Shown here: piece by piece, positions 1 to 64,000 of the stretch
Position numbering within the stretch: position 1 is the first letter of the stretch
How the letters are laid out: the number at the start of each line of letters is the position of its first letter
Virus record (IMG/VR): IMGVR_UViG_3300044511_000233
Coordinates: 1 to 64,000 of that record
Length of the DNA: 64,000 nt
Strand: one strand, 5' to 3'
DNA from: a virus
Position numbers and translations under genes: made by a program
Notes under the pieces: model-generated
Told to the model about the DNA's origin: nothing
The model's database searches: none
The model's input: only the letters and a program-made list of their open reading frames with translations

Positions 1-285
1 TGAAGGCATTTGAATGCGAAGAGGGGTCTTACCGTCAGTATTGGATTTCAAATGGAAGAAAAACTGGAGCATCTGACGCGCATAAATCTCGATGTCGTTC
101 CTGACATGGTCCTGAACCGCAGCAAGCCGCTCAACAGTTTTCTCCTTAGCGATTCTATCAGCTCGATCCTGAACAGCATCAAGAATTAGCTGTTTAGCGG
201 CAATAGCCACTGTGGCAGGGTTTGATGAGCTATCAAAACGACCTGCCCTACGGTCAGTTGGACCAACTTTTATGACAATCTTCAT
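1..285 (-). CDS. Partial neck or head-tail joining protein (N-terminal part)
   Basis: An open frame starts with ATG at 285 and runs off the left edge with no stop (95 codons visible). It begins MKIVIKVGPTDRRAG and continues as a charged, helical protein. The start overlaps the TAA of the upstream HNH gene (TAATG), as expected for coupled translation. It lies directly downstream of two head-tail connector candidates, so a head-completion or tail-joining role is likely from position only. I recognise no family motif. The C-terminus is outside the window. Confidence 0.7.
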   Translation of the reverse strand, partial: MKIVIKVGPTDRRAGRFDSSSNPATVAIAAKQLILDAVQDRADRIAKEKTVERLAAVQDHVRNDIEIYARQMLQFFFHLKSNTDGKTPLRIQMPS

Positions 286-881
286 TAGGCTACCCGCGCA
301 AATTCACCATGATATTTGAGACGAGCTTCACAAACCTTAACATGAGCTTCTTCTGGCGTATCAAATAAGCCAAGATACACTCTCTTCCTGTTCACAGTAA
401 TATACGTCTGATATTTACCAGATAATTTATGAAGACTAACACCCTTAAAACCAGTTGTACTAGATGTAGATAGTTTAAGATTATACCCATTCTGTAAGCG
501 CGTTGCTGGTCGCAAATTTTCCCATTTACTATTACCTACATCTCCATCCTTATGATCTATCTCATCATGGGGCCATGCTCCTTCCATTATAAAATACGCT
601 AATCGGTGTTCGCTATATCTCTTAGCATAAATCTTAATATACCTATAACCGTCAGGTTTATTCACACAGCCCGCACGTTTTCCGGCCCACTGGGAGTTCC
701 AACGATTACATTCCCACTCTCTATCACGCTCCTTATCAGTCCAAATCAGGTCAGGAGTTCTCTCACGCCAATAGAACTCTCCAGTTTCTGGATTATAATC
801 CAGCAATCGTCTAACAATATCGACTGTCAGTTCAAAAACTACACAACCTGAAACAGCTTTATTTACCCGTGCAAAACCCAT
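285..881 (-). CDS. HNH homing endonuclease with AP2 DNA-binding domain
   Basis: This 198-residue protein has the layout of phage HNH-AP2 endonucleases. An N-terminal element reads LLDYNPETGEFYWRERTPD. The HNH core holds WPHDEIDHKDGDVGNSKWENLRPAT, written here as WPHDEIDHKDGD followed by NLRPAT. A C-terminal AP2-like region reads TGFKGVSLHKLSGKY and YLGLFDTPEEA. ATG at 881 is chosen because AGGAGG lies five bases upstream; the open frame extends to 935. Such enzymes nick or cut DNA at intronless or intergenic sites and spread among phages. It sits between two structural genes and ends GEFARVA, like the paralogues at 2586, 13502 and 57461. Confidence 0.88.
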   Translation of the reverse strand: MGFARVNKAVSGCVVFELTVDIVRRLLDYNPETGEFYWRERTPDLIWTDKERDREWECNRWNSQWAGKRAGCVNKPDGYRYIKIYAKRYSEHRLAYFIMEGAWPHDEIDHKDGDVGNSKWENLRPATRLQNGYNLKLSTSSTTGFKGVSLHKLSGKYQTYITVNRKRVYLGLFDTPEEAHVKVCEARLKYHGEFARVA

Positions 882-938
882 CAATGCCTCCTGTCTAAGA
901 GGCTGTAAAATAACAAATCTACGTTTTATGCCCAAACA

Positions 939-955
939 AGTCTCTATCAGAGACT
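939..955. repeat. Palindrome AGTCTCT-N3-AGAGACT between structural genes
   Basis: AGTCTCT, ATC, AGAGACT form a perfect 7-bp stem with a 3-base loop at the stop codon of the gene at 954-1484, just upstream of the HNH gene. The same core recurs at 17841, 31795, 36363 and 39733. There is no T-run on the minus strand, so it is not a standard terminator. Confidence 0.6.
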
Positions 956-1484
956 ATTCTATTTCAACCATTAAAATCCCATAGACAATATATTTTCGTC
1001 GAACCATCCGACCGTCAATCAGATCATTCAATTGAACATCTGAACCTGTCAATACCCGCGACCTGTCCGTCCCAATATGAGTCTGACGATCAACTGACTC
1101 GCGCCCATAAATCTCGATCGCACACCAAATCAATCCTAGATCCTGTATTCCACTGCCTTTAGGTAGTCCCGTTACTAAATCGGTTGTCTGTGTCTCTCGT
1201 TTCCACGAAGCGTGCGTCGTAACAGGAAACATTTTGAGCACGCGCGTATGTAAGCTTCTATCATGTTCCGCGAGCAAGAAACGACGCCCTTGAGCATCGA
1301 CAACAACCATTCCTGGCTGCGCCAACTCTTCAGTGCGAACATGCAAGACAAGTCGAGTCTCGAGGAAATTAGAGAGCGCTGCAACACCCTCCTTAGCGAG
1401 CTGGATAGAGCCACGAAAACGGGGGCCGTTCTCAGCCTGGAGCCACTCATCAAATCGTGAAAATGAGCGCTGGAGAGTCCTCAC
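954..1484 (-). CDS. Putative head-tail connector or head completion protein
   Basis: This 176-residue protein has no motif I can name. A helical N-terminal half (QLAKEGVAALSNFLETRL) is followed by a beta-rich half ending in KYIVYGILMVEIE. It starts with GTG at 1484, seven bases below the stop of the preceding connector-like gene, with GGGG upstream. Size and place between the capsid/connector genes and the next neck gene fit a head-completion or tail-terminator protein of a siphovirus. The role is inferred from gene order alone. Confidence 0.7.
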   Translation of the reverse strand: MRTLQRSFSRFDEWLQAENGPRFRGSIQLAKEGVAALSNFLETRLVLHVRTEELAQPGMVVVDAQGRRFLLAEHDRSLHTRVLKMFPVTTHASWKRETQTTDLVTGLPKGSGIQDLGLIWCAIEIYGRESVDRQTHIGTDRSRVLTGSDVQLNDLIDGRMVRRKYIVYGILMVEIE

Positions 1485-1486
1485 GA

Positions 1487-2203
1487 CTACCCCGTGATGA
1501 CGTCAGTGGGTGAAGTAAAGATCGCAAGAGGAACGTCAGCAAGCTGAGTATCAGTCGTCTGCGCAAGCAACGAAGCACGACGTGATGCGAGCTCTTCGGC
1601 AATTGCATCCCAGTCAGGACTCGTTCGGAAGCGCTGCCATGTCTTGCCGCCGTCGCCCACCGTCATCGGAGTTCTCAACCGTAATGATGGAATCACATCG
1701 ATAGCTGCGGTGACCCCAATCAGCAGGTTTGCTGACGCCTCTGTTAGTGTTCCGGACGAAAGAGCAGCAGCTAGCGCTGTCTGGGATATCTCATCCTCTA
1801 CCTGCAGAAACGCAGCGAAAAGGTCAATCTCGTCGTCGAGGAGCTCATCCGCGTTAAGACCAAGCAGGCTGCGCACATCATCAGCCGACACATTATGGTT
1901 CAAGATCGGCAGTACGCGGTAGAAAGTGCGCCAAGTATAGCCTTGTCCACCCGTCGTCCACGTCACAATAACCTGACGCTTCTCGAACCGCTTGCCAACG
2001 CCGATCGTTTGCTGACCCGCGGAGATTGGAATCGTGACGCCAGTGTCGATTGACCCCGTCGTGATCAGCGTTGGTCCCGAGATCAACGTCCCATCATGGG
2101 CATAGAGCGACCAGTAGACCGAATTTGCGTCTGGAACCAAAGAACCGAGAGGGCCGACAAAATCGACCCTCAACGAAACTGCGGTGTTGACGAAGGTGTC
2201 CAC
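1487..2203 (-). CDS. Putative head-tail connector protein
   Basis: This 238-residue protein appears to have two domains. The N-terminal ~115 residues are beta-rich (VSLRVDFVGPLGSLVPDANS, GVTIPISAGQQTIGVGKRF, VIVTWTTGG), like an immunoglobulin-type fold. The C-terminal part is helical and Asp/Leu-rich (SADDVRSLLGLNADELLDDE), which resembles gp6-type connector adaptors that bind the portal. GTG at 2203 has AGAGG seven bases upstream. It directly follows the Pro-rich small protein in the head operon. Function is inferred from fold impression and synteny. Confidence 0.72.
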   Translation of the reverse strand: MDTFVNTAVSLRVDFVGPLGSLVPDANSVYWSLYAHDGTLISGPTLITTGSIDTGVTIPISAGQQTIGVGKRFEKRQVIVTWTTGGQGYTWRTFYRVLPILNHNVSADDVRSLLGLNADELLDDEIDLFAAFLQVEDEISQTALAAALSSGTLTEASANLLIGVTAAIDVIPSLRLRTPMTVGDGGKTWQRFRTSPDWDAIAEELASRRASLLAQTTDTQLADVPLAIFTSPTDVITG

Positions 2204-2213
2204 AAAGGACCTC

Positions 2214-2561
2214 TTACGCGGCAGGCTTCACGATTGGCGTGCCTCTGGAAGCAACGGGCGCGGGCGGCACGGGCGGCGCGGGCGGTGCGGGCGGTGCGGG
2301 CGGTGCTTTCTTCCCAAACGTTGTCAGGAACGACTCGCGCGCGAGGTCCAGATCGAAGTCGCTCTCAGCGTAATACTTCAACCACTCAGCGTCAGTCGAT
2401 TCGTCGCTCAACTCGGCAACGATACGAACCTGTCCGATCGCGATCCGATGCGCCACGAAATTGGTGCGATGGACAACCGTATAACCCTCATGACGGATCG
2501 TCGGGTTGCGACGATCATGATCGACGAGCTGATAAGCTCCATGCGTCTCGACCAAAAGCAT
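2214..2561 (-). CDS. Small head-region protein with proline-rich tail
   Basis: This protein has about 115 residues if translation starts at ATG 2561, which has GGAGG nine bases upstream. The frame also opens at 2582. The body (residues 1-85) is of unknown function. The C-terminal tail is a run of APP/VPP repeats encoded by a 9-base GC-rich tandem repeat (about 2265-2312), then GTPIVKPAA. It lies between the capsid gene (and its HNH insertion) and the connector gene, where small head-completion or accessory capsid proteins are common. The Pro-rich linker suggests a flexible protein-protein contact arm. Confidence 0.7.
   Translation of the reverse strand: MLLVETHGAYQLVDHDRRNPTIRHEGYTVVHRTNFVAHRIAIGQVRIVAELSDESTDAEWLKYYAESDFDLDLARESFLTTFGKKAPPAPPAPPAPPVPPAPVASRGTPIVKPAA
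2265..2312. repeat. GC-rich 9-base tandem repeat coding Pro-Ala repeats
   Basis: Imperfect copies of GCGGGCGGT/C repeat here. They encode the (A/V)PP repeats near the C-terminus of the small head-region protein. Repeat number may vary by slippage. Confidence 0.8.
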
Positions 2562-2585
2562 TGGACCAATCCTCCACATCAAGGG

Positions 2586-3146
2586 TCAGGCAGCTCGTGC
2601 GAACTCGCCGTGATATTTGAGACGAGCCTCACAGACTTTGACATACGCCTCTTCAGGGGTATCAAAAACTCCTAGATGATATTGAACACTGTGAACCGTA
2701 ATTCTCGCGATCCACTTCTGTCTCTGTATATGGAAATGAACACCCTTATAGCGGCGTCCTCGAAAGGTTCTTCTGTTCCATGCATTCTCGGACTTGGTTG
2801 CCTTCCGTAGATTTCCCCACCTATTATTCAAAGAATCGGTATCCCTATGGTCGATGTCTTTATCAGGCCATACACCCCTCTTCATGGCCCAAATGACTCG
2901 GCTAGACTTATAAAGTCGCTTGCCTAAGCGAATACAGTGAAACTGATACCCATCCTTAGGATCGGTATGAACGCTACCGGCTTCTTTCCCTGCAAACAGA
3001 GTGTTCCATCGCTTCATTAGTCGCGCGGGAGAATACTTACCTTCCGCAAAATGAGACTCGTTCCTCAGCCGCCAGAACAGCTTTCCTGTATCCTCTTCAT
3101 ATCGAAGAAATTCACGAAGCTCTTCAGGAGTATGAGACTCTCTCAT
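2586..3146 (-). CDS. HNH homing endonuclease with AP2 domain
   Basis: This 186-residue protein carries the HNH core WPDKDIDHRDTDSLNN followed by NLRKAT, and an AP2-like C-terminus (RRYKGVHFHIQRQKW, HLGVFDTPEEA). The last 26 residues are nearly identical to those of the enzyme at 285-881 (FDTPEEA, VKVCEARLKYHGEFAR), and the DNA is similar too. ATG 3146 is preceded by GAGG six bases upstream. It is inserted between the major capsid gene and the Pro-rich head gene. Mobile endonuclease genes next to the capsid gene are common in phages. Confidence 0.88.
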   Translation of the reverse strand: MRESHTPEELREFLRYEEDTGKLFWRLRNESHFAEGKYSPARLMKRWNTLFAGKEAGSVHTDPKDGYQFHCIRLGKRLYKSSRVIWAMKRGVWPDKDIDHRDTDSLNNRWGNLRKATKSENAWNRRTFRGRRYKGVHFHIQRQKWIARITVHSVQYHLGVFDTPEEAYVKVCEARLKYHGEFARAA

Positions 3147-3203
3147 TAACAACCTCGAGTTCAGTCAGGTGAGGTAAACCCCACCCGACTGAATATCGTA
3201 AAA

Positions 3204-4394
3204 TTACGCACCAAAGTTGAAGATCGAACGCGTGTCGTCGAACACGAGGCGAGGACCCGAAGTCTCCGTCCGCACATAGGTCACCGACTGATTGAGCACC
3301 GACTGCTCGGACTCATTGATCAGCGACCCAGCCTCGACGAGCTGCTCCAACGTCTCGCCCTTGATGAAGCCGACGAGCTGGTTCGCCGGAGCCGTCGAGG
3401 AGAGGGCGAAGTTCACCTGACCCTGAAGGATCGGCACGCCGCCGATCTGGAAGCCCGAACGCGCAAGGTTCTCAGCCGCGGTGCGGTCGCCGCCATTGGC
3501 GATCGGCAGCGCGAACAGGAGCAACCACTGCAGGTAAGCGTCCCAATTTCCAACAAGAGTATCTACCGGGGTTCCTGCCTGAGCACGCGCCACGAGCCAC
3601 GCCAGCAGATGCTTATAGCTCAGGGTGCCATTCGTCGCCGTGCCGACTGCACCACCGTTATAGCTCGACTGATTGATCACGCCGGCCGCTGCCGCCACAC
3701 CGTCGCCATTGATGAGCAGGTCCGTCGCGGCGCCGACCTTCGAGCGCTCGAGCTCGCGGTTGAGGCGGTTGGCGTAGGGCGTCAGCAGATCGAGGCGAGC
3801 GCGGCGCGAGAACTCGTAGGAGGTCTTGTAGCCACCGCCGATCTTCCAAATCTTGACGCTCTTCTCGGTCGTGCGGATCGACTTGACCGGAATGTTCGTC
3901 AGCTCGGGGATGACCGACGCGCCCTTGTAGTCACCCGCGGCGTCATCGACGAGCGTCGTGATCATTTCAACGCCGCTGATCGTGCGCGTGGAAGCAACGA
4001 GAGCATCAATGCGCTCGAACTGATCCTGACGATACTTCCACTGGACGAGATCATCGATGACCGGCGGGAAAAGTGCGCGGGTGCCAGGGAACGTCTGGAA
4101 CGTGTCCGAGGCTAACTCGAGAGTGATGCCGGCGTCGAAATCATCCTTGACCGGCAGGCCGAGATACATCAGCGAGGCTTCGTAGCCGTTCAGGCCAGTG
4201 AAATCCGCTTTGCGATTGGACATCGTCGGGTCAATGGCAAGGCGCAGATAATCGCGCAAGCCGAGGCCGTAGCTCTTTGCGGTCTCGACAAGCTTCGTGC
4301 CCGCTTCCTTCGAAGCAGAAGGGGACTCGCTACGGAGCCCCGCAAGCAGCGTCTCGGGGGCGACGCGCTGGATGGTAGAAATCGATCGAAACAT
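3204..4394 (-). CDS. Major capsid protein
   Basis: This 396-residue protein sits directly after the protease/scaffold and decoration genes, the standard position of an HK97-fold capsid protein. A predicted N-terminal arm (residues 1-90) precedes a mixed alpha/beta body with typical capsid-like stretches (VWKIGGGYKTSYEFSRRA-type E-loop region near 165-185, GGVPILQGQVNFAL near 310-325, and C-terminal ETSGPRLVFDDTRSIFNFGA). ATG 4394 has a strong CAGGAG ribosome-binding site. I did not see a clear protease cleavage site. The identification rests on synteny, size and composition. Confidence 0.85.
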   Translation of the reverse strand: MFRSISTIQRVAPETLLAGLRSESPSASKEAGTKLVETAKSYGLGLRDYLRLAIDPTMSNRKADFTGLNGYEASLMYLGLPVKDDFDAGITLELASDTFQTFPGTRALFPPVIDDLVQWKYRQDQFERIDALVASTRTISGVEMITTLVDDAAGDYKGASVIPELTNIPVKSIRTTEKSVKIWKIGGGYKTSYEFSRRARLDLLTPYANRLNRELERSKVGAATDLLINGDGVAAAAGVINQSSYNGGAVGTATNGTLSYKHLLAWLVARAQAGTPVDTLVGNWDAYLQWLLLFALPIANGGDRTAAENLARSGFQIGGVPILQGQVNFALSSTAPANQLVGFIKGETLEQLVEAGSLINESEQSVLNQSVTYVRTETSGPRLVFDDTRSIFNFGA

Positions 4395-4436
4395 TTGCGT
4401 CTCCTGAGACGAGATGGGGTGGCCGAAGAGCGAGGA

Positions 4437-4856
4437 TTACTTCTTCAGCACAACGACATGCGTCGTGCCGATGACTTCGATGACAAGATTGTCGGTCGGG
4501 TCAGGGGTGGGGGTCGCCGTCACCAAACGCTGCGTGACGCCGCCCGTAGCAGCGCCCGAACCAACAGCGGTGTCACCGACAACGATGGTCGCACCCGCAC
4601 CGATCGGTAGCTTCATAATGCCGCTGACCGAAACAGAGCCGACCACCTGCGAAGCCGAGCGCACCTCAACCGTTTCAAGCCGGCCAAGGATCGGGTCTTG
4701 CGCGCCAGCGAGCTTCACCTTATTGGGCGCAGTAGCGTCGAGCGTCACAGCCTTGCCGATGTCGGCCGTAGTGAGCGTCGTCGGCAAGTTGAACGCGATA
4801 TACGCATGGGACGGGATGATGTCGTAGTTTCGAACGACGTTATGGAAGGGGGTCAT
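4437..4856 (-). CDS. Capsid decoration protein (putative)
   Basis: This 139-residue protein is rich in Val, Thr, Gly and Ala. Beta-type segments such as GKAVTLDATAPNKVKLAG and GAGATIVVGDTAVGSG are typical of small head-decoration or head-fibre proteins that trimerise on the capsid surface. ATG 4856 has AAGGA about eight bases upstream. It lies between protease/scaffold and capsid genes, as gpD-like proteins do. No enzyme motif is present. Confidence 0.72.
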   Translation of the reverse strand: MTPFHNVVRNYDIIPSHAYIAFNLPTTLTTADIGKAVTLDATAPNKVKLAGAQDPILGRLETVEVRSASQVVGSVSVSGIMKLPIGAGATIVVGDTAVGSGAATGGVTQRLVTATPTPDPTDNLVIEVIGTTHVVVLKK

Positions 4857-4883
4857 ATGGATCGATCCTTCTTAACCAGTGAA

Positions 4884-5297
4884 TTAGCGAGCGCTCTTGA
4901 AGGCACCCGAGGAGAATTGCCCCACCTTCTCGTTCCCTTCAGAACGATGCGCGGGATCCGTGTGAGAGGTGGGGAGCGAGAGCTTCACACCCTTCACCAA
5001 GGTGACGATGTCCTCGATCTTCTCCGGCGCGGAATCCGTGACACGGCCGCTGATCGTCAGAACGTGCTTGGCGATGTCTTTGAGCGCGTCGACCGCGCCG
5101 CTGAACGCGGACAGGCGCGTCACTTCGGCCTTGGACGTGATGAGCTCAGTGTCCTTCGCAGCGAGAGCGGAGACCGCTTCGTCGCGGGCCGCAACGGCGG
5201 CATCACGTTCGGTGATAAGAGTGTCGCGTTCCGACGTCAGAGCGATGTTCTTCGCCTTCTCATCGGTCAACTGCTGCACAAGTTCCTTCAGGTCCAT
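4884..5297 (-). CDS. Possible nested scaffold protein (internal in-frame start)
   Basis: ATG at 5297 within the protease-scaffold gene begins MDLKELVQQLTDEKAKN exactly at the start of the coiled-coil scaffold domain. A GGAG lies nine bases upstream. This would yield a free 137-residue scaffold, as in the lambda C/Nu3 arrangement. It is inferred from domain boundary and ribosome-binding site only. Confidence 0.5.
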   Translation of the reverse strand: MDLKELVQQLTDEKAKNIALTSERDTLITERDAAVAARDEAVSALAAKDTELITSKAEVTRLSAFSGAVDALKDIAKHVLTISGRVTDSAPEKIEDIVTLVKGVKLSLPTSHTDPAHRSEGNEKVGQFSSGAFKSAR

Positions 5298-5957
5298 GGA
5301 AGTTTTCTCCGACGTCAGATCAGCGGACGACAGCAAAAGAGTGAGCATGGAGGCCGCTGATCCATCCGCCGCGAGGCGGGCCTCCGAAGACTTCTGAATA
5401 CGAGCCCCTTTGATCCCGCCCTGACCAACCAGAGAAAGCTCAAACCATCGGTCGAGTTGACTGATCACCAGATGGTGACCGTTCTCACCCATGGTGTGGC
5501 CTTCCGGGTCAGTAGCGGACCAGATATTGTCGAAGGACGCGTTGGGGCCGAAGAAATCGAAACCACACGTGGAGCAGAGCGCTGCCTTGGGGAGTGTTGC
5601 GACAGAAACCTGATCGATGGTACCGTTCTCAATCAGGTTGATAATGTCTGCATGAGTCGAATCGACCCAGAACAACACACGAAGTTCGGAACCGACCACA
5701 TCGCCGAAAAAGGCTCGACCGAGCGGGAGCACTTGATCGTTGTGCATCGTCTGCAGAGGAAGACTCTCAGCATTGAGAGCATCCCGCATCTGCGTCATGA
5801 AATCGAGGGTATGAACCGCATCCTTATAGAGTGGGTGCCGTTTACGAACAGGCAGCGTGTTGAGCGCCGTGGCTTCGAAAACGACAACCTTCTCCGGGTC
5901 CGCACCTGCAGTTTGCAATCGCTGCCGGAGAAGATCAGTCAGGGGAACACGCTTCAT
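4884..5957 (-). CDS. Prohead protease fused to scaffolding domain
   Basis: About 357 residues from ATG 5957; a TTG at 5984 is an alternative start. The N-terminal ~200 residues look like a prohead serine protease: MHNDQVLPLGRAF supplies a candidate catalytic His, and IDQVSVATLPKAA and FELSLVGQGG lie where the nucleophile Ser would sit. A CSTC pair lies between them. Residues ~220-290 form a long charged, Ala-rich coiled coil (LTDEKAKNIALTSERDTLI), typical of scaffolds. The C-terminus SSGAFKSAR resembles a capsid-binding scaffold tail. An internal start at 5297 may make the scaffold alone. It acts in procapsid assembly and maturation with the downstream capsid protein. Confidence 0.78.
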   Translation of the reverse strand: MKRVPLTDLLRQRLQTAGADPEKVVVFEATALNTLPVRKRHPLYKDAVHTLDFMTQMRDALNAESLPLQTMHNDQVLPLGRAFFGDVVGSELRVLFWVDSTHADIINLIENGTIDQVSVATLPKAALCSTCGFDFFGPNASFDNIWSATDPEGHTMGENGHHLVISQLDRWFELSLVGQGGIKGARIQKSSEARLAADGSAASMLTLLLSSADLTSEKTSMDLKELVQQLTDEKAKNIALTSERDTLITERDAAVAARDEAVSALAAKDTELITSKAEVTRLSAFSGAVDALKDIAKHVLTISGRVTDSAPEKIEDIVTLVKGVKLSLPTSHTDPAHRSEGNEKVGQFSSGAFKSAR

Positions 5958-6099
5958 TCGAAAAGGGTCCGTAGCGGGGATCAATTTCGAATGTGGAAAG
6001 AGATTAGATGAGGTTCAATCGAGTAAGTAAACTCGCAACGATAAGATGAAATATTAAAATCGCAACACTAATAGAACTGTAACTATCACATAATTAGCA
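5958..6099 (-). promoter_or_regulatory. AT-rich gap; possible start of head-gene transcript
   Basis: This 142-base gap in an otherwise tightly packed minus-strand operon is AT-rich. It holds a short hairpin (CGAGT/ACTCG, 6024-6039) and, on the minus strand, TTGCGA followed 16 bases later by TATCGT, a weak promoter-like pair. It separates the fibre/esterase cassette from protease-scaffold, so a separate promoter for the head genes is plausible but unproven. Confidence 0.3.
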
Positions 6100-6954
6100 T
6101 CAACTGATAAGAGCCTTCAGTGCAATCAGTTCAGAGCGCGTGAATAGCACCCCTGCTATTATCACCTCTTGATGATGACTATCACCGATGACAATCTGAT
6201 TGTCTACTGTCGTATAACTATCAGCCCCAATAGCTATAGAATTTACAACATCAGACTTTTGATTAATATTATTACCGGAATTGGCCCCCAAAAATATATT
6301 GTCATAACCTAGACGCAATGATTGTCCCACGTCAAATCCGACGCCCACATTGCGATCACCTAGATCGCTGACTCCAGAACCTCCAAAAGCTCCTGAACCC
6401 AAACCAACATTGGAATTTCCGATGCTACGGGACAGCGCTGCAGCAAAGCCAAGCATAACGTTATAATCACCATTACCGCTCTCAAAAGAGCGATATCCCA
6501 TGGCGCAATTGCCTATGCCTGATACACTATAGCGCCCAACACTATCCCCGACTCCTGTATTATTGCCTCCTTCAGGAATCATTGACCAGCCCAGACGACC
6601 AATTACGGTCGTCCCGGTGCCAGTAATCATATTTTTAAGAGATTCGCTGCCAATTCCGATACAATCAGACGCCGCCGTAGCATACCTTAATGTCTGATAA
6701 CCAATGGCGATACTATGCGATAAATTAAGTTGCTGAGACAATGCAAAATCACCAAAAGCAATATTGCCTCCTCCTTGCTCAACCGCACCCAACGCACTGA
6801 AACCAGCTCCAATATTTCCCCCACCAACGACCATATCTCTTCCAGCTTCGCCGAAAAAATAATTACGGTAGGGGCTACCACCGATCCGTATAACTACCCG
6901 ACCATCCATTCGAGCGACGTAGCATCCGTCACCGCCGATTGTGGCTTCACTCAT
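6100..6954 (-). CDS. Tail fibre with YadA-like head repeats
   Basis: This 284-residue protein is built of repeats of the type (I/V)(A/G)(I/F)G, for example NIAFGDFALSQ, SIAIGYQTLRYA, CIGIGSESLKN and SIAIGADSY, spaced roughly every 14-28 residues. Such repeats form the left-handed trimeric beta-roll seen in heads of YadA-type adhesins and in some phage fibres. The C-terminus (QIVIGDSHHQEVIIAGVLFT then a short helix) may trimerise the fibre. It closes the fibre/esterase cassette and probably contributes to host binding. There is no signal peptide or autotransporter anchor. Confidence 0.72.
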   Translation of the reverse strand: MSEATIGGDGCYVARMDGRVVIRIGGSPYRNYFFGEAGRDMVVGGGNIGAGFSALGAVEQGGGNIAFGDFALSQQLNLSHSIAIGYQTLRYATAASDCIGIGSESLKNMITGTGTTVIGRLGWSMIPEGGNNTGVGDSVGRYSVSGIGNCAMGYRSFESGNGDYNVMLGFAAALSRSIGNSNVGLGSGAFGGSGVSDLGDRNVGVGFDVGQSLRLGYDNIFLGANSGNNINQKSDVVNSIAIGADSYTTVDNQIVIGDSHHQEVIIAGVLFTRSELIALKALIS

Positions 6955-6969
6955 TTTCTCGCTACTCCA

Positions 6970-7716
6970 TTATCTACCAAGCGCGGCCAACAGCTCAGCC
7001 ATCTTGGTAGAAAACCGCCGACCTAGAATGATTTGCGAGGCTGTCGTTCGATGGAACAGATCACCGGGTTTCATGGTAAGATCATTCGCGGTGACGCGAC
7101 CAACGTTAGAAGGCAGCGTCATGTTAGTTTGGGCTGTCACCATCTCCGCCCAATACGGATAACCTGGGTCGTTAGGGTTAGGATCAAGAATAGGAAACAC
7201 TACCGGGAGAGTAGGGTCGCTCAGATCCCCTCGAACATCGGCAACAAACTGCGTGAACGCCGCAGGCCACGCATTTACCAATGCCAGGGATGATGTTTCA
7301 GTCGCTCCCTGATCAAATACTAGCCCCTTGAGTGAACCAGAGGATGCAGCCTCCTGTAATCTCGCAATCATCGATCCATAGAGAGTTGATCGACTAAGAT
7401 TACGCCCCCAATCGGCCATGCTGCTGGCGCCCTTTGCGCCAGGGACAAGGCCGACAGGTCTCCCTGGGCGCAGATTGAACATCTCATCCCCAAACGCTAG
7501 CCCGAAACCAACACCGGGCGAAACATCTGATGAAACTGCGTCAACCTGACCTATCTCAGAATCAATAGGCTCACTCGCATAAACCCATTTTCCGGCGTTG
7601 TTGTAATTCAGAATTTTTATGTAATTCGTAAGAACCGGCATTTCACTGAGTAGACCACGGCCGGATGGATTAGATTGACCTGCAATCCCATAAATGTCAG
7701 GGTAATACTGCATCAT
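6970..7716 (-). CDS. SGNH-type carbohydrate esterase (sialate O-acetylesterase-like)
   Basis: This 248-residue protein carries the SGNH/SASA blocks. Block I is IAGQSNPSGRG with the nucleophile Ser in GQSN (residues 13-16). A block III-like QGATET lies near residue 137. A C-terminal GDLFHRT supplies the Asp-His pair. Family members remove acetyl groups from sugars, so this enzyme could deacetylate host surface polysaccharide during adsorption. ATG 7716/7713 has GAGAGG upstream. It lies between two fibre genes, suggesting it is a virion part or acts with the fibres. Block III normally reads QGExD, so QGATET is divergent. Confidence 0.75.
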   Translation of the reverse strand: MMQYYPDIYGIAGQSNPSGRGLLSEMPVLTNYIKILNYNNAGKWVYASEPIDSEIGQVDAVSSDVSPGVGFGLAFGDEMFNLRPGRPVGLVPGAKGASSMADWGRNLSRSTLYGSMIARLQEAASSGSLKGLVFDQGATETSSLALVNAWPAAFTQFVADVRGDLSDPTLPVVFPILDPNPNDPGYPYWAEMVTAQTNMTLPSNVGRVTANDLTMKPGDLFHRTTASQIILGRRFSTKMAELLAALGR

Positions 7717-7722
7717 TACCTC

Positions 7723-9960
7723 TCAAACAATCGACCGTAAGGTCACATGTCCCGTATCAATATTCACAGCGGGAAAAAACAACCTAAGATGGGTCAATCT
7801 ACTAATTGTCGGAATTTCAGCCTCGCCGTGCAGATATTGGATAATGCCATCCGAATTCTGCCGATATCTGATCGAGAAAAGAAAAGTTTTATTTGCATTC
7901 GTTTCAAGTGGATTAAGCACTTTGATAACACCACCTATCATCGAAGACGTCCCTGCTTTCTGCGTTCCCGAGAGAATGATCTTCGTATCGCCATAGTGGC
8001 TACCAGCATAGGATGGCGTTGGCGTGGAGGTCGCCGGAATGACCTGCCACGCATAATCATTGCTTGCGTTGAGATAGCCGACTCCGCCGTTATCCGACGC
8101 CTGCATATGCAATTGCGCCGCAGAGGCCGGCAGCATTTTGTGGATGGTGATTTCGTGCGATTTGTATCCGTTCGGCAGCGGTATGATGAGGTCCGCTTGC
8201 GACGCCGCACTAATGAAAGTCGATATCTCTGTCGGCGCGCCGATCACGTCGAACGCGGAGTAGCCATCGCAGACGATCGCGCCGCTTTGTCCTGGGAGCA
8301 AGTCGAACGTCGCGCGGCCGTCGATCAGCTCCGCCGAGCTCGGATCAATCGCGATGATCCCAGCCCCAATGTTCTTGACATAGATAACAAAATTTTCGCC
8401 CAATGTGGCCGCGGCGCCCAGCTCCATTGTCCATGAGCCGGAACAGCGGAACGTCGCGCCGATGTCGTCGGCGCCGACAGTGAATGCTGCGGTTTTGGTC
8501 GCGACGCTCGGGCGAATATTTCTGGCGACCTGCGCCTTTTCCGCCGTCGTGATCGTTTGCGCGGCATCGATCCGCACACGATTTCCGAGCGCAGCAAGCA
8601 TTGTGGTTGAAAAATTCGGATCATTGCCGAGGGCCGCCGCGATTTCGTTGAGAGTATCGAGCGCGGGGGGGGCAGCCGCGATCAGCGCGTCGACAGCCGC
8701 CTTGACGAAGGCCGTGCTGGCGAGCTGCGTCGTATTCGTGCCCGGTACCGCGGTCGGCGCCGTTGGAATACCGGCTAGAGCTAGATCACTCGCTAACTTG
8801 GAGCTCGTTACGTTAGCGTCAGTGATCTGCGTAGTAACCAATTGACCAGCTACATCACCAAACGCCGGCTGCGCAGCGACGGGGAGACCATCAATTCCAA
8901 TACTCGTCAGAAACTTTGTGGCAACCACCGCTAGGCTCTTAACACCCCCAAGTGTTGTAGAAGAGGGATTGGGCAGCCGCTCCGCAGGGAGCGTCCCACT
9001 GGAAATATTCCCTGCGTTCGTTGTATCAGTTGTCGCAGAAGCTACAAGACCTCCTATATCCGCCGCTACAAGAGTAACTGCTCCTGTCTTACCTGCAACC
9101 GACGTGACTTGATCGGTATTATCGATCTTGTCCCATGTCCCTCCATTGGAAACAATCCAATCTTGAAGCTTCCAATCAGACTCCCCATCAATGAGAGTAG
9201 TTCCAGCTACATTAACTTTATAGTAGTGACCCTTATTTGCTGCCGATGCCGCTGGTATCGCTGGAGTGTTGGTGTTGGCATTCCACGTTCCTTGATAGGC
9301 AAGAGAACCTAATACAGCAGCCGGTAATTGTGATGTTGGGATCTTACCCGCACTATCGAGAGTAGCCAGACCATTCGCCGCACCAGAGCCAAGATTGGTG
9401 CGCGCAGTAGGAATATCAGCTAGATCAGAAAGATTACTCGCTTTTTGCGCAGCTCCGGTGATACGGCTATCATCACCCGAGGCAACAGTTCCCGTCACTG
9501 TGCCTACGTTCTTGGTCGCCGCATCGCCTAGACCAAGATTCGTACGTGCGATCGGAATATTAACAAGATCAGAAAGGTTATTTGCAGCAACAACATCTCC
9601 TATGTTAGTGCCGTCAACCCCTTTCGCTGCTATCTTAATGAATTTTGTATTGTCGAAAGAGGCTGTAGACGTATGACCCGTAATACAGCTATAGGTTTCA
9701 CCTTGATAGGTAACAATGCTGATAGGGGGGATGCTACTATAAACAACTGACGAGGCCCATGCTGCAACAGACCCCCAAGCTACTGGACCTGTCGCGCCGG
9801 TAGGACCTGTCTCACCAGTCAACCCGGTATTGCCCTGAACACCTTGAATGCCCTGAACACCTTGAATGCCCTGAATGCCTTGAGGTCCCTGCGGACCTGT
9901 AGGGCCAGCAATAACCTCCACCTCAAGAACCGACCCAGAATCAAACAGTATATCAGTCAT
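7723..9960 (-). CDS. Tail fibre with collagen-like repeats
   Basis: This 745-residue protein starts at ATG 9960, overlapping the stop of the upstream gene (ATGA). After a short N-terminus comes a collagen-like Gly-X-Y stretch ([19 protein letters not shown], about residues 18-58). Next are repeats typical of long side fibres ([51 protein letters not shown]), then a beta-rich shaft and a globular C-terminus (after ~residue 590) that may bind the receptor. It lies between portal and protease genes rather than with the other tail genes at the right side of the window. Confidence 0.82.
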
Positions 9961-10280
9961 GATGGTATACCTTGTTGAACTGGTATCCGACCCCCAAACA
10001 GTCGGGTGTAACCACCTGGGGCATTCGTCCACGCTATCTCGAACACATAAGTGCGAGCCTGAAGATTCCCGGTATCTGCTGCAGTAAGAAAAACATCAAA
10101 AATCCCGTTAGCAGCGTCCGCAATTACAATTTTCGAGTTGTCTGTTGTGATATCGAGCACCGATAGCTGATCTGCCTTGGGAGCAATCCTCATCACAAGA
10201 TCTTTTCCACTCAACGAATAAGGAATTATCCCGTTCTTGAGAATAAACCGCATACCCCAGGAGGAGTTATTGTAGATCAT
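9957..10280 (-). CDS. Small beta-rich protein of the fibre cassette
   Basis: This 107-residue protein is predicted to be all-beta. Its pattern ([55 protein letters not shown]) resembles the N-terminal immunoglobulin-like domain of baseplate/fibre adaptor proteins. ATG 10280 overlaps the portal stop (ATGA) and its stop overlaps the fibre start (ATGA), so portal, adaptor and fibre are translationally coupled. A role as fibre-attachment or adaptor protein is inferred from fold impression and position. Confidence 0.65.
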
Positions 10281-11764
10281 TGAATGCGCCGCGCTTTAGA
10301 TACAGACTTCGGTTGGTTAGCCTTTGTCTGCTTGGTCGTGTCAGGGCTTATCGACCTGCCTAACGGGTCCGAGTTCGGCGAAACATCCGCCGGATTTGGA
10401 GAAGTGGAAGAGGCAGGGGAATGAAAGCCAGTGCCGGTTAGAGGAGCAACGCCAGGAAGTGGCAAGCGGCCATACATCTCGAGCGTATATTCCTCGTCAG
10501 AAATGATCCCGTCAGAAAGATCCTGTCGAAGACGGTTGGCCTTCAGCAGACGCTGGGGTTCAAGCTCGGTGTCCGGTCGCAACTCAGCCGGTCGGAACTT
10601 CACAACGGCGAAACCCTGATACCCGCGCTGATGCAGACAGAAGCTGAGAACCTTCTCAAACATCTCAGCGATCGGCTCATTGAGCTCATCGGCATACATC
10701 GCGGCAAGCCGAGCTTCGACCGATGATGTGTTCACACCATTGGCGCCGCGGCCAAGAACCGTCGCCATCGTCTTCAGCGCCGCTTGGTTCTGAGCGTTCA
10801 AGGTCTCAATGATTGAAGTGACGTCGATCGCGGCGCCGGGGTTGCGATCGTTCAGGATTTTGAACTCAACCGAGTCCGAATGAATGATCGACTGGTCGGC
10901 GCTGAGTGACTCGATCGACGTGCGCAGCTCATTCATGCGCGCTTGGACGAATTCACGCAGCTTCGTCTGATCAGCGCGCACGTTTGCCGGCGCCGCCTTG
11001 ATCACTACCTCCTCGAGCAGCTTCGCCGTGATCCGCGGGAACCCTGTCTGCCGCATGATGCGGTAGAGGTCATTGATCACCTGCTGCCGTGCAGCGATCG
11101 TGTTGATCGACGCAACGAAGGTGCTGTCAGCGTAAAGTGTTGTCGGGTCGCGGCGATAGAACGATACAAAAAAGGCAGGGGTGTTAATCGCGACAGGATC
11201 GCCGGCTTGCTGTTGCTGCAGCGGGGTATATGTGCCGGATTTGGTTTCTTTCCAGCGGATTGACCCAAAATCGATGTTGCGCAGCGAGTCAGGATTCTGA
11301 GACTTATCATAAACCAGTTCGCACGCAATGCCGCCGCGTAGCAGAATCATATAGCGAAGGTCTGCCGCAAGCTGATAGAGCGACTGCTTGAGCTGAAATC
11401 CTTGCGTATAATCGACTTGCCTCGTCAGGCGCGTAATGATCGATTGAACGTCTTTAGAAGCCTCTGGATCAATAAACCCATCCGCGTCAACTGCCCAGGC
11501 AATGATCTCCGTATTCGCGAGAGTCAGATAACCGTTAACAGCCGACGAAACGTCCGGATCCGACCGGAACATCTGCTTGAGCAGCGTGCGAGTATCGCTC
11601 TGCTGACGCAGCGTGAAAATATCGTTGAGGTGATCATTGAACGCAGGTAGCGCCAGAGGTCGCTGCGTCTGCTGCGGATTAAATGTCGGCGTGAAAAGAG
11701 AGCCGTCGTTCGGCGTTTTCTTCTTCGGGGCAATAATGTTGAGAAGGCCGTCGAGGAGAGCCAC
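10277..11764 (-). CDS. Portal protein
   Basis: This 495-residue protein lies immediately after the large terminase gene. It has portal-like features: an N-terminal region with MFRSDPDVSSAVNGYLTLA, a middle wing region (FFVSFYRRDPTTLYADSTFV), a long helical stem (LREFVQARMNELRTSIESL), then ALKTMATVLGRG typical of phage portals, and a Ser/Pro/Asn-rich C-terminal tail. GTG 11764 has AAGG upstream. It forms the dodecameric channel through which DNA is packaged. The C-terminal ~65 residues are low-complexity. Confidence 0.87.
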   Translation of the reverse strand: MALLDGLLNIIAPKKKTPNDGSLFTPTFNPQQTQRPLALPAFNDHLNDIFTLRQQSDTRTLLKQMFRSDPDVSSAVNGYLTLANTEIIAWAVDADGFIDPEASKDVQSIITRLTRQVDYTQGFQLKQSLYQLAADLRYMILLRGGIACELVYDKSQNPDSLRNIDFGSIRWKETKSGTYTPLQQQQAGDPVAINTPAFFVSFYRRDPTTLYADSTFVASINTIAARQQVINDLYRIMRQTGFPRITAKLLEEVVIKAAPANVRADQTKLREFVQARMNELRTSIESLSADQSIIHSDSVEFKILNDRNPGAAIDVTSIIETLNAQNQAALKTMATVLGRGANGVNTSSVEARLAAMYADELNEPIAEMFEKVLSFCLHQRGYQGFAVVKFRPAELRPDTELEPQRLLKANRLRQDLSDGIISDEEYTLEMYGRLPLPGVAPLTGTGFHSPASSTSPNPADVSPNSDPLGRSISPDTTKQTKANQPKSVSKARRIQ

Positions 11765-11772
11765 AGAAACCC

Positions 11773-13512
11773 TTAGAGGCGAGAGTGTGGGAACGACCCG
11801 TAGGTGATCTTGTTCAAAGAACTTGGGGACAAGGAGGGTTGTTTAGAAGAGGAGGCAGGAAGCACGAAACATTGGGTACGTTTTTCAGCGTCATGATTAA
11901 GGAAGTCTGTTTCCACCGATTTTCTGGCAATGGAAAGATAAGTTAAAGCGTGGAAGAAGTGATCCTCACCCCGGAGCTTATTCCACGTAGCAGGCGTATC
12001 AGGATTCTCGACACGCACCATGTCGCGAAGATGGGTAATAATCAGTGGGGCCAAGTTGCCATAGCCGTTCAACACAAGTTTTGAACGACGTATAAGAGCA
12101 ACCGCATCGTCGATACCTTTTGTTCGGTGACAATTCCAATGTGAGGGTGACTCCTCGATATCGAATACCTCCTTGATAGTCGGTGAGTTCGGCGCCGTGG
12201 CATAATGCACAGGCATGATCACGTTGTTAGATACGTCACGAATTTGCTCGGAGAGGTTAGTGTCGGGATATCGATCGATGCACCCCGCCACGATGTTGTG
12301 CTTGGATAAAAGCTCGGTGATGAAGGACAGGAGTTTGTTAGAAGGGATCTGCCTGAAGAAGATTGTGGTCTCGAACGTGGCCAGGATGACATGGCATGTA
12401 ATGCCCACGTCGATGCCGAGGAGGCAAGGAACGTCGGAGGAGATCGTGGGCGGAGCCGGGCTCTGCATCGCCGCTCGAATCTCCGCCTCCGTCAAGCGCG
12501 CGCCGCCGGTGTCGTCGGACTGGCCGAGGACGGTGTTGCGAAAACCCTTTAGGTTGTCGAGCCGGGCGTAATTCGAGAGCTGCTTCAGGATATAAGGAAC
12601 AGTGATTGAGGAGACAGATGTGGGCCGCACGCGATAACCGCGGGTGGGGCGCCCCGGATGGCGTGCCACCCACTCACGGAGAGCGGGATCAGTGAGGTCG
12701 AGAGGCTTGGAACACTTCTCGCATCTCCAACGGGCATTGTCGTGGTCAATCGCAAAGATCTGATCCTGCGAGAGCGTCGAGAGATCCTCGACGTCGTTTT
12801 TGAGGCCGGGGAGTGCGACGAAACGTGGCTCGAAGGTTGGTATCTGGTGATGATTGCAGCTCGGACACTTGTAGAGATACTCGAACTGGTCAGAGTTCGT
12901 GTAGAGGGCATCGATCCCGTAGCCTGTGTATGTCGGTGTCGAGAACGCCTGAGTGATCTTGTAACTGGAACCCTGAAGTCGCGACTGAAACAGCGCGATC
13001 ATCTCCTGGTCGGAGAGATCCAACTCGTCGTGCATCAGAATATCTGCTGAGATAGATGTCGCATCGCCCTCAGTATTCCCGGTCATAAAACCAAATGACT
13101 GATCAATTTGATATATAGACTTTTGCCTGACAGGTTTATCTACTGTTGGGGGGTTAAAGATAAGTTCATTATCAACCAACGGGCGTACTCGCGTCTGAGA
13201 GAAGCGATCTCGCATAACATCCGTCGGCATTGTATAAATACCTGTCACGGCGGGTGTACGTCGCAGAAATGCGAGATATTTTCTGATTTGAATCTCAGAC
13301 AGACCAACCTGTGAAAGCTTCTCGCAGCACAAGTTCGGGTGATTGTCGTTGATAATTTGAATCTGAAACTCATAGCCTTTGAATGAGAAGGGTTTCTTTT
13401 TAAGATGAGTATTAACCATGAGCCACTCGCTCATAGGCATATTTAATTGATCTGACCCAAATCTCTGCTCAAGAGTTGCAATGAAACTGGAGAGATGAGT
13501 GTCACGCGACAT
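11773..13512 (-). CDS. Terminase large subunit (GpA-like)
   Basis: This protein has about 579 residues. The N-terminal ATPase has a deviant Walker A of the lambda GpA type (CCEKLSQVGLSEIQ, residues ~62-75) and a Walker B MHDELDLSD near 165. Two Cys pairs (CPSC near 215, CEKC near 265) give a zinc site found in GpA relatives. The C-terminal nuclease shows LLGIDVG with the first metal Asp (~370) and later GIDDAVALIRR and HFFHALTY. ATG 13512 is favoured over 13527 because GGTGAG, seven bases upstream and inside the preceding HNH gene, is a good ribosome-binding site. It packages phage DNA into the prohead through the portal. Confidence 0.85.
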   Translation of the reverse strand: MSRDTHLSSFIATLEQRFGSDQLNMPMSEWLMVNTHLKKKPFSFKGYEFQIQIINDNHPNLCCEKLSQVGLSEIQIRKYLAFLRRTPAVTGIYTMPTDVMRDRFSQTRVRPLVDNELIFNPPTVDKPVRQKSIYQIDQSFGFMTGNTEGDATSISADILMHDELDLSDQEMIALFQSRLQGSSYKITQAFSTPTYTGYGIDALYTNSDQFEYLYKCPSCNHHQIPTFEPRFVALPGLKNDVEDLSTLSQDQIFAIDHDNARWRCEKCSKPLDLTDPALREWVARHPGRPTRGYRVRPTSVSSITVPYILKQLSNYARLDNLKGFRNTVLGQSDDTGGARLTEAEIRAAMQSPAPPTISSDVPCLLGIDVGITCHVILATFETTIFFRQIPSNKLLSFITELLSKHNIVAGCIDRYPDTNLSEQIRDVSNNVIMPVHYATAPNSPTIKEVFDIEESPSHWNCHRTKGIDDAVALIRRSKLVLNGYGNLAPLIITHLRDMVRVENPDTPATWNKLRGEDHFFHALTYLSIARKSVETDFLNHDAEKRTQCFVLPASSSKQPSLSPSSLNKITYGSFPHSRL

Positions 13513-14053
13513 TGGCAAACTCACCATAGTGGGATTGAGCTGCCTGTTTTCGAGCGGCTGTCGCTTCCTCTAAAGTATCATAGTATCCAACTATAACCTC
13601 TTTCCTGTTCTGATGAACCCTTACTCTATATTTGCGCATCTTCTTATGCCATGATACCCCTGTAACTCCTGTCGTATTATCTGATCGAATCCCCTGATTA
13701 ATAATGTTTTGAGACCGGGTTGCTGGTCGAAGGTTATTCCATTCATTACTTGATGAGTGACGATTCTTATGATCAATATCTTCAGTAGGCCATGATTTAG
13801 TCATTAGGACATGAGCAATAACATGCACATAAAAACTCATAACTTTATCGCCGATCGTCACTCGCGCATGACGATAGCCTTTTCCGGTAATACTACGAAT
13901 TTCTTTGCCAGAGTATTTTGAGTTGAACGTCCTCCAACCTCGATCGCTATTAAAGTGCTCTCGAGGCCTAACTTTCCAGGTCAGGCCCCCTGTCTCAGGA
14001 TCATAATCAAAACACTCATGGAGATACTCAGGGGTCGGCTGCTCTTTTTGCAT
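13502..14053 (-). CDS. HNH homing endonuclease with AP2 domain
   Basis: About 183 residues from ATG 14053 (MQKEQPTPEYLHECFDYDPE). The frame is open to 14143, but the extra 30 residues are unlike the family. The HNH core is WPTEDIDHKNRHSSSNEW then NLRPAT, followed by an AP2 region (TTGVTGVSWHKKMRKYRV, VGYYDTLEEA). It ends GEFANVA. Its last codons overlap the terminase start by 11 bases, and the GGTGAG coding Gly-Glu is the probable ribosome-binding site of terminase. It would therefore be transcribed first in the minus-strand operon. Confidence 0.85.
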   Translation of the reverse strand: MQKEQPTPEYLHECFDYDPETGGLTWKVRPREHFNSDRGWRTFNSKYSGKEIRSITGKGYRHARVTIGDKVMSFYVHVIAHVLMTKSWPTEDIDHKNRHSSSNEWNNLRPATRSQNIINQGIRSDNTTGVTGVSWHKKMRKYRVRVHQNRKEVIVGYYDTLEEATAARKQAAQSHYGEFANVA

Positions 14054-14191
14054 CTGACCAAGATAATGACGTTCGTCACAAATTGAATCATCGAGAGCGA
14101 GTCTCTGGGAGAGAAAATTTTTCTGTGGTTGCGCGCGCAGCACCGCATCGCCATCCTTACTGACTCGCCAAAGTCAAGCCCAGGGGCACAC
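14054..14191. promoter_or_regulatory. Divergent intergenic region
   Basis: This gap separates the leftward structural operon from the rightward replication genes, so promoters for both must lie here or slightly inside the flanking genes. I see no convincing -35/-10 pair. TCTCT-GGG-AGAGA (14102-14114) is a weak relative of the repeated GTCTCT-N3-AGAGAC palindrome. Confidence 0.4.
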
Positions 14192-14692
14192 GTGGCTCAT
14201 TTTCCTCTACTTCCTGAGAACTTCGAAACACGAATGACGGCCATTATGCTGGCCGCCGAGGCGGAAGGGGGAAGTAAGACGTGGCTTGCTGAAGAGGGCT
14301 GTCCGTATCGTGACGGGGAGAAGAAGCTCTTACTGAAGCTGCTATCGGACAAGGAAGGAGCTGAGGTTGAGGTTCAGAACATCTTCCAAGGTGAGAGTGT
14401 AAGCAGCGATCTGGATCGCTTTGATATATTGCTTAGTGAAATTGAAAATACTATTTCAGAAATGAAGATGCTGGAGATCGCGGTTCGCGCAGATGACGAC
14501 GCTGCTGCTCGCGTCCAGGTGATCAAAGCCAAAACAGTCTTGCTGGAGAAGTGGGTATCTCTCAAAGCGGACGTCTATTCAATGCAGGAAATGGCGCGAT
14601 TTCAGAGCGTGGTTCTCGAGATGATTGAGAGCATGCTCGATAGCGATCAGCGTGCCGAGCTGATTAAACGCCTCAAGGTAGTAGGCAGGTAG
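14192..14692 (+). CDS. Unknown protein divergent from terminase; possible small terminase
   Basis: About 166 residues from GTG 14192, which has AGGGG six bases upstream; ATG 14235 is an alternative and the frame is open from 14129. The N-terminal part (TRMTAIMLAAEAEGGSKTWL) looks helix-turn-helix-like. Residues ~75-150 form a charged coiled coil (DILLSEIENTISEMKMLEIA). That layout, an N-terminal DNA-binding region plus an oligomerising coiled coil next to the large terminase gene, fits a small terminase subunit, but it is transcribed away from terminase and with the primase gene. No motif decides. Confidence 0.55.
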   Translation: MAHFPLLPENFETRMTAIMLAAEAEGGSKTWLAEEGCPYRDGEKKLLLKLLSDKEGAEVEVQNIFQGESVSSDLDRFDILLSEIENTISEMKMLEIAVRADDDAAARVQVIKAKTVLLEKWVSLKADVYSMQEMARFQSVVLEMIESMLDSDQRAELIKRLKVVGR

Positions 14693-14715
14693 GCAAATAA
14701 GCAAGAAGGTGGCTA

Positions 14716-17190
14716 ATGGTTTTCGCAGTTGAGGCTCCCCGCTATTGGGAACGCGGGTTGAGCGTGATTCCGGTGCTGGGTAAGCGGCCAGTTCAGAAAG
14801 AGTGGGCAAAGTGGGCTCTTGAGCTGCCTTCGGTTGAAGAGCGAGAACAGTGGCTGCAGACGTTTAGTGAGAAGAAGTATGGAATAGGGCTCGTCTGTGG
14901 TCCTCAAAGCGGCATATGCGCGGTCGATATCGACAGCGATGAAGATCGTGTGATCGGCGCCGTCGAGCGTGTTCTGCCACGGTCGGGATGGGAGCGCGTC
15001 GGCAAGAAGGGCAAAGTGTTGATCTATAAGTTCCGTGATCCACGGAACTTTACTGTGAAGGGAGTCGATGGGAAGGGCATCATCGACGTTTTGTCGTTGA
15101 AGCGACAGTTCATCTTGCCCCCATCGATCCATCCCGACACTGGTAAGCCGTATTGGGCTAATCGAGACCTACTCGAGATGCTTGATGGGGCTGAGGGGGA
15201 GTTGGCGGACCTTCCGAATGGGCTTGATCTGGTTCTGAAAGCTGCTCTGAAGGATGTTGGTATTGAGACATCGTCAACGTCGGGCAGGGTGGTTGTCACC
15301 AATTACGTTAGTTCTGGGAATCGCGACAACACGTTGTTGCGGATATGTGGTCTCTATTCGAAGGAGATTGTCGACGGAAACTGGACGTTTTTACAGCAAG
15401 TGGAGCGGCTGGAAGGTTGGGTCGAGGGTTTTGTTGAGAAGATTTGGGGTGATGAGCTGACAATTGGTCATGCTGTTGAGCGACTTGTCTATTGTCTTCG
15501 GCGGGACGTCTTTGAGCACGGAAAAACGCTGCCGGTGGGGTGGGACGAAGGATTGAGTGATGAGGCCAGAGAGGCGTTTGGGCTCGGAGAGTTCGATGAC
15601 AGTCGGCGCCGGTGGTCTTTCAAAGAGATTCTGGATTGGTTCAACGGCGAAGTGGCGGCCGGGGGGGGCGTCGATGTAAATGATGAGAGTCAGATGATGA
15701 CTCTCGTCGATAAGGCCCTGGTTAAAATCGCCGGTAATACGGATCTGGTGTCGACCGAAGAAGACAGGTTGCTGAAGGTCATATCGGATACCGCACGAGG
15801 CGCATTTCGGCTTGTTTCTCTTCGAAAGCGTGTGAAAGAGCTGCGACGGGGGATTGTTGTTGGTGAAACCCATGCCGAGGTTGCCGAAGCTATCCTGAAA
15901 CTGATTGAGGAGAACGGTGAAGTCCGGTTTTGTAACGGAAAATTCTGGCAGTGGGTGGGGTCGCACTGGCTTAGTCTAAACGATAGCGATCTCTTGAATC
16001 TGATAATAATGAACTCGAAGGGAATGCAGTCAGCAAAAAAGAACAGTGACTATAATGGCGTGTTGCGCACGATGCAGGCGACTCGAACAACAGAGCTCAT
16101 TCGAGTTACGATCAAGGGCGTCAATTTCGTCAATGGGTTTCTTGATGAAGATCTAGTGCTTCGGGCTCATGATCGGGACTACGGATGCACCTATTGCTTG
16201 AATTATGCCTATGAACCAGGGTTAGCGAGTGAGTGTTTGCTATGGCAGAACATGCTTCGCGACTTTTGGGGAGAGGATGAGGACTATCAAGACAAAATTC
16301 AGGCGCTTCGAGAGGCAATGGCTGCGACGATTTTCGGGGTCGCGACACGCTACCAACGTGCATTCATCTTCAAAGGCGTTGCTGGGGCTGGTAAAACCAG
16401 AATATTGCATCTGATGCGAGCGTTGATGCCCCCTGGAACCAGTAGTGCAGTTCCACCGGAGAAGTTTGCTGAGAAATTTGAGAGCACCGAGCTCGCTGGT
16501 AAGCTTTTGAACATGGCGGGAGAGCTCTCGAAGCAGAAAATCCCCGGCAAACACTTCAAAACTATTATTGAGGGTGGTGAGCTGCAGGGTCAATTCAAAA
16601 ATAAACCTGTTTTCAGCTATACACCCCTCTGTGCTCACTGGTTTGGATCAAATCACTGGCCGAAGGTGGACGATCCGGACGGAGGATGGCTCCGTAGGTG
16701 GCTCTTTTTCAGGTTTGATCGACCATTGCCGCCGGAGAAAAGGATTGAAAATGTTGAAGAGATGATCCTTGGGCAAGAGCGTGAAGCCATTATGGCTTGG
16801 GCGGTTCAAGGAATTGTGAGTTTGAAGCTTAATCGAGAATATCGTTTATCGAAATCTCATTACGAATGCATCGAGGAGATGAATAGGAACGGTGACTCTG
16901 TGGGTTTTTGGTGGGGCCATTTTGTGGAGTCCGGGCGACTCAGGTACGGAATGGCCCAACATACGCAGGTTACCCCGAAATTCACTTCAGTAGATCATCT
17001 CTTCCGCGCATATCGGCTCTTTTGCTCCAGCACGGCAGGTGCCTCGCATGTGGGGCTTCAGACCTTCATCGAGCGCATGGTGGAAGTAGGGGTGAAGAAG
17101 GGATTCTCACCGATACGTCAGGAAGGTGGGGGGATTACCGCGTTCTTGTTTCTCACACTGTGTGCGGAAACCCCGGTGGCGTCTCCATAA
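14716..17190 (+). CDS. Primase-polymerase / SF3 helicase fusion
   Basis: This 824-residue protein joins two replication activities. Residues 1-200 are an AEP-type primase-polymerase: GLVCGPQSGICAVDIDSDED carries the metal-binding DID, and RQFILPPSIHPDTGKPYW is the family signature. The C-terminal half is a D5/P4-type SF3 helicase, with Walker A GVAGAGKT near 554, a Walker B-like LLNMAGELSK near 595, and sensor/motif C and arginine-finger region HWFGSNHWPKVDDPDGGWLR near 645-665. ATG 14716 has AAGGTGG upstream. It probably primes and unwinds at the phage origin. The unusual palindromes and hairpins at 18-20 kb lie downstream and are candidate origin sequence. Confidence 0.9.
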   Translation: MVFAVEAPRYWERGLSVIPVLGKRPVQKEWAKWALELPSVEEREQWLQTFSEKKYGIGLVCGPQSGICAVDIDSDEDRVIGAVERVLPRSGWERVGKKGKVLIYKFRDPRNFTVKGVDGKGIIDVLSLKRQFILPPSIHPDTGKPYWANRDLLEMLDGAEGELADLPNGLDLVLKAALKDVGIETSSTSGRVVVTNYVSSGNRDNTLLRICGLYSKEIVDGNWTFLQQVERLEGWVEGFVEKIWGDELTIGHAVERLVYCLRRDVFEHGKTLPVGWDEGLSDEAREAFGLGEFDDSRRRWSFKEILDWFNGEVAAGGGVDVNDESQMMTLVDKALVKIAGNTDLVSTEEDRLLKVISDTARGAFRLVSLRKRVKELRRGIVVGETHAEVAEAILKLIEENGEVRFCNGKFWQWVGSHWLSLNDSDLLNLIIMNSKGMQSAKKNSDYNGVLRTMQATRTTELIRVTIKGVNFVNGFLDEDLVLRAHDRDYGCTYCLNYAYEPGLASECLLWQNMLRDFWGEDEDYQDKIQALREAMAATIFGVATRYQRAFIFKGVAGAGKTRILHLMRALMPPGTSSAVPPEKFAEKFESTELAGKLLNMAGELSKQKIPGKHFKTIIEGGELQGQFKNKPVFSYTPLCAHWFGSNHWPKVDDPDGGWLRRWLFFRFDRPLPPEKRIENVEEMILGQEREAIMAWAVQGIVSLKLNREYRLSKSHYECIEEMNRNGDSVGFWWGHFVESGRLRYGMAQHTQVTPKFTSVDHLFRAYRLFCSSTAGASHVGLQTFIERMVEVGVKKGFSPIRQEGGGITAFLFLTLCAETPVASP

Positions 17191-17242
17191 GTCAGTGGGA
17201 CTGGCTTGAAGTGCTCGCAGGATTGAAGGCCTGGGAGAATGA
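17191..17242. repeat. 52-bp direct repeat, copy 1
   Basis: This copy begins directly after the primase-helicase stop and matches 17604-17655 at 46 of 52 positions. In one frame both copies encode a Trp-rich peptide of the type QWDWLEVLAGLKAWEND, with substitutions mostly at third positions or conservative, which suggests they descend from a coding sequence. Confidence 0.85.
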
Positions 17243-17273
17243 CTAAATCTGCTTAGTTAAGATGGAGGGTTAA

Positions 17274-17486
17274 ATGGAGAGTAACAGCTCAGCACGTAAT
17301 CCAGATCAACAGTTCCAGATCGGAGATTCCGTGCTTTATGTTCCTGAGGGTGTTTATGCGACGATTGATGGATATATTTGGATGCAGACTATAGGACAAG
17401 TTCCTAAAATTGCTGCTTATAAGTTATCTATTGGTATTTCGGTTCCAGAAAATAGCATTATTCACAAAGAGTCACGTAGTATTTAA
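17274..17486 (+). CDS. Small unknown protein
   Basis: This 70-residue protein begins MESNSSARNPDQQFQIGDSV. The body (QIGDSVLYVPEGVYATIDGY) resembles a small beta-barrel of the type in DUF1653/KOW-like proteins, but this is only an impression. GGAGG lies eight bases upstream of ATG 17274, a strong start. It is flanked by two copies of a 52-bp repeat, so the gene may have been inserted or duplicated with it. Confidence 0.6.
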   Translation: MESNSSARNPDQQFQIGDSVLYVPEGVYATIDGYIWMQTIGQVPKIAAYKLSIGISVPENSIIHKESRSI

Positions 17487-17603
17487 TTTCCATCTTCTAA
17501 ACTGCGACTGTTTATTATCGATGGCCCTGGGGTCTGAAAAATAGGCTTATTAAAGGGTCGTGCCCTAAGCGTGAACTTTAATGAATTGATGTAGAGTATT
17601 TGT

Positions 17604-17655
17604 GTCAGTGGGACTGGTTCGAAGTGCTTGCAGAGTTGAAGACCTGGGAGAATGA
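17604..17655. repeat. 52-bp direct repeat, copy 2
   Basis: This is the partner of 17191-17242. It lies in a short frame that could start with TTG near 17598-17601 and ends PPEGWE, stop at about 17713. It may be a remnant or a tiny gene of about 37 codons. Confidence 0.8.
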
Positions 17656-17836
17656 TCAGATGAATGATTCCACTTTCGGCCCTGAAATCAAGCCTCCGGA
17701 AGGATGGGAATAAACAATTCGGGCCGAGACCCTGATTAGGTGAGGGTGAGTGTTTCTGCTTCCTATCAGGAACGAGGCCGAGAGCCCTGATTAGTTGAGA
17801 ATGTACGTTTGTGTTGGGGGCTGTGGGCGTGGTTGA

Positions 17837-17863
17837 GGCCGTCTCTGGTAGAGACGGCCTTTT
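17837..17863 (+). terminator. Rho-independent terminator after primase region
   Basis: GGCCGTCTC and GAGACGGCC form a perfect 9-bp stem with loop TGGTA, followed by TTTT. It ends the primase transcript. The stem contains the recurrent GTCTCT-N3-AGAGAC palindrome. Confidence 0.9.
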
Positions 17864-18157
17864 GCTATCTAGGCGCCCTGTGCTGGCGCCGTATGTTGAT
17901 CGTGTTGGTTCACTCAACATGGAGCATAAAGAAATGAGAGGGATTACCTCAACAATACAAGTACTAGCATCTGAAAACTCAAAATTTTAGCTAGTATAGA
18001 TGTGGCAGGGCGGTTCCTCCCAGCCCTCTTTTCCCCTATATTTTCATATACTTATCCCCTCTCAACATCATTCTGACTTCTACCTTATCCCTCATTACTT
18101 TTAGTCCCATCGGTCACAAGCCGACACCAGCCCTCACTAGGCCGGAACGTCACTCCC

Positions 18158-18188
18158 TTGCCCACTGGCGAACATTGCCAGTTGGCAA
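18158..18188. promoter_or_regulatory. Palindrome TTGCCA-N2-TGGCAA with degenerate upstream copy
   Basis: TTGCCAGTTGGCAA at 18175-18188 is a perfect 6-bp inverted repeat around GT, about 20 bases before the start at 18209. Immediately upstream TTGCCCACTGGCGAA (18158-18172) is a degraded copy. Further copies occur at 19044 and 19674, each at a gene start. Likely roles are an operator or an RNA hairpin controlling ribosome access. Confidence 0.7.
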
Positions 18189-18208
18189 ACAACACGAAAG
18201 AGAAACCA

Positions 18209-18931
18209 ATGTCCGCTACTTACTCCAAAGGGCTTAAAGCCAACTCCCTACAAGCTGCTAAAACGTGGCAGTCGGCGAAGACGCAGGCTTACGTTGCGTT
18301 CACCTTGCAGGCTCTTGACGGCCTGAATTGGGGCGAAGGAAAGGGCCAGCAACAGGCCGCAATTCAGAACGCCATTCGCATGGTGATGTTTGATGCCGGC
18401 GTCAATCCGACCGATCGGAGCCGGGTCAGTTCAACCGCCGTGCGTCTCGCCGCTAAGGTGAGCAAGCATTACCAGCAGCACAAACTAATCACTGCGGCAA
18501 AGGATGCATCCTCAATCGAGGAAGCGACCGAAGCCCTTACGTCTTTCTTGTCCGGGCTCGGCGTCAAAGCCGCCTATCAATTCGAGGCTTGGGCGAAGTC
18601 CGCCGACGCAATGGCGCTGTCCAAGGCCGCATCCAAGGCGGCGCTGGCCGACAAGGTTGGCGGAGTGGCAAAGGCCGCCACTCCCGCCCAGGATGACGCC
18701 AAGAGCGAGGAACCCGCCACCAGCGAGGAACCCAACACGATTGCCGTCATCGATACGTCGGAGAAGGCGCTTGCCGCCATCCTGCCGGCCGTCGCTCGGC
18801 TCAACAATCGCGATCTGAAGCGGCTTGAGGCGGCTATTGCCGCCCGCCGCGAGAGCCTTACGGCTGCGGCGCAGACGAAGCGTGCGGCCAAGGCTGTGGA
18901 CGTGGACGCTGAAATTAAGAAAGCGGCCTAA
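18209..18931 (+). CDS. Unknown Ala/Lys-rich protein
   Basis: About 240 residues from ATG 18209 (MSATYSKGLKANSLQ), preceded by GAAAGAGA; the frame is open to 18158. The first ~110 residues are a compact helical domain (WQSAKTQAYVAFTLQALDGL, NPTDRSRVSSTAVRLAAKVS). An Ala-rich middle and an acidic linker (DDAKSEEPATSEEPN) lead to a helical C-terminus (LNNRDLKRLEAAIAARRES). This composition fits a nucleic-acid-associated or structural helper protein. I recognise no family. A GC-rich 9-bp hairpin follows the stop. Confidence 0.7.
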   Translation: MSATYSKGLKANSLQAAKTWQSAKTQAYVAFTLQALDGLNWGEGKGQQQAAIQNAIRMVMFDAGVNPTDRSRVSSTAVRLAAKVSKHYQQHKLITAAKDASSIEEATEALTSFLSGLGVKAAYQFEAWAKSADAMALSKAASKAALADKVGGVAKAATPAQDDAKSEEPATSEEPNTIAVIDTSEKALAAILPAVARLNNRDLKRLEAAIAARRESLTAAAQTKRAAKAVDVDAEIKKAA

Positions 18932-18943
18932 CACAATCAGGCG

Positions 18944-18966
18944 GGCGGGCGCCGAGAGCGCCCGCC
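18944..18966 (+). terminator. GC-rich hairpin without T-run
   Basis: GGCGGGCGC and GCGCCCGCC form a perfect 9-bp stem around CGAGA, 13 bases after the stop at 18931. It is followed by a hexamer repeat (cagcct) instead of Ts. It may be a terminator-like or mRNA 3'-end stabilising hairpin. Confidence 0.5.
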
Positions 18967-19043
18967 TCAGCCTCAGCCTCAGCCTCACGCCCGCACACGT
19001 TCCGCTCCGCGATGCACGGGGGAAGTGTGTCCTTTGAAGGAGA

Positions 19044-19057
19044 TTGCCAGATGGCAA
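19044..19057. promoter_or_regulatory. Palindrome TTGCCA-N2-TGGCAA overlapping a start codon
   Basis: TTGCCAGATGGCAA is perfect in its arms, and its right arm contains the ATG (19051) of the next gene, while GAAGGAG lies just upstream. A hairpin here would bury the start codon, so translational control is possible. Confidence 0.65.
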
Positions 19058-19200
19058 ACCAGAACCGGCGCTCCCATCGCGCTCTGGCGGTGGCCCACAG
19101 CCCGCGCGAAAACGCCACATTCGCCTTGTCCGCGCTGCTCGTCGCGCTGCTCGCCCTGTGGCCCGTCGCCATCCTGCTCAGGCTGGCGGTGCGGCTGTGA
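19051..19200 (+). CDS. Small single-pass membrane protein
   Basis: This 49-residue protein begins MANQNRRSHRALAVAHSPRE. A hydrophobic segment (FALSALLVALLALWPVAILL, residues 24-43) should span the membrane. AGGAG lies eight bases upstream. The start codon sits inside a TTGCCA-TGGCAA palindrome. The stop overlaps the next start (GTGA). Confidence 0.65.
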   Translation: MANQNRRSHRALAVAHSPRENATFALSALLVALLALWPVAILLRLAVRL

Positions 19201-19493
19201 GCGGGCGCGTGTTGCGCGATCTGCGCGACCCTGGGGTCGAAGACGGGGATTTCGTTCCTTTCACCAACTTCGGCTTCAGCGTGATGGTGAGCGCCGCCGT
19301 GCGCCATCAGGAACATATGGCGGCGCTGCGCAAGCAGGCGCATGCGCCGGCCGGTTATGGCTTTGAACGCGCCGACGCGGGGGCGATCGAGCATATCCCG
19401 CTCCCTCACTCTCCCACAAGCGTCAAGCCACGGTCAAAATGGAAAAAGCAGCCCTGGCGGCGTCGCCGCTGGGCGCAGGACGGTTATAAATAG
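19197..19493 (+). CDS. Small unknown protein
   Basis: This 98-residue protein starts with GTG 19197, overlapping the preceding stop. It begins VSGRVLRDLRDPGVEDGDFV (first residue read as Met). The C-terminus is strongly basic (KPRSKWKKQPWRRRRWAQDG), which suggests nucleic-acid or membrane contact. No known family was recognised. Confidence 0.6.
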   Translation: MSGRVLRDLRDPGVEDGDFVPFTNFGFSVMVSAAVRHQEHMAALRKQAHAPAGYGFERADAGAIEHIPLPHSPTSVKPRSKWKKQPWRRRRWAQDGYK

Positions 19494-19552
19494 GCGTGAG
19501 CCGCTCGGCGTCGTCGGGCGGCTTATGCGCATAGAGCCCGCTGGCTCTTTCA

Positions 19553-19637
19553 CGCCCACACCCCCGCCCATACGCTCAACCCCCATTCCAGAGCCTGCTC
19601 TGGCTCAAGCACGTGCGTCCCGGCGGGGGTGTGGGCG
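19553..19637. other. Large inverted repeat with inner hairpin; candidate structured RNA or origin element
   Basis: CGCCCACACCCCCGCC (19553-19568) is the perfect reverse complement of GGCGGGGGTGTGGGCG (19622-19637). Inside the 53-base loop CCAGAG-CCTG-CTCTGG makes a second perfect hairpin. The element lies in the gap 19494-19705, between two genes and just before a third TTGCCA-TGGCAA palindrome. Possible roles are a replication-origin cruciform, a structured leader RNA or an attenuator. No T-run follows. Confidence 0.65.
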
Positions 19638-19673
19638 CGATTTCGACAGGCGCAGTGTCTCGATCGCGGGACA

Positions 19674-19687
19674 TTGCCAGTTGGCAA
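19674..19687. promoter_or_regulatory. Palindrome TTGCCA-N2-TGGCAA, third copy
   Basis: TTGCCAGTTGGCAA, identical to the copy at 18175, lies 18 bases before ATG 19706. The sequence after it (CAAACAGAAAGGGCTCC) resembles that after the copy at 19044, so the motif is part of a longer duplicated leader. Confidence 0.7.
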
Positions 19688-19705
19688 ACAGAAAGGGCTC
19701 CTCCC

Positions 19706-19909
19706 ATGCGCTACGGCGCTCACCCTCACTTCACCCGCCCAGAGGACGACCAACACGCCCTAGGGGCGCTCCTGGCCCGTCTGGAGGCCGAACGGGAACA
19801 GGAGCGGCTGCGTCGGCAGCGCCGGTTAGAGCTCGTCCGCGTCGACGAGAGCCTGTGGCGGTGTGCTGGACTTGGTTCTGGAATTCAGAGCCGAGGAGGG
19901 ACCCGATGA
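19706..19909 (+). CDS. Small charged protein
   Basis: This 67-residue protein begins MRYGAHPHFTRPEDDQHALG and contains a very basic/acidic helix (LARLEAEREQERLRRQRRLE). Its TGA overlaps the next ATG (ATGA). There is no strong Shine-Dalgarno sequence (GGGCTCCTCCC precedes). The coupled downstream gene and the leader palindrome support it as a gene. Confidence 0.5.
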   Translation: MRYGAHPHFTRPEDDQHALGALLARLEAEREQERLRRQRRLELVRVDESLWRCAGLGSGIQSRGGTR

Positions 19910-20124
19910 AGATCGGCGACACGGTTCGCATTCACCCCGCGTGCGACGCCTTCATGCAGGGCATGACGCATGGCGTGATCAAGCACATCGGCAAGAAATG
20001 GATCACGGTGACGTGGACGCTAAATTGCGGCGTCAAACGACAGTTTCGCCGTTGGCATCTCATGGACATGGACGGCAACCCGTTCGAGGAGTGGCCAGAA
20101 GAACGGCCAGGGCGGGGAAAATAA
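19906..20124 (+). CDS. Small SH3-like protein
   Basis: This 72-residue protein begins MKIGDTVRIHPACDAFMQGM. The pattern GDTVRIHP, HGVIKHIGKKWITVTW and VKRQFRRWHLM resembles small KOW/SH3-like barrels. GGAGGG lies seven bases upstream of ATG 19906, a strong start. It ends the GC-rich gene block before the AT-rich control region. Confidence 0.65.
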   Translation: MKIGDTVRIHPACDAFMQGMTHGVIKHIGKKWITVTWTLNCGVKRQFRRWHLMDMDGNPFEEWPEERPGRGK

Positions 20125-20368
20125 GTGTAGCGCTTACCGAGCGCTTTGTTCGCGTTTTGTGCCAGTTGTGGTGGGTAGAAAGTGGCGCCCGGTGCGCGCG
20201 AGGGTAGGTCAGGAATATAGTGAAATCACTATATTGTTACCATTTGGGGTATTTAGTAGTCCTCTTTTTTCTTGACATTGGCCTCTAAAGAAAAAAATAA
20301 ACTCTAATAGAGATGTAATAAAAATAAGAAATAGGGTGTCGAGTTGGGGTTTGGGTTTGGCCTACCGT
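20125..20368 (+). promoter_or_regulatory. AT-rich control region with operator-like palindrome and promoter candidate
   Basis: Within this 244-base gap AATATAGTGA (20214-20223) and its perfect reverse complement TCACTATATT (20226-20235) flank AA, forming a 22-bp operator-like site. TTGACA at 20272-20277 is a perfect -35; the -10 is less clear (AAATAA at 17 bases, TAAACT at 20). GTTACCAT at 20235-20242 is inverted as ATGGTAAC at 20369 and again about nine bases later. The base composition drops sharply in GC from the preceding genes. Confidence 0.55.
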
Positions 20369-20809
20369 ATGGTAACAATGGTAACCAACAAGGTCCAAGA
20401 AGAGGAAAATATTTTGACCAAACTCTCCCATTCACCTAATGTAATTCATCTTATTGAGCAGAAGCACGGGGTGGATTACCTTTCATTGCCTCATCTATTT
20501 CTCTACTTAGAAGTTCTGCCTATTACTTTATATGATGAACTGATTAAGGTTGCCCAACGGTTTCAGGTGTTATCAAGTGTCCAACAGGGGGATGTAGCCC
20601 CACAACTACCGTTATTCTGTCTACATCCCGAAAGGCTCCCTCTATCATGGCGTGCCATTGATTGGGGGGTCACTCAGTTTGGTTGTGAGCAGCTTCCTAA
20701 GAAGTTCGGAAGTAAGGAAGTGGCCTACCATCTCCACGCGGTCATTCTCTCGTTCCAGACGTTGATAAAAGAGCGTCAAAGCAAGTTTGAAGCTGATTGG
20801 CGCTCATAA
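20369..20809 (+). CDS. Unknown protein, AT-rich gene
   Basis: About 146 residues from ATG 20369 (MVTMVTNKVQEEENILTKLS); a GTG at 20336 is an alternative. It appears helical with a hydrophobic middle (YLSLPHLFLYLEVLPITLYD). It follows the operator-like region and its first codons contain two ATGGTAAC half-sites, so it may be controlled by, or act with, a regulator binding there. No family recognised. Base composition differs from neighbours, suggesting recent acquisition. Confidence 0.6.
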   Translation: MVTMVTNKVQEEENILTKLSHSPNVIHLIEQKHGVDYLSLPHLFLYLEVLPITLYDELIKVAQRFQVLSSVQQGDVAPQLPLFCLHPERLPLSWRAIDWGVTQFGCEQLPKKFGSKEVAYHLHAVILSFQTLIKERQSKFEADWRS

Positions 20810-20811
20810 CT

Positions 20812-20877
20812 CGCCCACAGCCTGAACCACCAACACAACCACACATCGCCATCCGATCAAGGTTCTCGCTTAGGGCC
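20812..20877. repeat. 66-bp perfect direct repeat, copy 1
   Basis: Identical over 66 bases to 22343-22408. It begins CGCCCACAGCCTGAACC and ends GCTTAGGGCC. It lies between genes, with its 3' end just upstream of the next leader. Confidence 0.95.
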
Positions 20878-20939
20878 TCATCTTTAACAGAACCCGTCGT
20901 CTTTAACAGGGTCACGTCCCATTTGGCCTAGGTTTCAAA

Positions 20940-21380
20940 ATGTCGATCCGGTCGATTTTCTACGTCGTCGTCGCAAGCCGGTGGGCCAACCTGATCGAGA
21001 ACCCTGTAGGTTTCCCATATCAACCGCCCAAGGACAACTGCTGGTTGTGGAAGGGTTATATGGCTCCTGGGGGCCGCCCGCGCGCCAAGTTATTGGGGCA
21101 GCAAGTTAACCCCCGTCGCATCCTCTACGAGCTTCATACGGGTAAAAATCCTCATCTTCGAATGACGTGTGGGTGTTCAAACTGTATCAACCCGTTACAC
21201 GCGAAGGATCACAGTGAAGTAGAGGAAAGGGTCCCTATTTTTACAGTTTCAAACATCAATTGGGACCTTACTTTCAAAGGTATGCCGGACATCGACTTCG
21301 ACAACATCACGGCTGAGGAACTCGCCGAGCAAACCGGCGCGCCCCTCGAAGCGGCTCAGAAATACCTCGACGAGAGGTAA
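20940..21380 (+). CDS. HNH-like protein with altered catalytic motif
   Basis: This 146-residue protein shows the layout of phage HNH endonucleases: NCWLWKGYMAPGGRPRAK, then a structural Arg/Tyr helix (RRILYELHTGKNP) and the zinc-site segment TCGCSNCINPLHAKDHSE. In active relatives the segment before the Cys pair reads HxC; here it reads MTCGC, so the first His seems lost. The C-terminal ~50 residues (TAEELAEQTGAPLEAAQKYL) add a helix-turn-helix-like tail. It may be inactive or a DNA-binding derivative. It lies after the first 66-bp repeat. Confidence 0.6.
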   Translation: MSIRSIFYVVVASRWANLIENPVGFPYQPPKDNCWLWKGYMAPGGRPRAKLLGQQVNPRRILYELHTGKNPHLRMTCGCSNCINPLHAKDHSEVEERVPIFTVSNINWDLTFKGMPDIDFDNITAEELAEQTGAPLEAAQKYLDER

Positions 21381-21673
21381 CACACTCTTACCCGCTTAAT
21401 CCTCTGTGCCCCACTAGAGCAGGTCACATGATTATCTGGGCAACGTAGGAGGCAATCATGCGCTCGACCAATTAGCTAATAGATATCGGCATCAATGACA
21501 GTATTTTGAATGAGGGCTTCGTCACAATCGTGGCGAAGCCTTTTCACATCCCGCCCCCAGCCACACGCATTTCCTCGCACCAGAAAAAGCACTGGAGCGA
21601 GGAAGTGCGTCCCGCTCACGGCAACGAGCAACGAGCAAAGATTGCTCACGATCACAAACTAGGAGAAACTAAC
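21381..21673 (+). other. Intergenic region with terminator
   Basis: About 290 bases without a convincing gene. It holds a strong terminator at 21515-21544, then a leader containing a CCCAGCCACACGCA element also seen near 23570, before the gene at 21674. Confidence 0.6.
21515..21544 (+). terminator. Rho-independent terminator
   Basis: GGCTTCGTCAC pairs with GTGGCGAAGCC (one G-T pair) around AATC, followed by TTTT. Confidence 0.85.
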
Positions 21674-22054
21674 ATGTCTTGTAAAAGTTACGTCATCGAC
21701 GCTATCAAACAATTCATCAACGATCCCCCGGACTCGCCTGTTCAGCGCGGCTATCTCCACGCGTTGATCGCGGTCGCCAAAGAGGCGCTCGAACTCGACC
21801 CCAACGATCCAGTGATCCTGGAAGCGAACGAGCTTCTCAAACCGCAGCCGAAGCTCTCGGCCTACCGTGTCTCGTTTCAGAGAGATTCCTTCGACCCGCG
21901 TCGTGAACAGGGCATCGCCATTACCCGTGAATACGGCGTCAACGATGCCCTCTTTATCATTCCAGATGATGCAACGACCCCTGTCGACATCCTTCACAAA
22001 GTCCACGACTACACCCTGGACTGGGCGCATCCAATCGATGGCCGACAGTCCTGA
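21674..22054 (+). CDS. Unknown protein
   Basis: This 126-residue protein starts at ATG 21674 with AGGAGA upstream. The N-terminal 55 residues look like a helical repeat pair (VQRGYLHALIAVAKEALELD). The C-terminal part is beta-rich (YRVSFQRDSFDPRREQGIAI). No family recognised. A strong terminator follows at 22097. Confidence 0.65.
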   Translation: MSCKSYVIDAIKQFINDPPDSPVQRGYLHALIAVAKEALELDPNDPVILEANELLKPQPKLSAYRVSFQRDSFDPRREQGIAITREYGVNDALFIIPDDATTPVDILHKVHDYTLDWAHPIDGRQS

Positions 22055-22096
22055 CCTCGAAGCGGTCCTAGACCGCTGGCACAACGCGATCCTGCA

Positions 22097-22130
22097 AAAG
22101 CGCCGTCTCTCCAGACGGCGCTTTCTTTTT
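22097..22130 (+). terminator. Rho-independent terminator
   Basis: AAAGCGCCGTCT and AGACGGCGCTTT form a perfect 12-bp stem with loop CTCC, followed by TTTCTTTTT. Confidence 0.92.
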
Positions 22131-22143
22131 GAGCCCTACGAGC

Positions 22144-22356
22144 ATGGTGAACTTTATGATGAAGAGTTTTTATCGTGTCGAAATCATCTTCGAGAGCGAA
22201 CAGGCGACCTCACCGCAGGAAGCGTTCCGACAGGTTCTCGCTTGGATTAACAACAATCCCAGCGACGTCAGCGCCTTCGTCTATAAGCTTGATGATTTCG
22301 GAAACTCTACAGACGAGCCACAATCTGTGATGTTGGGCGACCCGCCCACAGCCTGA
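22144..22356 (+). CDS. Small unknown protein
   Basis: About 70 residues; ATG 22144, 22156 and 22159 are possible starts, none with a strong Shine-Dalgarno sequence. The pattern FYRVEIIFESEQATSPQEAF and VLAWINNNPSDVSAFVYKLD fits a small alpha/beta fold. Its stop lies inside the second 66-bp repeat (ACAGCCTGA), so the repeat overlaps the gene's 3' end. Confidence 0.55.
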   Translation: MVNFMMKSFYRVEIIFESEQATSPQEAFRQVLAWINNNPSDVSAFVYKLDDFGNSTDEPQSVMLGDPPTA

Positions 22357-22408
22357 ACCACCAACACAACCACACATCGCCATCCGATCAAGGTTCTCGC
22401 TTAGGGCC
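22343..22408. repeat. 66-bp perfect direct repeat, copy 2
   Basis: Identical to 20812-20877. Its left end carries the stop of the gene at 22144 and its right end (TTAGGG) supplies the ribosome-binding site of the gene at 22415. Confidence 0.95.
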
Positions 22409-22414
22409 ATAAAC

Positions 22415-22639
22415 ATGACCAAAGAAGTTTCATGGAAGTCTCCGACCCTCGTCAAGGGACAGTTCATGTTCAAGAACCTTGGTGGTTACACCCTACAGGT
22501 GGAGCATTTGGATCGCACCATTGATCCGTATCTTGCACTAGTGATCTCGCCTCTCAGCACCGTCATTTACAGTGGTCTACATCCCACGCTCGCAAGCGCT
22601 CGTGAGAGGTGTGAGCGGACCGTCAGTAAAGGAGCTTAA
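22415..22639 (+). CDS. Small unknown protein
   Basis: This 74-residue protein begins MTKEVSWKSPTLVKGQFMFK. It appears beta-rich then helical (LHPTLASARERCERTVSKG). The ribosome-binding AGGG comes from the 66-bp repeat. No family recognised. Confidence 0.6.
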   Translation: MTKEVSWKSPTLVKGQFMFKNLGGYTLQVEHLDRTIDPYLALVISPLSTVIYSGLHPTLASARERCERTVSKGA

Positions 22640-22642
22640 CCT

Positions 22643-22786
22643 ATGACCTACTACATCCTCATCGCCCGCAACATAATCGACGACACGATGATCGTCCTCT
22701 GCCATTGGCACCACGAGTCAATCGACAAGATGTGGGAAACCTACGATGACAGAAATCTGTCGGAGCGCCTGCTCGCGAAGGTGTGA
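22643..22786 (+). CDS. Very small unknown protein
   Basis: This 47-residue frame begins MTYYILIARNIIDDTMIVLC and ends ERLLAKV. GGAG lies eight bases before ATG 22643. It is three bases after the previous stop, which supports an operon gene. Confidence 0.55.
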   Translation: MTYYILIARNIIDDTMIVLCHWHHESIDKMWETYDDRNLSERLLAKV

Positions 22787-22817
22787 TCCGCTTCCAACCT
22801 AAAGGAACCCAACAATC

Positions 22818-23207
22818 ATGATCATCTTCCAACATCGTATCTATCGCTCAGACCTCCAGAACAACCCGAGCGTCTATTATGTGTTCGGTGATAACCTTCA
22901 GCGCGAGGGCCTGGGAGGTCAAGCGGCCCACATGCGCGGCGAGCCAAATGCAGTTGGCATCGCCACGAAACGAATGCCTTCATGTGAAGAGGAGGCTTTC
23001 TTTTCCGACCAGCCGGGGGAGATGTCCGACGTCAGTGTCGACCTCATGCATCTCAAACTGCATCTGACCGCCGGTCACACTTTAATAGTTCCGTCTGACG
23101 GCCTTGGAACTGGTCTTTCAGAACTTCCAACGCGATCTCCGAAGATTCACGCTCTGATCAAGGACTTCTTCAAGAACGAGTTGGGTGTTGTGGTGCCATG
23201 GAAATGA
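22818..23207 (+). CDS. Conserved phage protein with GDN/GGQA motifs
   Basis: This 129-residue protein has a recognisable conserved core: YVFGDNLQREGLGGQAAHMR, then GEPNAVGIATK and a C-terminal SDGLGTGLSELPTRSPKI. I recall proteins with FGDN...GGQA...RGEPN...GI.TK in many phages and bacteria. The Gly-rich nucleotide-type loops suggest binding of a nucleotide or ADP-ribose-like ligand, but no activity is known to me. AAGGAA precedes ATG 22818. The stop overlaps the next start by ten bases. Confidence 0.7.
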   Translation: MIIFQHRIYRSDLQNNPSVYYVFGDNLQREGLGGQAAHMRGEPNAVGIATKRMPSCEEEAFFSDQPGEMSDVSVDLMHLKLHLTAGHTLIVPSDGLGTGLSELPTRSPKIHALIKDFFKNELGVVVPWK

Positions 23208-23560
23208 CAACGCAGCCCCGTCCCCAACCCCAAAAGCGTCCGATCTTCATCCTCGAAGACTTCTCGACTGATGATCTCCACACTCTCGACGATTGCGACG
23301 AGGCGGAGCACATCCTCGACGAGCAGATCGCGACGATCACGCACCAGTTTGAGGACCCCACTCGTCTTCTCGACGAGCATTGGGCCTATAACGCCAAGCT
23401 GGCTTTGACACTCAAGAAGGTTGGACTGCGCATCACACAGCGCCGCCGATCACAACTGAGACGCGAAGCCAAAGAATCTCGGGACGCCCAGTTCATCGAT
23501 CTGACGCACAAGCTCTATCCTGAGATCGCGAAAGAAATCCGCACCAAACTCACAGCCTGA
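23198..23560 (+). CDS. Unknown helical protein
   Basis: This 120-residue protein begins MEMTTQPRPQPQKRPIFILE. The rest is helical and charged (LDDCDEAEHILDEQIATITH, LRITQRRRSQLRREAKESRD). It overlaps the previous gene by ten bases. The stop lies in ACAGCCTGA, the same gene-end motif as in the 66-bp repeats. A terminator follows. Confidence 0.6.
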   Translation: MEMTTQPRPQPQKRPIFILEDFSTDDLHTLDDCDEAEHILDEQIATITHQFEDPTRLLDEHWAYNAKLALTLKKVGLRITQRRRSQLRREAKESRDAQFIDLTHKLYPEIAKEIRTKLTA

Positions 23561-23596
23561 GCCTCGCCCTCAGCCACACGCACTATCGCTTCCACA

Positions 23597-23632
23597 ACTC
23601 ACCGCGTCACTCCACGCGGTGAGTTTCTTTTT
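23597..23632 (+). terminator. Rho-independent terminator
   Basis: ACTCACCGCGT and ACGCGGTGAGT form an 11-bp stem around CACTCC, followed by TTCTTTTT. The region 23619-23657 is repeated at 24939-24977. Confidence 0.92.
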
Positions 23633-23657
23633 GTGCTCAAGCGTCACGCTCACAGCC
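23619..23657. repeat. 39-bp direct repeat (terminator/leader), copy 1
   Basis: It begins at GGTGAGTTTC and ends GCTCACAGCC. It matches 24939-24977 with one mismatch and covers the right half of the terminator plus the following leader. Confidence 0.9.
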
Positions 23658-23693
23658 CAACCCTGTTGGCCCACGCCGGGCAACATCTGCCGC

Positions 23694-24029
23694 ATGGACC
23701 GGCATCTCATCTCGGACGACCCGTCCGTCCATTGCGCTCCGGGCCTGCACGTCGGCAGTTGGGGTTACGTCAAAGACTACGCGTCCTCTTCAAGCGACCA
23801 GATCATCACCGTCGCCTTCTGGCCTGAGCACGTCGTTGCCGTTCCGCTCGATCTCACGACGAAAATCCGCGTGCAAGAATACGAGTCTCTATCAGTGTTG
23901 GACAGAGAGGCGGTTGATGTTTTCATCCGCAACAATGAAAACATAGTGGCGACGGATCGTATCGATCCAAATTCCACTGAGGATGAAATCGACGAAGGTG
24001 TCGACGACGATCCTTACTACTATGGATGA
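23694..24029 (+). CDS. Stand-alone rIIB-like C-terminal domain
   Basis: About 111 residues from ATG 23694; the frame is open to 23619. MDRHLISDDPSVHCAPGLHV, SWGYVKDY and WPEHVVAVPLDLTTKIRVQE resemble the C-terminal segment of T4-type RIIB and related phage proteins, where a CxxGLHxG motif is followed by a VVxVPxD...KxRVxxY strand. In T4, RIIA/RIIB affect lysis and protect against exclusion systems; here only this part is present. The C-terminus is very acidic. Its stop overlaps the next start (ATGA). Similarity is from memory. Confidence 0.55.
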   Translation: MDRHLISDDPSVHCAPGLHVGSWGYVKDYASSSSDQIITVAFWPEHVVAVPLDLTTKIRVQEYESLSVLDREAVDVFIRNNENIVATDRIDPNSTEDEIDEGVDDDPYYYG

Positions 24030-24436
24030 TCCCACTCATGGCATTCACGAAGGTCTCCCGAGAGCAGCATCGCGCTGCCCTTATCACTGAAATCCGCTAC
24101 GCTATCGTCAAGAACCCGAAGAAGGACGATGACGCGCCCACGTTCACGGGCCGGCTGAAGATCCCGGTCAGCATCGTCTCTCTTCTTGGTTGGTCGAACG
24201 ATGCTTCTCTCGACGTCGCGGTCGGCGATGGCGACGACGCGGGTTGGTTTTCCATCAACCCGGCGCCGGAAGGCGAGAAGCATCGTGCGAGGTTCAAGAC
24301 CCAGAAGAACGGCGTCGGCGTCTATTCTTCGTCAGCAATCGTTCCGACCGGCACCGCGGCCCAGGTGAAGACCTATGCCCCCGAGGCGCGCTTGGACGAA
24401 GCGTCCAAGACGCTCTTCGTCAAGCTCGCGGCCTAG
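24026..24436 (+). CDS. Unknown beta-rich protein
   Basis: About 136 residues; ATG 24026 overlaps the preceding stop, and ATG 24038 (MAFTKVSREQHRAALITEIR) is an alternative. The centre (VSIVSLLGWSNDASLDVAVG) and the rest suggest a compact alpha/beta domain with a Gly/Asp loop. No family recognised. A strong terminator follows its stop by about 30 bases. Confidence 0.6.
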   Translation: MIPLMAFTKVSREQHRAALITEIRYAIVKNPKKDDDAPTFTGRLKIPVSIVSLLGWSNDASLDVAVGDGDDAGWFSINPAPEGEKHRARFKTQKNGVGVYSSSAIVPTGTAAQVKTYAPEARLDEASKTLFVKLAA

Positions 24437-24464
24437 ACCCGCCCACCCTCTAGGCCGTTTGAGA

Positions 24465-24504
24465 GGCCCACGACGCCGTCCAGAGCCGCGTCGTGGGCCT
24501 TTTT
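24465..24504 (+). terminator. Rho-independent terminator
   Basis: GGCCCACGACGC pairs with GCGTCGTGGGCC (12 bp) around an 11-base loop, followed by TTTTT. Confidence 0.93.
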
Positions 24505-24533
24505 ATATCTACCTCACTTCAGGAGTCCTACGC

Positions 24534-24878
24534 ATGTCTCTCAATGATCGTTCGATCGAACATCGTATCGTTGACTACCTCGTCGACGTGCTCGGCAATC
24601 CCAAGGAGATTGAGACCGGGCCTCTCATCGCTCTTGTGAGTGATGCGATCGGCGACGCTTCCGAGGAGAAGCGTCTCGAATTTTTGAACAGATTGGAAAG
24701 CGAAGCTGTGTCGCATGTCCACGAGGCGTTGCATGCAACTTACATGGCGGCGGATGTCGTTGATCGGCATGTCGTCAACGCGAAAGCTGTTGTCGTCGAT
24801 CCTGCTTTGAAGGAGATCGCTGATCGCGCCAGTGAAGCACTCGGTGAACTCTATCAGGCGATTGGAGCAAAGCTCTAA
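24534..24878 (+). CDS. Unknown helical protein
   Basis: This 114-residue protein begins MSLNDRSIEHRIVDYLVDVL and is helical throughout (LEFLNRLESEAVSHVHEALH). ATG 24534 has AGGAG upstream. It lies alone between two terminators, so it must have its own promoter or depend on readthrough. No family recognised. Confidence 0.65.
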   Translation: MSLNDRSIEHRIVDYLVDVLGNPKEIETGPLIALVSDAIGDASEEKRLEFLNRLESEAVSHVHEALHATYMAADVVDRHVVNAKAVVVDPALKEIADRASEALGELYQAIGAKL

Positions 24879-24916
24879 TCTACTCAATCACGCCCACAGC
24901 CTCACGCTCCCCCACA

Positions 24917-24952
24917 ACTCGCCTCGATCCACATCAAGGTGAGTTTCTTTTT
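24917..24952 (+). terminator. Rho-independent terminator
   Basis: ACTCGCCT pairs with AGGTGAGT (one G-T pair) around a 12-base loop, followed by TTCTTTTT. Confidence 0.8.
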
Positions 24953-24977
24953 GTGCCCAAGCGTCACGCTCACAGCC
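24939..24977. repeat. 39-bp direct repeat (terminator/leader), copy 2
   Basis: Partner of 23619-23657 with one mismatch. It ends GCTCACAGCC and leads into the next small gene. Confidence 0.9.
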
Positions 24978-24997
24978 TGAACAAAGGACTGACACCT

Positions 24998-25156
24998 ATG
25001 AACATCTTCGACATGAAGCGCAGTCGCATCTATTGGCCCTACGCCAGCCGCGTCCGTCAGTCGCGCTACACCGGCGAGATGCTGCGCATGATCCGCAAGC
25101 ATGGACAGGAGCGTGAGTGTGAGCGGCGCCGGGCGCGAGATGGAGCACTGCTATGA
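24998..25156 (+). CDS. Very small basic protein
   Basis: This 52-residue protein begins MNIFDMKRSRIYWPYASRVR and has a basic C-terminal helix (MIRKHGQERECERRRARDG). It starts about 20 bases after the repeated leader. Its stop overlaps the next start (ATGA). It is the first gene of a long run of overlapping small genes. Confidence 0.6.
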   Translation: MNIFDMKRSRIYWPYASRVRQSRYTGEMLRMIRKHGQERECERRRARDGALL

Positions 25157-25797
25157 GCACACGGTCTGACATCATCGTTCACTGCACCGACAATAAGTGG
25201 CGTCGTGTTTATTGCCACTGGGACGGCTACCTGGAGCACAATGGTCGCATCCTCTTCGACCATTACACAGACCGTGTTCTTGCAACGGATCTCGTCATGC
25301 CGGGGGATATGTCGTCGCTCGGCGCTAAAGGCGGCAAGCGAACCAAATGGTCAGATACTGAAGGTCCGTATTACACGCGGTTCACTGAAGGACCTCATCA
25401 ATATGAGATGTTGCCTCAGTTTAAAGGCATCACGCTCTATTACGCCGGTCGTCAGGATCAGACGGTGGAGCAGAACGGACGCCTGGAAAAACTCACGGGT
25501 AAGGCCCTTATCGACGCTCACAAACCAATCGTTGGCGACTCACTCTTCGATGTCTGGCCCCCTGAAGATACGTGGACAGAATACACTTACGTCTTTGCTG
25601 ATCATCATGACGGGCGCGGGTTCACATGGTGGGTCGGAGACCCTGACGAGGGTTCGCAGACACTCGTTGATCTCGGCGAGGCCCTGCAAGGCAAACGCAC
25701 CATCCGCTCGAACATCAAGATGTTCGGCGGCATCGTGCTTGGCAAGCACGGATCAGTCGATCCGACGCTCGATACGCGCGACGAGGCAAATCGATGA
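25153..25797 (+). CDS. Conserved phage protein of unknown function
   Basis: This 214-residue protein begins MSTRSDIIVHCTDNKWRRVY and contains CHWDGYLEHNGRILFDHYT. I recall this N-terminal (R/K)SxIIVxxxDxxWxRIYCHWDGY pattern in many phage proteins, none characterised to my knowledge. A Trp/Tyr-rich middle (DTWTEYTYVFADHHDGRGFT) follows. It is by far the largest in the run of small early genes, and overlaps both neighbours by four bases. Confidence 0.7.
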   Translation: MSTRSDIIVHCTDNKWRRVYCHWDGYLEHNGRILFDHYTDRVLATDLVMPGDMSSLGAKGGKRTKWSDTEGPYYTRFTEGPHQYEMLPQFKGITLYYAGRQDQTVEQNGRLEKLTGKALIDAHKPIVGDSLFDVWPPEDTWTEYTYVFADHHDGRGFTWWVGDPDEGSQTLVDLGEALQGKRTIRSNIKMFGGIVLGKHGSVDPTLDTRDEANR

Positions 25798-26078
25798 AAC
25801 TCCGCTTCAACCCCTTCCATAAAGTCGACTGCCGCTACGGTGCTCCGCACGGCAGACACGGCAACGCGATCGAAGACGCCCCGCATCCCCTCGACAAGCT
25901 CGTCGTCACGCACTGCGGTGGAGACGGGTTTTACGACAAAGGCGGAGCCTACTGGGGCCACTCCAAAGTCTACGCCGTCCATACCAGGGACGGGTCCTAC
26001 TGCACCTACGTCGGCGCCATCTCTCACAAGCAGGCGCTGCAGTTCGTTGAGGAGGCTTCCGATGCGCACGTTCGGTGA
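25794..26078 (+). CDS. Small unknown protein
   Basis: This 94-residue protein begins MKLRFNPFHKVDCRYGAPHG. It is rich in His, Gly and aromatic residues (VVTHCGGDGFYDKGGAYWGH), which could bind metal, but no motif is clear. It overlaps neighbours at both ends. Confidence 0.6.
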   Translation: MKLRFNPFHKVDCRYGAPHGRHGNAIEDAPHPLDKLVVTHCGGDGFYDKGGAYWGHSKVYAVHTRDGSYCTYVGAISHKQALQFVEEASDAHVR

Positions 26079-26274
26079 GATCGACCTCGTTCTCGACGGC
26101 GACACTGTAACGATCGCGTTCGATCGCGATGCGGATTGGTGGACGGACACTCCTGTTGACGCCAAACACGCTGACTTCATTCAGACCAAGGTCAACGCCG
26201 AGTTCGAGGGCGCGGGATACATGCGCCTCATGGATGGTTCTATGAGGAGGACACGATGCCGAAGTTTGCTGTGA
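26062..26274 (+). CDS. Small unknown protein
   Basis: This 70-residue protein begins MRTFGEIDLVLDGDTVTIAF. GGAGG lies upstream of ATG 26062, inside the preceding gene. It overlaps the next gene by 19 bases. No family recognised. Confidence 0.55.
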   Translation: MRTFGEIDLVLDGDTVTIAFDRDADWWTDTPVDAKHADFIQTKVNAEFEGAGYMRLMDGSMRRTRCRSLL

Positions 26275-26441
26275 ACATTGAAGAGACTTGTTCCTATAAG
26301 GTCGTCGTCGAGGCTTCTGATATAAACGAAGCTAAGGGGTTAGCGCTTGACACGTTGATCAATGCTCCCGACCTGTCGGTGTTCTTTGTCGCGTGCAGTG
26401 ATCGTGAGATCCTCAACGTCAAGGAGATTACCAATGGCTGA
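26256..26441 (+). CDS. Small unknown protein
   Basis: This 61-residue protein begins MPKFAVNIEETCSYKVVVEA. It has a compact beta-alpha-beta look (VVVEASDINEAKGLALDTLI), as in many tiny phage proteins. AGGAGG lies five bases upstream of ATG 26256. Confidence 0.6.
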   Translation: MPKFAVNIEETCSYKVVVEASDINEAKGLALDTLINAPDLSVFFVACSDREILNVKEITNG

Positions 26442-26667
26442 ATACAAATCACCCAACGGAGCCTACATCAAGGGCACGCTCGAAACACTCTCCGGCGTCG
26501 CGCTGATCAACGGCATCGACGAGAGCGGTGAGCCCGAACACTGCGGCGAGACCGAAATTTATTGGGACGAGCAGAAGACTGTCGAACGCGACGGTAAGCC
26601 CGTCTACGTCGACACTGAGGGTTCCGAGTGGACCTTCGATCAGCTTACGAAGGTGGAAGATGATTAA
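26434..26667 (+). CDS. Small acidic protein
   Basis: This 77-residue protein begins MAEYKSPNGAYIKGTLETLS and is acidic with a beta-rich pattern. AAGGAG precedes ATG 26434. It overlaps both neighbours by eight bases. No family recognised. Confidence 0.6.
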   Translation: MAEYKSPNGAYIKGTLETLSGVALINGIDESGEPEHCGETEIYWDEQKTVERDGKPVYVDTEGSEWTFDQLTKVEDD

Positions 26668-26935
26668 CGGCTTCATTATTGCCGCCCTCGCGCTCCCCAA
26701 CGACAAAAAACGTGAGCTCGCCTGGAAATTGCTCGACAACCTCGGCATCAGCGTCCTTGTCGCGCTCGACGTTGAAGACCTGATTGAAGACCGCAGCGAC
26801 GCTGATCTACCTCCGGTTCCGAGAGAACTCCTGCTCCAAGCAATGCGCAACGTCGCAGAAGGCGACTGGAGCGACCAATCGACTGCCGCGAAGGAAGCCG
26901 TCGAGCGCGAGATCGAGAGGTTGACCAATGGCTAA
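26660..26935 (+). CDS. Small helical protein
   Basis: This 91-residue protein begins MINGFIIAALALPNDKKREL. It is mostly helical and acidic, ending AVEREIERLTNG. AGGTGG lies upstream. It overlaps both neighbours. No family recognised. Confidence 0.6.
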   Translation: MINGFIIAALALPNDKKRELAWKLLDNLGISVLVALDVEDLIEDRSDADLPPVPRELLLQAMRNVAEGDWSDQSTAAKEAVEREIERLTNG

Positions 26936-27266
26936 GATCGAACTCGTCTGTCCCACCCGCGGCGCCGCGGACATGGTGCGCGATGCTGCCGCGCGTTGGA
27001 ATGCGGAGACCCAAGAATGGGAACGCTCGTCGATCTATGACGTGATGACGTGCGACTCCTGCGGTGAGGAGACTTACGAGTGCGGTGAGGTCGATCTCGA
27101 TACGCTGCCGAATGAAGACTCGCACGACTGGATCGTGCTCGCGAACGCGGCCGAGAAGACACCCAATGACAAGCGCACGCTGACGCAGAAATACCTCATC
27201 TGGAAGGCCCACGAGGAAGGGTATGACTTGTCGGACGAAGCCGTCGAGTTGGAGGATTGTGAATGA
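26928..27266 (+). CDS. Small protein with Cys pair
   Basis: This 112-residue protein begins MAKIELVCPTRGAADMVRDA. MTCDSCGEETYEC gives three closely spaced Cys that, with the early Cys, could form a zinc site. The segment AAARWNAETQEWERSSIYDV before it resembles phage proteins that add a zinc-ribbon to a short helical domain. It overlaps both neighbours. Confidence 0.6.
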   Translation: MAKIELVCPTRGAADMVRDAAARWNAETQEWERSSIYDVMTCDSCGEETYECGEVDLDTLPNEDSHDWIVLANAAEKTPNDKRTLTQKYLIWKAHEEGYDLSDEAVELEDCE

Positions 27267-27460
27267 AATTCGCTCTTGAAATCGATTGCAACAATGCAGC
27301 CTTCGATGATGATGTCAGCGAAGTGGTCGACATCCTAAACCATTTTGCGATCAAACTTGCTTCGGAACGTCCACCGATCGGCGCCCGCATTTTTCTACGT
27401 GACATCAACGGCAATCGGGTTGGGTTTGCTCAATTCATCGAGGACACCAATGCTTGTTGA
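27263..27460 (+). CDS. Small unknown protein
   Basis: This 65-residue protein begins MKFALEIDCNNAAFDDDVSE and ends GFAQFIEDTNAC. It looks like a beta-alpha-beta unit (VVDILNHFAIKLASE, ARIFLRDINGNRVGF), a form common in small phage proteins. ATG overlaps the preceding stop. Confidence 0.6.
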   Translation: MKFALEIDCNNAAFDDDVSEVVDILNHFAIKLASERPPIGARIFLRDINGNRVGFAQFIEDTNAC

Positions 27461-27641
27461 GACCCACGGCTCCATCACGCTCCTACGCCCCGAGTGTGAG
27501 CTTGACGACGACTTTATCAAGACTCAGCTCTCGCCCGACAACTGGCAGCATTTCGGCGGCGCCATCGCCGTTGAACCCCGCTGCGTCCCTGCAATTCTTG
27601 AGGGCCTTATCGAGTATGGGTGCGATTACGAGCATGCGTAG
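27450..27641 (+). CDS. Small unknown protein
   Basis: This 63-residue protein begins MLVETHGSITLLRPECELDD. GAGG lies upstream of ATG 27450. It overlaps the previous gene by 11 bases and the next by at least eight. No family recognised. Confidence 0.55.
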   Translation: MLVETHGSITLLRPECELDDDFIKTQLSPDNWQHFGGAIAVEPRCVPAILEGLIEYGCDYEHA

Positions 27642-27873
27642 AGCGTTCCTCAACAACCTTCCGGCGCATCTAATCGCGACGCCGTGTCAATACGACCCTG
27701 ACACGCTCTTCATTCACAACCGGAATCGGAATGACCTCCCGGAGGGGATCATTCACTTTACCCCCGATAATTGCATCGACGATTACACGCCGCTGCTTGC
27801 TCCATACATCCCGACCGCACCCGCAGCCTCAGATAGCGTGTCGTCGAGGTTCAGAAACGCGAGAAAACTATGA
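27634..27873 (+). CDS. Small unknown protein
   Basis: About 79 residues from ATG 27634 (MRRAFLNNLPAHLIATPCQY); ATG 27616 is an alternative. It contains Pro/Asn-rich loops (YDPDTLFIHNRNRNDLPEGI) and no recognisable motif. It overlaps both neighbours. Confidence 0.5.
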   Translation: MRRAFLNNLPAHLIATPCQYDPDTLFIHNRNRNDLPEGIIHFTPDNCIDDYTPLLAPYIPTAPAASDSVSSRFRNARKL

Positions 27874-28397
27874 CACTCGACCAAGCAAGAGACAATTTCA
27901 GAGATGACCCATGCCCAGCTACTGCGCAAGAATATCTTGAAAGGGCTACTTCTTATTGGGTGGACGGCATCATCTCTTGTGAAACGCGCGACAATGTTAT
28001 CAGTGAGACCGCGCCCTATCGAACGACGAAGGGTTATTCTTACGCTGAAGTCGAAGCCGCGATGTGTGCTTGGGAACACGTCGACAGCAATACCACCACC
28101 GCGGCCCTTGAGCTGAAAGATTCCTATGCGCCTGTTCGAGCGCGGTTTGATGGATGGCGTCAAGCTAACGGCACTGGCGCGATGCGTGAGGCTTGCATCA
28201 GGCTCGCGCCATGGATCGAGCATGTGTGGCTCGCATCTCGCGATAACTACACCATGTGTTTTGATTGGGACTTCGTCCCGTATCTCCTGGGCCTCGTAAC
28301 GTGGCCCGATGATGGAACGTGGCCGATCCATCCATCAGTGGAATTCACCGCGAAGCTGGTCAATTTTCGCTTCGGCAACGCTGGCCTGAAGGGCTGA
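27870..28397 (+). CDS. Unknown protein of the early block
   Basis: This 175-residue protein begins MTLDQARDNFRDDPCPATAQ. It is helical at the N-terminus (AQEYLERATSYWVDGIISCE) and Trp-rich later (WLASRDNYTMCFDWDFVPYL). It is one of the larger proteins of this block. ATG overlaps the preceding stop (ATGA). No family recognised. Confidence 0.62.
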   Translation: MTLDQARDNFRDDPCPATAQEYLERATSYWVDGIISCETRDNVISETAPYRTTKGYSYAEVEAAMCAWEHVDSNTTTAALELKDSYAPVRARFDGWRQANGTGAMREACIRLAPWIEHVWLASRDNYTMCFDWDFVPYLLGLVTWPDDGTWPIHPSVEFTAKLVNFRFGNAGLKG

Positions 28398-28401
28398 GCT
28401 G

Positions 28402-28593
28402 ATGGACCAGCCAGCAACGGTGACCAGGGTTGCCGTCACCTACGAGCAGCTTGGCACCTTCGACCGTGACGGGCGTCAGACCTCACGTCATGTCGGTCCT
28501 TGCAAACTGACGTGGTTCTCGCCGCCTCACACCGGCGTCTTTTTCCTTATCAATGTCGAGCCTTTCGTGCCTGAAAAGGAGCCTTCCAAATGA
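28402..28593 (+). CDS. Small unknown protein
   Basis: This 63-residue protein begins MDQPATVTRVAVTYEQLGTF. It appears beta-rich and ends FVPEKEPSK. It starts five bases after the previous stop and its stop overlaps the next ATG. Confidence 0.55.
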   Translation: MDQPATVTRVAVTYEQLGTFDRDGRQTSRHVGPCKLTWFSPPHTGVFFLINVEPFVPEKEPSK

Positions 28594-28871
28594 AGATCTG
28601 GATTCTCTTATCCTGTATCCCGAAGGACCACTATCCGTGCTTCCCACAAATTTTCCTTGACGAGGACGTTGCAGAGGACGCGGCCGAGCGCGCGATCCTC
28701 GATGAGTGGTGGGTGTGGATGGGCCCGGATGAAGTGCCGCCGCTCGACTATGCAGAGACGAAACGGCGTGCCCGTCCAGTGGTCGATTGGCGTAAAGCGC
28801 AACGTCTAATTATCGAGACTGACGACGAGATGCGCTACGGTGCGTGGGAGATTACGGCGCATGGCATCTAG
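28590..28871 (+). CDS. Small unknown protein
   Basis: This 93-residue protein begins MKIWILLSCIPKDHYPCFPQ. Its pattern resembles small phage proteins with a strand, acidic helix and Trp-rich loop (AAERAILDEWWVWMGPDEVP). AAAAGGAG lies upstream. It overlaps both neighbours. Confidence 0.58.
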   Translation: MKIWILLSCIPKDHYPCFPQIFLDEDVAEDAAERAILDEWWVWMGPDEVPPLDYAETKRRARPVVDWRKAQRLIIETDDEMRYGAWEITAHGI

Positions 28872-29058
28872 CACTCCTGACCACTGTCTTGCATGCGCCG
28901 CCTGCGGGCGGCTTTTTCATGCCGAGGACCTCGACGCGAAACCTAATCCTGAGGACAAGCTTCCAGGGGAAACTGATGAGGAAGCTGCCGAGCGAGGCGT
29001 CAATTTCGAACGGCTTGAATGTCAGGAGTGTTACGGTCCGAACTTCAGCGAGATGTGA
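28861..29058 (+). CDS. Small zinc-ribbon protein
   Basis: This 65-residue protein carries two Cys pairs, CLACAACGRLF near the N-terminus and LECQECYG near the C-terminus, which should form a zinc ribbon. The linker is acidic. ATG 28861 overlaps the previous gene by 11 bases. A role in DNA or protein binding is likely but not specified. Confidence 0.62.
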   Translation: MASSTPDHCLACAACGRLFHAEDLDAKPNPEDKLPGETDEEAAERGVNFERLECQECYGPNFSEM

Positions 29059-29067
29059 GAGGTTTCC

Positions 29068-29304
29068 ATGTTTTCCCTCAAGACGTCGAAGGGCTGCGCT
29101 TGGCGCGCCTTTTATCTTTACTGGAATAATGTCCTGATACTTTACCTTGGGATTGACCCGACTTTCCAAACGAGTAGAGCCCGCGTTTTTGGCGCAGTTG
29201 CCGGTCGCAAAAGTTGCGTCGGCGGGCGAACCGCTATGTGGGGATTCTCATTCCTAACGTGGCGCAGTCGTTATTGGTGGCGACTTGATGGGAGGCGCAA
29301 ATGA
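29068..29304 (+). CDS. Small basic Trp-rich protein
   Basis: This 78-residue protein begins MFSLKTSKGCAWRAFYLYWN and ends WRSRYWWRLDGRRK. It is strongly basic and aromatic, with a possible short membrane-facing segment (AFYLYWNNVLILYLGI). GAGAGG lies upstream of ATG 29068. Its stop overlaps the next start. Confidence 0.5.
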   Translation: MFSLKTSKGCAWRAFYLYWNNVLILYLGIDPTFQTSRARVFGAVAGRKSCVGGRTAMWGFSFLTWRSRYWWRLDGRRK

Positions 29305-29660
29305 CCGTGTTTGATCCGAAGACTGCGACTCATGCTGAGTGCGAACTGCACATTATCTGCCAGTTCGCCACCGTGGCTCTCGAGAAGGGCTTCACTATCT
29401 CCGTTTGCGACGGCGAGGATTGGACGCTTGTGCGTTCCCGCGACCTCTCCGTGATTATGGGCGCGCTGCGGACGACGGATGAGGACTGGTTGGCGGTTCG
29501 TGACCCCACCCTCAAGGGAAAAAGGGTAGGTGTTGTCCAGTGTGTTTATGGCAATGAGCCATGGGTGGTGATTGCTGATTACAGTGACAATGAAGCAATG
29601 CGCGAGCTGATCCAACCTGCTGAAATTGCGGCGAAGCAGATTGAGGAAGCCAGATCATGA
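29301..29660 (+). CDS. Unknown protein of the early block
   Basis: This 119-residue protein begins MTVFDPKTATHAECELHIIC. It has an alpha/beta pattern (GFTISVCDGEDWTLVRSRDL, GVVQCVYGNEPWVVIADYSD). GGGAGG precedes ATG 29301. I recall no family. Its stop overlaps the KTSC-domain gene. Confidence 0.62.
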   Translation: MTVFDPKTATHAECELHIICQFATVALEKGFTISVCDGEDWTLVRSRDLSVIMGALRTTDEDWLAVRDPTLKGKRVGVVQCVYGNEPWVVIADYSDNEAMRELIQPAEIAAKQIEEARS

Positions 29661-29863
29661 TGGAAATGAAACCTCTTAACAGTTCGAACCTCAAGGCTGT
29701 TGGGTTCGATGACGGCACGCTCATCATCGAGTTCACCAACAACACGAAATACTCCTACAAAAACGTGCCGCGCCACGTTTACGACGAGCTTCTGGCTGCG
29801 CCGTCTCACGGCAAGTTCTTCCATGCCCATATCCGCAACGTTTATGAGGTGACGAAGCTGTGA
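29657..29863 (+). CDS. KTSC-domain protein
   Basis: This 68-residue protein matches the KTSC domain as I recall it: AVGFDDGTLIIEFTNNTKYS, then YKNVPRHVYDELLAAPSHGK and FFHAHIRNVYEV. KTSC domains occur alone in phages or fused to tRNA-synthetase-related and other proteins and are thought to bind nucleic acid, but their job in phages is unknown. ATG 29657 overlaps the preceding stop. Confidence 0.75.
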   Translation: MMEMKPLNSSNLKAVGFDDGTLIIEFTNNTKYSYKNVPRHVYDELLAAPSHGKFFHAHIRNVYEVTKL

Positions 29864-30051
29864 CCACCTACCACGTCGTGTGGGAGATCGACATCGAGGG
29901 CGACGATCCCCGCGAAGCTGCGATCAAAGCGCGCGAAGCTCAACAGCACCCCCGGCCCGGATATTGGGTCGGGGTTTTTGATGTGACCGATGAGAACGGC
30001 AACACCGTTCGTGTTGATTTGGATGAGGAGCCTGTCAGCGATGGAGCATGA
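29860..30051 (+). CDS. Small unknown protein
   Basis: This 63-residue protein begins MTTYHVVWEIDIEGDDPREA and continues with a helix and GYWVGVFDVTDENGNTVRVD. The pattern HVxWEIDIxADxPxEAA...A is frequent in small phage proteins as I recall, with no function known. The start overlaps the KTSC gene stop (GTGA). Confidence 0.62.
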   Translation: MTTYHVVWEIDIEGDDPREAAIKAREAQQHPRPGYWVGVFDVTDENGNTVRVDLDEEPVSDGA

Positions 30052-30550
30052 TTATACCAAGGTTGTCGTGCAGCCTGACATTCCGATTGAAGATATGACT
30101 CAGCTCGAGGAACTGGTTCTGCAGTATGTGTTTGAGAATGCTAAAGACGGTGATGGCAGATATTTCTACAGCTCCGTTGCTCCAACTGAGCAGGTCGCGG
30201 TCCTTCGTGAGGACCTGGAACTGTCTCTTGGCGAATCGCAGAACGCGGTCAATCTTCTTACACAGGTTGTGAGTAAGGCTCTTGCAAATCAGTCTGATGA
30301 ATGGGTTGAGCTCGATCTGAATAACGACCTCCCCGACTCTTACCTCTATATCCTTCAGCAGATCGTCGCGCGTTCCAAGACCCTCAAATACATCACGCTC
30401 CAGATCGCTTTCACCTGCGATAAGATGCGGCCAGGGTCGATCGGCGGCGCCGCTTATGTGGTCCTGCCGACTGAAATTGTGTCGATGAGCACGTTCAATT
30501 TCGCCGACACAGTGTTGATTGAGAGGGGTCTTCATGCTCAACATAATTAA
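30041..30550 (+). CDS. Unknown protein of the early block
   Basis: This 169-residue protein begins MEHDYTKVVVQPDIPIEDMT. It is helical with hydrophobic strands at the C-terminus (AAYVVLPTEIVSMSTFNFAD). It overlaps the preceding gene by 11 bases and the next by 17. No family recognised. Confidence 0.6.
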   Translation: MEHDYTKVVVQPDIPIEDMTQLEELVLQYVFENAKDGDGRYFYSSVAPTEQVAVLREDLELSLGESQNAVNLLTQVVSKALANQSDEWVELDLNNDLPDSYLYILQQIVARSKTLKYITLQIAFTCDKMRPGSIGGAAYVVLPTEIVSMSTFNFADTVLIERGLHAQHN

Positions 30551-31214
30551 AGCGCTTCTCTCCAAAACTACGGAGAACGGCTGCACTGAAGCAGAGGCGT
30601 TCGCGGCGCTTCTTAAGGCTCGTCAGCTTATGGATGCGCATAACATTTCCCTTTCTGATCTGCAGGATGAACCGCTGATCGAGCAGCGGCAACGCATCCG
30701 CAACACGCACAAGATCAAGATTGGACTCGCGACTGCAATTTCGAGGTTCTGCGAATGCAGAGCGTGGAAATCTGCGGTCAACACGTCATCGTCCGATATC
30801 GTGTTCTTCGGTTATCCGCAGGATGTGCAACTCGCCGATTGGATGCTCGAGACACTTTCGAAGTTCATTGAACGACAGCGCGACGAATATCTCTCGACCC
30901 TCTCAACTCGGGACGATCGTAGGTATCACAAGAACGGGTTCGAGGTTGCGGCTGTGAACCGCCTTTCGGAACGACTCAAAGAGCTTGCTCCGAAACCCCC
31001 GGTCGTGTCGCCTAGCGACGGCAAGTCACTTATTGTGACGAAGCAAGCTCTTATTACCGAGGAGCTTTCGAAGAAAGGCGTTCGTTTCTCTCAATCACGA
31101 TCACGTCGGGTTAATTGCTCACGTGATGCAATAGATGCAGGGCGCGCTGCCGGAGACTCGGCAACGATTGCGAGACCGATCGATGCTTCGTTCAGTCAGA
31201 AGCTGCTGAGATGA
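30534..31214 (+). CDS. DUF2786-type protein
   Basis: About 226 residues from ATG 30534, with GAGAGG upstream. The N-terminal 45 residues (IKALLSKTTENGCTEAEAFA, ALLKARQLMDAHNI) match the DUF2786 pattern, helices with TEAEA...KA..LM. The remainder (residues 60-150, DIVFFGYPQDVQLADWMLET) resembles the domain that usually follows it. The family is widespread in phages and actinobacteria; its function is unknown. The C-terminal 60 residues are basic and Ser/Arg-rich. Confidence 0.75.
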   Translation: MLNIIKALLSKTTENGCTEAEAFAALLKARQLMDAHNISLSDLQDEPLIEQRQRIRNTHKIKIGLATAISRFCECRAWKSAVNTSSSDIVFFGYPQDVQLADWMLETLSKFIERQRDEYLSTLSTRDDRRYHKNGFEVAAVNRLSERLKELAPKPPVVSPSDGKSLIVTKQALITEELSKKGVRFSQSRSRRVNCSRDAIDAGRAAGDSATIARPIDASFSQKLLR

Positions 31215-31408
31215 TGTATCCAGGCAAGCTCTACAAATGGACCAAGGCGGCTCAAGAACGCGCCTTGGAACTCGACGTGAAAGGACACTCACGTCAGAAG
31301 ATAGCTGAAATCATCAACCATGAATTTCCTCAGCCAGTCGCCCTGACTGAGGACGCTGTCACCGCCAAGATTTGGCGTATGCGCAATGTTAGGATGGAGG
31401 TTTTGTGA
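31211..31408 (+). CDS. Small helix-turn-helix protein
   Basis: This 65-residue protein reads YKWTKAAQERALELDVKGHS then RQKIAEIINHEF and AVTAKIWRMR. Such a Trp-led three-helix unit with a turn before the recognition helix resembles GcrA/SANT-like DNA-binding domains. It could be a small early transcription factor. ATG 31211 overlaps the preceding stop. Confidence 0.6.
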   Translation: MMYPGKLYKWTKAAQERALELDVKGHSRQKIAEIINHEFPQPVALTEDAVTAKIWRMRNVRMEVL

Positions 31409-31764
31409 TGGAATACCGTAAAGGTGACGTGCTTCTCGTGCGGGTAGTGGCTACGTATGATCACGACGGTCTCAAGTCGGACATCATGGCTCACCCTCCG
31501 GGTGAGGAGTGGAACTCACGAGCTGTCAAGCTCGCGAACATCGTCGGCGTCGAGCGATTGAAGTTCGAACCGGGCGAGACTGCGGTCTATGACAACGAAC
31601 CCTGCGTCGTCAGGTTCGTTGACGCTGAGACGAACAAAGCATGGATCTCGTCAAAAGCTCTTGCAGTTGATGATCTTGTGGTTCCGGTTTCGACGTTGAC
31701 CCGGCCGGCGCCGGGTGAAAAGGAGCCGAACACCCCTTCAGCAGTTTACGAAGAGGTCTTCTGA
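31405..31764 (+). CDS. Unknown beta-rich protein
   Basis: This 119-residue protein starts at GTG 31405 or ATG 31408 (MEYRKGDVLLVRVVATYDHD). Its strands (GDVLLVRVVATY, NEPCVVRFVDAETNKAWISS) suggest a small barrel. A terminator follows its stop closely, ending the block of overlapping genes that begins at 24998. Confidence 0.6.
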   Translation: MMEYRKGDVLLVRVVATYDHDGLKSDIMAHPPGEEWNSRAVKLANIVGVERLKFEPGETAVYDNEPCVVRFVDAETNKAWISSKALAVDDLVVPVSTLTRPAPGEKEPNTPSAVYEEVF

Positions 31765-31788
31765 CCTCTCAACGTCACTCACAGTAAG

Positions 31789-31817
31789 AGCCCGTCTCTC
31801 ACAGAGACGGGCTTTTT
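31789..31817 (+). terminator. Rho-independent terminator
   Basis: AGCCCGTCTCT and AGAGACGGGCT form an 11-bp stem with a 3-base loop, followed by TTTT. The core GTCTCT-N3-AGAGAC is the recurrent palindrome. Confidence 0.92.
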
Positions 31818-31840
31818 CATTTTCATCTCGAGGCCGCATC

Positions 31841-32158
31841 ATGGCTACTGTCAAGGAACTGAACGACGCATTTCGCACAAGGTTCGACCGCAATCTTGGA
31901 CGGGTTGTGTTGACACGGGGTGTTTCCGCGTGGGGGATCACACAAGAGCTATGTCGAAGAGTTCGGGGGTTTTCTGATTTTACACCGGAAAATGACCCGA
32001 ACGGCGAACACGACTTCGGAGCGTTCGAGGTAGGCAAGCAGCGTTTCTTCTGGAAGATCGACTACTACGACGAGAACATGGAATATGGCTCCAAAGATCC
32101 GTCCGATCCGTCGAAGACGATGAGGGTTCTTACGATCATGTTGGCAGAGGAGTATTGA
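31841..32158 (+). CDS. DUF3768-type protein
   Basis: This 105-residue protein shows the DUF3768 pattern as I know it: LNDAFRTRFDRNLGRVVLTR, FSDFTPENDPNGEHDFGAFE, FFWKIDYYD and a C-terminal MRVLTIMLAEEY. The family is largely found in Alphaproteobacteria and their phages and plasmids; its function is unknown. It supports an alphaproteobacterial host. Its stop overlaps the next start (TGATG). Confidence 0.85.
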   Translation: MATVKELNDAFRTRFDRNLGRVVLTRGVSAWGITQELCRRVRGFSDFTPENDPNGEHDFGAFEVGKQRFFWKIDYYDENMEYGSKDPSDPSKTMRVLTIMLAEEY

Positions 32159-32328
32159 TGCTGCTGATGCTTCTGATCCTGCTCTCGATCGTGCTCGAGG
32201 CAATCCTTCAGCTCGTTGTCTACGTTATTCTCCTCATCATCGGCTTCTTCGCTTTGTGGGGCATCTCGGATCTCACGGCAAGAACCTGTCGTAGCGTCTA
32301 CGACTACATCAAAAGGAAGTGCTCATGA
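32158..32328 (+). CDS. Small membrane protein
   Basis: This 56-residue protein begins MLLMLLILLSIVLEAILQLV and is hydrophobic to about residue 37, enough for one or two membrane spans, followed by a basic tail (YDYIKRKCS). ATG 32158 overlaps the DUF3768 stop. Its stop overlaps the next start (ATGA). Confidence 0.65.
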   Translation: MLLMLLILLSIVLEAILQLVVYVILLIIGFFALWGISDLTARTCRSVYDYIKRKCS

Positions 32329-32588
32329 TTATCCAGAATATCGACCTTGTCGCGGCTCCTGCCGTCACGATCGCTGCGGGTCTCGTCGCCCTGATCGGCC
32401 GGCAGACGATCGTGAACGATATGCTGAACAAATTCGAGGCGAGGCGCCGCCCGGAGTTTAGGATTGTGATGCAACACATCGTCGTTCCTTACACTGGAGG
32501 TTTTGTCCAGGCGGTCCGTCCTCGTTTCACTATTCGGGAGCCAGTGTCTTATTGGACGCGACTTTGGAACGCGGTGCTTGCTCGATGA
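32325..32588 (+). CDS. Small probable membrane-associated protein
   Basis: This 87-residue protein begins MIIQNIDLVAAPAVTIAAGL, with one hydrophobic segment (residues 8-26), then a basic, beta-type C-terminus. AAGGAAG lies upstream. It overlaps both neighbours by four bases. No family recognised. Confidence 0.58.
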   Translation: MIIQNIDLVAAPAVTIAAGLVALIGRQTIVNDMLNKFEARRRPEFRIVMQHIVVPYTGGFVQAVRPRFTIREPVSYWTRLWNAVLAR

Positions 32589-32731
32589 TCAATGCCGTTA
32601 TCTTCGACGTCTACGGCACCCTCGCTAACACAAGCCATCTCGAACAGACATCGACGAATTGGGGTGGGCGGCACGCACAATCTACACATGATCCACAAGG
32701 ATCTAATCAGGGATTAACGTTATGTCTGTAA
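32585..32731 (+). pseudogene. Truncated HAD-type phosphatase remnant
   Basis: ATG 32585 overlaps the preceding stop. The 48-codon frame begins MINAVIFDVYGTLANTSHLE, which is motif I of HAD-superfamily hydrolases (DxxGTL with the nucleophile Asp). After about residue 20 the sequence is unlike any HAD protein and stops. All later HAD motifs are absent. It looks like the 5' end of a phosphatase gene cut by a deletion, so it is probably non-functional. Confidence 0.6.
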
Positions 32732-32880
32732 CACATCTTGTAATCCACATGCTTTCCGCACTGATTGGCTCGCTCGTGGGGTTAGCACTAATGATGTTTA
32801 TGTATGAGAAAGGTTTCGATTGGTGTTATGACCATTGGCTTGATTTTCGTGCATGGACGAAAAAGAAGTTCTCTCGCTAA
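32722..32880 (+). CDS. Small membrane protein
   Basis: This 52-residue protein begins MSVTHLVIHMLSALIGSLVG. One membrane span (about residues 6-28) is followed by an aromatic, basic tail (WLDFRAWTKKKFSR). AGGGA precedes the ATG at 32722. It overlaps the end of the HAD remnant. Confidence 0.6.
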   Translation: MSVTHLVIHMLSALIGSLVGLALMMFMYEKGFDWCYDHWLDFRAWTKKKFSR

Positions 32881-32914
32881 TTAACCGGCTGACGCAACAT
32901 CCGTGGAGGGAGCC

Positions 32915-33373
32915 ATGGCAACTCATCAGAAGCCTAGGGTTGGATGTGCGATTATTTTGAAGGACAGCGGAGATCGGGTTCTTTTGGGGCGTCGTGCCAA
33001 AGAGCCATACTTCGGAGCGTGGGTATTGCCGGGTGGCGGCGTGGACCCATTCGAATCATATAGCGATACAGCTGTTCGCGAGGCGAAGGAGGAGCTTGGC
33101 GTCGACATCAAGGTTGAAGGACTTTTTGACGTGGTGGAGATCATCAATCCGCCATCCGAGCACCGGATTGTTATCTACGTCAACTGTCGCCAACTATCGG
33201 GCAGTATCCGGCCATCTTCCGATATTTCGGAGGCGAGATATTTCGACAAAAGTGAAGCTTGGGCCATCGTGCGTAATGGGTTGACCACGCCGACCGTGCG
33301 ATCAATATTGTGCTCCATATTTGACTTCGATGGTGGCTCGCAAAAGGCTGGGACGCTTCGGGCCGCCAGTTAG
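32915..33373 (+). CDS. Nudix hydrolase
   Basis: About 152 residues from ATG 32915, preceded by GGAGGGA; GTG 32903 is an in-frame alternative. The Nudix box is present: GGGVDPFESYSDTAVREAKE followed by ELG, matching Gx5Ex7REUxEExG with the metal-binding Glu residues in REAKEEL. The N-terminal VGCAIILKDSGDRVLLGRR is typical. The family hydrolyses nucleoside diphosphates linked to another moiety, often clearing modified nucleotides. Its stop codon is at the left end of the IS5 element, so the last codon or the original C-terminus may have been altered by the insertion. Confidence 0.88.
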   Translation: MATHQKPRVGCAIILKDSGDRVLLGRRAKEPYFGAWVLPGGGVDPFESYSDTAVREAKEELGVDIKVEGLFDVVEIINPPSEHRIVIYVNCRQLSGSIRPSSDISEARYFDKSEAWAIVRNGLTTPTVRSILCSIFDFDGGSQKAGTLRAAS

Positions 33374-34268
33374 AGTCCGTTTGAGAATGTCGTTCAATGA
33401 GCGATCCTTCGCAAGATGAGGCCGCCCATTGCGACGTGGATCATGGCTTTTGAGACGTCGATGCGCTTTTCATAGTCTCGCACGAGGCGCCGCCAGCGGG
33501 TCATCCAGCCGAAGGTTCGCTCGACGACCCAGCGTCGCGGCAGAACCTTGAAGCCCGGATCGGCGTCGATCCTTCGCACGATCTCTACGACGAACTCCTT
33601 GAACGCCGCCTTGTCCATGAGTTTTCTGCGATCATAGGCGCCGTCGGCGAAGAGATGTTTGACCCATGGCCAGCGCTTGCGGATGGCGTCGAGAATATGC
33701 TGCGCGCCCGCGGAGTCGGAAACATCCGCTGTCGTCAGATTGACCATGAGCAGCCGTCCGTCCGTATCCACTGCAATGTGGCGCTTGCGCCCTTTGATTT
33801 TCTTGCCGGCGTCGTAACCCCGCGCTCGCGCCGCCGGGGCTTTGACCGATTGGCTGTCGATGACGCCAGCCGAGGGGCTCGCCTCGCGGCCGGCGCGTTC
33901 CCGGTCAATCATCAGCGCCACGTCGTGGATGGTCTCGAACAGAAAGCGGCGCATGAAGCGGCGAAACCACCAGTAGACGGTTTGCCAGGGCGGGAAATCC
34001 TTGGGCAGCATACGCCAGCCACAGCCGGCGCGGGCGATGTAGCGGATGGCGTTCAAAACCTCGCGTGGGTCGACCGAGGGCCTGCGCCCTTTGCGCGCCG
34101 GCGAGGGCAGGAACGGCTCAACCCGCTCCCACTCCTCATCGGTCAAATCCGTCGGGTAACGTTTGGTTTTCTTCTCAATGGCGGCCATCTTGGCGCGATT
34201 CGCTCGGGTCCACATCCCGAGCTTGAATCACGACCCTCACTCCGTCGCAACCATTCTCAAACGGTCAC
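33373..34268 (-). mobile_element. IS5-family insertion sequence
   Basis: An 896-bp element with imperfect terminal inverted repeats: GAGTCCGTTTGAGAATG at the left (33373-33389), and the reverse complement of the right end reads GTGACCGTTTGAGAATG (34252-34268). It encodes one transposase on the minus strand. The flanks are TTA on the left and TAA on the right, the TNA-type target seen with this family, but they are not identical, so no clean target duplication is left. It lies at the 3' end of the Nudix gene in a plus-strand operon. Confidence 0.88.
33394..34215 (-). CDS. IS5-family transposase
   Basis: This 273-residue protein (or about 264 from MAAIEKKTKR) is a full-length IS5-group DDE transposase in one frame. 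It has the N-terminal YPTDLTDEEWERVEPFLPSP, GCGWRMLPKDFPPWQTVYWW, the first Asp in SAGVIDSQSVKA, the second in VKHLFADGAYDRR, and the Glu in WVVERTFGWMTRWRRL. It moves the element by cut-and-paste or copy transposition. No frameshift or stop was seen, so the element may be active. Base composition is more GC-rich than neighbours. Confidence 0.93.
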   Translation of the reverse strand: MWTRANRAKMAAIEKKTKRYPTDLTDEEWERVEPFLPSPARKGRRPSVDPREVLNAIRYIARAGCGWRMLPKDFPPWQTVYWWFRRFMRRFLFETIHDVALMIDRERAGREASPSAGVIDSQSVKAPAARARGYDAGKKIKGRKRHIAVDTDGRLLMVNLTTADVSDSAGAQHILDAIRKRWPWVKHLFADGAYDRRKLMDKAAFKEFVVEIVRRIDADPGFKVLPRRWVVERTFGWMTRWRRLVRDYEKRIDVSKAMIHVAMGGLILRRIAH

Positions 34269-34383
34269 TAAGATCAGAACTGTTGCTTCAACCCGCCGTG
34301 GTGTTCGACGACCGCGACCGGTCGGTTACCATGTGGCGATCGGAAGGCATTCGATGTTTGCAGGTGGCCCCGGGGAACTTTTG

Positions 34384-34950
34384 ATGAGCACACTATCAGA
34401 CTGGACCAACGTGATTGAGCAGATTTCTGCAAAGAATGAGGCTGAGCGCCGCAAGCGCGTCTATGCATTTCGAAGACAGACGGATGAGAAGGATTTTTCG
34501 AAGGAGAGCGACGAAGACCTGCTCGAGCTGTTCGTTCGTGCGACAAATGGGGTAGGTTGTTTTCATATTGACGAGCGCAATGTGTGGGAGATCGCTCACG
34601 GAAAGATTCGTGACGAGTTGATGCGGCGGCTGCGTAAGAAGATTGTCTGTGTAGTTATGGGCAACGACTATCCCGATGCCGTTTTTGAAGATCCGACCGA
34701 TGCTGAAGCTTATTGCGTTAAGGAGCGTGCGGCGAGTATCGAGCACCTGCGGCAGCAATACGGATCACAATACTTAGATACCAATTGTGCAACTTGCCAA
34801 GTTTGCGCTTCACCAAGGGTAGGGGGCACTATAATAGGGTTCCCTGCACATGGCTCGCGTAAACGAAGCATGGATAGTGTGGTAGGGAGTTATATATGGA
34901 CAAGGAGTTTCTTGAGATCCTCGCCGACGTCAGTGAGGATCTTGCAATAG
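34384..34950 (+). CDS. Unknown protein downstream of the IS element
   Basis: Up to 188 residues from ATG 34384 (MSTLSDWTNVIEQISAKNEA), with GGGGAA upstream. The first ~135 residues are a charged helical protein. The last ~50 (GTIIGFPAHGSRKRSMDSVV) look like read-through of control sequence, since a perfect TATAAT lies at 34830 and the next gene starts at 34896. The gene may have been separated from its promoter by the IS element. No family recognised. Confidence 0.5.
   Translation: MSTLSDWTNVIEQISAKNEAERRKRVYAFRRQTDEKDFSKESDEDLLELFVRATNGVGCFHIDERNVWEIAHGKIRDELMRRLRKKIVCVVMGNDYPDAVFEDPTDAEAYCVKERAASIEHLRQQYGSQYLDTNCATCQVCASPRVGGTIIGFPAHGSRKRSMDSVVGSYIWTRSFLRSSPTSVRILQ
34830..34835 (+). promoter_or_regulatory. 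Candidate -10 element for excisionase/integrase genes
   Basis: A perfect TATAAT at 34830-34835 lies 61 bases before the start at 34896. The -35 is poor (CTTCAC at 17 bases, or TTGCGC at 21). It is the best sigma70-type -10 near the lysogeny genes. Confidence 0.4.
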
Positions 34951-35105
34951 AAATCCTCTCGGAGTTTACGGAGGACGATTATCGACATTTACGAAAATCA
35001 TGTGACAGGCTTGGGCGGGCGGCAGACTTACTGACGCGTGAAACGTTTGACGTGCCGTTCACTGTCCTGGAGGTATTAAGGCTCTTTCGAAAGGCGGCAA
35101 ACTAA
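34896..35105 (+). CDS. Small acidic protein
   Basis: This 69-residue protein begins MDKEFLEILADVSEDLAIEI and is helical and acidic. GGGAG precedes ATG 34896. It lies just upstream of the excisionase-like gene and may belong to the lysogeny transcript. No family recognised. Confidence 0.58.
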   Translation: MDKEFLEILADVSEDLAIEILSEFTEDDYRHLRKSCDRLGRAADLLTRETFDVPFTVLEVLRLFRKAAN

Positions 35106-35173
35106 GTCATTGACTCCGTCATACGCACTTGATTAGCTCATTCTGATCAATGCTGATTGATTGGGTGATAGGT

Positions 35174-35512
35174 ATGACGAGTATAAGATTAGTTAGACTG
35201 TCGAAAATATATCATAAGCTGGGGGTTAGTAGAAAGGTAGTATATTATTGGGCCAGACATGGGTTGTTGCCTGGGGCCATTAATCACAACGGGGTTTGGT
35301 TGATGAATCTCGATGTGTTTAATGACTGGGTCTCACAGCAGACTCAACCTATTGAGGTAACCCCATGCTCTTTCAACGTAAGGACAGCCCATTCTGGCAT
35401 ACGAAACTCTCGAACGGAAAGCGGGTCTCGACCGGCATCCCCTGCAGTCGATCTCTTCGAGAAAGAGCTCTGCAGGCTGCAGCAGAAAAAGAACGAGAGC
35501 TGCAAGAGCTGA
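35174..35512 (+). CDS. Excisionase-like helix-turn-helix protein
   Basis: About 112 residues from ATG 35174 (MTSIRLVRLSKIYHKLGVSR); the frame is open from 35150. LSKIYHKLGVSRKVVYYWAR followed by HGLLPGAINHNGVWLMNLDV is the winged-helix pattern of Xis/MerR-type recombination directionality factors. The 3' 148 bases overlap the integrase gene in another frame, and the C-terminal sequence there is low-complexity, so the functional protein is probably the first ~70 residues. It would direct excision and may bind next to attP. Confidence 0.68.
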   Translation: MTSIRLVRLSKIYHKLGVSRKVVYYWARHGLLPGAINHNGVWLMNLDVFNDWVSQQTQPIEVTPCSFNVRTAHSGIRNSRTESGSRPASPAVDLFEKELCRLQQKKNESCKS

Positions 35513-36429
35513 TACAGGCGGCTAGGAGCCTGACGCTCAAACAGGCGACTACGTTATTTCTTCGCGACTCGGCAGATACGCTCAAAGCGTCGACGCTACA
35601 CCATTACGCGAAGAAATTGGCGGTCATCATTGATGTGATGAATTCGCCGACGATCGCCGAGATCAATCTCGAGTGGTTGAAGGGGTTTGTGCGTGAACGA
35701 CGCCGGCAGACGTCGGACATCCAGATCCGGCGCGAGATCACAGCCCTGTCTTCGCTCATGGAATATGCGATTGATCGGGAATTGGAGGGGGCGCCGGAGG
35801 TGAACCCTTGCCGGCTGTTCCGGAAGAAAGGGTTGAAGAAGCCCGTCAAGAAACCGCGGTGGTTGACGGTCGCACAGGTTCGGGCGCTGCTCCATGCGGC
35901 AGCGAGGCTGCCATCGATTATCTCACGGCGGTTTTGGGTCGCTTTCATCACGCTTGTCCTCGAGACCGGCCTTCGCCATGAGGAGGCGCTTGGGCTGCTG
36001 TGGGATGAAGTCGATCTCAGCCGGCGGGTGATCTTCCTGCCGGCTGATCGTGAGAAGGCTGGCCGCGGTCGGATCGTGCCTCTCTCCGACACAGCGATGG
36101 ACACACTCTTGCACGTTCCTCGAGACCCGCGCATCAATTACGTCTTCGTTAATCCGAAGACGCGGACCCGCTATAACTCGATCGGGAAGGGATGGGTTCA
36201 ATTGCGTATTAAGGCTGGGGTTCCTCATGCGAGAATTCATGATTTGCGTCATACGTTTGCGTCCTGGACCCGTCAGTCCGGAATGTCGCGCGAGGATCGA
36301 AAAGACGTCCTCGGGCACCTTGATGACACGACCCACGGAGGATACGCCAATGCGTCAATCGAGTCTCTGGTAGAGACTGTGAACAAGCACAGCCCAAGCA
36401 CATTGCTCTCACAGGAGCAGGAGTTGTAA
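35365..36429 (+). CDS. int: Tyrosine recombinase (phage integrase)
   Basis: This 354-residue protein has an Arg/Lys-rich N-terminal region, a core-binding domain (residues ~50-150) and a catalytic domain with the conserved residues of the family. The first Arg is in ETGLRHEEALGLLW (~203); HDLRH is near 292; LGHLDD is near 317; the nucleophile Tyr is probably in HGGYANAS (~327). It integrates and, with the excisionase, excises the phage. A tRNA-Pro-like sequence lies 37 bases after the stop and is the likely attachment site. Confidence 0.93.
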   Translation: MLFQRKDSPFWHTKLSNGKRVSTGIPCSRSLRERALQAAAEKERELQELIQAARSLTLKQATTLFLRDSADTLKASTLHHYAKKLAVIIDVMNSPTIAEINLEWLKGFVRERRRQTSDIQIRREITALSSLMEYAIDRELEGAPEVNPCRLFRKKGLKKPVKKPRWLTVAQVRALLHAAARLPSIISRRFWVAFITLVLETGLRHEEALGLLWDEVDLSRRVIFLPADREKAGRGRIVPLSDTAMDTLLHVPRDPRINYVFVNPKTRTRYNSIGKGWVQLRIKAGVPHARIHDLRHTFASWTRQSGMSREDRKDVLGHLDDTTHGGYANASIESLVETVNKHSPSTLLSQEQEL

Positions 36430-36465
36430 GGTAGCTCACCGATGAAGAGTGAGGGAATTCAAAGA

Positions 36466-36508
36466 CGGGGTATGGCGCAGTCTGGTAGCGCGGAAGTTTT
36501 GGGTTTTT
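36466..36508 (+). other. attP: tRNA-Pro-like sequence; candidate attP core
   Basis: CGGGGTATGGCGCAGTCTGG and the following TAGCGC closely follow the 5' half of a bacterial tRNA-Pro: acceptor strand and complete D-arm. TTTTGGGT follows as in a UGG anticodon loop. After that the sequence no longer fits a tRNA: the anticodon stem is weak and the T-arm and matching acceptor strand are missing. A tRNA fragment just after int is the usual form of attP for tRNA-gene integration. A decayed phage tRNA is the alternative. Confidence 0.6.
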
Positions 36509-36577
36509 CTGAACCTGCAACTCTAACCTCCTGAAATCTCACTTCCAACCTCATCGGCATCTTGGACTTTGTGGGTC

Positions 36578-36603
36578 CTGTGTGGGTGTTTTGTTCCACA
36601 CAG
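36578..36603. promoter_or_regulatory. Operator-like inverted repeat upstream of repressor gene
   Basis: CTGTGTGG (36578-36585) and CCACACAG (36596-36603) are perfect reverse complements with a 10-base spacer, 28 bases before ATG 36632. It could be an operator for the repressor-like product. Confidence 0.5.
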
Positions 36604-36631
36604 TTCCTGCACACACGCCGCGGGCCAGTCG

Positions 36632-37081
36632 ATGTCGCTTCACTTCGATGAAATTAAACGTCTCCTCATTGAGGAGAGTCTATCTCAATCTGAGATCGTA
36701 AAACGCTACTCTCACACGCTGTCGGCATGGCAGGTAAAGCGGCTTATTCAAGAAGCGTATGAGGACGTCAAAAAGACGCGTCCTGAGTTTCAGATGCGTC
36801 GCGCCCCCAGCGGTTTCAAACCCCTGGGTGCTACGAAAACGTTGAGTCAGATGCACCTAGCTATAGGTGTTAGGCTCAACAATCATCGGCGAGTTGAGAT
36901 GGATATGCAGCCGATGGAGTATTGCTCAAAGTTTAATTTTTCCAACCATATTAGGTTGAGAAAAATGGAGACTGGGCAATACGATTTCTCCTTATCTGAG
37001 ATGCAACGGATCTCGGAAATTGTTGGCATTCCAATGGAGGAGCTGGTGACACCATTTATCAGAAACGCATATGCTTGTTGA
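36632..37081 (+). CDS. Repressor-like protein with C-terminal Cro/C1 HTH
   Basis: About 149 residues from ATG 36632 (MSLHFDEIKRLLIEESLSQS); the frame opens at 36569. The N-terminal part (SQSEIVKRYSHTLSAWQVKR) is itself helix-turn-helix-like. Residues ~105-145 (FNFSNHIRLRKMETGQYDFS, LSEMQRISEIVGIPMEELV) match the Cro/C1 type, where a short turn precedes the recognition helix and the segment ends in MEEL. There is no LexA-type protease domain. Its position after int and attP fits a lysogeny repressor or Cro-like regulator. Confidence 0.65.
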   Translation: MSLHFDEIKRLLIEESLSQSEIVKRYSHTLSAWQVKRLIQEAYEDVKKTRPEFQMRRAPSGFKPLGATKTLSQMHLAIGVRLNNHRRVEMDMQPMEYCSKFNFSNHIRLRKMETGQYDFSLSEMQRISEIVGIPMEELVTPFIRNAYAC

Positions 37082-37283
37082 TCTTCGAGAGCTGTGGAAA
37101 GCTCTGAAGATATATTCATCTCTGACAGAAACAGATCAAAAGATGGCGGACCTTCGGGGCCGCCTTTTTATTATGTCAGACATGAAGTCGCTCCCCCCTG
37201 TCGTTCGTAAGGGGTTGAAGCTATTTATCGAGAAGGAGACTCAACGCTATGAGCGCGCCAAACGACTTGCAAACGATCGCTGA
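37071..37283 (+). CDS. Small unknown protein overlapping the repressor-like gene
   Basis: This 70-residue frame begins MLVDLRELWKALKIYSSLTE. ATG 37071 overlaps the preceding gene by 11 bases. A terminator-like hairpin lies within codons ~25-33, so part of the transcript may end here. The C-terminal half (VVRKGLKLFIEKETQRYERA) is helical and basic. A shorter product from ATG 37174 is possible. Confidence 0.45.
   Translation: MLVDLRELWKALKIYSSLTETDQKMADLRGRLFIMSDMKSLPPVVRKGLKLFIEKETQRYERAKRLANDR
37145..37169 (+). terminator. Terminator-like hairpin inside a reading frame
   Basis: GGCGGACC pairs with GGGCCGCC-type sequence (one mismatch) around TTCG, followed by TTTTT. It could attenuate transcription from the lysogeny genes into the replication genes. 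Confidence 0.6.
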
Positions 37284-37287
37284 ATAA

Positions 37288-37842
37288 ATGGAACGCTTTG
37301 GCCTGCACATTGATGGGGATCTTCTGTTCCTGCATCAGCAGGATGAGGCTCGGTGTTTGACACCGGGCCTCGCCGGGCTCCCCAGCCCCTACTCGAGCCC
37401 GAAACGCGCTCGATGTCCGCACCGGATCGAGCCCAAGGCTGGGGAGGTGGGCCACGCCCCCAGTCCCTTCGACCCTGTTCCTGATGGGGGTGCCTATTGG
37501 GTAAGGGGCGACGTGCGCCGAGCGGCGCAGCTCTGTGCCCCGACGCAGGGGACCGGAGTCATTCGCCCGCTTTGGGCTTGGAGTGTCAAAGATCTGCTAT
37601 CGGAGCTCCATCTAACCAATATCGCACCGCTGATCCTCACCGCTTATGAGGGGTCGCATCTGCGCTCGATCGCGCGGCTGCTCGAGCTCCCCCGTGTTCG
37701 AACGCTCATTTTCTGTGGGGACCTGCAGCCGGCGGGGGCCGAGGCTGCGTCTATCCCTGAGATTGAGGGAGATCCCCGTGCGGCGGGCGCCGCGGTGTTG
37801 TGGGATTTCGTGCAACGCACAGTCGAAGAGGCTCGGAAGTGA
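37288..37842 (+). CDS. Unknown protein
   Basis: This 184-residue frame begins MERFGLHIDGDLLFLHQQDE. Residues 25-75 are Pro/Arg-rich and look unstructured; the rest is hydrophobic and helical (DLLSELHLTNIAPLILTAYE, RVRTLIFCGDLQPAGAEAAS). No clear Shine-Dalgarno sequence precedes ATG 37288. Its stop overlaps the next start (GTGA), which supports it as a gene. No family recognised. Confidence 0.5.
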   Translation: MERFGLHIDGDLLFLHQQDEARCLTPGLAGLPSPYSSPKRARCPHRIEPKAGEVGHAPSPFDPVPDGGAYWVRGDVRRAAQLCAPTQGTGVIRPLWAWSVKDLLSELHLTNIAPLILTAYEGSHLRSIARLLELPRVRTLIFCGDLQPAGAEAASIPEIEGDPRAAGAAVLWDFVQRTVEEARK

Positions 37843-38357
37843 ACCGTATATCAATCGAACATCTTCGGGAACGCCTAGATTATGATCCTGAAACAGGGGT
37901 ATTGAGGTGGAAGATTTACCGCAGTCCTAAATACCCAGCAGGATCTGTCGCTAATGGGTATTTAAGAAAACGAGATAATCAGTATGTTTTTAATATAAAT
38001 GATACTACGATTCTGGGTAAGGAGTTATGTTTTGCTGTATTTTACGGTAAATGGCCGTGTAGACGTGTAATTCAAAAGGATGGCGATCCTTGTAATTTTA
38101 AGATTATAAATCTTATGGAGGAGACAGTTCGGGATTGGGAGGCGCGGCAGAGACGTCCTGTAGGTAAAAGTGGATACAGGGGGGTCACTAAACAACCTAA
38201 CGGAAAGTATCGTGTATATGTTTGCAAAGGGTCAAAACTTATTTATGGGGGTTGTTATTCGATAGCAGAGAAAGCCGCACAGGTTTATGACGAGCTTGCG
38301 ATTAAATATTTGGGGTCATCTGCTATAACTAATCGTAGTCTTGGATTGCTGAAATGA
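37839..38357 (+). CDS. AP2-domain protein from a decayed HNH endonuclease
   Basis: This 172-residue protein (GTG 37839) begins MNRISIEHLRERLDYDPETG, like the active HNH-AP2 genes in this window. At the HNH core it reads WPCRRVIQKDGDPCNFKIIN, so the catalytic His of IDH is replaced, and NLRxAT has become NLMEET. The AP2 part is intact (GKSGYRGVTKQPNGKYRVYV, IYGGCYSIAEKAAQ). The gene is notably AT-rich. It is probably cleavage-dead but may still bind DNA. It overlaps both neighbours by four bases. Confidence 0.72.
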   Translation: MNRISIEHLRERLDYDPETGVLRWKIYRSPKYPAGSVANGYLRKRDNQYVFNINDTTILGKELCFAVFYGKWPCRRVIQKDGDPCNFKIINLMEETVRDWEARQRRPVGKSGYRGVTKQPNGKYRVYVCKGSKLIYGGCYSIAEKAAQVYDELAIKYLGSSAITNRSLGLLK

Positions 38358-39730
38358 CATTTCAACTTCGACAGGATCAGATCGAGGACCTCGCTTACTT
38401 CCTGCAGAACCCCAGAGCGCTTTTTCTATCGGAACCCGGAACTGGAAAGACCCCGCCGGTGTGCGTTCTTCAGCGCCATCTTTGGAATGAGTATCAGACT
38501 GGCACTGTTTGGGTGATGCCAGACAAGCTGCTGGGGAAGAACCGGGATGAGGCGCTAAAGTTTGGCCTTTGGGATAAAGGCGATGTGATTATCGTTGAGA
38601 AAGAGGCCGATATACGCCCCCCGGCGAGGCTTTTTCTTATGACCGCCGCGCGGTTTCGGCTGTCGTGGCAGAAGCTGCCGGATTATGTCACCGCTCTTCA
38701 TATTGATGAGTATCATAAACTGTTTGGGGGGGTGACGTCAGCTCAGACTGCTGCCATGAATCAGTTTATGTGGACTCACGGCAAGTATTTTCTGCCGATG
38801 ACTGGCACGCTTTACAACGGCAAACCGGACACTTGCTATTCGGCGCTCGCGATTATCGAACCTCGCTATTACGGGAACTATGATCAATTCAAGGCATTTC
38901 ATCATGTGATCGATATGTGGACCGGGAAGGTTATCGATTACGACAACCTTGATCACCTGCGCAAACTTCTCGATCGCCACTCACGACGTCGGCTCTGGGC
39001 GGATGTTCATGGTGAGGCTGAGATCGTTATCCACAAGGAAGTGGTTGATATGGAGCCGCAACAGCGCGAGCTCTACGACACGTTGAAAGACGAGGCTATT
39101 CTAGAGTTAGAGAAATTCTTTGTCGATGGAACCCTACCTGGGGTAGCGTTTACGCGCTGTCGGCAGATTATGGAACACCCGAACTCCTTTCCGGATCTTA
39201 CCAACCCTAAACAGACGGTCGATCTTATTCCAGGAAAGCGTCCTGGGAAGCTCGACTTGATCGATCTTCACTTGGAAGATCATGCGGTCAATAAAGCCCC
39301 GTTGGTCATCTTCGCGTCACTGCTGAAGCAGCAGGACCAGCTACTTGAACTAACCAAAACCTATAACTTGAGGTTCGATATCCTCAACGGTGAGGTGAAC
39401 CATAAGGATGCCTATGCGATGAGCAAGGCATTTGAGAGAGGTGATCTCGATGGAATAATTGCGAGCCCTATCGTGGCTGATATGGGCCACAACTGGCAGT
39501 TCTCGGCAAATAAAGAGGTCTCGCACGCAATATACGCTTCGTTAGATTTCCGTGACAGTTCATTTGTGCAGTCGTATATGCGCTTCATGCGCGAGAAGCG
39601 CAGAAGTGCTCTCAGACTCACTGTTATGAAATACCGGGATTCGCTCGACTTTCGGATCGCTACTCTCATCAATAAGAAGTCTCGCGACGCTAACAAGGTT
39701 GATCCGACACGTAAAATTCTGGATTTGTAG
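38354..39730 (+). CDS. SF2 (SNF2-like) helicase
   Basis: This 458-residue protein has SF2 motifs: Walker A FLSEPGTGKTPP near residue 30, a DEAH-type box LHIDEYHKLF near 118, motif III LPMTGTLYNG near 150, and a C-terminal RecA domain with PLVIFASLLKQQDQLLELTK, GIIASPIVADMGHN and SFVQSYMRFMREKR (motifs IV-VI; the last carries the Arg finger). Such phage helicases remodel forks or displace proteins during replication and recombination. It heads the replication cluster and overlaps the AP2 gene by four bases. Confidence 0.87.
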   Translation: MTFQLRQDQIEDLAYFLQNPRALFLSEPGTGKTPPVCVLQRHLWNEYQTGTVWVMPDKLLGKNRDEALKFGLWDKGDVIIVEKEADIRPPARLFLMTAARFRLSWQKLPDYVTALHIDEYHKLFGGVTSAQTAAMNQFMWTHGKYFLPMTGTLYNGKPDTCYSALAIIEPRYYGNYDQFKAFHHVIDMWTGKVIDYDNLDHLRKLLDRHSRRRLWADVHGEAEIVIHKEVVDMEPQQRELYDTLKDEAILELEKFFVDGTLPGVAFTRCRQIMEHPNSFPDLTNPKQTVDLIPGKRPGKLDLIDLHLEDHAVNKAPLVIFASLLKQQDQLLELTKTYNLRFDILNGEVNHKDAYAMSKAFERGDLDGIIASPIVADMGHNWQFSANKEVSHAIYASLDFRDSSFVQSYMRFMREKRRSALRLTVMKYRDSLDFRIATLINKKSRDANKVDPTRKILDL

Positions 39731-39756
39731 TCGTCTCTACTAGAGACTACTTCAAG

Positions 39757-39785
39757 AGGGCTGGGGCAACACCTCGGCCCTTTTT
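39757..39785 (+). terminator. Rho-independent terminator
   Basis: AGGGCTGGGG pairs with CCTCGGCCCT (two G-T pairs) around CAACA, followed by TTTT. A second stem-loop with GTCTCT-ACT-AGAGAC (39733-39747) lies just before it. Confidence 0.85.
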
Positions 39786-39827
39786 ATATTGAATTGCGTC
39801 TACTTCTGACAAAACTGGAGACTATCA

Positions 39828-40493
39828 ATGGTTGATGCTGTGACCGCCGCGATCGAAGCCGCTCGCGCGCAAGCTGCCAATGTTCCCGCGCCCATCGTCG
39901 CTCACGCCCCTCCGGCGCCCGTCATCGTCGGCTCCGGCCGCGTGAAGTCGCTCGCCGACGCGGTCGAGACCTACGTCGAACGTCCGGACCTGTTCATCAA
40001 AGTCGATGAATACGGGATGGAGGTCGGCGAGACGAAGCTGATCGGCGAAATCGAGGGCGTCCTCAATCTCGCCGATCTGAAGTTTCCCGACGTCTGCCGT
40101 TACACGACCGCGGGTCAGCACACTTACCTGCGCACTTACGACGGCGTTCGCGAGGTTCGCACCGGCAAGGCGTGGTCTATCGCGCTGGACGAGGCGAAGC
40201 GGATCGATCCGAAGGCCGACACTTACCCGGCCGTCGAATACATGATCGTCGTGACCAAACCGATCGTGAACGGGATGAACAAGACGGCTGAGGTCGCGAT
40301 CGGCCAGCGTGTGGGCAACACGACCTCCCGCACCGGCTTCGACCCGGTGATGAAGGCTGTGAAGGAAGCGGCCAAGCTTTACGGCGTCGACGCTGTCGTG
40401 AACGTAAAGTTGATCCATGAACCGCGTAAGAAGGGCTCCAACAATTGGGGCGTCATCAAGCTCGAGGTCCTCGGCCCTGTCGTGGCTGCGTAA
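39828..40493 (+). CDS. Unknown replication-cluster protein, single-strand-binding candidate
   Basis: This 221-residue protein has an Ala/Pro-rich N-terminus (AAIEAARAQAANVPAPIVAH), then an alpha/beta body (SLADAVETYVERPDLFIKVD, YPAVEYMIVVTKPIVNGMNK) ending KLEVLGPVVAA. It has its own terminators on both sides, suggesting strong separate expression, as is common for single-strand-binding or other abundant accessory proteins. No OB-fold signature could be confirmed, so the role is a guess from context. Confidence 0.6.
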   Translation: MVDAVTAAIEAARAQAANVPAPIVAHAPPAPVIVGSGRVKSLADAVETYVERPDLFIKVDEYGMEVGETKLIGEIEGVLNLADLKFPDVCRYTTAGQHTYLRTYDGVREVRTGKAWSIALDEAKRIDPKADTYPAVEYMIVVTKPIVNGMNKTAEVAIGQRVGNTTSRTGFDPVMKAVKEAAKLYGVDAVVNVKLIHEPRKKGSNNWGVIKLEVLGPVVAA

Positions 40494-40499
40494 TTGATG

Positions 40500-40536
40500 A
40501 AGGCTCTGTCCAACGGACAGAGCCTTCTTCCGTTTT
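40500..40536 (+). terminator. Rho-independent terminator
   Basis: AAGGCTCTGTCC and GGACAGAGCCTT form a 12-bp stem with loop AAC, then CTTCCGTTTT. Confidence 0.9.
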
Positions 40537-40549
40537 ACGGAGCCCGTAA

Positions 40550-40711
40550 ATGCCCGACGTTCTTTTCGCCTTTGTCTACACCTTCGCTGCTATCGGCGCC
40601 GTCCAGTCCGCTCTGTGGATCAGAGAACCCCTTCGCTGGATGTTCTTTGTCAACCGTGACGGTCGGTCGGGTCGAGCTGAGAAGCATGTGCTCGACGACT
40701 CGGAGGACTGA
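40550..40711 (+). CDS. Small membrane protein
   Basis: This 53-residue protein begins MPDVLFAFVYTFAAIGAVQS, one membrane span, followed by a charged tail (GRSGRAEKHVLDDSED). GGAG lies seven bases before ATG 40550. It starts two bases upstream of the next gene's leader and is likely co-expressed with the next membrane protein. Confidence 0.6.
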   Translation: MPDVLFAFVYTFAAIGAVQSALWIREPLRWMFFVNRDGRSGRAEKHVLDDSED

Positions 40712-40713
40712 AC

Positions 40714-40923
40714 ATGTGGTTTCCTGTTCATATCCATATTCCCGACGCGGCTCTGCCGATCTTGCCACTCGAGGCGGCGCTCGCAATCCTGATCTGGTGG
40801 GTGATTTCGGACATTGGACTTCCGGAGCGTGAGAAGGGGAAAGAGCTGCCTTACGTGATCCTGGGCTACGTCGCGGTCTCGATCTTCATTGGAGCGGCGT
40901 CCCTCCATAGGTGGGCTCAGTGA
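40714..40923 (+). CDS. Small two-span membrane protein
   Basis: This 69-residue protein has two hydrophobic segments (LPLEAALAILIWWVISDIGL and YVILGYVAVSIFIGAASL) joined by a charged loop. GGAGG lies upstream. It overlaps the exonuclease start by four bases. A holin-like action is possible but it lies far from the lysis cassette; more likely it is a host-membrane effector. Confidence 0.6.
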   Translation: MWFPVHIHIPDAALPILPLEAALAILIWWVISDIGLPEREKGKELPYVILGYVAVSIFIGAASLHRWAQ

Positions 40924-41681
40924 GGATTGTCGACGCGCACAATTATATAAGCCGCGTTTTCGAAAAAGATCTATCAGGACGCGCTCCTCGCAACATCATC
41001 AATGACATGCTCACCCATCGCGGAGAGCCTGTCATTTGGGTCTGGGACTCTCCTGGCGCGAAGGCAACTCGGCAACGCATCCTGCCTTGCTACAAGTCGA
41101 AGCGACTACCGCCTCCTGAAAATATTTGGCCGATCATCTCTCTGATCAAAGAGTCTCTGCAGCACACACCTGTGTTGCAGATTGAGGTGCCACGCTTCGA
41201 AGCCGACGACGTTATTGCGACCCTCGTTCGTAAGTTTCCGCACGAGAAGAAGTTCATCGTGTCGAATGACGCTGACCTACGTCAGCTCCTCGTCGTGCCT
41301 AATACCGAGATCGAAGCGAAGGAGCCCGCATTCGCGGTGCAGCCTCAGCACATTCGTTTGTTCAAGACGTGCGTTGGCGATCCATCGGACAACATTGGCG
41401 GCGTGCCGGGGTTTGGAAGGAAGACGTGGACTGACGTTAACAAAGTGCTCTTAGCCAAAATGCTCGACGACTTCTTTGCGGGAAACGATCCGCAATGGGA
41501 GCAACTCGGCATTCCGAAGCGCTGCATCAACTGGATCAAGGACAATCGCACTGCACTGCGCGAGGTGTGGACAGTTGTTGGTCTATGGGATGTCCCACAC
41601 GACTTGATCAATCGACACACGATCGTGGGCAAACGAGACCCTCTGAAGGTCCAACAGCTACTGGAGCCTTACTACTTATGA
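40920..41681 (+). CDS. 5'-3' exonuclease / flap endonuclease
   Basis: This 253-residue protein starts at GTG 40920 (MRIVDAHNYISR). It has the metal-binding pattern of the FEN/Pol I 5'-nuclease family: VDAHN at the start, VIWVWDSPGAKATRQ, FEADDVIATLV near 95-105, KKFIVSNDADLRQLL and VGDPSDNIGGVPGFGRKT, the helix-hairpin-helix region. It would remove RNA primers and flaps with the neighbouring polymerase. Its stop overlaps the next start (ATGA). Confidence 0.9.
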   Translation: MRIVDAHNYISRVFEKDLSGRAPRNIINDMLTHRGEPVIWVWDSPGAKATRQRILPCYKSKRLPPPENIWPIISLIKESLQHTPVLQIEVPRFEADDVIATLVRKFPHEKKFIVSNDADLRQLLVVPNTEIEAKEPAFAVQPQHIRLFKTCVGDPSDNIGGVPGFGRKTWTDVNKVLLAKMLDDFFAGNDPQWEQLGIPKRCINWIKDNRTALREVWTVVGLWDVPHDLINRHTIVGKRDPLKVQQLLEPYYL

Positions 41682-41995
41682 GTTCGAACGAAGAAGAGTG
41701 GCGTGTTCTGGAGGATATTCCAAACTATGAAGTGTCCTCACATGGACGTGTGCGTCACGTTAAACATCAGCGTATCCGGAAGCCGGGTCGGACTATTTCT
41801 GGCCTATTGAACATGACTTTTTCGTTGTGTGGGTTTCCTAAGACCTTCGTTCTCGCTCCTATCATCTGTGCTACTTTTCATCGGCCAAAACCGCATAAGA
41901 ATGCGATCGTGCGTTATCGAGACGGGGACGGTGACAATTTGAATTTTCGGAATTTGTATTGGGGAAGGAGGGGGCATGCTGATCGATGCCCGTAA
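41678..41995 (+). CDS. NUMOD4/HNH-like protein lacking the catalytic His
   Basis: This 105-residue protein begins with a clear NUMOD4 motif (EEWRVLEDIPNYEVSSHGRV). The HNH part reads ICATFHRPKPHKNAIVRYRD, GDGDNLNFRNLYWG; in active enzymes this is VDHIDGD, so the first His is replaced by Arg/Tyr. The total is shorter than usual homing enzymes. It lies exactly between 5'-exonuclease and polymerase genes, a classic place for homing genes, and its 3' end contains the polymerase ribosome-binding site GGAGGGGG. Confidence 0.7.
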   Translation: MSSNEEEWRVLEDIPNYEVSSHGRVRHVKHQRIRKPGRTISGLLNMTFSLCGFPKTFVLAPIICATFHRPKPHKNAIVRYRDGDGDNLNFRNLYWGRRGHADRCP

Positions 41996-44627
41996 TTGGG
42001 ACGAACAGGCTTCCCTGCTGAATGAGCATATCGCAAAAGCCGATTTCATCGGTCTGGATTGTGAGACTCACGACGACAATCGGCACGAAGGTCTCAATCA
42101 GCTTTGCGGTTATGATGCGAAGACGAGGAAAAAGAGCAAAACTAAAAAGCTCGTTTTCGACATGCGTCGAACCGAATTATGCGGAGTCTCACTCTACACG
42201 GAGAGCATGTCGGAGCCCGTCTATATCAACGTCGGTCACGCCGATGTTGAGAACAGAGTCACGCATGACCAGTTTCGAGCCCTTCTGCCGGTCAAACGAC
42301 AGGGTGCCTATTGGGTGGCGCACAACGCTCCGTTCGAGACTACAGTATTTCGATCAACCCTTGGTCACGATCTCGTCAAGGACGGTATCATCTGCACGAT
42401 GCAGATGTGTGTATCTGCTTATGGACCTCAGCAGTACGATCACACAAAGTGGGTGACGTGCGGTGTGGGTGCGATCGAGACACTGATCCCCCAGCTCGTC
42501 GATCTGTCGCTGACTGAGTTCGATCCCGAAACCGGGAAGATGTCGAACAAGCTCGAAGAGTTCATCGGGAAGATTACCTCGAAAGAGAGCGACGCCGCAC
42601 ACTCCTACAACGGGCTAATCAACGCGATCTCTTATGGATATGGCTTGAAGCAGGCCGTGAAGTCGCATTTTGGCGTCCATATGACGACGTTCGAGGAGTG
42701 CCTGGGTGGCAAGGCCCATATGGGCCAGCTCACCGGCGCCGAGACCGCCGCTTACGGCGGTGATGACGCGTTCTGGGCGCTAAGATTGTTCCGCCATCTG
42801 CTCACGATGATGGATGCGGAGACGCTCAAGTGTTTCTTTGAGCAAGAGAATCCAATGATCGGCACCTACGCCGACATCTGGGCCGGCGGCATGCGTGTCG
42901 ACTTCGACGCGATCGAGCGACGTGTTGTCGTCGAGCGGGAAGAGGCGGCGAAGATCCTGCAGCGGCTTCGCGCCGCCGTGCGGGCGCTGCTGCCGTTCCC
43001 CGTGGCGCCCAACGAAGCGCTCGGGAAGCGGGATGAGTGGTATCAGAAGAACCACGCCAAATATCGGACCAACATCACGAAGTGGGCCGAGCTCGATGAC
43101 GCTTCGACACCGTTCGAGGAGCTATCTCGAGCTGCCGGATCTGTGTCACACAACTGGATGAAGGAGGAGGGCAAGGTCAAATCGATGGGGCCGAACTTCT
43201 CTCATTACATGCCGATCAGAACGCTGATGTATGACCTGATCGGCGCCAAGCCGATCATCTATCAAGGTAAGACCCAGAGCGACGGCGAGACGCGCGGTCA
43301 GTTGCGTGACAAGCTGACTGACAAGAATGCGATTGAGATCATTGATTGCATTAACGCCCTTTCGGGCGTTGATCAGCGGATGAAACTATTCATCGCGCCC
43401 TATCGTCTGCTTACTGATCCGGAAACAAATCGGCTCTATCCGGTGGTCACCTCCATGTTGGCTACGCGCCGTATGGCTGCGAGAGACCCCAACCCAATGC
43501 AGCTCGCTAAGCGTGGCGAGTCGACTTATGTCCGGGGCTTTTTTCTTCCGGATGAAGAAGATCATGTGATGGTGTCGATCGACTGGTCGGCGATTGAGCT
43601 CGTGGAGATAGGCGAGTTTTCGGGCGATCCGAAATTCATTGAAGCCTTTAGTCAAATCCCCCATCAGGACCTTCATTCGGGCGCTGCGGCGTCGATCTTG
43701 GAAGTCGAATGCCCTGGTCTGACGGTTGAGGCCTTTAAGGGCTTGAGACAGGTGAAGGTGTGGGACGAATTCGCAAACCAATATGGGTTGAATGATGTCA
43801 ACCGACTGGCAACGAACTTGAAGGGTGAAGCTCTCTCAATCGACAAGGCCTATAAGTATTGGCGCACAGAGGTTGGGAAGGGAGCGAACTTCAATTATTG
43901 GTATAGTGGATTTCTTACGACGATTGGTGAGCGACTAGGCTGGGGGTCGGAGACTACCCAGGCCGCAACAGAGAAATACGCCAACCACTTTGCTGCTGCT
44001 GAGCAGTGGCGTCGCGATACGATCGCACGAATTAAACAAGACGGATTTATCCGTCTGCCTGATGGCCATTGCTATACCAAGTATGAAGCGACTGAGCAGT
44101 GGTTCCTCGAGTGGCTTGCTAAATTCGGCGCCGACACTCCCAATGATCAGTTGAGAAACTATCACTCGATCATTCGCAAGATTGGTCAGCGTATCGCTCG
44201 CCGCGCCGGCAATCAGACGGTGAATGCCTTCATTCAAGGAACCTGCGCGACGATCGCGAAACGGTCTATTCGACGAGTCGATACGAAGATCAAGCAAGAC
44301 GGGTTCCAAGCACGTTTCATGATCCCGGTCCATGACGAATTGATCTGGTCTGTTCATCGTAAGGAAGTCGCGGACTTCATTCCGATGGCTCGTGGCGTCA
44401 TGATTGATCACCCAGACATCTTCCAGAAATGCAAACTCGACGCGTCTCCTTCGGTTGGACTCACGTTCGAACCGTGGAATGAGAACAAGGCGCCGACAGG
44501 TCAAGTCGAACTGTTCGAGTTGCCGAAACAGATTGTTGGCGAGGAGTGGGCCGACAAGCGTGCTGATTCTAACAAGACCCGAGAGGTGATCGATTGGCTC
44601 TTCGAGCAGAGGAAGAAAGCAGCTTGA
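41976..44627 (+). CDS. Family A DNA polymerase with 3'-5' exonuclease
   Basis: This 883-residue replicative polymerase has an N-terminal DEDD exonuclease (FIGLDCETHDD with Asp28/Glu30, and WVAHNAPFETTVFRS). It has the three polymerase motifs: A, SIDWSAIELVEIGEFSGD (~535); B, GKGANFNYWYSGF (~635); C, IPVHDELIW (~785). The thumb/finger region around 430-530 is complete. ATG 41976 has GGAGGGGG upstream. No intein or split is visible. It replicates the phage genome with the primase-helicase, exonuclease and ligase. Confidence 0.93.
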   Translation: MLIDARNWDEQASLLNEHIAKADFIGLDCETHDDNRHEGLNQLCGYDAKTRKKSKTKKLVFDMRRTELCGVSLYTESMSEPVYINVGHADVENRVTHDQFRALLPVKRQGAYWVAHNAPFETTVFRSTLGHDLVKDGIICTMQMCVSAYGPQQYDHTKWVTCGVGAIETLIPQLVDLSLTEFDPETGKMSNKLEEFIGKITSKESDAAHSYNGLINAISYGYGLKQAVKSHFGVHMTTFEECLGGKAHMGQLTGAETAAYGGDDAFWALRLFRHLLTMMDAETLKCFFEQENPMIGTYADIWAGGMRVDFDAIERRVVVEREEAAKILQRLRAAVRALLPFPVAPNEALGKRDEWYQKNHAKYRTNITKWAELDDASTPFEELSRAAGSVSHNWMKEEGKVKSMGPNFSHYMPIRTLMYDLIGAKPIIYQGKTQSDGETRGQLRDKLTDKNAIEIIDCINALSGVDQRMKLFIAPYRLLTDPETNRLYPVVTSMLATRRMAARDPNPMQLAKRGESTYVRGFFLPDEEDHVMVSIDWSAIELVEIGEFSGDPKFIEAFSQIPHQDLHSGAAASILEVECPGLTVEAFKGLRQVKVWDEFANQYGLNDVNRLATNLKGEALSIDKAYKYWRTEVGKGANFNYWYSGFLTTIGERLGWGSETTQAATEKYANHFAAAEQWRRDTIARIKQDGFIRLPDGHCYTKYEATEQWFLEWLAKFGADTPNDQLRNYHSIIRKIGQRIARRAGNQTVNAFIQGTCATIAKRSIRRVDTKIKQDGFQARFMIPVHDELIWSVHRKEVADFIPMARGVMIDHPDIFQKCKLDASPSVGLTFEPWNENKAPTGQVELFELPKQIVGEEWADKRADSNKTREVIDWLFEQRKKAA

Positions 44628-45034
44628 CTCAAGAACAGGTTGCTCATTTAGCGAATACCGTAATTTCTATTCTAGGCCCGACCGCAACTGACGCGAACGT
44701 CATTCTCCTTCTCACATCTACACTGATGACGTTTCTGAACTCACTTCCCCCAGATCGTCAGACAGCGTTCATCATATCGATTAATCGCAACCTGAACACG
44801 AAGCCAGTTTTCGATCCGAACTGTTGCTCCTCTTGCACAGATGGGAATGAGATCGTCGACACTCTTATCGACAAGCTAGCTCATATTCCGGAAACCGTTG
44901 CTCTTCGAACGCTCGCGCATCTCCTCCGCGGTCTTCTTAACTCTACCAGAGACGATGATCTGGCCGGGGACATTGAAGAGGAATTGGCGGAGATTTTATT
45001 TCCGACACCGAGTCCAGAGGAGATCCGACATTGA
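44624..45034 (+). CDS. Unknown helical protein
   Basis: About 136 residues from TTG 44624, which overlaps the polymerase stop (TTGA) and has GAGGAAG upstream. It is helical (VAHLANTVISILGPTATDAN, ALRTLAHLLRGLLN) with a CCSSC cluster in the middle. Tight coupling to polymerase suggests a replication accessory role, but no family was recognised. Confidence 0.6.
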   Translation: MTQEQVAHLANTVISILGPTATDANVILLLTSTLMTFLNSLPPDRQTAFIISINRNLNTKPVFDPNCCSSCTDGNEIVDTLIDKLAHIPETVALRTLAHLLRGLLNSTRDDDLAGDIEEELAEILFPTPSPEEIRH

Positions 45035-45435
45035 ATGAAGTTCCAAACGCATCTGAGTATGACCGCGCGGGTATGGCGTGGGCGCTGATTGAACACGTCT
45101 GTCACGGCGCCGCTGCTCGTAATGGGTGGTGGACCGATCTCAAGACGGGTGAGTCTCTGATCGGTAAGCGCAACGTCGGTGAGATGCTGTGCTTGATTCA
45201 CAGCGAGGTCAGCGAAGCTCTCGAGGGGCACCGCAAGAACAAAATGGATGACCATCTTCCGCATCGAAAATCAATGGAGGTCGAGCTCGCTGATGCGATT
45301 ATTCGTATCGCTGACCTCGGCGCTGCTCTTGGATTGGATGTCGGCTCGGCGCTCGCAGAGAAGCTGCTCTACAACGATCAGCGACTGGACCACAAGCGCG
45401 AGGCTCGCCTTGCCGATGGGGGCAAGCAGTTCTGA
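45031..45435 (+). CDS. MazG-like nucleotide pyrophosphohydrolase
   Basis: This 134-residue protein has the MazG helices with metal-binding residues: MLCLIHSEVSEALEGHRKNK (ExxE type) and VELADAIIRIADLGAALGLD (ExxD type). MazG-type enzymes convert NTPs or dNTPs to monophosphates. In phages this may adjust nucleotide pools or blunt stringent signalling. TTG 45031 overlaps the preceding stop, and its stop overlaps the ligase ATG. Confidence 0.82.
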   Translation: MNEVPNASEYDRAGMAWALIEHVCHGAAARNGWWTDLKTGESLIGKRNVGEMLCLIHSEVSEALEGHRKNKMDDHLPHRKSMEVELADAIIRIADLGAALGLDVGSALAEKLLYNDQRLDHKREARLADGGKQF

Positions 45436-46514
45436 TGCTCAGCAACCCTATCTATAAACGAGATGCGAGCGGCCGTGTGCGCATTTGGCAGTATGAAGTC
45501 CAAGGCCCATGCTGGCGCACGCTGTCAGGCCTCCCAGGGGGTGAACTTCTTACCACTGGCTGGACGACCTGCAAGCCGAAATCCCAGGACACTGCCGAAG
45601 AGCAGGCCCTTTTCGAGGCGCAGGCCGAGGAGAAGAAGAAGCTCGATCGCGATTACCGATCGACGATCGACGACGTCGATCGGCCTCGCGACAGTGTCGT
45701 CAAGCCGATGCTCGCGCACAAGTTCGAAGGGTGGGTTGCTGGGTGGAAGAATATCTACTGCCAGCCCAAACTCGATGGCATTCGCTGTATCGCAACGGCG
45801 AACGGGCTGTGGAGCCGGCAAGGGAAGCCGATCGTCTCCTGTCGCCATATTGAGCAGTCGTTGGCGCCGCTGTTCCAGCGGTGCCCGACGCTGATCCTCG
45901 ATGGCGAGCTCTATAACCACGAGCTCAAGGACGACTTCAACACGATTACCTCAGTCGTGAAGAAATTGAAGCCGTCTGAGGAGGACTTCGAAAAGGCTCG
46001 ATCACTGATCCAGTATCATGTCTATGACATGCCATCGCGCGATGGCATGTTCGGCGAGCGTCTCGAACAGATTAGGTCGTTCAATCTTGACCCCAATAGT
46101 CCCCTCAGAGAGGTGCATACACTCCATTGCGCGACTGAGCGGCTGCTCAACGATCATTACGAGTGGTGTCTGCAGGATGGATTCGAGGGTCAGATCATTC
46201 GCCTGAACGGCGCCTACGAACAGAAGCGATCGAAGCTGCTGTTGAAGAGGAAAGAGTTCCTCGACGAGGAATTTGACGTGATCCGCGTCGAGGAGGGGCA
46301 GGGCAACTGGGCGGGATACGCCAAGCGCGCCGTGCTGCGTTTGAAGGATGGCCGCGAGTTCGGCGCCGGCATTCGTGGGACCCAGGGTTTCTGCTTGCAG
46401 CTCCTGCACAGCCCGACGCCGTCGAGCGCCACCGTGCGCTACTTCGCGCTCACGCCTGATGGCATGCCGCGATTTCCAGTCGTCACAGCGTTTCATGAAG
46501 GGACGAGGTTGTGA
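45435..46514 (+). CDS. ATP-dependent DNA ligase
   Basis: This 359-residue protein has an N-terminal ~75-residue region (RIWQYEVQGPCWRTLSGLPG) that looks like a WGR-type DNA-binding module. The nucleotidyltransferase follows with motif I CQPKLDGIRC (Lys near 111), motif III TLILDGELYN, motif IV EGQIIRLNG and motif V KLLLKRK. A C-terminal OB-fold region closes it (DEEFDVIRVEEGQGNWAGYA). It seals nicks during replication and repair. Confidence 0.92.
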   Translation: MLSNPIYKRDASGRVRIWQYEVQGPCWRTLSGLPGGELLTTGWTTCKPKSQDTAEEQALFEAQAEEKKKLDRDYRSTIDDVDRPRDSVVKPMLAHKFEGWVAGWKNIYCQPKLDGIRCIATANGLWSRQGKPIVSCRHIEQSLAPLFQRCPTLILDGELYNHELKDDFNTITSVVKKLKPSEEDFEKARSLIQYHVYDMPSRDGMFGERLEQIRSFNLDPNSPLREVHTLHCATERLLNDHYEWCLQDGFEGQIIRLNGAYEQKRSKLLLKRKEFLDEEFDVIRVEEGQGNWAGYAKRAVLRLKDGREFGAGIRGTQGFCLQLLHSPTPSSATVRYFALTPDGMPRFPVVTAFHEGTRL

Positions 46515-46870
46515 CGATCTACATCGCGAGCAAGACCTATCACGCTCCACTGTGGAGAGATCTGAGAACACAAGGCATCCCCATCATTTCAACTTGGATC
46601 GACGAAGCTGGAGATGAGGAATCGTCCTCATTTGAGGACCTTTGGCGTCGGTGCATTGATGAGGCGTCCAGCGCGCAGTTCACGATTGTGTATCGTGCTT
46701 CTGGGGATGTTTTGAAGGGGGCGCTGATCGAGGTTGGAGCAGCGCTTGCATCAGGACGTCAGGTGATTGCGGTTGGGTGTGAGGGTTTCACATTCACACA
46801 TCACAAACAGGTTCAACACGCTGCATCGATGCAGGAAGCTCTCAAAATATGTGAAGGAGAGAAACTATGA
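46511..46870 (+). CDS. Nucleoside 2-deoxyribosyltransferase-like protein
   Basis: This 119-residue protein begins MTIYIASKTYHAPLWRDLRT and contains LKGALIEVGAALASGRQVIA, which matches the catalytic-Glu helix and following strand of the family (GxxxExGxAxAxGKPVI). Such enzymes swap or hydrolyse the base of deoxynucleosides, which may recycle host or modified nucleosides. GTG 46511 overlaps the ligase stop. It is shorter than typical members (about 150). Confidence 0.75.
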   Translation: MTIYIASKTYHAPLWRDLRTQGIPIISTWIDEAGDEESSSFEDLWRRCIDEASSAQFTIVYRASGDVLKGALIEVGAALASGRQVIAVGCEGFTFTHHKQVQHAASMQEALKICEGEKL

Positions 46871-47100
46871 AAGTCCTACTGGTTTGGGAAGAAGTTCCCG
46901 AGAACACCAAATTTTATGTGCTTGAAGGCGAGATTGCTGATCTCGCTCTTAAATGCGCAGGCCAGTATGTCAACACGGTCGAGGAGACCGACGAGATTGA
47001 GCAGTTGAGCGAGGCGATTGGTGGTCATCCCTCGTTCGGCATCGACGAGCCGATCGAGGGTCCGTTCGATAAGGTGGTTGTTGCAGGGTTCATAATGTGA
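46867..47100 (+). CDS. Small acidic protein
   Basis: This 77-residue protein begins MKVLLVWEEVPENTKFYVLE. It is acidic, with a strand-helix pattern (YVLEGEIADLALKCAGQYVN) and ends KVVVAGFIM. It overlaps both neighbours by four bases. No family recognised. Confidence 0.62.
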   Translation: MKVLLVWEEVPENTKFYVLEGEIADLALKCAGQYVNTVEETDEIEQLSEAIGGHPSFGIDEPIEGPFDKVVVAGFIM

Positions 47101-47600
47101 TGGCGAATCCTCAAATCACCATGACTGTCGGAGCTCCAGGCTCCGGCAAAACGACCTATGCTCGATCGCTAGATCCAACCGAATGGGTCATCATTTCGCT
47201 CGACGATATTCGAGCGTCGCTCTTTGGGTCCAAGCAAGTTTACTGGAAACACGTTGGGGAAAATCCCTGGATGCGTGATCTGATTCACACAGTTCAGAGA
47301 GGGATGCTGAGATCGGCGCTCAAACTCGAAAAGAACGTCGTGCTTGCGAACACTCACACCAATCCTGAGTCATGCCATGACGTCATAGACATACTCGTCA
47401 CTCACAGGATCGAGCCCAAGATTGTCGTCTTTGATGTTCCTTGGGAAACACTCGTAGCTCGTGAACAAGTGCGCACCGCGGAAGATGCGGTCGGCCAAAC
47501 GTTCCTTCGACAATCATATGAGCAACAATGGGCACCCAATGCGTGGTGGAGGTCAATGCCGAATGTGGAATTTAACCACCAAGCAGAAACTCGCGCTTAA
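47097..47600 (+). CDS. Polynucleotide kinase-like P-loop protein
   Basis: This 167-residue protein has Walker A GAPGSGKTTYA (residues 12-22), ISLDDIRASLFG with the Asp typical of T4 Pnk-type kinases, and VVLANTHTNPESCHD where the second motif sits. A lid region with ETLVAREQVR follows. It matches the 5'-kinase domain of T4 polynucleotide kinase without the phosphatase domain. It would phosphorylate 5' ends before ligation. GTG 47097 or ATG 47100 is the start. Confidence 0.82.
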   Translation: MMANPQITMTVGAPGSGKTTYARSLDPTEWVIISLDDIRASLFGSKQVYWKHVGENPWMRDLIHTVQRGMLRSALKLEKNVVLANTHTNPESCHDVIDILVTHRIEPKIVVFDVPWETLVAREQVRTAEDAVGQTFLRQSYEQQWAPNAWWRSMPNVEFNHQAETRA

Positions 47601-47799
47601 AGCGGTCGATGACCACATCAACGGTTATCGACCGCTCACGATCCAAGGTCAGTATTTCGGAGCGGTGAAGGCTCACCGTTTTCACCTCGACGATACGGAT
47701 CTCACACATCAAGTCCGAGCGTTGATGAAGCAGGGCTACGTTCGGTGGCGCAACAAACAGCTAGCTTTTACTGAGAAGGGGAATGAGGCTCTAGGATGA
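47563..47799 (+). CDS. Small winged-helix-like protein
   Basis: About 78 residues from ATG 47563 (MWNLTTKQKLALKAVDDHIN), with GGAGG upstream inside the kinase gene. The C-terminal half (LTHQVRALMKQGYVRWRNKQ, LAFTEKGNEALG) looks like a winged helix: helix, beta hairpin, then TEKG. It may bind DNA. It overlaps the kinase gene by 38 bases and the thyX start by four. Confidence 0.6.
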   Translation: MWNLTTKQKLALKAVDDHINGYRPLTIQGQYFGAVKAHRFHLDDTDLTHQVRALMKQGYVRWRNKQLAFTEKGNEALG

Positions 47800-48728
47800 C
47801 CACTATCTCTGCACAAAGTGTTCTCGCGTCCAAGCACGCGATCACCGGCGACCGGATCGACACGCTGCTGTTGCGCTATCCGCGCTGCATTCACTCCGAG
47901 TTTATGACGCATCGCATGTTCAGTCGGAACGCAGCGTCGTCGCGCGCGATTCCTGTCGAGAAGCTGATACAAGATGTGCTCGACGACCCGTTCGTGCCGC
48001 TGCATTGGGGCAAGAACCAGAAGGGGATGCAGGCGAACGAGGAGTGCAATGAGGAGGTTCGAGTCGATGACCGTCCAGGTTATGAGCCACTTCCGCGTCA
48101 GCTAGCTTGGCTGCTTGCTCGTGATCAAGCAGTTGAAGTGGCGCGGGCTTTTGCCGAGGCCGGCTATCACAAGCAGATCGTGAACCGGCTGCTTGAGCCG
48201 TGGATGCACATCACCGTCGTCTGCACCTCGACTAATTGGTCGAACTTCCTGGCGCTGCGCGATCATCCCGACGCCGAGCCGCACATTCAGATGCTTGCGC
48301 GCGAGGTTCGAAAGGCGCTTGAGGGCGCTGAGGTGCGGCTATTGGCGCCGGGTGAGTGGCATTTGCCGTTTGTGATTGACGAAGACCGCGGGAGGGCGTG
48401 GAAGCACACCTACCAGAGTGGAGTTCCTCCCGAAGGGAGGAAGTCGGAGGAGGTGAGACAGAGCCTGATCAAGCTCTCTGTTGCTCGCTGCGCCAGTACC
48501 TCGTATCGAACCGTCGATGGCTTCGACATGACGTTGGAGCGTGCTATCGAGCTTCACGACAAGCTGCTCAACAGTAACCCGATGCACGCCTCGCCGTTCG
48601 AGCATCAGGTTCAGGCGGACGAAGTCCTCGGAGATGAGGGTTGGGGGTGTTACGTGCATCCCGAGCAGCACGGCAACTTCACCGGCTTCCGTCAGTATCG
48701 AAAGATGCTTCCGGGAGAGTGCCGATGA
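47796..48728 (+). CDS. thyX: Flavin-dependent thymidylate synthase ThyX
   Basis: This 310-residue protein has the ThyX signature RHRxxSxNxxSxR in the form HRMFSRNAASSRAIP (residues ~39-52), and the substrate region YHKQIVNRLLEPWMHITVVC. The C-terminal half carries SVARCASTSYRTVDG and HASPFEHQVQAD, with the conserved Arg/His of the active site. It makes dTMP from dUMP using FAD and methylene-tetrahydrofolate, together with the dCMP deaminase downstream. It is a little longer than bacterial ThyX (about 220-260) because of inserts. Confidence 0.93.
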   Translation: MTTISAQSVLASKHAITGDRIDTLLLRYPRCIHSEFMTHRMFSRNAASSRAIPVEKLIQDVLDDPFVPLHWGKNQKGMQANEECNEEVRVDDRPGYEPLPRQLAWLLARDQAVEVARAFAEAGYHKQIVNRLLEPWMHITVVCTSTNWSNFLALRDHPDAEPHIQMLAREVRKALEGAEVRLLAPGEWHLPFVIDEDRGRAWKHTYQSGVPPEGRKSEEVRQSLIKLSVARCASTSYRTVDGFDMTLERAIELHDKLLNSNPMHASPFEHQVQADEVLGDEGWGCYVHPEQHGNFTGFRQYRKMLPGECR

Positions 48729-48883
48729 TTCATGGCATCCCCGCAGACCGCGCTGCGCTTCTTCGCAATCCTACAATCGAAGGTGCGATGAAGTTCTGGA
48801 ACCGTCAACTGCTCGGAAACCCTGTTGAGCAAGAGACTGCGCTTGCGGGTCTGTATAAGGCACGCCTGCAGTGGAAGGGTTAA
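48725..48883 (+). CDS. Very small protein
   Basis: This 52-residue frame begins MIHGIPADRAALLRNPTIEG. ATG 48725 overlaps the thyX stop. It is helical (ALAGLYKARLQWKG at the end). No family recognised. Confidence 0.55.
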   Translation: MIHGIPADRAALLRNPTIEGAMKFWNRQLLGNPVEQETALAGLYKARLQWKG

Positions 48884-48892
48884 ACGAAGCAA

Positions 48893-48994
48893 ATGATCAA
48901 AGAGAGCAAGAAGTGGCTCGCGGATCACGGCTATGGGCCGGTTCCGCATGTTGATCCTAACGCACCCATGGCTCAACCTCTTCGAAAGCAGTGA
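48893..48994 (+). CDS. Very small protein (doubtful)
   Basis: This 33-residue frame begins MIKESKKWLADHGYGPVPHV. It lies between the coupled gene at 48725 and dCMP deaminase and ends four bases before the deaminase start. GAAG lies upstream. Only spacing supports it. Confidence 0.35.
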   Translation: MIKESKKWLADHGYGPVPHVDPNAPMAQPLRKQ

Positions 48995-48997
48995 CCA

Positions 48998-49456
48998 GTG
49001 AACTCTTGGGACCTCCGCTTCCTCCGGCTCGCCAAAGAGATTTCGACGTGGTCGAAAGACCCATCAACGCGAGTTGGCGCCGTCATCACGAACAACCGGA
49101 ACCAAATCCTCTCACTCGGTTTCAACGGGTTCCCGAGGGGGGTCAATGACGATGATCGTCTCAACGATCGGGACACGAAACTCAAGATGGTTGTTCATGC
49201 GGAAGCCAATGCGCTCTTGAATGCATCGTGCTCTCTGCGTGACTCGGTCGCTTACATCTATCCGTTCATGCCGTGTTCGAATTGCGCCGGACTCCTGATC
49301 CAGGCCGGCGTCAAGCGCGTCGTGTCGATCATGAACGATAACCCGCGGTGGCAGGAGAGCTTTAAGCTGACGCGGCGGATGTTCGTTGAAACCGACGTCG
49401 AGCTGATCCTCTATGACGCCGACTCTATCAGAGATTTGATTCAGATGAGTGCGTAG
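48998..49456 (+). CDS. dCMP deaminase
   Basis: This 152-residue protein has the zinc-dependent deaminase motifs: VVHAEANAL with His67-Ala-Glu69, and MPCSNCAGL with Cys93 and Cys96. The N-terminal FLRLAKEISTWSKDPSTRVG is typical of phage deoxycytidylate deaminases. It converts dCMP to dUMP for ThyX. GTG 48998 is the start. Confidence 0.92.
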   Translation: MNSWDLRFLRLAKEISTWSKDPSTRVGAVITNNRNQILSLGFNGFPRGVNDDDRLNDRDTKLKMVVHAEANALLNASCSLRDSVAYIYPFMPCSNCAGLLIQAGVKRVVSIMNDNPRWQESFKLTRRMFVETDVELILYDADSIRDLIQMSA

Positions 49457-49474
49457 CTGTGTCATCGTGCCCGA

Positions 49475-49906
49475 ATGAAAAATTCGGGCAAGCCCTCAGA
49501 GCAAATATTTGAGGACTATTTTGCGTCGCTCGGCAAGCGAGCCTATCTGCATCGCCTTGTCGACGCCGCAGAGGTTAGGGGCCGCACTGGAAAGATTGGG
49601 CAGGTGCGCTCGGCGCCTGCGGACTACATCGTTACGTGTGATGGTCAGACCTTCTATGCGGAAGTGAAGTCGACCATTCACAAGACGCGCTTCGCCTTCT
49701 CCCTCTTACGAACCTCACAAACGGCTGCGGCAAAACAAGTGCTCGCGGCTGGGGGAGATTACTTTGTCTACATACACTCCATAGTGAGGAACGAATGGTT
49801 CAGGGTGCCATACAAGAGCTTGAAGTCGTTGCAGCCGGAGGCTTCATCGATCAAGTGGTGCGACCTCAGTTGGTCGCAGACGAAGGTCGGTATTTTACCG
49901 ACGTGA
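49475..49906 (+). CDS. PD-(D/E)XK nuclease, resolvase-like
   Basis: This 143-residue protein shows a restriction-like nuclease core: an early Glu in EQIFEDYFASLGK, then APADYIVTCDGQTFYAEVKS with PxD...ExK. Basic residues follow (TIHKTRFAFSLL). Size and layout resemble RecU/Hjc-type Holliday-junction resolvases and other small phage nucleases. It could debranch DNA before packaging. Its stop overlaps the exonuclease start (TGATG). Confidence 0.75.
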   Translation: MKNSGKPSEQIFEDYFASLGKRAYLHRLVDAAEVRGRTGKIGQVRSAPADYIVTCDGQTFYAEVKSTIHKTRFAFSLLRTSQTAAAKQVLAAGGDYFVYIHSIVRNEWFRVPYKSLKSLQPEASSIKWCDLSWSQTKVGILPT

Positions 49907-50433
49907 TGGTTGATCTTGAGACGACGGGAACGGACCCCTCTCACAACCATATTGTTCAGCTCGCCGCTGTTCGTTTCAATATTGAAACGAAGGAGATCGA
50001 TGCGAAGGAGATGTTCGATCGTTGTCTCCTACCCGTTGGCAGTTCCCGTTTTTGGGATGAATCCACGAGAACATGGTGGAGTCAGCAGAAGGCTGGCGTT
50101 CTAGACGACATCCTTTTCCGTGGAGAAGATCCGAAAACGGTGCTGCTCGCCTTCACGAACTTCCTAGCTCGCACACGCTCGCCCAGGCCGGTGAGGTTGT
50201 GGGCGAAGCCGATCAGTTTCGAATGGCCGTTCCTGCAGAGTTACATGCGCGAATACGGTGTCGAGATGCCAATCCCATATTGGAATTGTGAAGACCTCAA
50301 CAGCTTTATCGATGGACGCAGTCGCGTCTATCGCAGCCGAAAGGACTTTTGGGCTGACATTCCATTCGAGGGTGATCAGCATAACGCCCTTCATGATTGC
50401 ATCCACCAAATTAAGGGAGCGTTTGCGGCGTGA
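49906..50433 (+). CDS. DEDD-type 3'-5' exonuclease
   Basis: About 175 residues from ATG 49906 (MVDLETTGTDPSHNHIVQLA). The DxE of motif I is at the start; LWAKPISFEWPFLQSYMREY carries motif II, and GDQHNALHDCIHQIKGAFAA gives motif III (HxAxxD). It resembles stand-alone DnaQ-like or 3'-5' exoribonuclease proteins of phages. The frame is open to 49795 in the preceding gene, but the start at 49906 fits the family. Confidence 0.85.
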   Translation: MVDLETTGTDPSHNHIVQLAAVRFNIETKEIDAKEMFDRCLLPVGSSRFWDESTRTWWSQQKAGVLDDILFRGEDPKTVLLAFTNFLARTRSPRPVRLWAKPISFEWPFLQSYMREYGVEMPIPYWNCEDLNSFIDGRSRVYRSRKDFWADIPFEGDQHNALHDCIHQIKGAFAA

Positions 50434-50645
50434 CGGCGCGCATGTCCGTTCCTTGCCCCGAACGGCCTGAGCTCGCAGCACTTATCGAGCGCACCAAGCA
50501 ACTCTGGGGCACGCTCAGCGCCCCAGAGAAGGCCGAGCTCATTCAAGCTCAACGTCGCTCATGGGTGATTGGGGAGATGCTCCTCGAGCACCCAGAAATG
50601 ACGCGAGAATATGCGGAGTGGATTCTTGATCAAGTTACGACTTAG
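50430..50645 (+). CDS. Small helical protein
   Basis: This 71-residue protein begins MTARMSVPCPERPELAALIE and is helical (TLSAPEKAELIQAQRRSWVI). GTG 50430 overlaps the preceding stop. It overlaps the next gene by 20 bases. No family recognised. Confidence 0.6.
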   Translation: MTARMSVPCPERPELAALIERTKQLWGTLSAPEKAELIQAQRRSWVIGEMLLEHPEMTREYAEWILDQVTT

Positions 50646-51048
50646 CACTGCACTCGTCGCTCTTTTTGTCGCGACGTCACCTGCTTCAGCCAACTTGCAC
50701 CCTTTTAATTGGCAGTGGATGTTCCGCGGCCCTGAAGCGAGACAGCCTTATAAGACCGCTGTTACGATCACGCGGGCGTCCTGGTATGGCGGAGGCGAAC
50801 GCCTGAGCCGACATAGCGCCAACGGCGAGCGCTTCAGTCCGAATGGACTGACGGCTGCACATCGCAGCCTGCCTTTCGGAACGCGACTTCGTGTCTCCTA
50901 CAACGGACGATCAGTCGTCGTGCGTGTCACGGATCGCGGCCCCGCAAAACGTACTGGACGGTCGTTGGATCTATCTCGCCGCGCCGCGGCGCAGATCGGT
51001 CTGATCGGCGCCGGCGTAGGCGTGGTGCAGATGGAGGTGCTTCGTTGA
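50626..51048 (+). CDS. RlpA-like double-psi beta-barrel protein, secreted
   Basis: About 140 residues from TTG 50626, with GGAG seven bases upstream. A signal peptide is evident (MIKLRLSTALVALFVATSPA then SA). The mature part is an RlpA-like barrel: TRASWYGGGERLSRHSANGE, LTAAHRSLPFGTRLRVS, SVVVRVTDRGPAKRTGRSLD, LSRRAAAQIG. In bacteria RlpA binds glycan strands lacking stem peptides and some cleave them. Here it is not in the lysis cassette but between exonuclease and SbcD genes, so it may act early on the envelope. There is no SPOR domain or lipobox. Confidence 0.85.
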   Translation: MIKLRLSTALVALFVATSPASANLHPFNWQWMFRGPEARQPYKTAVTITRASWYGGGERLSRHSANGERFSPNGLTAAHRSLPFGTRLRVSYNGRSVVVRVTDRGPAKRTGRSLDLSRRAAAQIGLIGAGVGVVQMEVLR

Positions 51049-51992
51049 CCTTCAAATTGCTTGGAGACACACATCTTGGTCGAGAATTTATCCGGAATGT
51101 CCCCCTGTCCCGTCGCGGAGAGCGCGAGCGGCTTGTCTGGGCCGATTTCAAAGCCCAACTCGATCCTTCAGGTTATTCTCAGCACATCATGCTCGGAGAT
51201 CTCTTCGATCATTCCCGAGTATCATTTGAAACCATCGTGCGCGCGGCCCGTATCTACCGACAAACAGCTTCCGCAAGTCCAGACTGTCGATTCTTTATTC
51301 TAGCTGGTAACCACGACCTGTCTCGCGATCTTGAAGCGGTCTCGGCGTTCGAAGTTTTTGAGCTGCTTGTTGCTTCGATGAAGAACATCGTGGTTGTGAG
51401 GGAACCTCTCGTCGTCGATGACATGCTGCTCGTTGGATGGCACCCGACGAAGTCTGCAGCAGAGCTGGTTTCGTCGGTCACGCAAACCAGCCTGACATAT
51501 TACTTCGGTCACAATGACGTCGACGCACGGTCAGACCCATTCAACCTGATCCCCACCAAGGAGTTGGCGGCGCTGGGCGTCACTCACGCCTACACAGGGC
51601 ACGATCACACACCGCGGCAGTTCTCCAGAGATGGCGTCGAAGTCATTCTGCCGGGGTCTCTGCAGCCGTATTCGCACGGGGAAGACCCCTGCGGCTATTT
51701 CTACGTCACCGTTTCGCTCGACGAGGTCACGCAAACCCCTGAACTCTTCAAAGACAAATGCGTTCGAATCCGGCTGAAGCCAGGGGAGATCTTCGATCTG
51801 CAGCTTGATTGTCTGCAGCTTCAGGTCGAACGGGCTGAGCAAACAGATCAGAGCGAAGATCTTGATGTGTCGCTCGGCGATTTTAATCTCCAGAAGATTT
51901 TTGATGATGTCGTCGAGGAGTTTTCACTCCCTGCGACTGTTGCCGAGCCTTTGAGAGAGAAATGGGCAACGACTTTCCGCTCCGAGGGTTGA
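51045..51992 (+). CDS. SbcD/Mre11-like nuclease subunit
   Basis: This 315-residue protein carries the calcineurin-like phosphoesterase motifs: LLGDTHLGRE (residues 6-15), IMLGDLFDHSR near 50, LAGNHDLSRD near 87, and AYTGHDHTPRQF near 185, followed by LPGSLQPYSHGE. It pairs with the SbcC-like ATPase at 52200, like T4 gp47/gp46, for end resection and recombination-dependent replication. It overlaps the RlpA gene by four bases. Confidence 0.9.
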   Translation: MTFKLLGDTHLGREFIRNVPLSRRGERERLVWADFKAQLDPSGYSQHIMLGDLFDHSRVSFETIVRAARIYRQTASASPDCRFFILAGNHDLSRDLEAVSAFEVFELLVASMKNIVVVREPLVVDDMLLVGWHPTKSAAELVSSVTQTSLTYYFGHNDVDARSDPFNLIPTKELAALGVTHAYTGHDHTPRQFSRDGVEVILPGSLQPYSHGEDPCGYFYVTVSLDEVTQTPELFKDKCVRIRLKPGEIFDLQLDCLQLQVERAEQTDQSEDLDVSLGDFNLQKIFDDVVEEFSLPATVAEPLREKWATTFRSEG

Positions 51993-52222
51993 GACTGATC
52001 CGTTCTAAAGTAGTCCTAGACTACGCCGAGTTCCAACTTCTGGAATACCTTATCGAACGTGCGGAGCAGAGGAATTATTGGGATTCGCTACTACGGGCCC
52101 GAGCGCATGATCACGTTGATCTGATGCTTCAGAACATCATCATGAAGACGCGATGGGCGGGGCTTGAGGAAGCACTGAAGAGGTTGAAGGAAGAGGTCGA
52201 TGCTGAAGAGCCTGTTGTATAG
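51962..52222 (+). CDS. Small protein between SbcD and SbcC
   Basis: This 86-residue protein begins MGNDFPLRGLRLIRSKVVLD. It is helical (FQLLEYLIERAEQRNYWDSL, EEALKRLKEEVDAEEPVV). GAGAGA precedes ATG 51962 inside sbcD. It overlaps sbcD by 31 and sbcC by 23 bases. Its place between the two subunits suggests a partner role like the small T4 gene 46.1-type inserts; this is inference. Confidence 0.6.
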   Translation: MGNDFPLRGLRLIRSKVVLDYAEFQLLEYLIERAEQRNYWDSLLRARAHDHVDLMLQNIIMKTRWAGLEEALKRLKEEVDAEEPVV

Positions 52223-54194
52223 TGTCACTTTTCCGGCTACTGGACGCTCCCTAACGGGAGCGTTTGAGTTTGAGAAGGGCACTTACGCTATCACCGGAGT
52301 CAATGAGTCAGGCAAGTCATTCTGCATCGAGATGATCAGGTTCTGCCTTTTTGGCTCGGCGGCGCTTCGAGGGAAGGCCGACGATTATAAAGGCCTCACA
52401 GCGACCCTTAGCCTCGCGCTCAAAAACACCGATTACACAATCACACGCACCCTCACGTCAGCTAAGATTGAGAGTGAGGGCGCCACGCTCGCGGTGGGTG
52501 TGAGGCCCACAAATTCAAAAATCCTCTCGATCTTGGGTTTTGATCTCAACGTTTTCGATGTCGCGTGCTGCGCTAACCAAGCTGACATTACACGGTTCGG
52601 GGACCTTGGTTCGGCGGAACGTAAGCGCCTCGTCGATGATGTGATCGGGCTCAGCAAAATTGACACGATCGTCAAATGGGCGTCGGAGCAGCGACTGCTC
52701 CTCGGCCGGGAGGTCGAGGTGCTCGAGCGCGGGCTAGTCGAGCCGATCGTGCCGACGAAACTCGACAACTATGCACCGGCTGACGATTTGCAGCGACACG
52801 TCGTCTCGCTTCGTGAGCAGAAGTCAGAGTTTGACCGGCTCGTCGGGTGGTTGGTGCATGACCGCGTGGCGCCGATCGAACCGGCGGCGCCTGCGGTCGA
52901 GATGACCGAGGAGCAGCTCGAGGCCGAACTGGCGGCGATCGACGCCGCGGCGGCCGAGCGCCGGCACATCGAGCGTCTACCGATTGTCGACTTCGACGTC
53001 GCTGCGGTGCGTGCTGATTGGGAGGCATACGACCGCTATTTGGAACGTGAGCGGTTCGAGAGGACCCATCCGCTACCGTCACTGACACGCGAAGAGCTCC
53101 TTGCTCAGGAGCAGCAGGCCGAGCAATGGAGCCGATTGCAGGACCTGCGCGAGCAACACACGCGCGCGCTCGAATCTCTTGAAGTCGATTGCCCGAGCTG
53201 CGGCCACCATTTCCACCTTGATCATGCCAAGATTGCTGAACTGGAGGCGATGATCGCCGAGATTGGCGCCGTGTTCGAACCCGCGTCAACATATCTTGAA
53301 CGGCAAGCTGCAGCGCGTGAGCTTGAAGATTGGAACAATCCCGCGACGCTTACTGATTGGGAGCGCGTCAAGGACACCCCGCCCGCTGAACGCCCGCCCG
53401 TGGCCCGTGAGCGTCTCAAGGACGCCGTGGAGGGCATTACGCCCGCCGAACGCGAGCGACGACTCAGCGAGCTCCCGCAGGGCCGCGATAGGGGCATTGT
53501 CGCGGGCGAGCTCCAGAGCCTGCGCGAGTGGCGCGTCCGCTGCGATCGATACGTGACGGACCTAGAGCAATTTCAGGCATGGAAATTGGAACACAACATT
53601 AAGGGGGTCCGTGCCGCGGAGCTCGCCCCCCTTATCGGGACGCTGCCGGACATCGAGCGCCGCCTGAACGAGGCCCGGATCTACGAGCAGCAGCTCCTCG
53701 CCATCCATAAAGCAAAAGCGGACTATGACGCGCGCACCGCGGAGGTCGCCGGCAAGAAGACTGAGGTCGAAGCTTGGAAGACCGCCGGCGCCGTCCTCGC
53801 CGAGGTGCGGACGCGTGTGAAAACCTATCTCGTTCCCAGCCTCTCCAAAGTGGCGAGCCATCTGCTTTCGCAGATGACGGGGGGTCAGCGATCATCGATC
53901 ATGGTCGATGAGAACTTCGAGATCATGGTCGACGGGCAGCGGCTCGACACACTGTCTGGATCTGGGAAAGCGTGCGCCAATCTAGCGCTGCGCATTGGGC
54001 TCGGGCAGGTGCTGACGAACAACGTCTTGTCGCTCTTCATCGGCGACGAGATTGACGCGTCAATGGATGAAGATCGTGCGGCATCGACACAAGACTCTCT
54101 AGGGAGTCTGACGCAATCGATCTCCCAAATCATTCTGGTTACTCATAAGATTCCTCAAGCCGACAAGGTAATTCGCCTGATGGCTGGAGGATAA
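52200..54194 (+). CDS. SbcC/Rad50-like ATPase subunit
   Basis: This 664-residue protein has Walker A ITGVNESGKSFCIEM near residue 34, long coiled coils with a zinc hook VDCPSCGHHFHLDH near 330, an ABC signature LSGSGKACANLALRIGLG near 585, and Walker B LSLFIGDEIDASMDEDRA near 617, then a His switch in ILVTHKIPQ. It partners with the SbcD-like nuclease. It is short compared with bacterial SbcC (over 1000), as in T4 gp46. Confidence 0.92.
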   Translation: MLKSLLYSVTFPATGRSLTGAFEFEKGTYAITGVNESGKSFCIEMIRFCLFGSAALRGKADDYKGLTATLSLALKNTDYTITRTLTSAKIESEGATLAVGVRPTNSKILSILGFDLNVFDVACCANQADITRFGDLGSAERKRLVDDVIGLSKIDTIVKWASEQRLLLGREVEVLERGLVEPIVPTKLDNYAPADDLQRHVVSLREQKSEFDRLVGWLVHDRVAPIEPAAPAVEMTEEQLEAELAAIDAAAAERRHIERLPIVDFDVAAVRADWEAYDRYLERERFERTHPLPSLTREELLAQEQQAEQWSRLQDLREQHTRALESLEVDCPSCGHHFHLDHAKIAELEAMIAEIGAVFEPASTYLERQAAARELEDWNNPATLTDWERVKDTPPAERPPVARERLKDAVEGITPAERERRLSELPQGRDRGIVAGELQSLREWRVRCDRYVTDLEQFQAWKLEHNIKGVRAAELAPLIGTLPDIERRLNEARIYEQQLLAIHKAKADYDARTAEVAGKKTEVEAWKTAGAVLAEVRTRVKTYLVPSLSKVASHLLSQMTGGQRSSIMVDENFEIMVDGQRLDTLSGSGKACANLALRIGLGQVLTNNVLSLFIGDEIDASMDEDRAASTQDSLGSLTQSISQIILVTHKIPQADKVIRLMAGG

Positions 54195-54197
54195 GTT

Positions 54198-54599
54198 GTG
54201 AATGACGAGCTACTGCGGCAGGAGCTGAAGAGGCATAGTTATAACGTTTCAAAAACAGCCAGGGTTCTTGGGATCGATTACTTTGATCTAGTGAAACGAC
54301 TTCACCCATCGAACGAGTCGATGCGCCAACTCACCATTCCGAAAGGAGGGTATCCCGAGGACATCACGACGCTTGGGAAGCCTGGGATGGAAAGTTATGT
54401 CATCGCGGTGAAGAAGATCACCTACAATTGGCCCGTCCAGTTCATGAATGCGATCCATAACGCTCGTCGAAAATACGACGACGGCACTCATGAGATGTGT
54501 CAAGAAACTCGTTCTGATGGGTGGATCGTTCTGTATCTCATCCCGCGCAAGCACCCCGACAAGAACCGTCAACCCTACTTCTTCAGGCGGGGGGTGTGA
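54198..54599 (+). CDS. Unknown protein with Fis-type HTH
   Basis: This 133-residue protein begins MNDELLRQELKRHSYNVSKT. LKRHSYNVSKTARVLGIDYF resembles the Fis/NtrC-type helix-turn-helix. The rest (NWPVQFMNAIHNARRKYDDG, TRSDGWIVLYLIPRK) is of unknown fold. GTG 54198 is four bases after the sbcC stop. It may regulate late functions or bind DNA ends. Confidence 0.6.
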   Translation: MNDELLRQELKRHSYNVSKTARVLGIDYFDLVKRLHPSNESMRQLTIPKGGYPEDITTLGKPGMESYVIAVKKITYNWPVQFMNAIHNARRKYDDGTHEMCQETRSDGWIVLYLIPRKHPDKNRQPYFFRRGV

Positions 54600-54823
54600 T
54601 GCAGAAGAGACGTCACTCTATTTGGGAAGCCCTGCTGAACACAATATCGGGGTTTTTGGTCTCGTTCTTCCTATCGCTTGCTGTGCTTCCGCTGTTCGGG
54701 TTCCCTGCGTCGGCTGGACAAGCTTTCAGCATCACTATGATCTTCACCGTTGTTTCGATCGTGAGGTCATACTTCTGGCGCCGCCTGTTCAACTGGCTGC
54801 ATGTGACGGGGAGGTTGTCATGA
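54599..54823 (+). CDS. DUF7220-like membrane protein
   Basis: This 74-residue protein begins MQKRRHSIWEALLNTISGFL. Two hydrophobic segments (FLVSFFLSLAVLPLFGF and FSITMIFTVVSIVRSYF) and the terminal ARSYxxRRxFN-type sequence (SIVRSYFWRRLFNWLH) match a small phage membrane protein family that I recall as DUF7220. Function unknown. ATG 54599 overlaps the preceding stop. Confidence 0.72.
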   Translation: MQKRRHSIWEALLNTISGFLVSFFLSLAVLPLFGFPASAGQAFSITMIFTVVSIVRSYFWRRLFNWLHVTGRLS

Positions 54824-55233
54824 GCGCTCTTCGTTTCAACAAGGGAAAGTTCTTGATGTCGCTCGTGCCGACGTCGCTGCTCCGCTACACTGCTGCAGGA
54901 CTGACCTACGGCGCCATCAAGTATAACAAAGACAATTGGCGCACGGGGTTCGAATATCGATCCTTGCTCGACTCTCTCAAGCGCCACCTTTCGGACTTCG
55001 AAGACGGCAAGGACTTCGACGAGGAGAGCGGCCTTCCTTCACTGGCGCTGATCGCCACCAACCTTGCGTTTCTGATCGAACATTGGGACAAGGGGCTGGG
55101 GAATGATGATCGAGTGATCGTCGGAGAGGGGAGAGTCCTGGAGTTCAAAACGCCGAAGTTGGACTCGAAAGATCTAACGGCGGAAGAGCTTCAGAAGCTG
55201 TTGGAAGAGGGGACCGTCGTCCATGACCGCTGA
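54820..55233 (+). CDS. MazZ-like dATP/dGTP diphosphohydrolase (DUF5664)
   Basis: This 137-residue protein begins MSALRFNKGKFLMSLVPTSL and continues YGAIKYNKDNWRTGFEYRSL, LDSLKRHLSDFEDGKDFDEE and LALIATNLAFLIEHWDKG. This matches the DUF5664/MazZ group of all-alpha nucleotide pyrophosphohydrolases. MazZ relatives act on dGTP/dATP, and in 2-aminoadenine phages they help the PurZ pathway. No purZ gene is in this window, so general pool control is the safer reading. Its C-terminus adds an acidic tail. Confidence 0.78.
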   Translation: MSALRFNKGKFLMSLVPTSLLRYTAAGLTYGAIKYNKDNWRTGFEYRSLLDSLKRHLSDFEDGKDFDEESGLPSLALIATNLAFLIEHWDKGLGNDDRVIVGEGRVLEFKTPKLDSKDLTAEELQKLLEEGTVVHDR

Positions 55234-55432
55234 GGAAGAACTCATCACGAAGGTTGCACTTGCGATAAGCGGATCGGGCGTCGTGTCTCCTGCATCACTG
55301 CGGAAGGCGCGCGCCGCCGTTGATGTTGCTCGCCCTATTATCGAGCGAGAGATACTGGAGAAGATGGGAACAAGCGCTACAGTTAGCGTGAAACACTCTC
55401 CAAGGGCACAACCTCTCCCCGAGGTGCCTTAA
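55223..55432 (+). CDS. Small protein at the end of the rightward operon
   Basis: This 69-residue protein begins MTAEEELITKVALAISGSGV and is helical (LRKARAAVDVARPIIEREIL). It overlaps the MazZ-like gene by 11 bases. Its 3' 50 bases overlap, tail to tail, the leftward gene at 55383. Its last ~18 residues may therefore be unconserved. Confidence 0.55.
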   Translation: MTAEEELITKVALAISGSGVVSPASLRKARAAVDVARPIIEREILEKMGTSATVSVKHSPRAQPLPEVP

Positions 55433-55598
55433 AGCTACATCGGATGGCCTGCAGCATACGCAGACCCTCCTTTTTCAAGTCCTCATTCTGAACTGTGTCC
55501 AGCGTCTTAACCAATGACGCGTAGGCCATTGCGCGCGCGGCTACCTGATCCTCGATCGCTAGAGGGTCGAGACCTTCACTCTCCGTCTCGTCGCTCAC
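55383..55598 (-). CDS. Small helical protein after holin
   Basis: About 71 residues from GTG 55598 (read MSDETESEGLDPLAIEDQ). It is helical and charged (LVKTLDTVQNEDLKKEGLRM). It overlaps the holin-like gene by 23 bases. It is the last gene of the leftward lysis/tail operon seen here and converges with the rightward operon. No family recognised. Confidence 0.58.
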   Translation of the reverse strand: MSDETESEGLDPLAIEDQVAARAMAYASLVKTLDTVQNEDLKKEGLRMLQAIRCSFKAPRGEVVPLESVSR

Positions 55599-55821
55599 GG
55601 GCTTTTCTCCAGATCTCAATCCAAACCTGGATGGTCTTGGACATCACGAAGACCCCCGCCAGCCACGGGCCGAGCAGCACGGGGATGTCGTGCGTTTCCT
55701 GTAACCATTTGACCCACCACGGAGCTGAGCCGACAGCCCCAGCCGCGGCGAGCGCGATCTTGTCGCTGATCGTTGGAAACAGGTCGTTCAGGGCCTGCAA
55801 ATGATGCTGCGGAGTCGACAT
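55576..55821 (-). CDS. Putative holin
   Basis: This 81-residue protein begins MSTPQHHLQALNDLFPTISD. Two hydrophobic segments (IALAAAGAVGSAPWWVKWLQ and LLGPWLAGVFVMSKTIQVWI) and a basic C-terminus (WRKARERRDGE) are typical of small class II holins. It directly follows the Rz1-like gene, sharing TAATG. It would permeabilise the inner membrane to release the endolysin. Confidence 0.68.
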   Translation of the reverse strand: MSTPQHHLQALNDLFPTISDKIALAAAGAVGSAPWWVKWLQETHDIPVLLGPWLAGVFVMSKTIQVWIEIWRKARERRDGE

Positions 55822-56138
55822 TAGAATATCTCCCACCACGCTTTGGTTTTGGGCTCAGGCGCCGCAAGCCGCTCGTCACGATCCTGACGCCAGTCGACAA
55901 GAGCCTTCTGACGACCGGCGCAGTCGACAAGGTATGCCCGATCGCGGCTCCAGAGCCTCTCCGCCTCGCCCGCGCTCACGGCGCGGCCCGGAAGCACGCC
56001 TGGACGACGACACGGCTCCTCCAGAGGAGCCGGCGGGGGCGAGAGCGTGGGTGGGGCGCTAACGTACTTTGTTGAGCCGGCGCATCCCGTCAGCGTCAAA
56101 ACAAGCGCGAGCATCGTTGCGGTGCGAGTCAGCGTCAT
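55821..56138 (-). CDS. Rz1-like o-spanin lipoprotein
   Basis: This 105-residue protein begins MTLTRTATMLALVLTLTGCA. The LTGC lipobox predicts acylation at Cys19. A Pro-rich segment follows (PPTLSPPPAPLEEPCRRPG), as in o-spanins. Its 5' part overlaps the Rz-like gene by 80 bases in another frame. Together with the i-spanin it would fuse inner and outer membranes at the end of lysis, which also tells that the host is Gram-negative. Confidence 0.82.
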   Translation of the reverse strand: MTLTRTATMLALVLTLTGCAGSTKYVSAPPTLSPPPAPLEEPCRRPGVLPGRAVSAGEAERLWSRDRAYLVDCAGRQKALVDWRQDRDERLAAPEPKTKAWWEIF

Positions 56139-56430
56139 TTTCGGCAAGCCTCTTCTCAACGTCAGTCTTCTCGGCGCGCAGCGTCTTGATGGTGCGATCC
56201 GCCTGAATACGAGCAGCCTCGAGCGCGTCGAGCTGCCGTTCCTGTTCCGCCGCCGCGGCGGCAGTGATCTGCTGCTCACGCGCGTTGTAAGTCTCGCGCC
56301 ATTTGGCGGAGGTCGAGAGGTGCGCCCAAAGAGCCCCGATGCTGAGGCCGATGATGAGGGCGCCAATCCAGGTGGTGGCAAACTCGAAGACCTTGGACGC
56401 GATCGTCTTCAGGATCAGGACATAGCTCAC
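56059..56430 (-). CDS. Rz-like i-spanin
   Basis: This 123-residue protein starts with GTG 56430. An N-terminal membrane segment (TTWIGALIIGLSIGALWAHL) is followed by a long periplasmic coiled coil (EQERQLDALEAARIQADRTI). This is the layout of the inner-membrane spanin subunit. Its 3' end overlaps the Rz1-like gene. It overlaps the endolysin stop by four bases. Confidence 0.82.
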   Translation of the reverse strand: MSYVLILKTIASKVFEFATTWIGALIIGLSIGALWAHLSTSAKWRETYNAREQQITAAAAAEQERQLDALEAARIQADRTIKTLRAEKTDVEKRLAENDADSHRNDARACFDADGMRRLNKVR

Positions 56431-57458
56431 TGTGGCAGATCCCCATTTTGCGCCTTCTTGACGCGTTCATCGATGATCGTGTGGATCGCGTTCCAGCCGT
56501 AGTAGAGGGTCACGAGGAACACGACGGCGGCGAGCGCGCCGAGGATGATGATCCAGTGCGACGCAAACCACTCGGCGATGTCTGATAGGGCCGAGACGCT
56601 GTCCTTAGCCTGTGAGACGGCGTCAGCCGTTTCTGAGATGCTTTGCGCGGTAGTCTGAACCTGATCCAGCGTGCCTTGCGGATCGGACACTACCGTGCCA
56701 GCCGTGCCGGCGCCGGTGACGGCGCCAGTGACAACGACCTTCTTGAGCATTGACGCCGCTTCCGCCGTCTTCGAGCCCATGGCGAGCAGATCTTTATTGG
56801 TCAGCTCCTCGAGGGGTTTCGCCTCGGCGGAACGGTCGTGCATGACGGCGGATTTGAAGTGCGCCATCGGGAATGCGGGACCGGGGTCGCTCTTGCGCGT
56901 CGGCGCAATGTCCTCGTGCCCGACGATATTCTCCTCGGCGATGTTATAGGTGTGCTGGATCGCGCGAGAGACCTCGATCAGAGCATCGAGCTGCTCCTGC
57001 GGATACTCCTGCCAGTGCGTCGTTGACGGCCACAGCTTCTGCCGACCTTCGACGGCTTCCTTCTTTGGACACTCACGCGACTTCGCGACCTCGAAATAGA
57101 ACTTGCCATCTCCCTTCTTGACGAGCGGTCCGGCGTTGACAAGCTCGATGCCGATCATGAAGCCGTTGCACATTTGGCGCCCGCGCCAGGATGATGGTCC
57201 GGCGTGCCAACACACGGCGCTCAGGGGCGCGAGCTGGTAGACGGTCCCGTCCCGATCGATGACAAGATGCGCGGAGGCCTTTGCGGAGCCGGTTGTCAGA
57301 GTGGAGATAGCGCTCTCGGCGTTTAGAGAGGCTGTATAATGGATGGTGAGGCCTATAGGTGTTTTGAGAACACGCCCTGAAGACAACTTTTTCGTCGGCC
57401 GTTGGTCGACCTTCTCACCATTGTGATACAGGAGATGGTTCTTGATCGAGAAGGTCAT
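56427..57458 (-). CDS. N-acetylmuramoyl-L-alanine amidase endolysin with C-terminal membrane span
   Basis: This 343-residue protein has an Amidase_2 domain (residues ~30-205): GLTIHYTASLNAESAI (first zinc His near 40), SAHLVIDRDGTVYQLAPLSA, WHAGPSSWRG, MIGIELVNAG and IVGHEDIAPTRKSDPGPAFP (second zinc site near 180). A linker with Ala/Thr/Val-rich helices follows, then a clear transmembrane segment (WIIILGALAAVVFLVTLYYG, ~305-325) and a basic tail. It cuts the amide bond between muramic acid and the stem peptide. The C-terminal anchor is unusual for an endolysin. ACGGAG from the end of the HNH gene is its ribosome-binding site. Confidence 0.88.
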   Translation of the reverse strand: MTFSIKNHLLYHNGEKVDQRPTKKLSSGRVLKTPIGLTIHYTASLNAESAISTLTTGSAKASAHLVIDRDGTVYQLAPLSAVCWHAGPSSWRGRQMCNGFMIGIELVNAGPLVKKGDGKFYFEVAKSRECPKKEAVEGRQKLWPSTTHWQEYPQEQLDALIEVSRAIQHTYNIAEENIVGHEDIAPTRKSDPGPAFPMAHFKSAVMHDRSAEAKPLEELTNKDLLAMGSKTAEAASMLKKVVVTGAVTGAGTAGTVVSDPQGTLDQVQTTAQSISETADAVSQAKDSVSALSDIAEWFASHWIIILGALAAVVFLVTLYYGWNAIHTIIDERVKKAQNGDLPQ

Positions 57459-57460
57459 AA

Positions 57461-58009
57461 TTAACTCCGTGCGAACTCGCCGAAATGCCTCTGCGCTGCC
57501 TCGGCGTATTTTGCTGAGGCAAGTTCTGCAGAAGTAAACGTGCCAAGATAGATAGGCTTACCCAGAACGGTAATGCGGGCGATGTAGTTCCCAGATGTTA
57601 CCTGTCGGACACCCTTGACCCCGAGCTCATTATCGCAACGGGCGGTCATATTCGCCTTGTTTTGGGAATGAGTAGCCTTGCGAATATTGTCCCACTTATT
57701 ATTGTTCCGGGTAAGGTCTCGATGATCAATTTTGTCTGAGGGCCATAACCCTGTCATCCAGAACCATGCGAGTATGTGGGCTTTATAAGAACGTTCAAAA
57801 ATTTCTATCTGGACATACCCTTCATTGTTAAGCGAACCTGCTTGGGTTCCAGCCCAGCAAAAGTTCCATTGCCGACAGGTTCGTTCAGCAGGACGTTTTT
57901 CCGTATTACGGAAAAGGTCAGGTGTCCGAACACGCCAAGTGAACACACCTGTTTCAGGGTCGTAATCCAGCAGCCGTTTGAGAAGCTCTTGGGTGAGTTC
58001 GCGCTTCAT
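57461..58009 (-). CDS. HNH homing endonuclease with AP2 domain
   Basis: This 182-residue protein starts at ATG 58009 (MKRELTQELLKRLLDYDPET), overlapping the preceding stop (ATGA); the frame is open to 58195. The HNH core is LWPSDKIDHRDLTRNNNKW then NIRKAT, and the AP2 part LGVKGVRQVTSGNYIARITV, YLGTFTSAELA. It ends HFGEFARS. It is inserted between a tiny gene and the endolysin gene, with overlaps at both ends that keep the operon translationally coupled. Confidence 0.88.
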   Translation of the reverse strand: MKRELTQELLKRLLDYDPETGVFTWRVRTPDLFRNTEKRPAERTCRQWNFCWAGTQAGSLNNEGYVQIEIFERSYKAHILAWFWMTGLWPSDKIDHRDLTRNNNKWDNIRKATHSQNKANMTARCDNELGVKGVRQVTSGNYIARITVLGKPIYLGTFTSAELASAKYAEAAQRHFGEFARS

Positions 58010-58185
58010 TTGCGTTCCCCCACAACCTGTGCAGGGGGCGCGTCTCCATAAATTTCGACGTAGGCCGCTCGGATTTGCTGCAACAGCCAATCGCTGGACG
58101 ACGTCTTCTTCAGACGCGCAAGAGCCGCCAGCTTCAGGCGGTCTTCCAAGGTCCCGTAAGATGCGATCAAAACGCTGCGAGCCAT
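58006..58185 (-). CDS. Small helical protein
   Basis: This 59-residue protein starts at ATG 58185 (MARSVLIASYGTLEDRLKLA) and ends PPAQVVGERK. SSSDWLLQQIRAAYVEIYGD is an amphipathic helix. It lies between a tail-fibre gene and the HNH gene and is not visible in the HNH frame. Composition resembles small ribbon-helix-helix-like or accessory phage proteins; no family assigned. Confidence 0.6.
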   Translation of the reverse strand: MARSVLIASYGTLEDRLKLAALARLKKTSSSDWLLQQIRAAYVEIYGDAPPAQVVGERK

Positions 58186-58227
58186 GCCAAACCATATGGT
58201 TTGGCGTGCTAGTAAGGTTTAGTAGGG

Positions 58228-59688
58228 CTACAACTCTGAGCTCGCTTCAAGCAATGTCGTGGACGTCAAACCGCCCAACGCAGGTTGACCTGCAATCAGA
58301 CCGGAGAATCCCCCCAGCGATGTTTGAAAACTATTGACCGTCGTAGTGTCTCCCGTTTTACTCAGTGCAGCAGCAGCAGGGAATGATGTTCCGATCAAAA
58401 ACTCGTTCGTCCCATTTAAGGATGTAACGATTAGCGCCAAAGTAGGGGAGGCTCTTTTGACGCTTAGTCGCCCGGCAACTCTCACTTGGGTGGTTGATGT
58501 GACAATGCCAGACAGGCCTTGCAGAGGGACCCTCTCATAATAGTGCAGACAATCAGCAAGGATATGGGAGTAGCTACAATATTCAAAGGGTGTTGCAATC
58601 GAACCGATCTCACACTGCAGACTGCTGAACTTGGCGGTGATATTACCCGGAGCACCAACTTTCATTAGATATAACTGGAACGAACACCCATTAATGAGGT
58701 TGGCTGTATTCGCTGATGGGATTATAACCGTTACTTTCCCGGCACTACTGGGAGGAGTGAATGCAATTGTCGCGGCCGTTGTGGTATAATCATTTGAATC
58801 TACCCCAGAATTAGTCAGTAGAATTAGCTGCCCAGATATGGTTCCGGCACTAGGCACTGCCTCAAGATCAAACGAGACGGCGATAGATTGTCCTGCAGCA
58901 TGTCGAACCGCATTACTGGAAAGCCGTTGCTCTAAAATAAGATTACCATTTACAGCTACAGCCGTCGCCTGAAGTTGGATCGCTTTTGGGGAACGAAACC
59001 CTATCGGCGATGCTACTTGAGAAACTGACATCGAAGCGACGCTTGTCGACAGTCTCCATCGATCCGTAAGATATTTAGGTGTCCCTGCCACTACGGTCGT
59101 CGCTGTTCCTCGTTGCCACACATCGAGAGAACCGTTGATGAAGAGGTTCCTTCCTGAGTAACCAGGAGAGCTAAGGCCGAATGGATGATCAACGACGCCG
59201 GTCGTCTTGTCGATCTGGATTGTGTCCAGCAGAGACCCATCAACGGCGCCCGAGGCGCCGACAGCGATCGAAGGAACGCCTCCAGATATTTTGATCTTCA
59301 GACGGGCCGTTGAGTCGTCGATCGTGCGACTAAGATCCGGATCTGTGTCTGTTCCCTGATTAAGCAAGTCCTGGATCGCCTTCGCCACCGAGCCCTGAGC
59401 AGGGATCGACATGCGGATGATCGCGTAGGCGACGCCGGTTTGAGCTGTTGCCGTCCATGGCCGCGCCAGTTTCAGATGCGTGGCATCCGTCACTTCGACG
59501 ATCGGAATCGCGTCGATGCCGTCGACGATAAAAAGGTCGCCACGGCCGGCGACGTATTCTGAAACGAGTGTGTTGGGGTTTGTGGTGACGAGCTGCGTCC
59601 CGGCGACTGTAACGTCGCGAGAACCATTGGCGATCGTCGCCGCGCCTTGTGTCCAATCTGGGAGACCGCGGCCTGAAACGATCGGCAT
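58228..59688 (-). CDS. Tail fibre / receptor-binding protein
   Basis: This 486-residue protein begins MPIVSGRGLPDWTQGAATIA. The first ~110 residues form an adaptor-like domain that ends in VAYAIIRMSIPAQGSVAKAI. A repeat-containing shaft is followed from ~180 by NLFINGSLDVWQRGTATTVV, a motif common at the start of phage carbohydrate-binding or fibre-tip domains, then a jelly-roll-like region and the YSHILADCLHYYERVPLQ segment seen in many fibre C-termini. It is probably the main receptor binder at the tail tip. Confidence 0.8.
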   Translation of the reverse strand: MPIVSGRGLPDWTQGAATIANGSRDVTVAGTQLVTTNPNTLVSEYVAGRGDLFIVDGIDAIPIVEVTDATHLKLARPWTATAQTGVAYAIIRMSIPAQGSVAKAIQDLLNQGTDTDPDLSRTIDDSTARLKIKISGGVPSIAVGASGAVDGSLLDTIQIDKTTGVVDHPFGLSSPGYSGRNLFINGSLDVWQRGTATTVVAGTPKYLTDRWRLSTSVASMSVSQVASPIGFRSPKAIQLQATAVAVNGNLILEQRLSSNAVRHAAGQSIAVSFDLEAVPSAGTISGQLILLTNSGVDSNDYTTTAATIAFTPPSSAGKVTVIIPSANTANLINGCSFQLYLMKVGAPGNITAKFSSLQCEIGSIATPFEYCSYSHILADCLHYYERVPLQGLSGIVTSTTQVRVAGRLSVKRASPTLALIVTSLNGTNEFLIGTSFPAAAALSKTGDTTTVNSFQTSLGGFSGLIAGQPALGGLTSTTLLEASSEL

Positions 59689-59692
59689 TTCT

Positions 59693-59998
59693 CTACCTCA
59701 ATGCTTTCTCGGAAGTTGCATTGCGGATATGGTGCTTGCTCGCTTGACGATCAACCTCGATCTGCGCAAGCACCGCGTTGGCGCGAGCCGCGTTCTGAAT
59801 AATCAGCGCCTTCAGTTCACCCACGGTGATCCCGCGCATTGCAGCCTCAGCAACAAGAGTAGGGTGATTGCCTTTGCGCTTCGCCCACTTTAGCTTCTCG
59901 CTATAAAGCACCTGCAACAACGGGGCATATTGCGCATCGAGCTGAGTAAGCGCATTCTGCCGCAATGGCTCGAGATCAATTTTGGATGATAGCTTCAA
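59693..59998 (-). CDS. Putative tail fibre assembly protein
   Basis: This 101-residue helical protein begins MKLSSKIDLEPLRQNALTQL. Its pattern (LYSEKLKWAKRKGNHPTLVA, EAAMRGITVGELKALIIQNA) resembles the C-terminal region of fibre-assembly chaperones of the DUF4376 kind. It overlaps the preceding gene by 23 bases and lies next to the fibre gene, which fits. Confidence 0.62.
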   Translation of the reverse strand: MKLSSKIDLEPLRQNALTQLDAQYAPLLQVLYSEKLKWAKRKGNHPTLVAEAAMRGITVGELKALIIQNAARANAVLAQIEVDRQASKHHIRNATSEKALR

Positions 59999-60380
59999 GA
60001 GTGAAATCCTTCTTGATGTAGCCCGAGCACTCGATCTCGAACCGATACGACCCCTCGGTCTGCGGAGTGAACTCTAGTGTTGTGGAGGCATCCATAGTGC
60101 CCTGTGCCACGCCGTTGATTGAGATAAGACTCCCATCAGGCACGCCGGCAATAATGGACTCGACGTTAACTGTAAGCGCAGGAGGAATAACAAGGCCCAT
60201 AGGGACACGCTGACGAATAGTCAGATCAGGAAGAACCTCAATCTCATTAATAGGAATGGTCTCATTAGTTAGAATAAAGTTGGTGATACCCTCTTGTTCG
60301 AGAAACTCTTGATACGTTGGGGGAGCAACATTGATAATATGCTGTACCTGATACGTTGCCGGATCATAAAACACGAACAT
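59976..60380 (-). CDS. Tail-tip or fibre accessory protein
   Basis: This 134-residue protein begins MFVFYDPATYQVQHIINVAP. AAGGGGAAG lies upstream of ATG 60380. The C-terminal half (SLISINGVAQGTMDASTTLE, FTPQTEGSYRFEIECSGYIK) is an immunoglobulin-like PEGA-type unit. The N-terminal part resembles fibre-attachment proteins. Position among tail-tip genes supports a virion role. Confidence 0.62.
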   Translation of the reverse strand: MFVFYDPATYQVQHIINVAPPTYQEFLEQEGITNFILTNETIPINEIEVLPDLTIRQRVPMGLVIPPALTVNVESIIAGVPDGSLISINGVAQGTMDASTTLEFTPQTEGSYRFEIECSGYIKKDFTLEAIIQN

Positions 60381-60391
60381 TATCTTCCCCT

Positions 60392-60910
60392 TTATCGTTG
60401 AAGAACTGCATATGCAATATCCCAATTTAGTGTAGCACCTCCCGTTCCTGCGCTTGGGTATTCTACTGCAAGAATAACGTGAGTGGTTGTAGTTCCAACG
60501 GAAAAACATACTCCAACAGGATTGATAGTATCCCCTGCCAAATAAGAGTATTTTGCGCGAGCATCCCCTCCTGCCGTGGGTCGCACACAATAAAGGACTT
60601 GAGGGGGTCTCGTAAACGTTTTACCAAATGGAATGTACTTTACGTAACGATAATAGGCGGTTGAACCGAATATCCTAACGCTCCAACCGCTCCAACCGGA
60701 AAATACATTATACGTAGCAACTACAGTAGCTGCACCGACACCCTCAAATGCCCAACTCCCGTCAAGAGAGGCCACCCCAGTCATATAAACTCCATTATAC
60801 TTATCAGAAAATCCATCAAAAGCTATACCCGTAAGAGGAGCAGATGTTATATCGTATCCAGGTCGAGAGACCTTAAAGGTCGTAGAAGATACAGCTACAC
60901 GTTGAACCAT
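60392..60910 (-). CDS. Tail-tip paralogue 3 (RV-PGYD family)
   Basis: This 172-residue protein begins MVQRVAVSSTTFKVSRPGYD. It shares the N-terminal pattern RVxLG...GLxVSxPGYDVxS with its two upstream neighbours, though the LGK segment is altered. The rest is beta-rich and aromatic (YYRYVKYIPFGKTFTRPPQV). AT-rich codon use differs from the head genes. Probably a tip or small fibre protein exposed to the host. Confidence 0.65.
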   Translation of the reverse strand: MVQRVAVSSTTFKVSRPGYDITSAPLTGIAFDGFSDKYNGVYMTGVASLDGSWAFEGVGAATVVATYNVFSGWSGWSVRIFGSTAYYRYVKYIPFGKTFTRPPQVLYCVRPTAGGDARAKYSYLAGDTINPVGVCFSVGTTTTHVILAVEYPSAGTGGATLNWDIAYAVLQR

Positions 60911-60923
60911 TTTTTCGGATCCC

Positions 60924-61484
60924 CTAGACTAAAGACTGACGAAATAAACTATAATGAATTGTAATATTACCCATTGTTAACGTTGAGGTTGGATATTGCA
61001 AACCAACAGTTCCATTCGGATATCGAGTATCAAGATCAGGAGTTGGTCCTGCCCACTCTATTCGAAATGTTATATAGATATAAGTCGCATCAATAAGTAT
61101 ACGAGGAACTGGGACACCCGCGGCATTTTTTAACACACTAATATTAGCGAGCGGAACAAATCCTAACCCATGTGCGATAGTGGTTTGATACAGTGCCCAC
61201 CCATTTACATATAATGAAGCTCCATAGATCTCATCTGTATAACGATAGCTCGGAACTCCGTTTGTCCAATTGAGAACCTTCACTACAGCCCCTGGTTCAG
61301 CATAACTTATTAAGCTCAAAAGAACTGGGGTCATACTTCCTTGCAGGATGGGTTGGGTATTAATCCTATCAGTATCAACTAAATAGTCATCAAAATTCAT
61401 TGACGATGAAACATCTTTTGTCGCCTTTGTCACCCATAACCCTGTGCTGGAACCCTTCTTTCCAAGAATTACCCGAGCGACCAT
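60924..61484 (-). CDS. Tail-tip paralogue 2
   Basis: This 186-residue protein begins MVARVILGKKGSSTGLWVTK and has DVSSSMNFDDYLVD, the family's N-terminal pattern. A beta-rich body contains YQTTIAHGLGFVPLANISVL and YIYITFRIEWAGPTPDLDTR. The ATG overlaps the preceding stop by one base. It is the middle of three tandem paralogues. Confidence 0.65.
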   Translation of the reverse strand: MVARVILGKKGSSTGLWVTKATKDVSSSMNFDDYLVDTDRINTQPILQGSMTPVLLSLISYAEPGAVVKVLNWTNGVPSYRYTDEIYGASLYVNGWALYQTTIAHGLGFVPLANISVLKNAAGVPVPRILIDATYIYITFRIEWAGPTPDLDTRYPNGTVGLQYPTSTLTMGNITIHYSLFRQSLV

Positions 61485-62086
61485 TAGAATGCCCTCACGC
61501 CATACACGATGTATCTTACAGTTGCTGTCAGTTGTGTATAGAGGTATAGAGAGGTTGTTGCGATATTGACTTGAAATAGGGGCATTGTAGCTTCCGTCTG
61601 AACATACGCAAAATTTATATAATCAGTATAGCTAGCTCCATTAGGTGGAGTCCTTGCCCGATAACGATAAAAATACCCAAGAGGGGTCATTCCTCCCTCG
61701 TACAACAGATCATCAAGAACCCCCGCAATTCTATAAAAGGTCCCAGGAGACCCCCCATATGTAGAAATACTCGTTGTACCAAATCCCATAGCAGCGATAG
61801 CGGAGCTTGTCTGATACAGCTCCCACCTCGATTCTCCGTTACGTAAAATGAAAATTTCAACAAAAGGAATATACCCAGAGCCAAGAGCAGCAAAAGGTAT
61901 CGTTACGGAACTACCGGATAGATTAACCACGCCAGTTAAATAAAGAGGGAGCATGGAGGGCCAATCTGAATTAAACACCATCCTCTCATTATCGACAGGA
62001 TTTGACGCAACATCATATCCCGGCTCACTCACACGAAGCCCGTAATGTCCATCAGGAAACTTGCCGAGTAGAACCCTCTGCATCAC
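61484..62086 (-). CDS. Tail-tip paralogue 1
   Basis: This 200-residue protein begins MMQRVLLGKFPDGHYGLRVS and continues EPGYDVASNPVDNERMVFNS, which I take as the best example of the family pattern. The body is beta-rich and Tyr/Gly-rich. It directly follows the gpJ-like gene, where short tip proteins with this N-terminus are found in other siphoviruses. Confidence 0.68.
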   Translation of the reverse strand: MMQRVLLGKFPDGHYGLRVSEPGYDVASNPVDNERMVFNSDWPSMLPLYLTGVVNLSGSSVTIPFAALGSGYIPFVEIFILRNGESRWELYQTSSAIAAMGFGTTSISTYGGSPGTFYRIAGVLDDLLYEGGMTPLGYFYRYRARTPPNGASYTDYINFAYVQTEATMPLFQVNIATTSLYLYTQLTATVRYIVYGVRAF

Positions 62087-64000
62087 TTAATCCGAGATTG
62101 TGAGAGTTGCGTTCGTGAAATTGATCACGAACTTATTATCGGCCGATTTCGCGATGCCGGCAGTGACCGTTCCCAGGTCAGCAACGATCGCCGACAGCTC
62201 ATTGACATCTAATGCTTGAGCTGTGATCGAACCGTCAAGAACAAGATCACCATGGATGCCTACTGAAGCAAGACCCCCATGAGTCCCGACCGCAAAAACA
62301 GGTTTACGAGCAACCGGATTTAGAGAGTCATAGGCCGGGATCACGGAGAATGTATTAGCCTGCACAACAAAATCGGACGTAACTCCGCCCGGAGAGCTGA
62401 ACTGATTAAGCCCGAAGCCCGCGATCACTTGATAGGGTGGGTCAACTCCAGGAGCCTGCTGGGTCTGAATCTGAACATACCATGTTCCCTCGATAGTCTG
62501 CTTAATGGCGTCAATGTCGACGGAGATTGTTTGAGTGATAATACCGGCTAGTTGCCCCATCTGCGCAGTGACGTAAGTCTTATACTCAGCAAACGCTCGA
62601 CTTGAATCGAGGATACTCTTTTGAGTTTCCACAACACCAGCTAGAGCCTGTTCTGCTTTCTTCACAGCACCGGCAGTATCAATTCGATTGATGAGGTCGG
62701 TAAGCTCAGTCTCATCTCGGAAAATTGGAGTCGAAAGATCCTGAGAAAGATTGTCAAACGAGATAGTGTGAGGGTCTAGCCCAAAACCCTTGCCACTGAA
62801 CTCACTAGAGTAGCTGATAGTTTTATCAAAAGTGTCGTAGAAGCCTACTCTTACATAAAGTGTCTCGCCATCCTTAATAGGAGTCCGGCACGTTACATTA
62901 GGCCCGTCATAAATCAGGTTAGCGCTATCGGGCGTGAACCCACTCGCGGGTGATGCATGCACTTTAGCCCCGGCCCAGTCTCTAACGAGCGTAGGTTTAA
63001 TCCAGGTAATATCGAGAAGAAATAGATGAGCATCAAGAGAAAGAGTCCCAGGGGGGGAGGGGGGTGGATTCGATACGATGAGAGCAACCGGATCAGACAT
63101 ACTGTCGGTTGCGTCAACAGCCCGAATTTCCACTCTAAACGCTCGTGAAGCTGCTCCCCCAAAATCAAACTTGTTCGATTCAAAATCGTAAGTAAATTGA
63201 AGTTCCTTAGTATCAAACTGGCGCTTAATATCACCCGTGCCCTGATCGACAACTCTGACGTGATAATGATCAAAGTATGTGTCTAGGGAAGCGTCCCACG
63301 CGAAATGGGGGGACAACGTGTCAAATTCAGTCGGCGAAGCCCCGTCAATGAGGTGAAGGTTCGTTGCAGGTTGAACCTCTCGTATATCCCCACTCACCAT
63401 ATGCTCAATAGAAACAGGTAAACTCTCTCGACCAGTAAGTGAAACCGCCACAACGGTTAGAATGTATTCACCAAGCTGCACATTATCGATGCGGAAGAAG
63501 GTGTCACGAACTTCTCCTACATTGATCGGAGCTCCCCCGTTGAGTTGCGAATAAATCCGATAGAAACGAAATAATGGCGTCGTGGTTGCTACCCACGACA
63601 ACTCCAAAGAGTGTTGCCCAGGTGCAGGGGTGCGAGCTCGAACTGTAAGACCAGATATGGGATTGATCTGCTGCGTTACATTCCCCGAACTTGACGTCGG
63701 TGGAGGAATATATACGCCATCTACAAAAGCCCATTTGTTTCGATTGACCTCGAGAGCTGACACAAGGATATTGTCAGGATCGCCGTCCGCTTCATCAATG
63801 GCTGTGATGCGGTAAGCTTTTGGAACTCCGACTGTATCCAGACACTCGATCGAGAATACGGCTTGGTCAGGTAGATCAACCCCGGTGAGCGGTGTTTGAA
63901 GGTTCAGCACGGTGGTGCTGCCCGACCCTGTAATCAATGGAACAGAGACAGGCACTCCCGACTTGGTCGTAATTGATAGAACGTAATTGAACCCGGCCTC
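62087..64000 (-). CDS. Tail-tip host-specificity protein (gpJ-like), C-terminal part
   Basis: The frame is open to the right edge (638 codons visible), so the N-terminus is outside. GTG 63955 is only an internal codon: upstream codons read FNYVLSITTKSG in frame. It has J-like units (KAYRITAIDEADGDPDNILV, SALEVNRNKWAFVD), several fibronectin III-type domains (GLTVRARTPAPGQHSLELSW, FRFYRIYSQLNGG), then helices and the DUF1983-type end (VVQANTFSVIPAYDSLNPVA, LDGSITAQALDVNELSAIVA). It forms the central tail tip and decides host range. Its presence indicates a siphovirus with a lambda-like tail. Confidence 0.87.
   Translation of the reverse strand, partial: EAGFNYVLSITTKSGVPVSVPLITGSGSTTVLNLQTPLTGVDLPDQAVFSIECLDTVGVPKAYRITAIDEADGDPDNILVSALEVNRNKWAFVDGVYIPPPTSSSGNVTQQINPISGLTVRARTPAPGQHSLELSWVATTTPLFRFYRIYSQLNGGAPINVGEVRDTFFRIDNVQLGEYILTVVAVSLTGRESLPVSIEHMVSGDIREVQPATNLHLIDGASPTEFDTLSPHFAWDASLDTYFDHYHVRVVDQGTGDIKRQFDTKELQFTYDFESNKFDFGGAASRAFRVEIRAVDATDSMSDPVALIVSNPPPSPPGTLSLDAHLFLLDITWIKPTLVRDWAGAKVHASPASGFTPDSANLIYDGPNVTCRTPIKDGETLYVRVGFYDTFDKTISYSSEFSGKGFGLDPHTISFDNLSQDLSTPIFRDETELTDLINRIDTAGAVKKAEQALAGVVETQKSILDSSRAFAEYKTYVTAQMGQLAGIITQTISVDIDAIKQTIEGTWYVQIQTQQAPGVDPPYQVIAGFGLNQFSSPGGVTSDFVVQANTFSVIPAYDSLNPVARKPVFAVGTHGGLASVGIHGDLVLDGSITAQALDVNELSAIVADLGTVTAGIAKSADNKFVINFTNATLTISD

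Follow-up and report, generated by a model that had tools for sequence, protein, structure and literature searches.

Genes and features around the hairpin

A large hairpin is located at positions 19553-19637 of the window, by which we mean the whole 64,000-nucleotide stretch of viral DNA that was analysed, in a gap between small genes downstream of a DNA primase gene. The source virus record consists of 78,750 bases and its two ends overlap by 151 nt, where the first 126 are exact and the remainder contains 5 mismatches. The record was therefore read as a circularly closed assembly of ~78.6 kb, in which the contig ends are not physical ends. The portal and primase sequences group the phage with Caulobacter phage Seuss, Achromobacter phages JWF and 2-1, Xylophilus phage Lumi and the Acinetobacter siphophages EAb13, fJoAci01 and fJoAci04. 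The portal protein matches that of Seuss at 49% and the primase matches those of 2-1, JWF and Seuss at 37-38.5%. The gene for the terminase large subunit is found on the minus strand at 11773-13527 and its product matches phrog_675 and GpA_ATPase, while the portal matches phrog_3753; both PHROG families are named in the annotation of EAb13. The DNA primase is encoded on the plus strand at 14716-17190 (Prim-Pol, DUF5906 and D5_N matches; phrog_1156) and is the gene which precedes the direct terminal repeat (DTR) in the relatives.

Between the primase and the hairpin, the plus strand encodes a 240-aa alanine-rich protein (18209-18931), which would be the first gene of the predicted DTR, and a 49-aa protein (19051-19200) with a hydrophobic stretch, which looks membrane-like by eye and has no Pfam or PHROG match. 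These are followed by a third small ORF (19197-19493, plus strand) whose stop codon is separated from the start of the hairpin by 60 nt. A plasmid or ICE island was considered for the TTGCCAGTTGGCAA leaders and was rejected, as no DNA matches were found to phages with positions 19400-19760 or to plasmids with positions 18000-20400. Among the proteins of the block, P0001 had no plasmid match and its 8 viral and 53 genome-contig pattern candidates included no relative. P0003 had no match in plasmids or phages and only a weak PHROG match (phrog_5546, function unknown, 4.9e-6). An exact 19-mer was absent from the genome contigs, and a 17-base pattern was found at 20 viral loci which share no common context by eye.

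The initial annotation had placed the hairpin in the same zone as a set of repeated palindromes, and these were located at 18175, 19044 and 19674. All three have the sequence TTGCCAGWTGGCAA and occur at or shortly upstream of small-gene starts. A metagenomic relative described below (L049) has a different palindrome, GTTGAAA-N(2 or 3)-TTTCAAC, which was found by eye at comparable positions (3441, 4895 and three within 5425-5500), and the palindromes of both look like phage-specific operators. In addition, five HNH-type endonuclease genes are found in the window (285-935, 2586-3152, 13502-14143, 20940-21380 and 37800-38357). AP2 matches are present in four of the five, and the five genes are probably homing endonucleases, although some of the domain matches are under the Pfam cut-offs. 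Long repeats were also observed in the early region, where 20809-20877 resembles 22340-22408 (99% identical) and 23592-23657 resembles 24912-24977 (83% identical).

Structure of the hairpin

The inverted repeat claimed in the initial annotation, with its perfect 16-bp arms, 53-nt loop and inner 6-bp stem, was confirmed by a scan for inverted arms. The outer arm CGCCCACACCCCCGCC (19553-19568, plus strand) pairs along its full length with GGCGGGGGTGTGGGCG (19622-19637). Folding of the loop between them gives an inner hairpin at 19588-19603, where the stem CCAGAG/CTCTGG (19588-19593/19598-19603) closes a 4-nt loop of sequence CCTG. This is the sole 16-bp perfect inverted repeat in the window, the runners-up having 13 bp (perfect arms of at least 12 bp, loop of at most 90). 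A length of 16 bp was reached neither in 200 shuffles of positions 18011-20124 (longest 15 bp) nor in 20 whole-window shuffles (longest 14 bp). The gapped score also ranks the hairpin top among the inverted repeats of the 64-kb window, at 47 with the next at 37. The RNA fold of 19540-19650 was found to have an energy of -59.3 kcal/mol, compared with -37.8 ± 3.3 kcal/mol in 200 shuffles (z -6.45), none of which was as low. When 14 bases of each arm were searched in the viral contigs, no match was found.

Terminal repeats of related phages

Seven records of Seuss/JWF/Lumi/EAb13-like siphophages have usable ends (NC_047757, NC_029075, OQ974181, OQ067477, OQ717042, PV839591 and PV839592). All seven contain a long DTR after the primase gene, starting 355-1720 nt past it, and the primase is located 2.4-3.3 kb from one record end. 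The order shared by these relatives is terminase, primase, DTR and early genes. The DTR lengths are 1748 bp in Seuss, 1466 bp in JWF, 1542 bp in 2-1, 2298 bp in Lumi, 2177 bp in EAb13, 2238 bp in fJoAci01 and 2182 bp in fJoAci04. The Seuss DTR is annotated in its record as identical terminal repeats, the ends of fJoAci01 and fJoAci04 were mapped with PhageTerm according to their records, and the DTRs of JWF and 2-1 were read from the duplicated record ends. For EAb13 and Lumi, passages of PMC10508131 and PMC9959647, respectively, state that the ends were mapped with PhageTerm. The concatemer junction was modelled by joining the ends of each record, and all junctions were oriented as primase, left end (L), repeat, right end (R) and early genes.

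We left out of the counts Vibrio phage 51E28.4, which has merely a 55-nt end overlap that is probably an assembly overlap, and Lana, whose record is opened at the terminase. The TCUP2199 and Mystique records are collapsed and were used for stem alignment only. Pseudoalteromonas phage KB12-38 was tried as a further case and rejected, its best primase match (E 0.5) being unconvincing. In this phage (L052), several AATAACCTGTCC-like repeats in both orientations were observed at 6399-7724, a stretch without annotated genes which is possibly its genome-end region.

Each of the seven DTRs was found to encode a protein of 195-265 aa, a range which becomes 195-318 aa when the matching block of L049 is counted. 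These proteins are alanine-rich in most of the seven relatives and in L049. BLAST comparison of eight proteins gave no homology between clades; they are possibly one very fast-evolving early protein.

At the left end, the motif CAAAA(A)TTT, searched as [CG]AAAA+TTT[TC], was observed to start 30-31 nt upstream of L in six of the seven records. The start is at -31 in Seuss, Lumi, EAb13, fJoAci01 and fJoAci04, at -30 in 2-1 and, in the deposited JWF record, at -17. Four of the seven junctions, those of Seuss, JWF, 2-1 and Lumi, contain this single plus-strand copy in 15-18 kb. The spacing was noticed post hoc and not blind; its density-based chance was computed for four genomes and is below 0.001 in each.

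At the early-gene side of the DTR, an outer stem straddles R in six of the seven records. The stem comprises 13 bp in Seuss, 12 bp in JWF, 12 pairs with one mismatch in 2-1 and 19 pairs around one mismatch in the three Acinetobacter phages, where one pair of fJoAci04 is a G-T wobble. Lumi is the exception, since its stem stops 11 nt short of R, inside the DTR, and none spans R. When the loops were folded alone, an inner stem of Seuss and of the three Acinetobacter records had its 3' foot 1 nt before R, and in 2-1 and JWF (as deposited) R fell within the 3' strand of an inner stem. The outer 3' arm follows R by 9 nt in Seuss, 18 nt in 2-1, 20 nt in the three Acinetobacter phages and 55 nt in JWF as deposited. 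An alignment with 2-1 suggests that the deposited ends of JWF may be shifted from their true place by tens of bases.

R was scored against every 15th position of the same junction. Positions that equalled or exceeded the score of R numbered 0 of 1146 in JWF, 5 of 1037 in 2-1, 0 of 511 in fJoAci01, 2 of 909 in EAb13, 3 of 525 in fJoAci04, 39 of 1052 in Seuss and 837 of 993 in Lumi. Combined over the four clades this gives a p value of 8e-5, or 7e-4 when the weakest member of each clade is taken, both of which are post hoc, approximate and derived from overlapping positions. A repeat scoring higher than R is present elsewhere in the junction region of 2-1, EAb13, fJoAci04 and Seuss. Furthermore, the Seuss R score of 30 is equalled by a repeat (30) which straddles the Seuss L, and both Lumi and Seuss are weak cases for a hairpin at R. 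The stem sequences were seen by eye to be unrelated between clades, with GC content and loop sizes differing too. The clades therefore share a structure in a particular location. Covariation, which the initial annotation had named as a check, was tested on five Acinetobacter phages, a group with little variation; one two-sided change was found and 346 of 500 shuffles scored as high, which is uninformative.

Predicted terminal repeat in the window

Five plus-strand copies of the left-end motif are found in the 64-kb window, at 8388, 14113, 17980, 57796 and 61850. The copy at 17980-17989 (CAAAATTTTA) is the lone one between the primase and the hairpin, and L is therefore predicted 31 nt from its start, at ~18011, which is 820 nt past the primase. 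From the hairpin, by analogy with the relatives, R is predicted at ~19603, at or beside the 3' foot of the inner stem (~19603-19604), with the 3' outer arm ~18-19 nt beyond it. The predicted DTR, which would be present here as a collapsed copy, would thus occupy 18011-19603 on the evidence of its position relative to the primase, the motif at L and the hairpin at R. Its length is 1,593 bp with a GC content of 0.619, and the predicted mature genome of ~80.2 kb compares with 81.5-85.1 kb for the records of the seven relatives. The initial annotation had put the hairpin about 2.4 kb after the primase; the distance from the last primase base (17190) to 19553 was measured as 2,363 nt, which is where the DTR of the relatives lies (1466-2298 bp from the starts given above).

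The GC content rises from ~18.25 kb and remains high past the predicted R (0.630 for 19604-20124), falling only near 20.1-20.25 kb. Because it is high on both sides of 19603, GC content does not mark R. The third palindrome copy, at 19674, is also outside the predicted repeat. Neither this copy nor the extent of the GC-rich block fits an R at 19603, and a later R is possible.

Metagenomic relatives

The layout of the window was found again at L049, a locus on a contig of 72,977 bases with terminase and primase matches of 58% and 41.5%, respectively. The primase is followed by motif copies at 3209 and 3249, a GC-rich block and a hairpin. The block contains an alanine-rich ORF, a small ORF which looks membrane-like by eye and is at the place corresponding to the 49-aa protein, and a third ORF. 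The hairpin is a perfect 19-bp one and is located ~2.5 kb past the primase, at the matching place, in a sequence unlike that of the window and in a genome with unmapped ends. Its score of 51 is exceeded at one (57) of 627 other positions.

In L050 (terminase 41%), the motif was observed ~0.5 kb past the primase match, and a large hairpin is absent from the next 1.5 kb of the locus after the motif. L024 (primase 36%) has no plus-strand copy of the motif in 16 kb and no junction was placed. The repeat scan left out L051, which has a weak primase match, and L048. A close relative, with a primase match of 88%, is IMGVR_UViG_3300036987_000490 (L023/L047), a 6.6-kb contig which stops at about window position 17959, some 50 nt before the predicted L.

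Possible role of the hairpin

The structure of the hairpin, the recurrence of such structures at or beside the ends of the relatives, the spacing of the motif from L and the gene order are the observations on which the interpretation is based. We consider it likely that this phage has a genome-end system in which the hairpin serves as the right-end element, marking R or helping to make it during concatemer processing. The hairpin probably contributes to the signal by which the terminal repeat is cut from replicating DNA. The position of a predicted genome end at the hairpin is fairly well supported, and the mechanism is one that we infer. The phage would package a linear genome of ~80.2 kb whose direct terminal repeat measures ~1.6 kb, and the junction of its head-to-tail concatemers would hold one repeat in the order primase, L, repeat, R and early genes. 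L would be set by the CAAAA(A)TTT motif, starting 31 nt outside the repeat, and R would be set within the loop of the large hairpin, at or beside the inner stem, with the outer 3' arm usually following 9-20 nt later. The hairpin would form in DNA, the terminase or a partner nuclease would cut in or beside its loop, and the fold-back could aid the copying of the repeat, which would provide one repeat for each neighbouring genome. This reading is weakened by the GC-rich block which passes R, by L024, which has no motif, and by the less exact position of the inner stem in 2-1 and JWF.

The initial annotation had proposed a replication-origin cruciform, a packaging element or a structured RNA, and it is the packaging element that is supported, by the location of the hairpin where the terminal repeat of the relatives would end. 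Three other readings, namely a transcript end, a replication origin and a piece of foreign cargo, could each apply and explain less than a genome end does. The first of these takes the hairpin as a transcription or RNA-stability element which follows the small DTR genes, its nearness to the genome ends being a by-product. Its location 60 nt past a stop codon and its very stable RNA fold are consistent with this, but we consider it unlikely. The initial annotation was correct that no T-run follows the hairpin: none is present after either arm. A terminator scan of 17000-21500 made no call at this site, which is not the short-loop GC stem with a T-run that defines an intrinsic terminator. The loops are also long for terminators (53 nt here and 45-123 nt in the relatives), and in six of the seven records the stem encloses R. 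The suggestion of a structured RNA found no support in Rfam, where no match was obtained at the gathering score in the whole 64-kb window.

An origin for replication or for primase loading, close to the left genome end, would agree with the gene for a Prim-Pol/D5-type primase 2.4 kb upstream and with a sharp change in GC skew. However, this change, from +0.20 to -0.39 in steps of 250 bases, occurs at 18.0 kb, at a distance of 1.5 kb from the hairpin, with nothing comparable observed at the hairpin itself. Such a change is expected at a genome end too and fits one at least as well as it fits an origin, and the ends of the relatives explain the position of the hairpin better. We therefore regard the origin put forward in the initial annotation as quite improbable. 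It seems very improbable that the block at 18-20 kb represents foreign cargo with a hairpin of its own and no tie to the genome ends: its elevated GC content (~18.25-20.1 kb) extends past the predicted R and two of its proteins (P0001 and P0003) have no relatives in the collections searched, but L049 has a block of the same gene layout and the relatives have their DTRs at that place.

With the hairpin taken as the right-end element, a broader proposal can be made tentatively, although it may well not hold. A family of siphophages may use two unlike signals, namely a motif at a fixed 31 nt on the left and, on the right, a fast-changing hairpin which is conserved in shape rather than in sequence, with the fold-back duplicating the repeat. 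A recurring right-end hairpin of unrelated sequence and a near-fixed left motif form a two-signal model that is testable in the cultured relatives. In addition, the two signals could allow genome ends to be predicted in metagenomic assemblies, in which the physical ends are no longer visible because the repeat is present in collapsed form.

Comparison with known systems

To our knowledge, the cutting and duplication of long DTRs from concatemers are poorly understood outside T7. A hairpin at the genome end appears to be new for this phage group, a conclusion that is tentative. Among the titles and abstract openings listed, a coverage that excludes most subscription journals, none describes such a hairpin for the group. 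The word 'hairpin' does not occur in the main text of the Lumi (PMC9959647) and TCUP2199 papers, and in the EAb13 announcement (PMC10508131) 'palindrom' occurs solely in a reference.

During T7 infection, a hairpin has been reported in DNA containing the terminal repeat, according to a passage of PMC4281155 that cites Chung and Hinkle 1990. T7 is therefore alike in having a DTR that needs duplication at the concatemer junction and a hairpin that is said to occur. It differs in that its DTR is 160 bp and no perfect arms of at least 9 bp (loop of at most 120) were found in the 2.1 kb of the junction examined, whereas the predicted R of the window is spanned by a large stem. Since T7 is without such arms, DTRs do not require such a hairpin and that of the window is at most an analogous device. 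For N4, a passage of PMC3896407 describes a DTR, hairpin priming and inverted repeats at the 3' ends. The likeness to the window, which consists of a DTR and a hairpin at the genome end, is by description only, and N4 differs in being described there with single-strand extensions.

The closest comparison is with the junctions of the Seuss/JWF/Lumi/EAb13-like phages. The stem sequence, GC content and loop size differ and the ends of the window are predicted rather than mapped, whereas the gene order, a large stem at or beside the early-side end and a motif 30-31 nt from L (in six of the seven records) are alike. In SPO1 (L056), a 15-bp inverted repeat was found at 13251-13320, between gene 60 and gene 0.11, which its record gives as the first gene of unique sequence. 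The SPO1 DTR, which is ~13 kb long, would be present in this record as one copy because the record end shows other genes. The repeat at 13251-13320 may be an end signal of this type, in a phage to whose terminase that of JWF is likened in a passage of PMC9228384.
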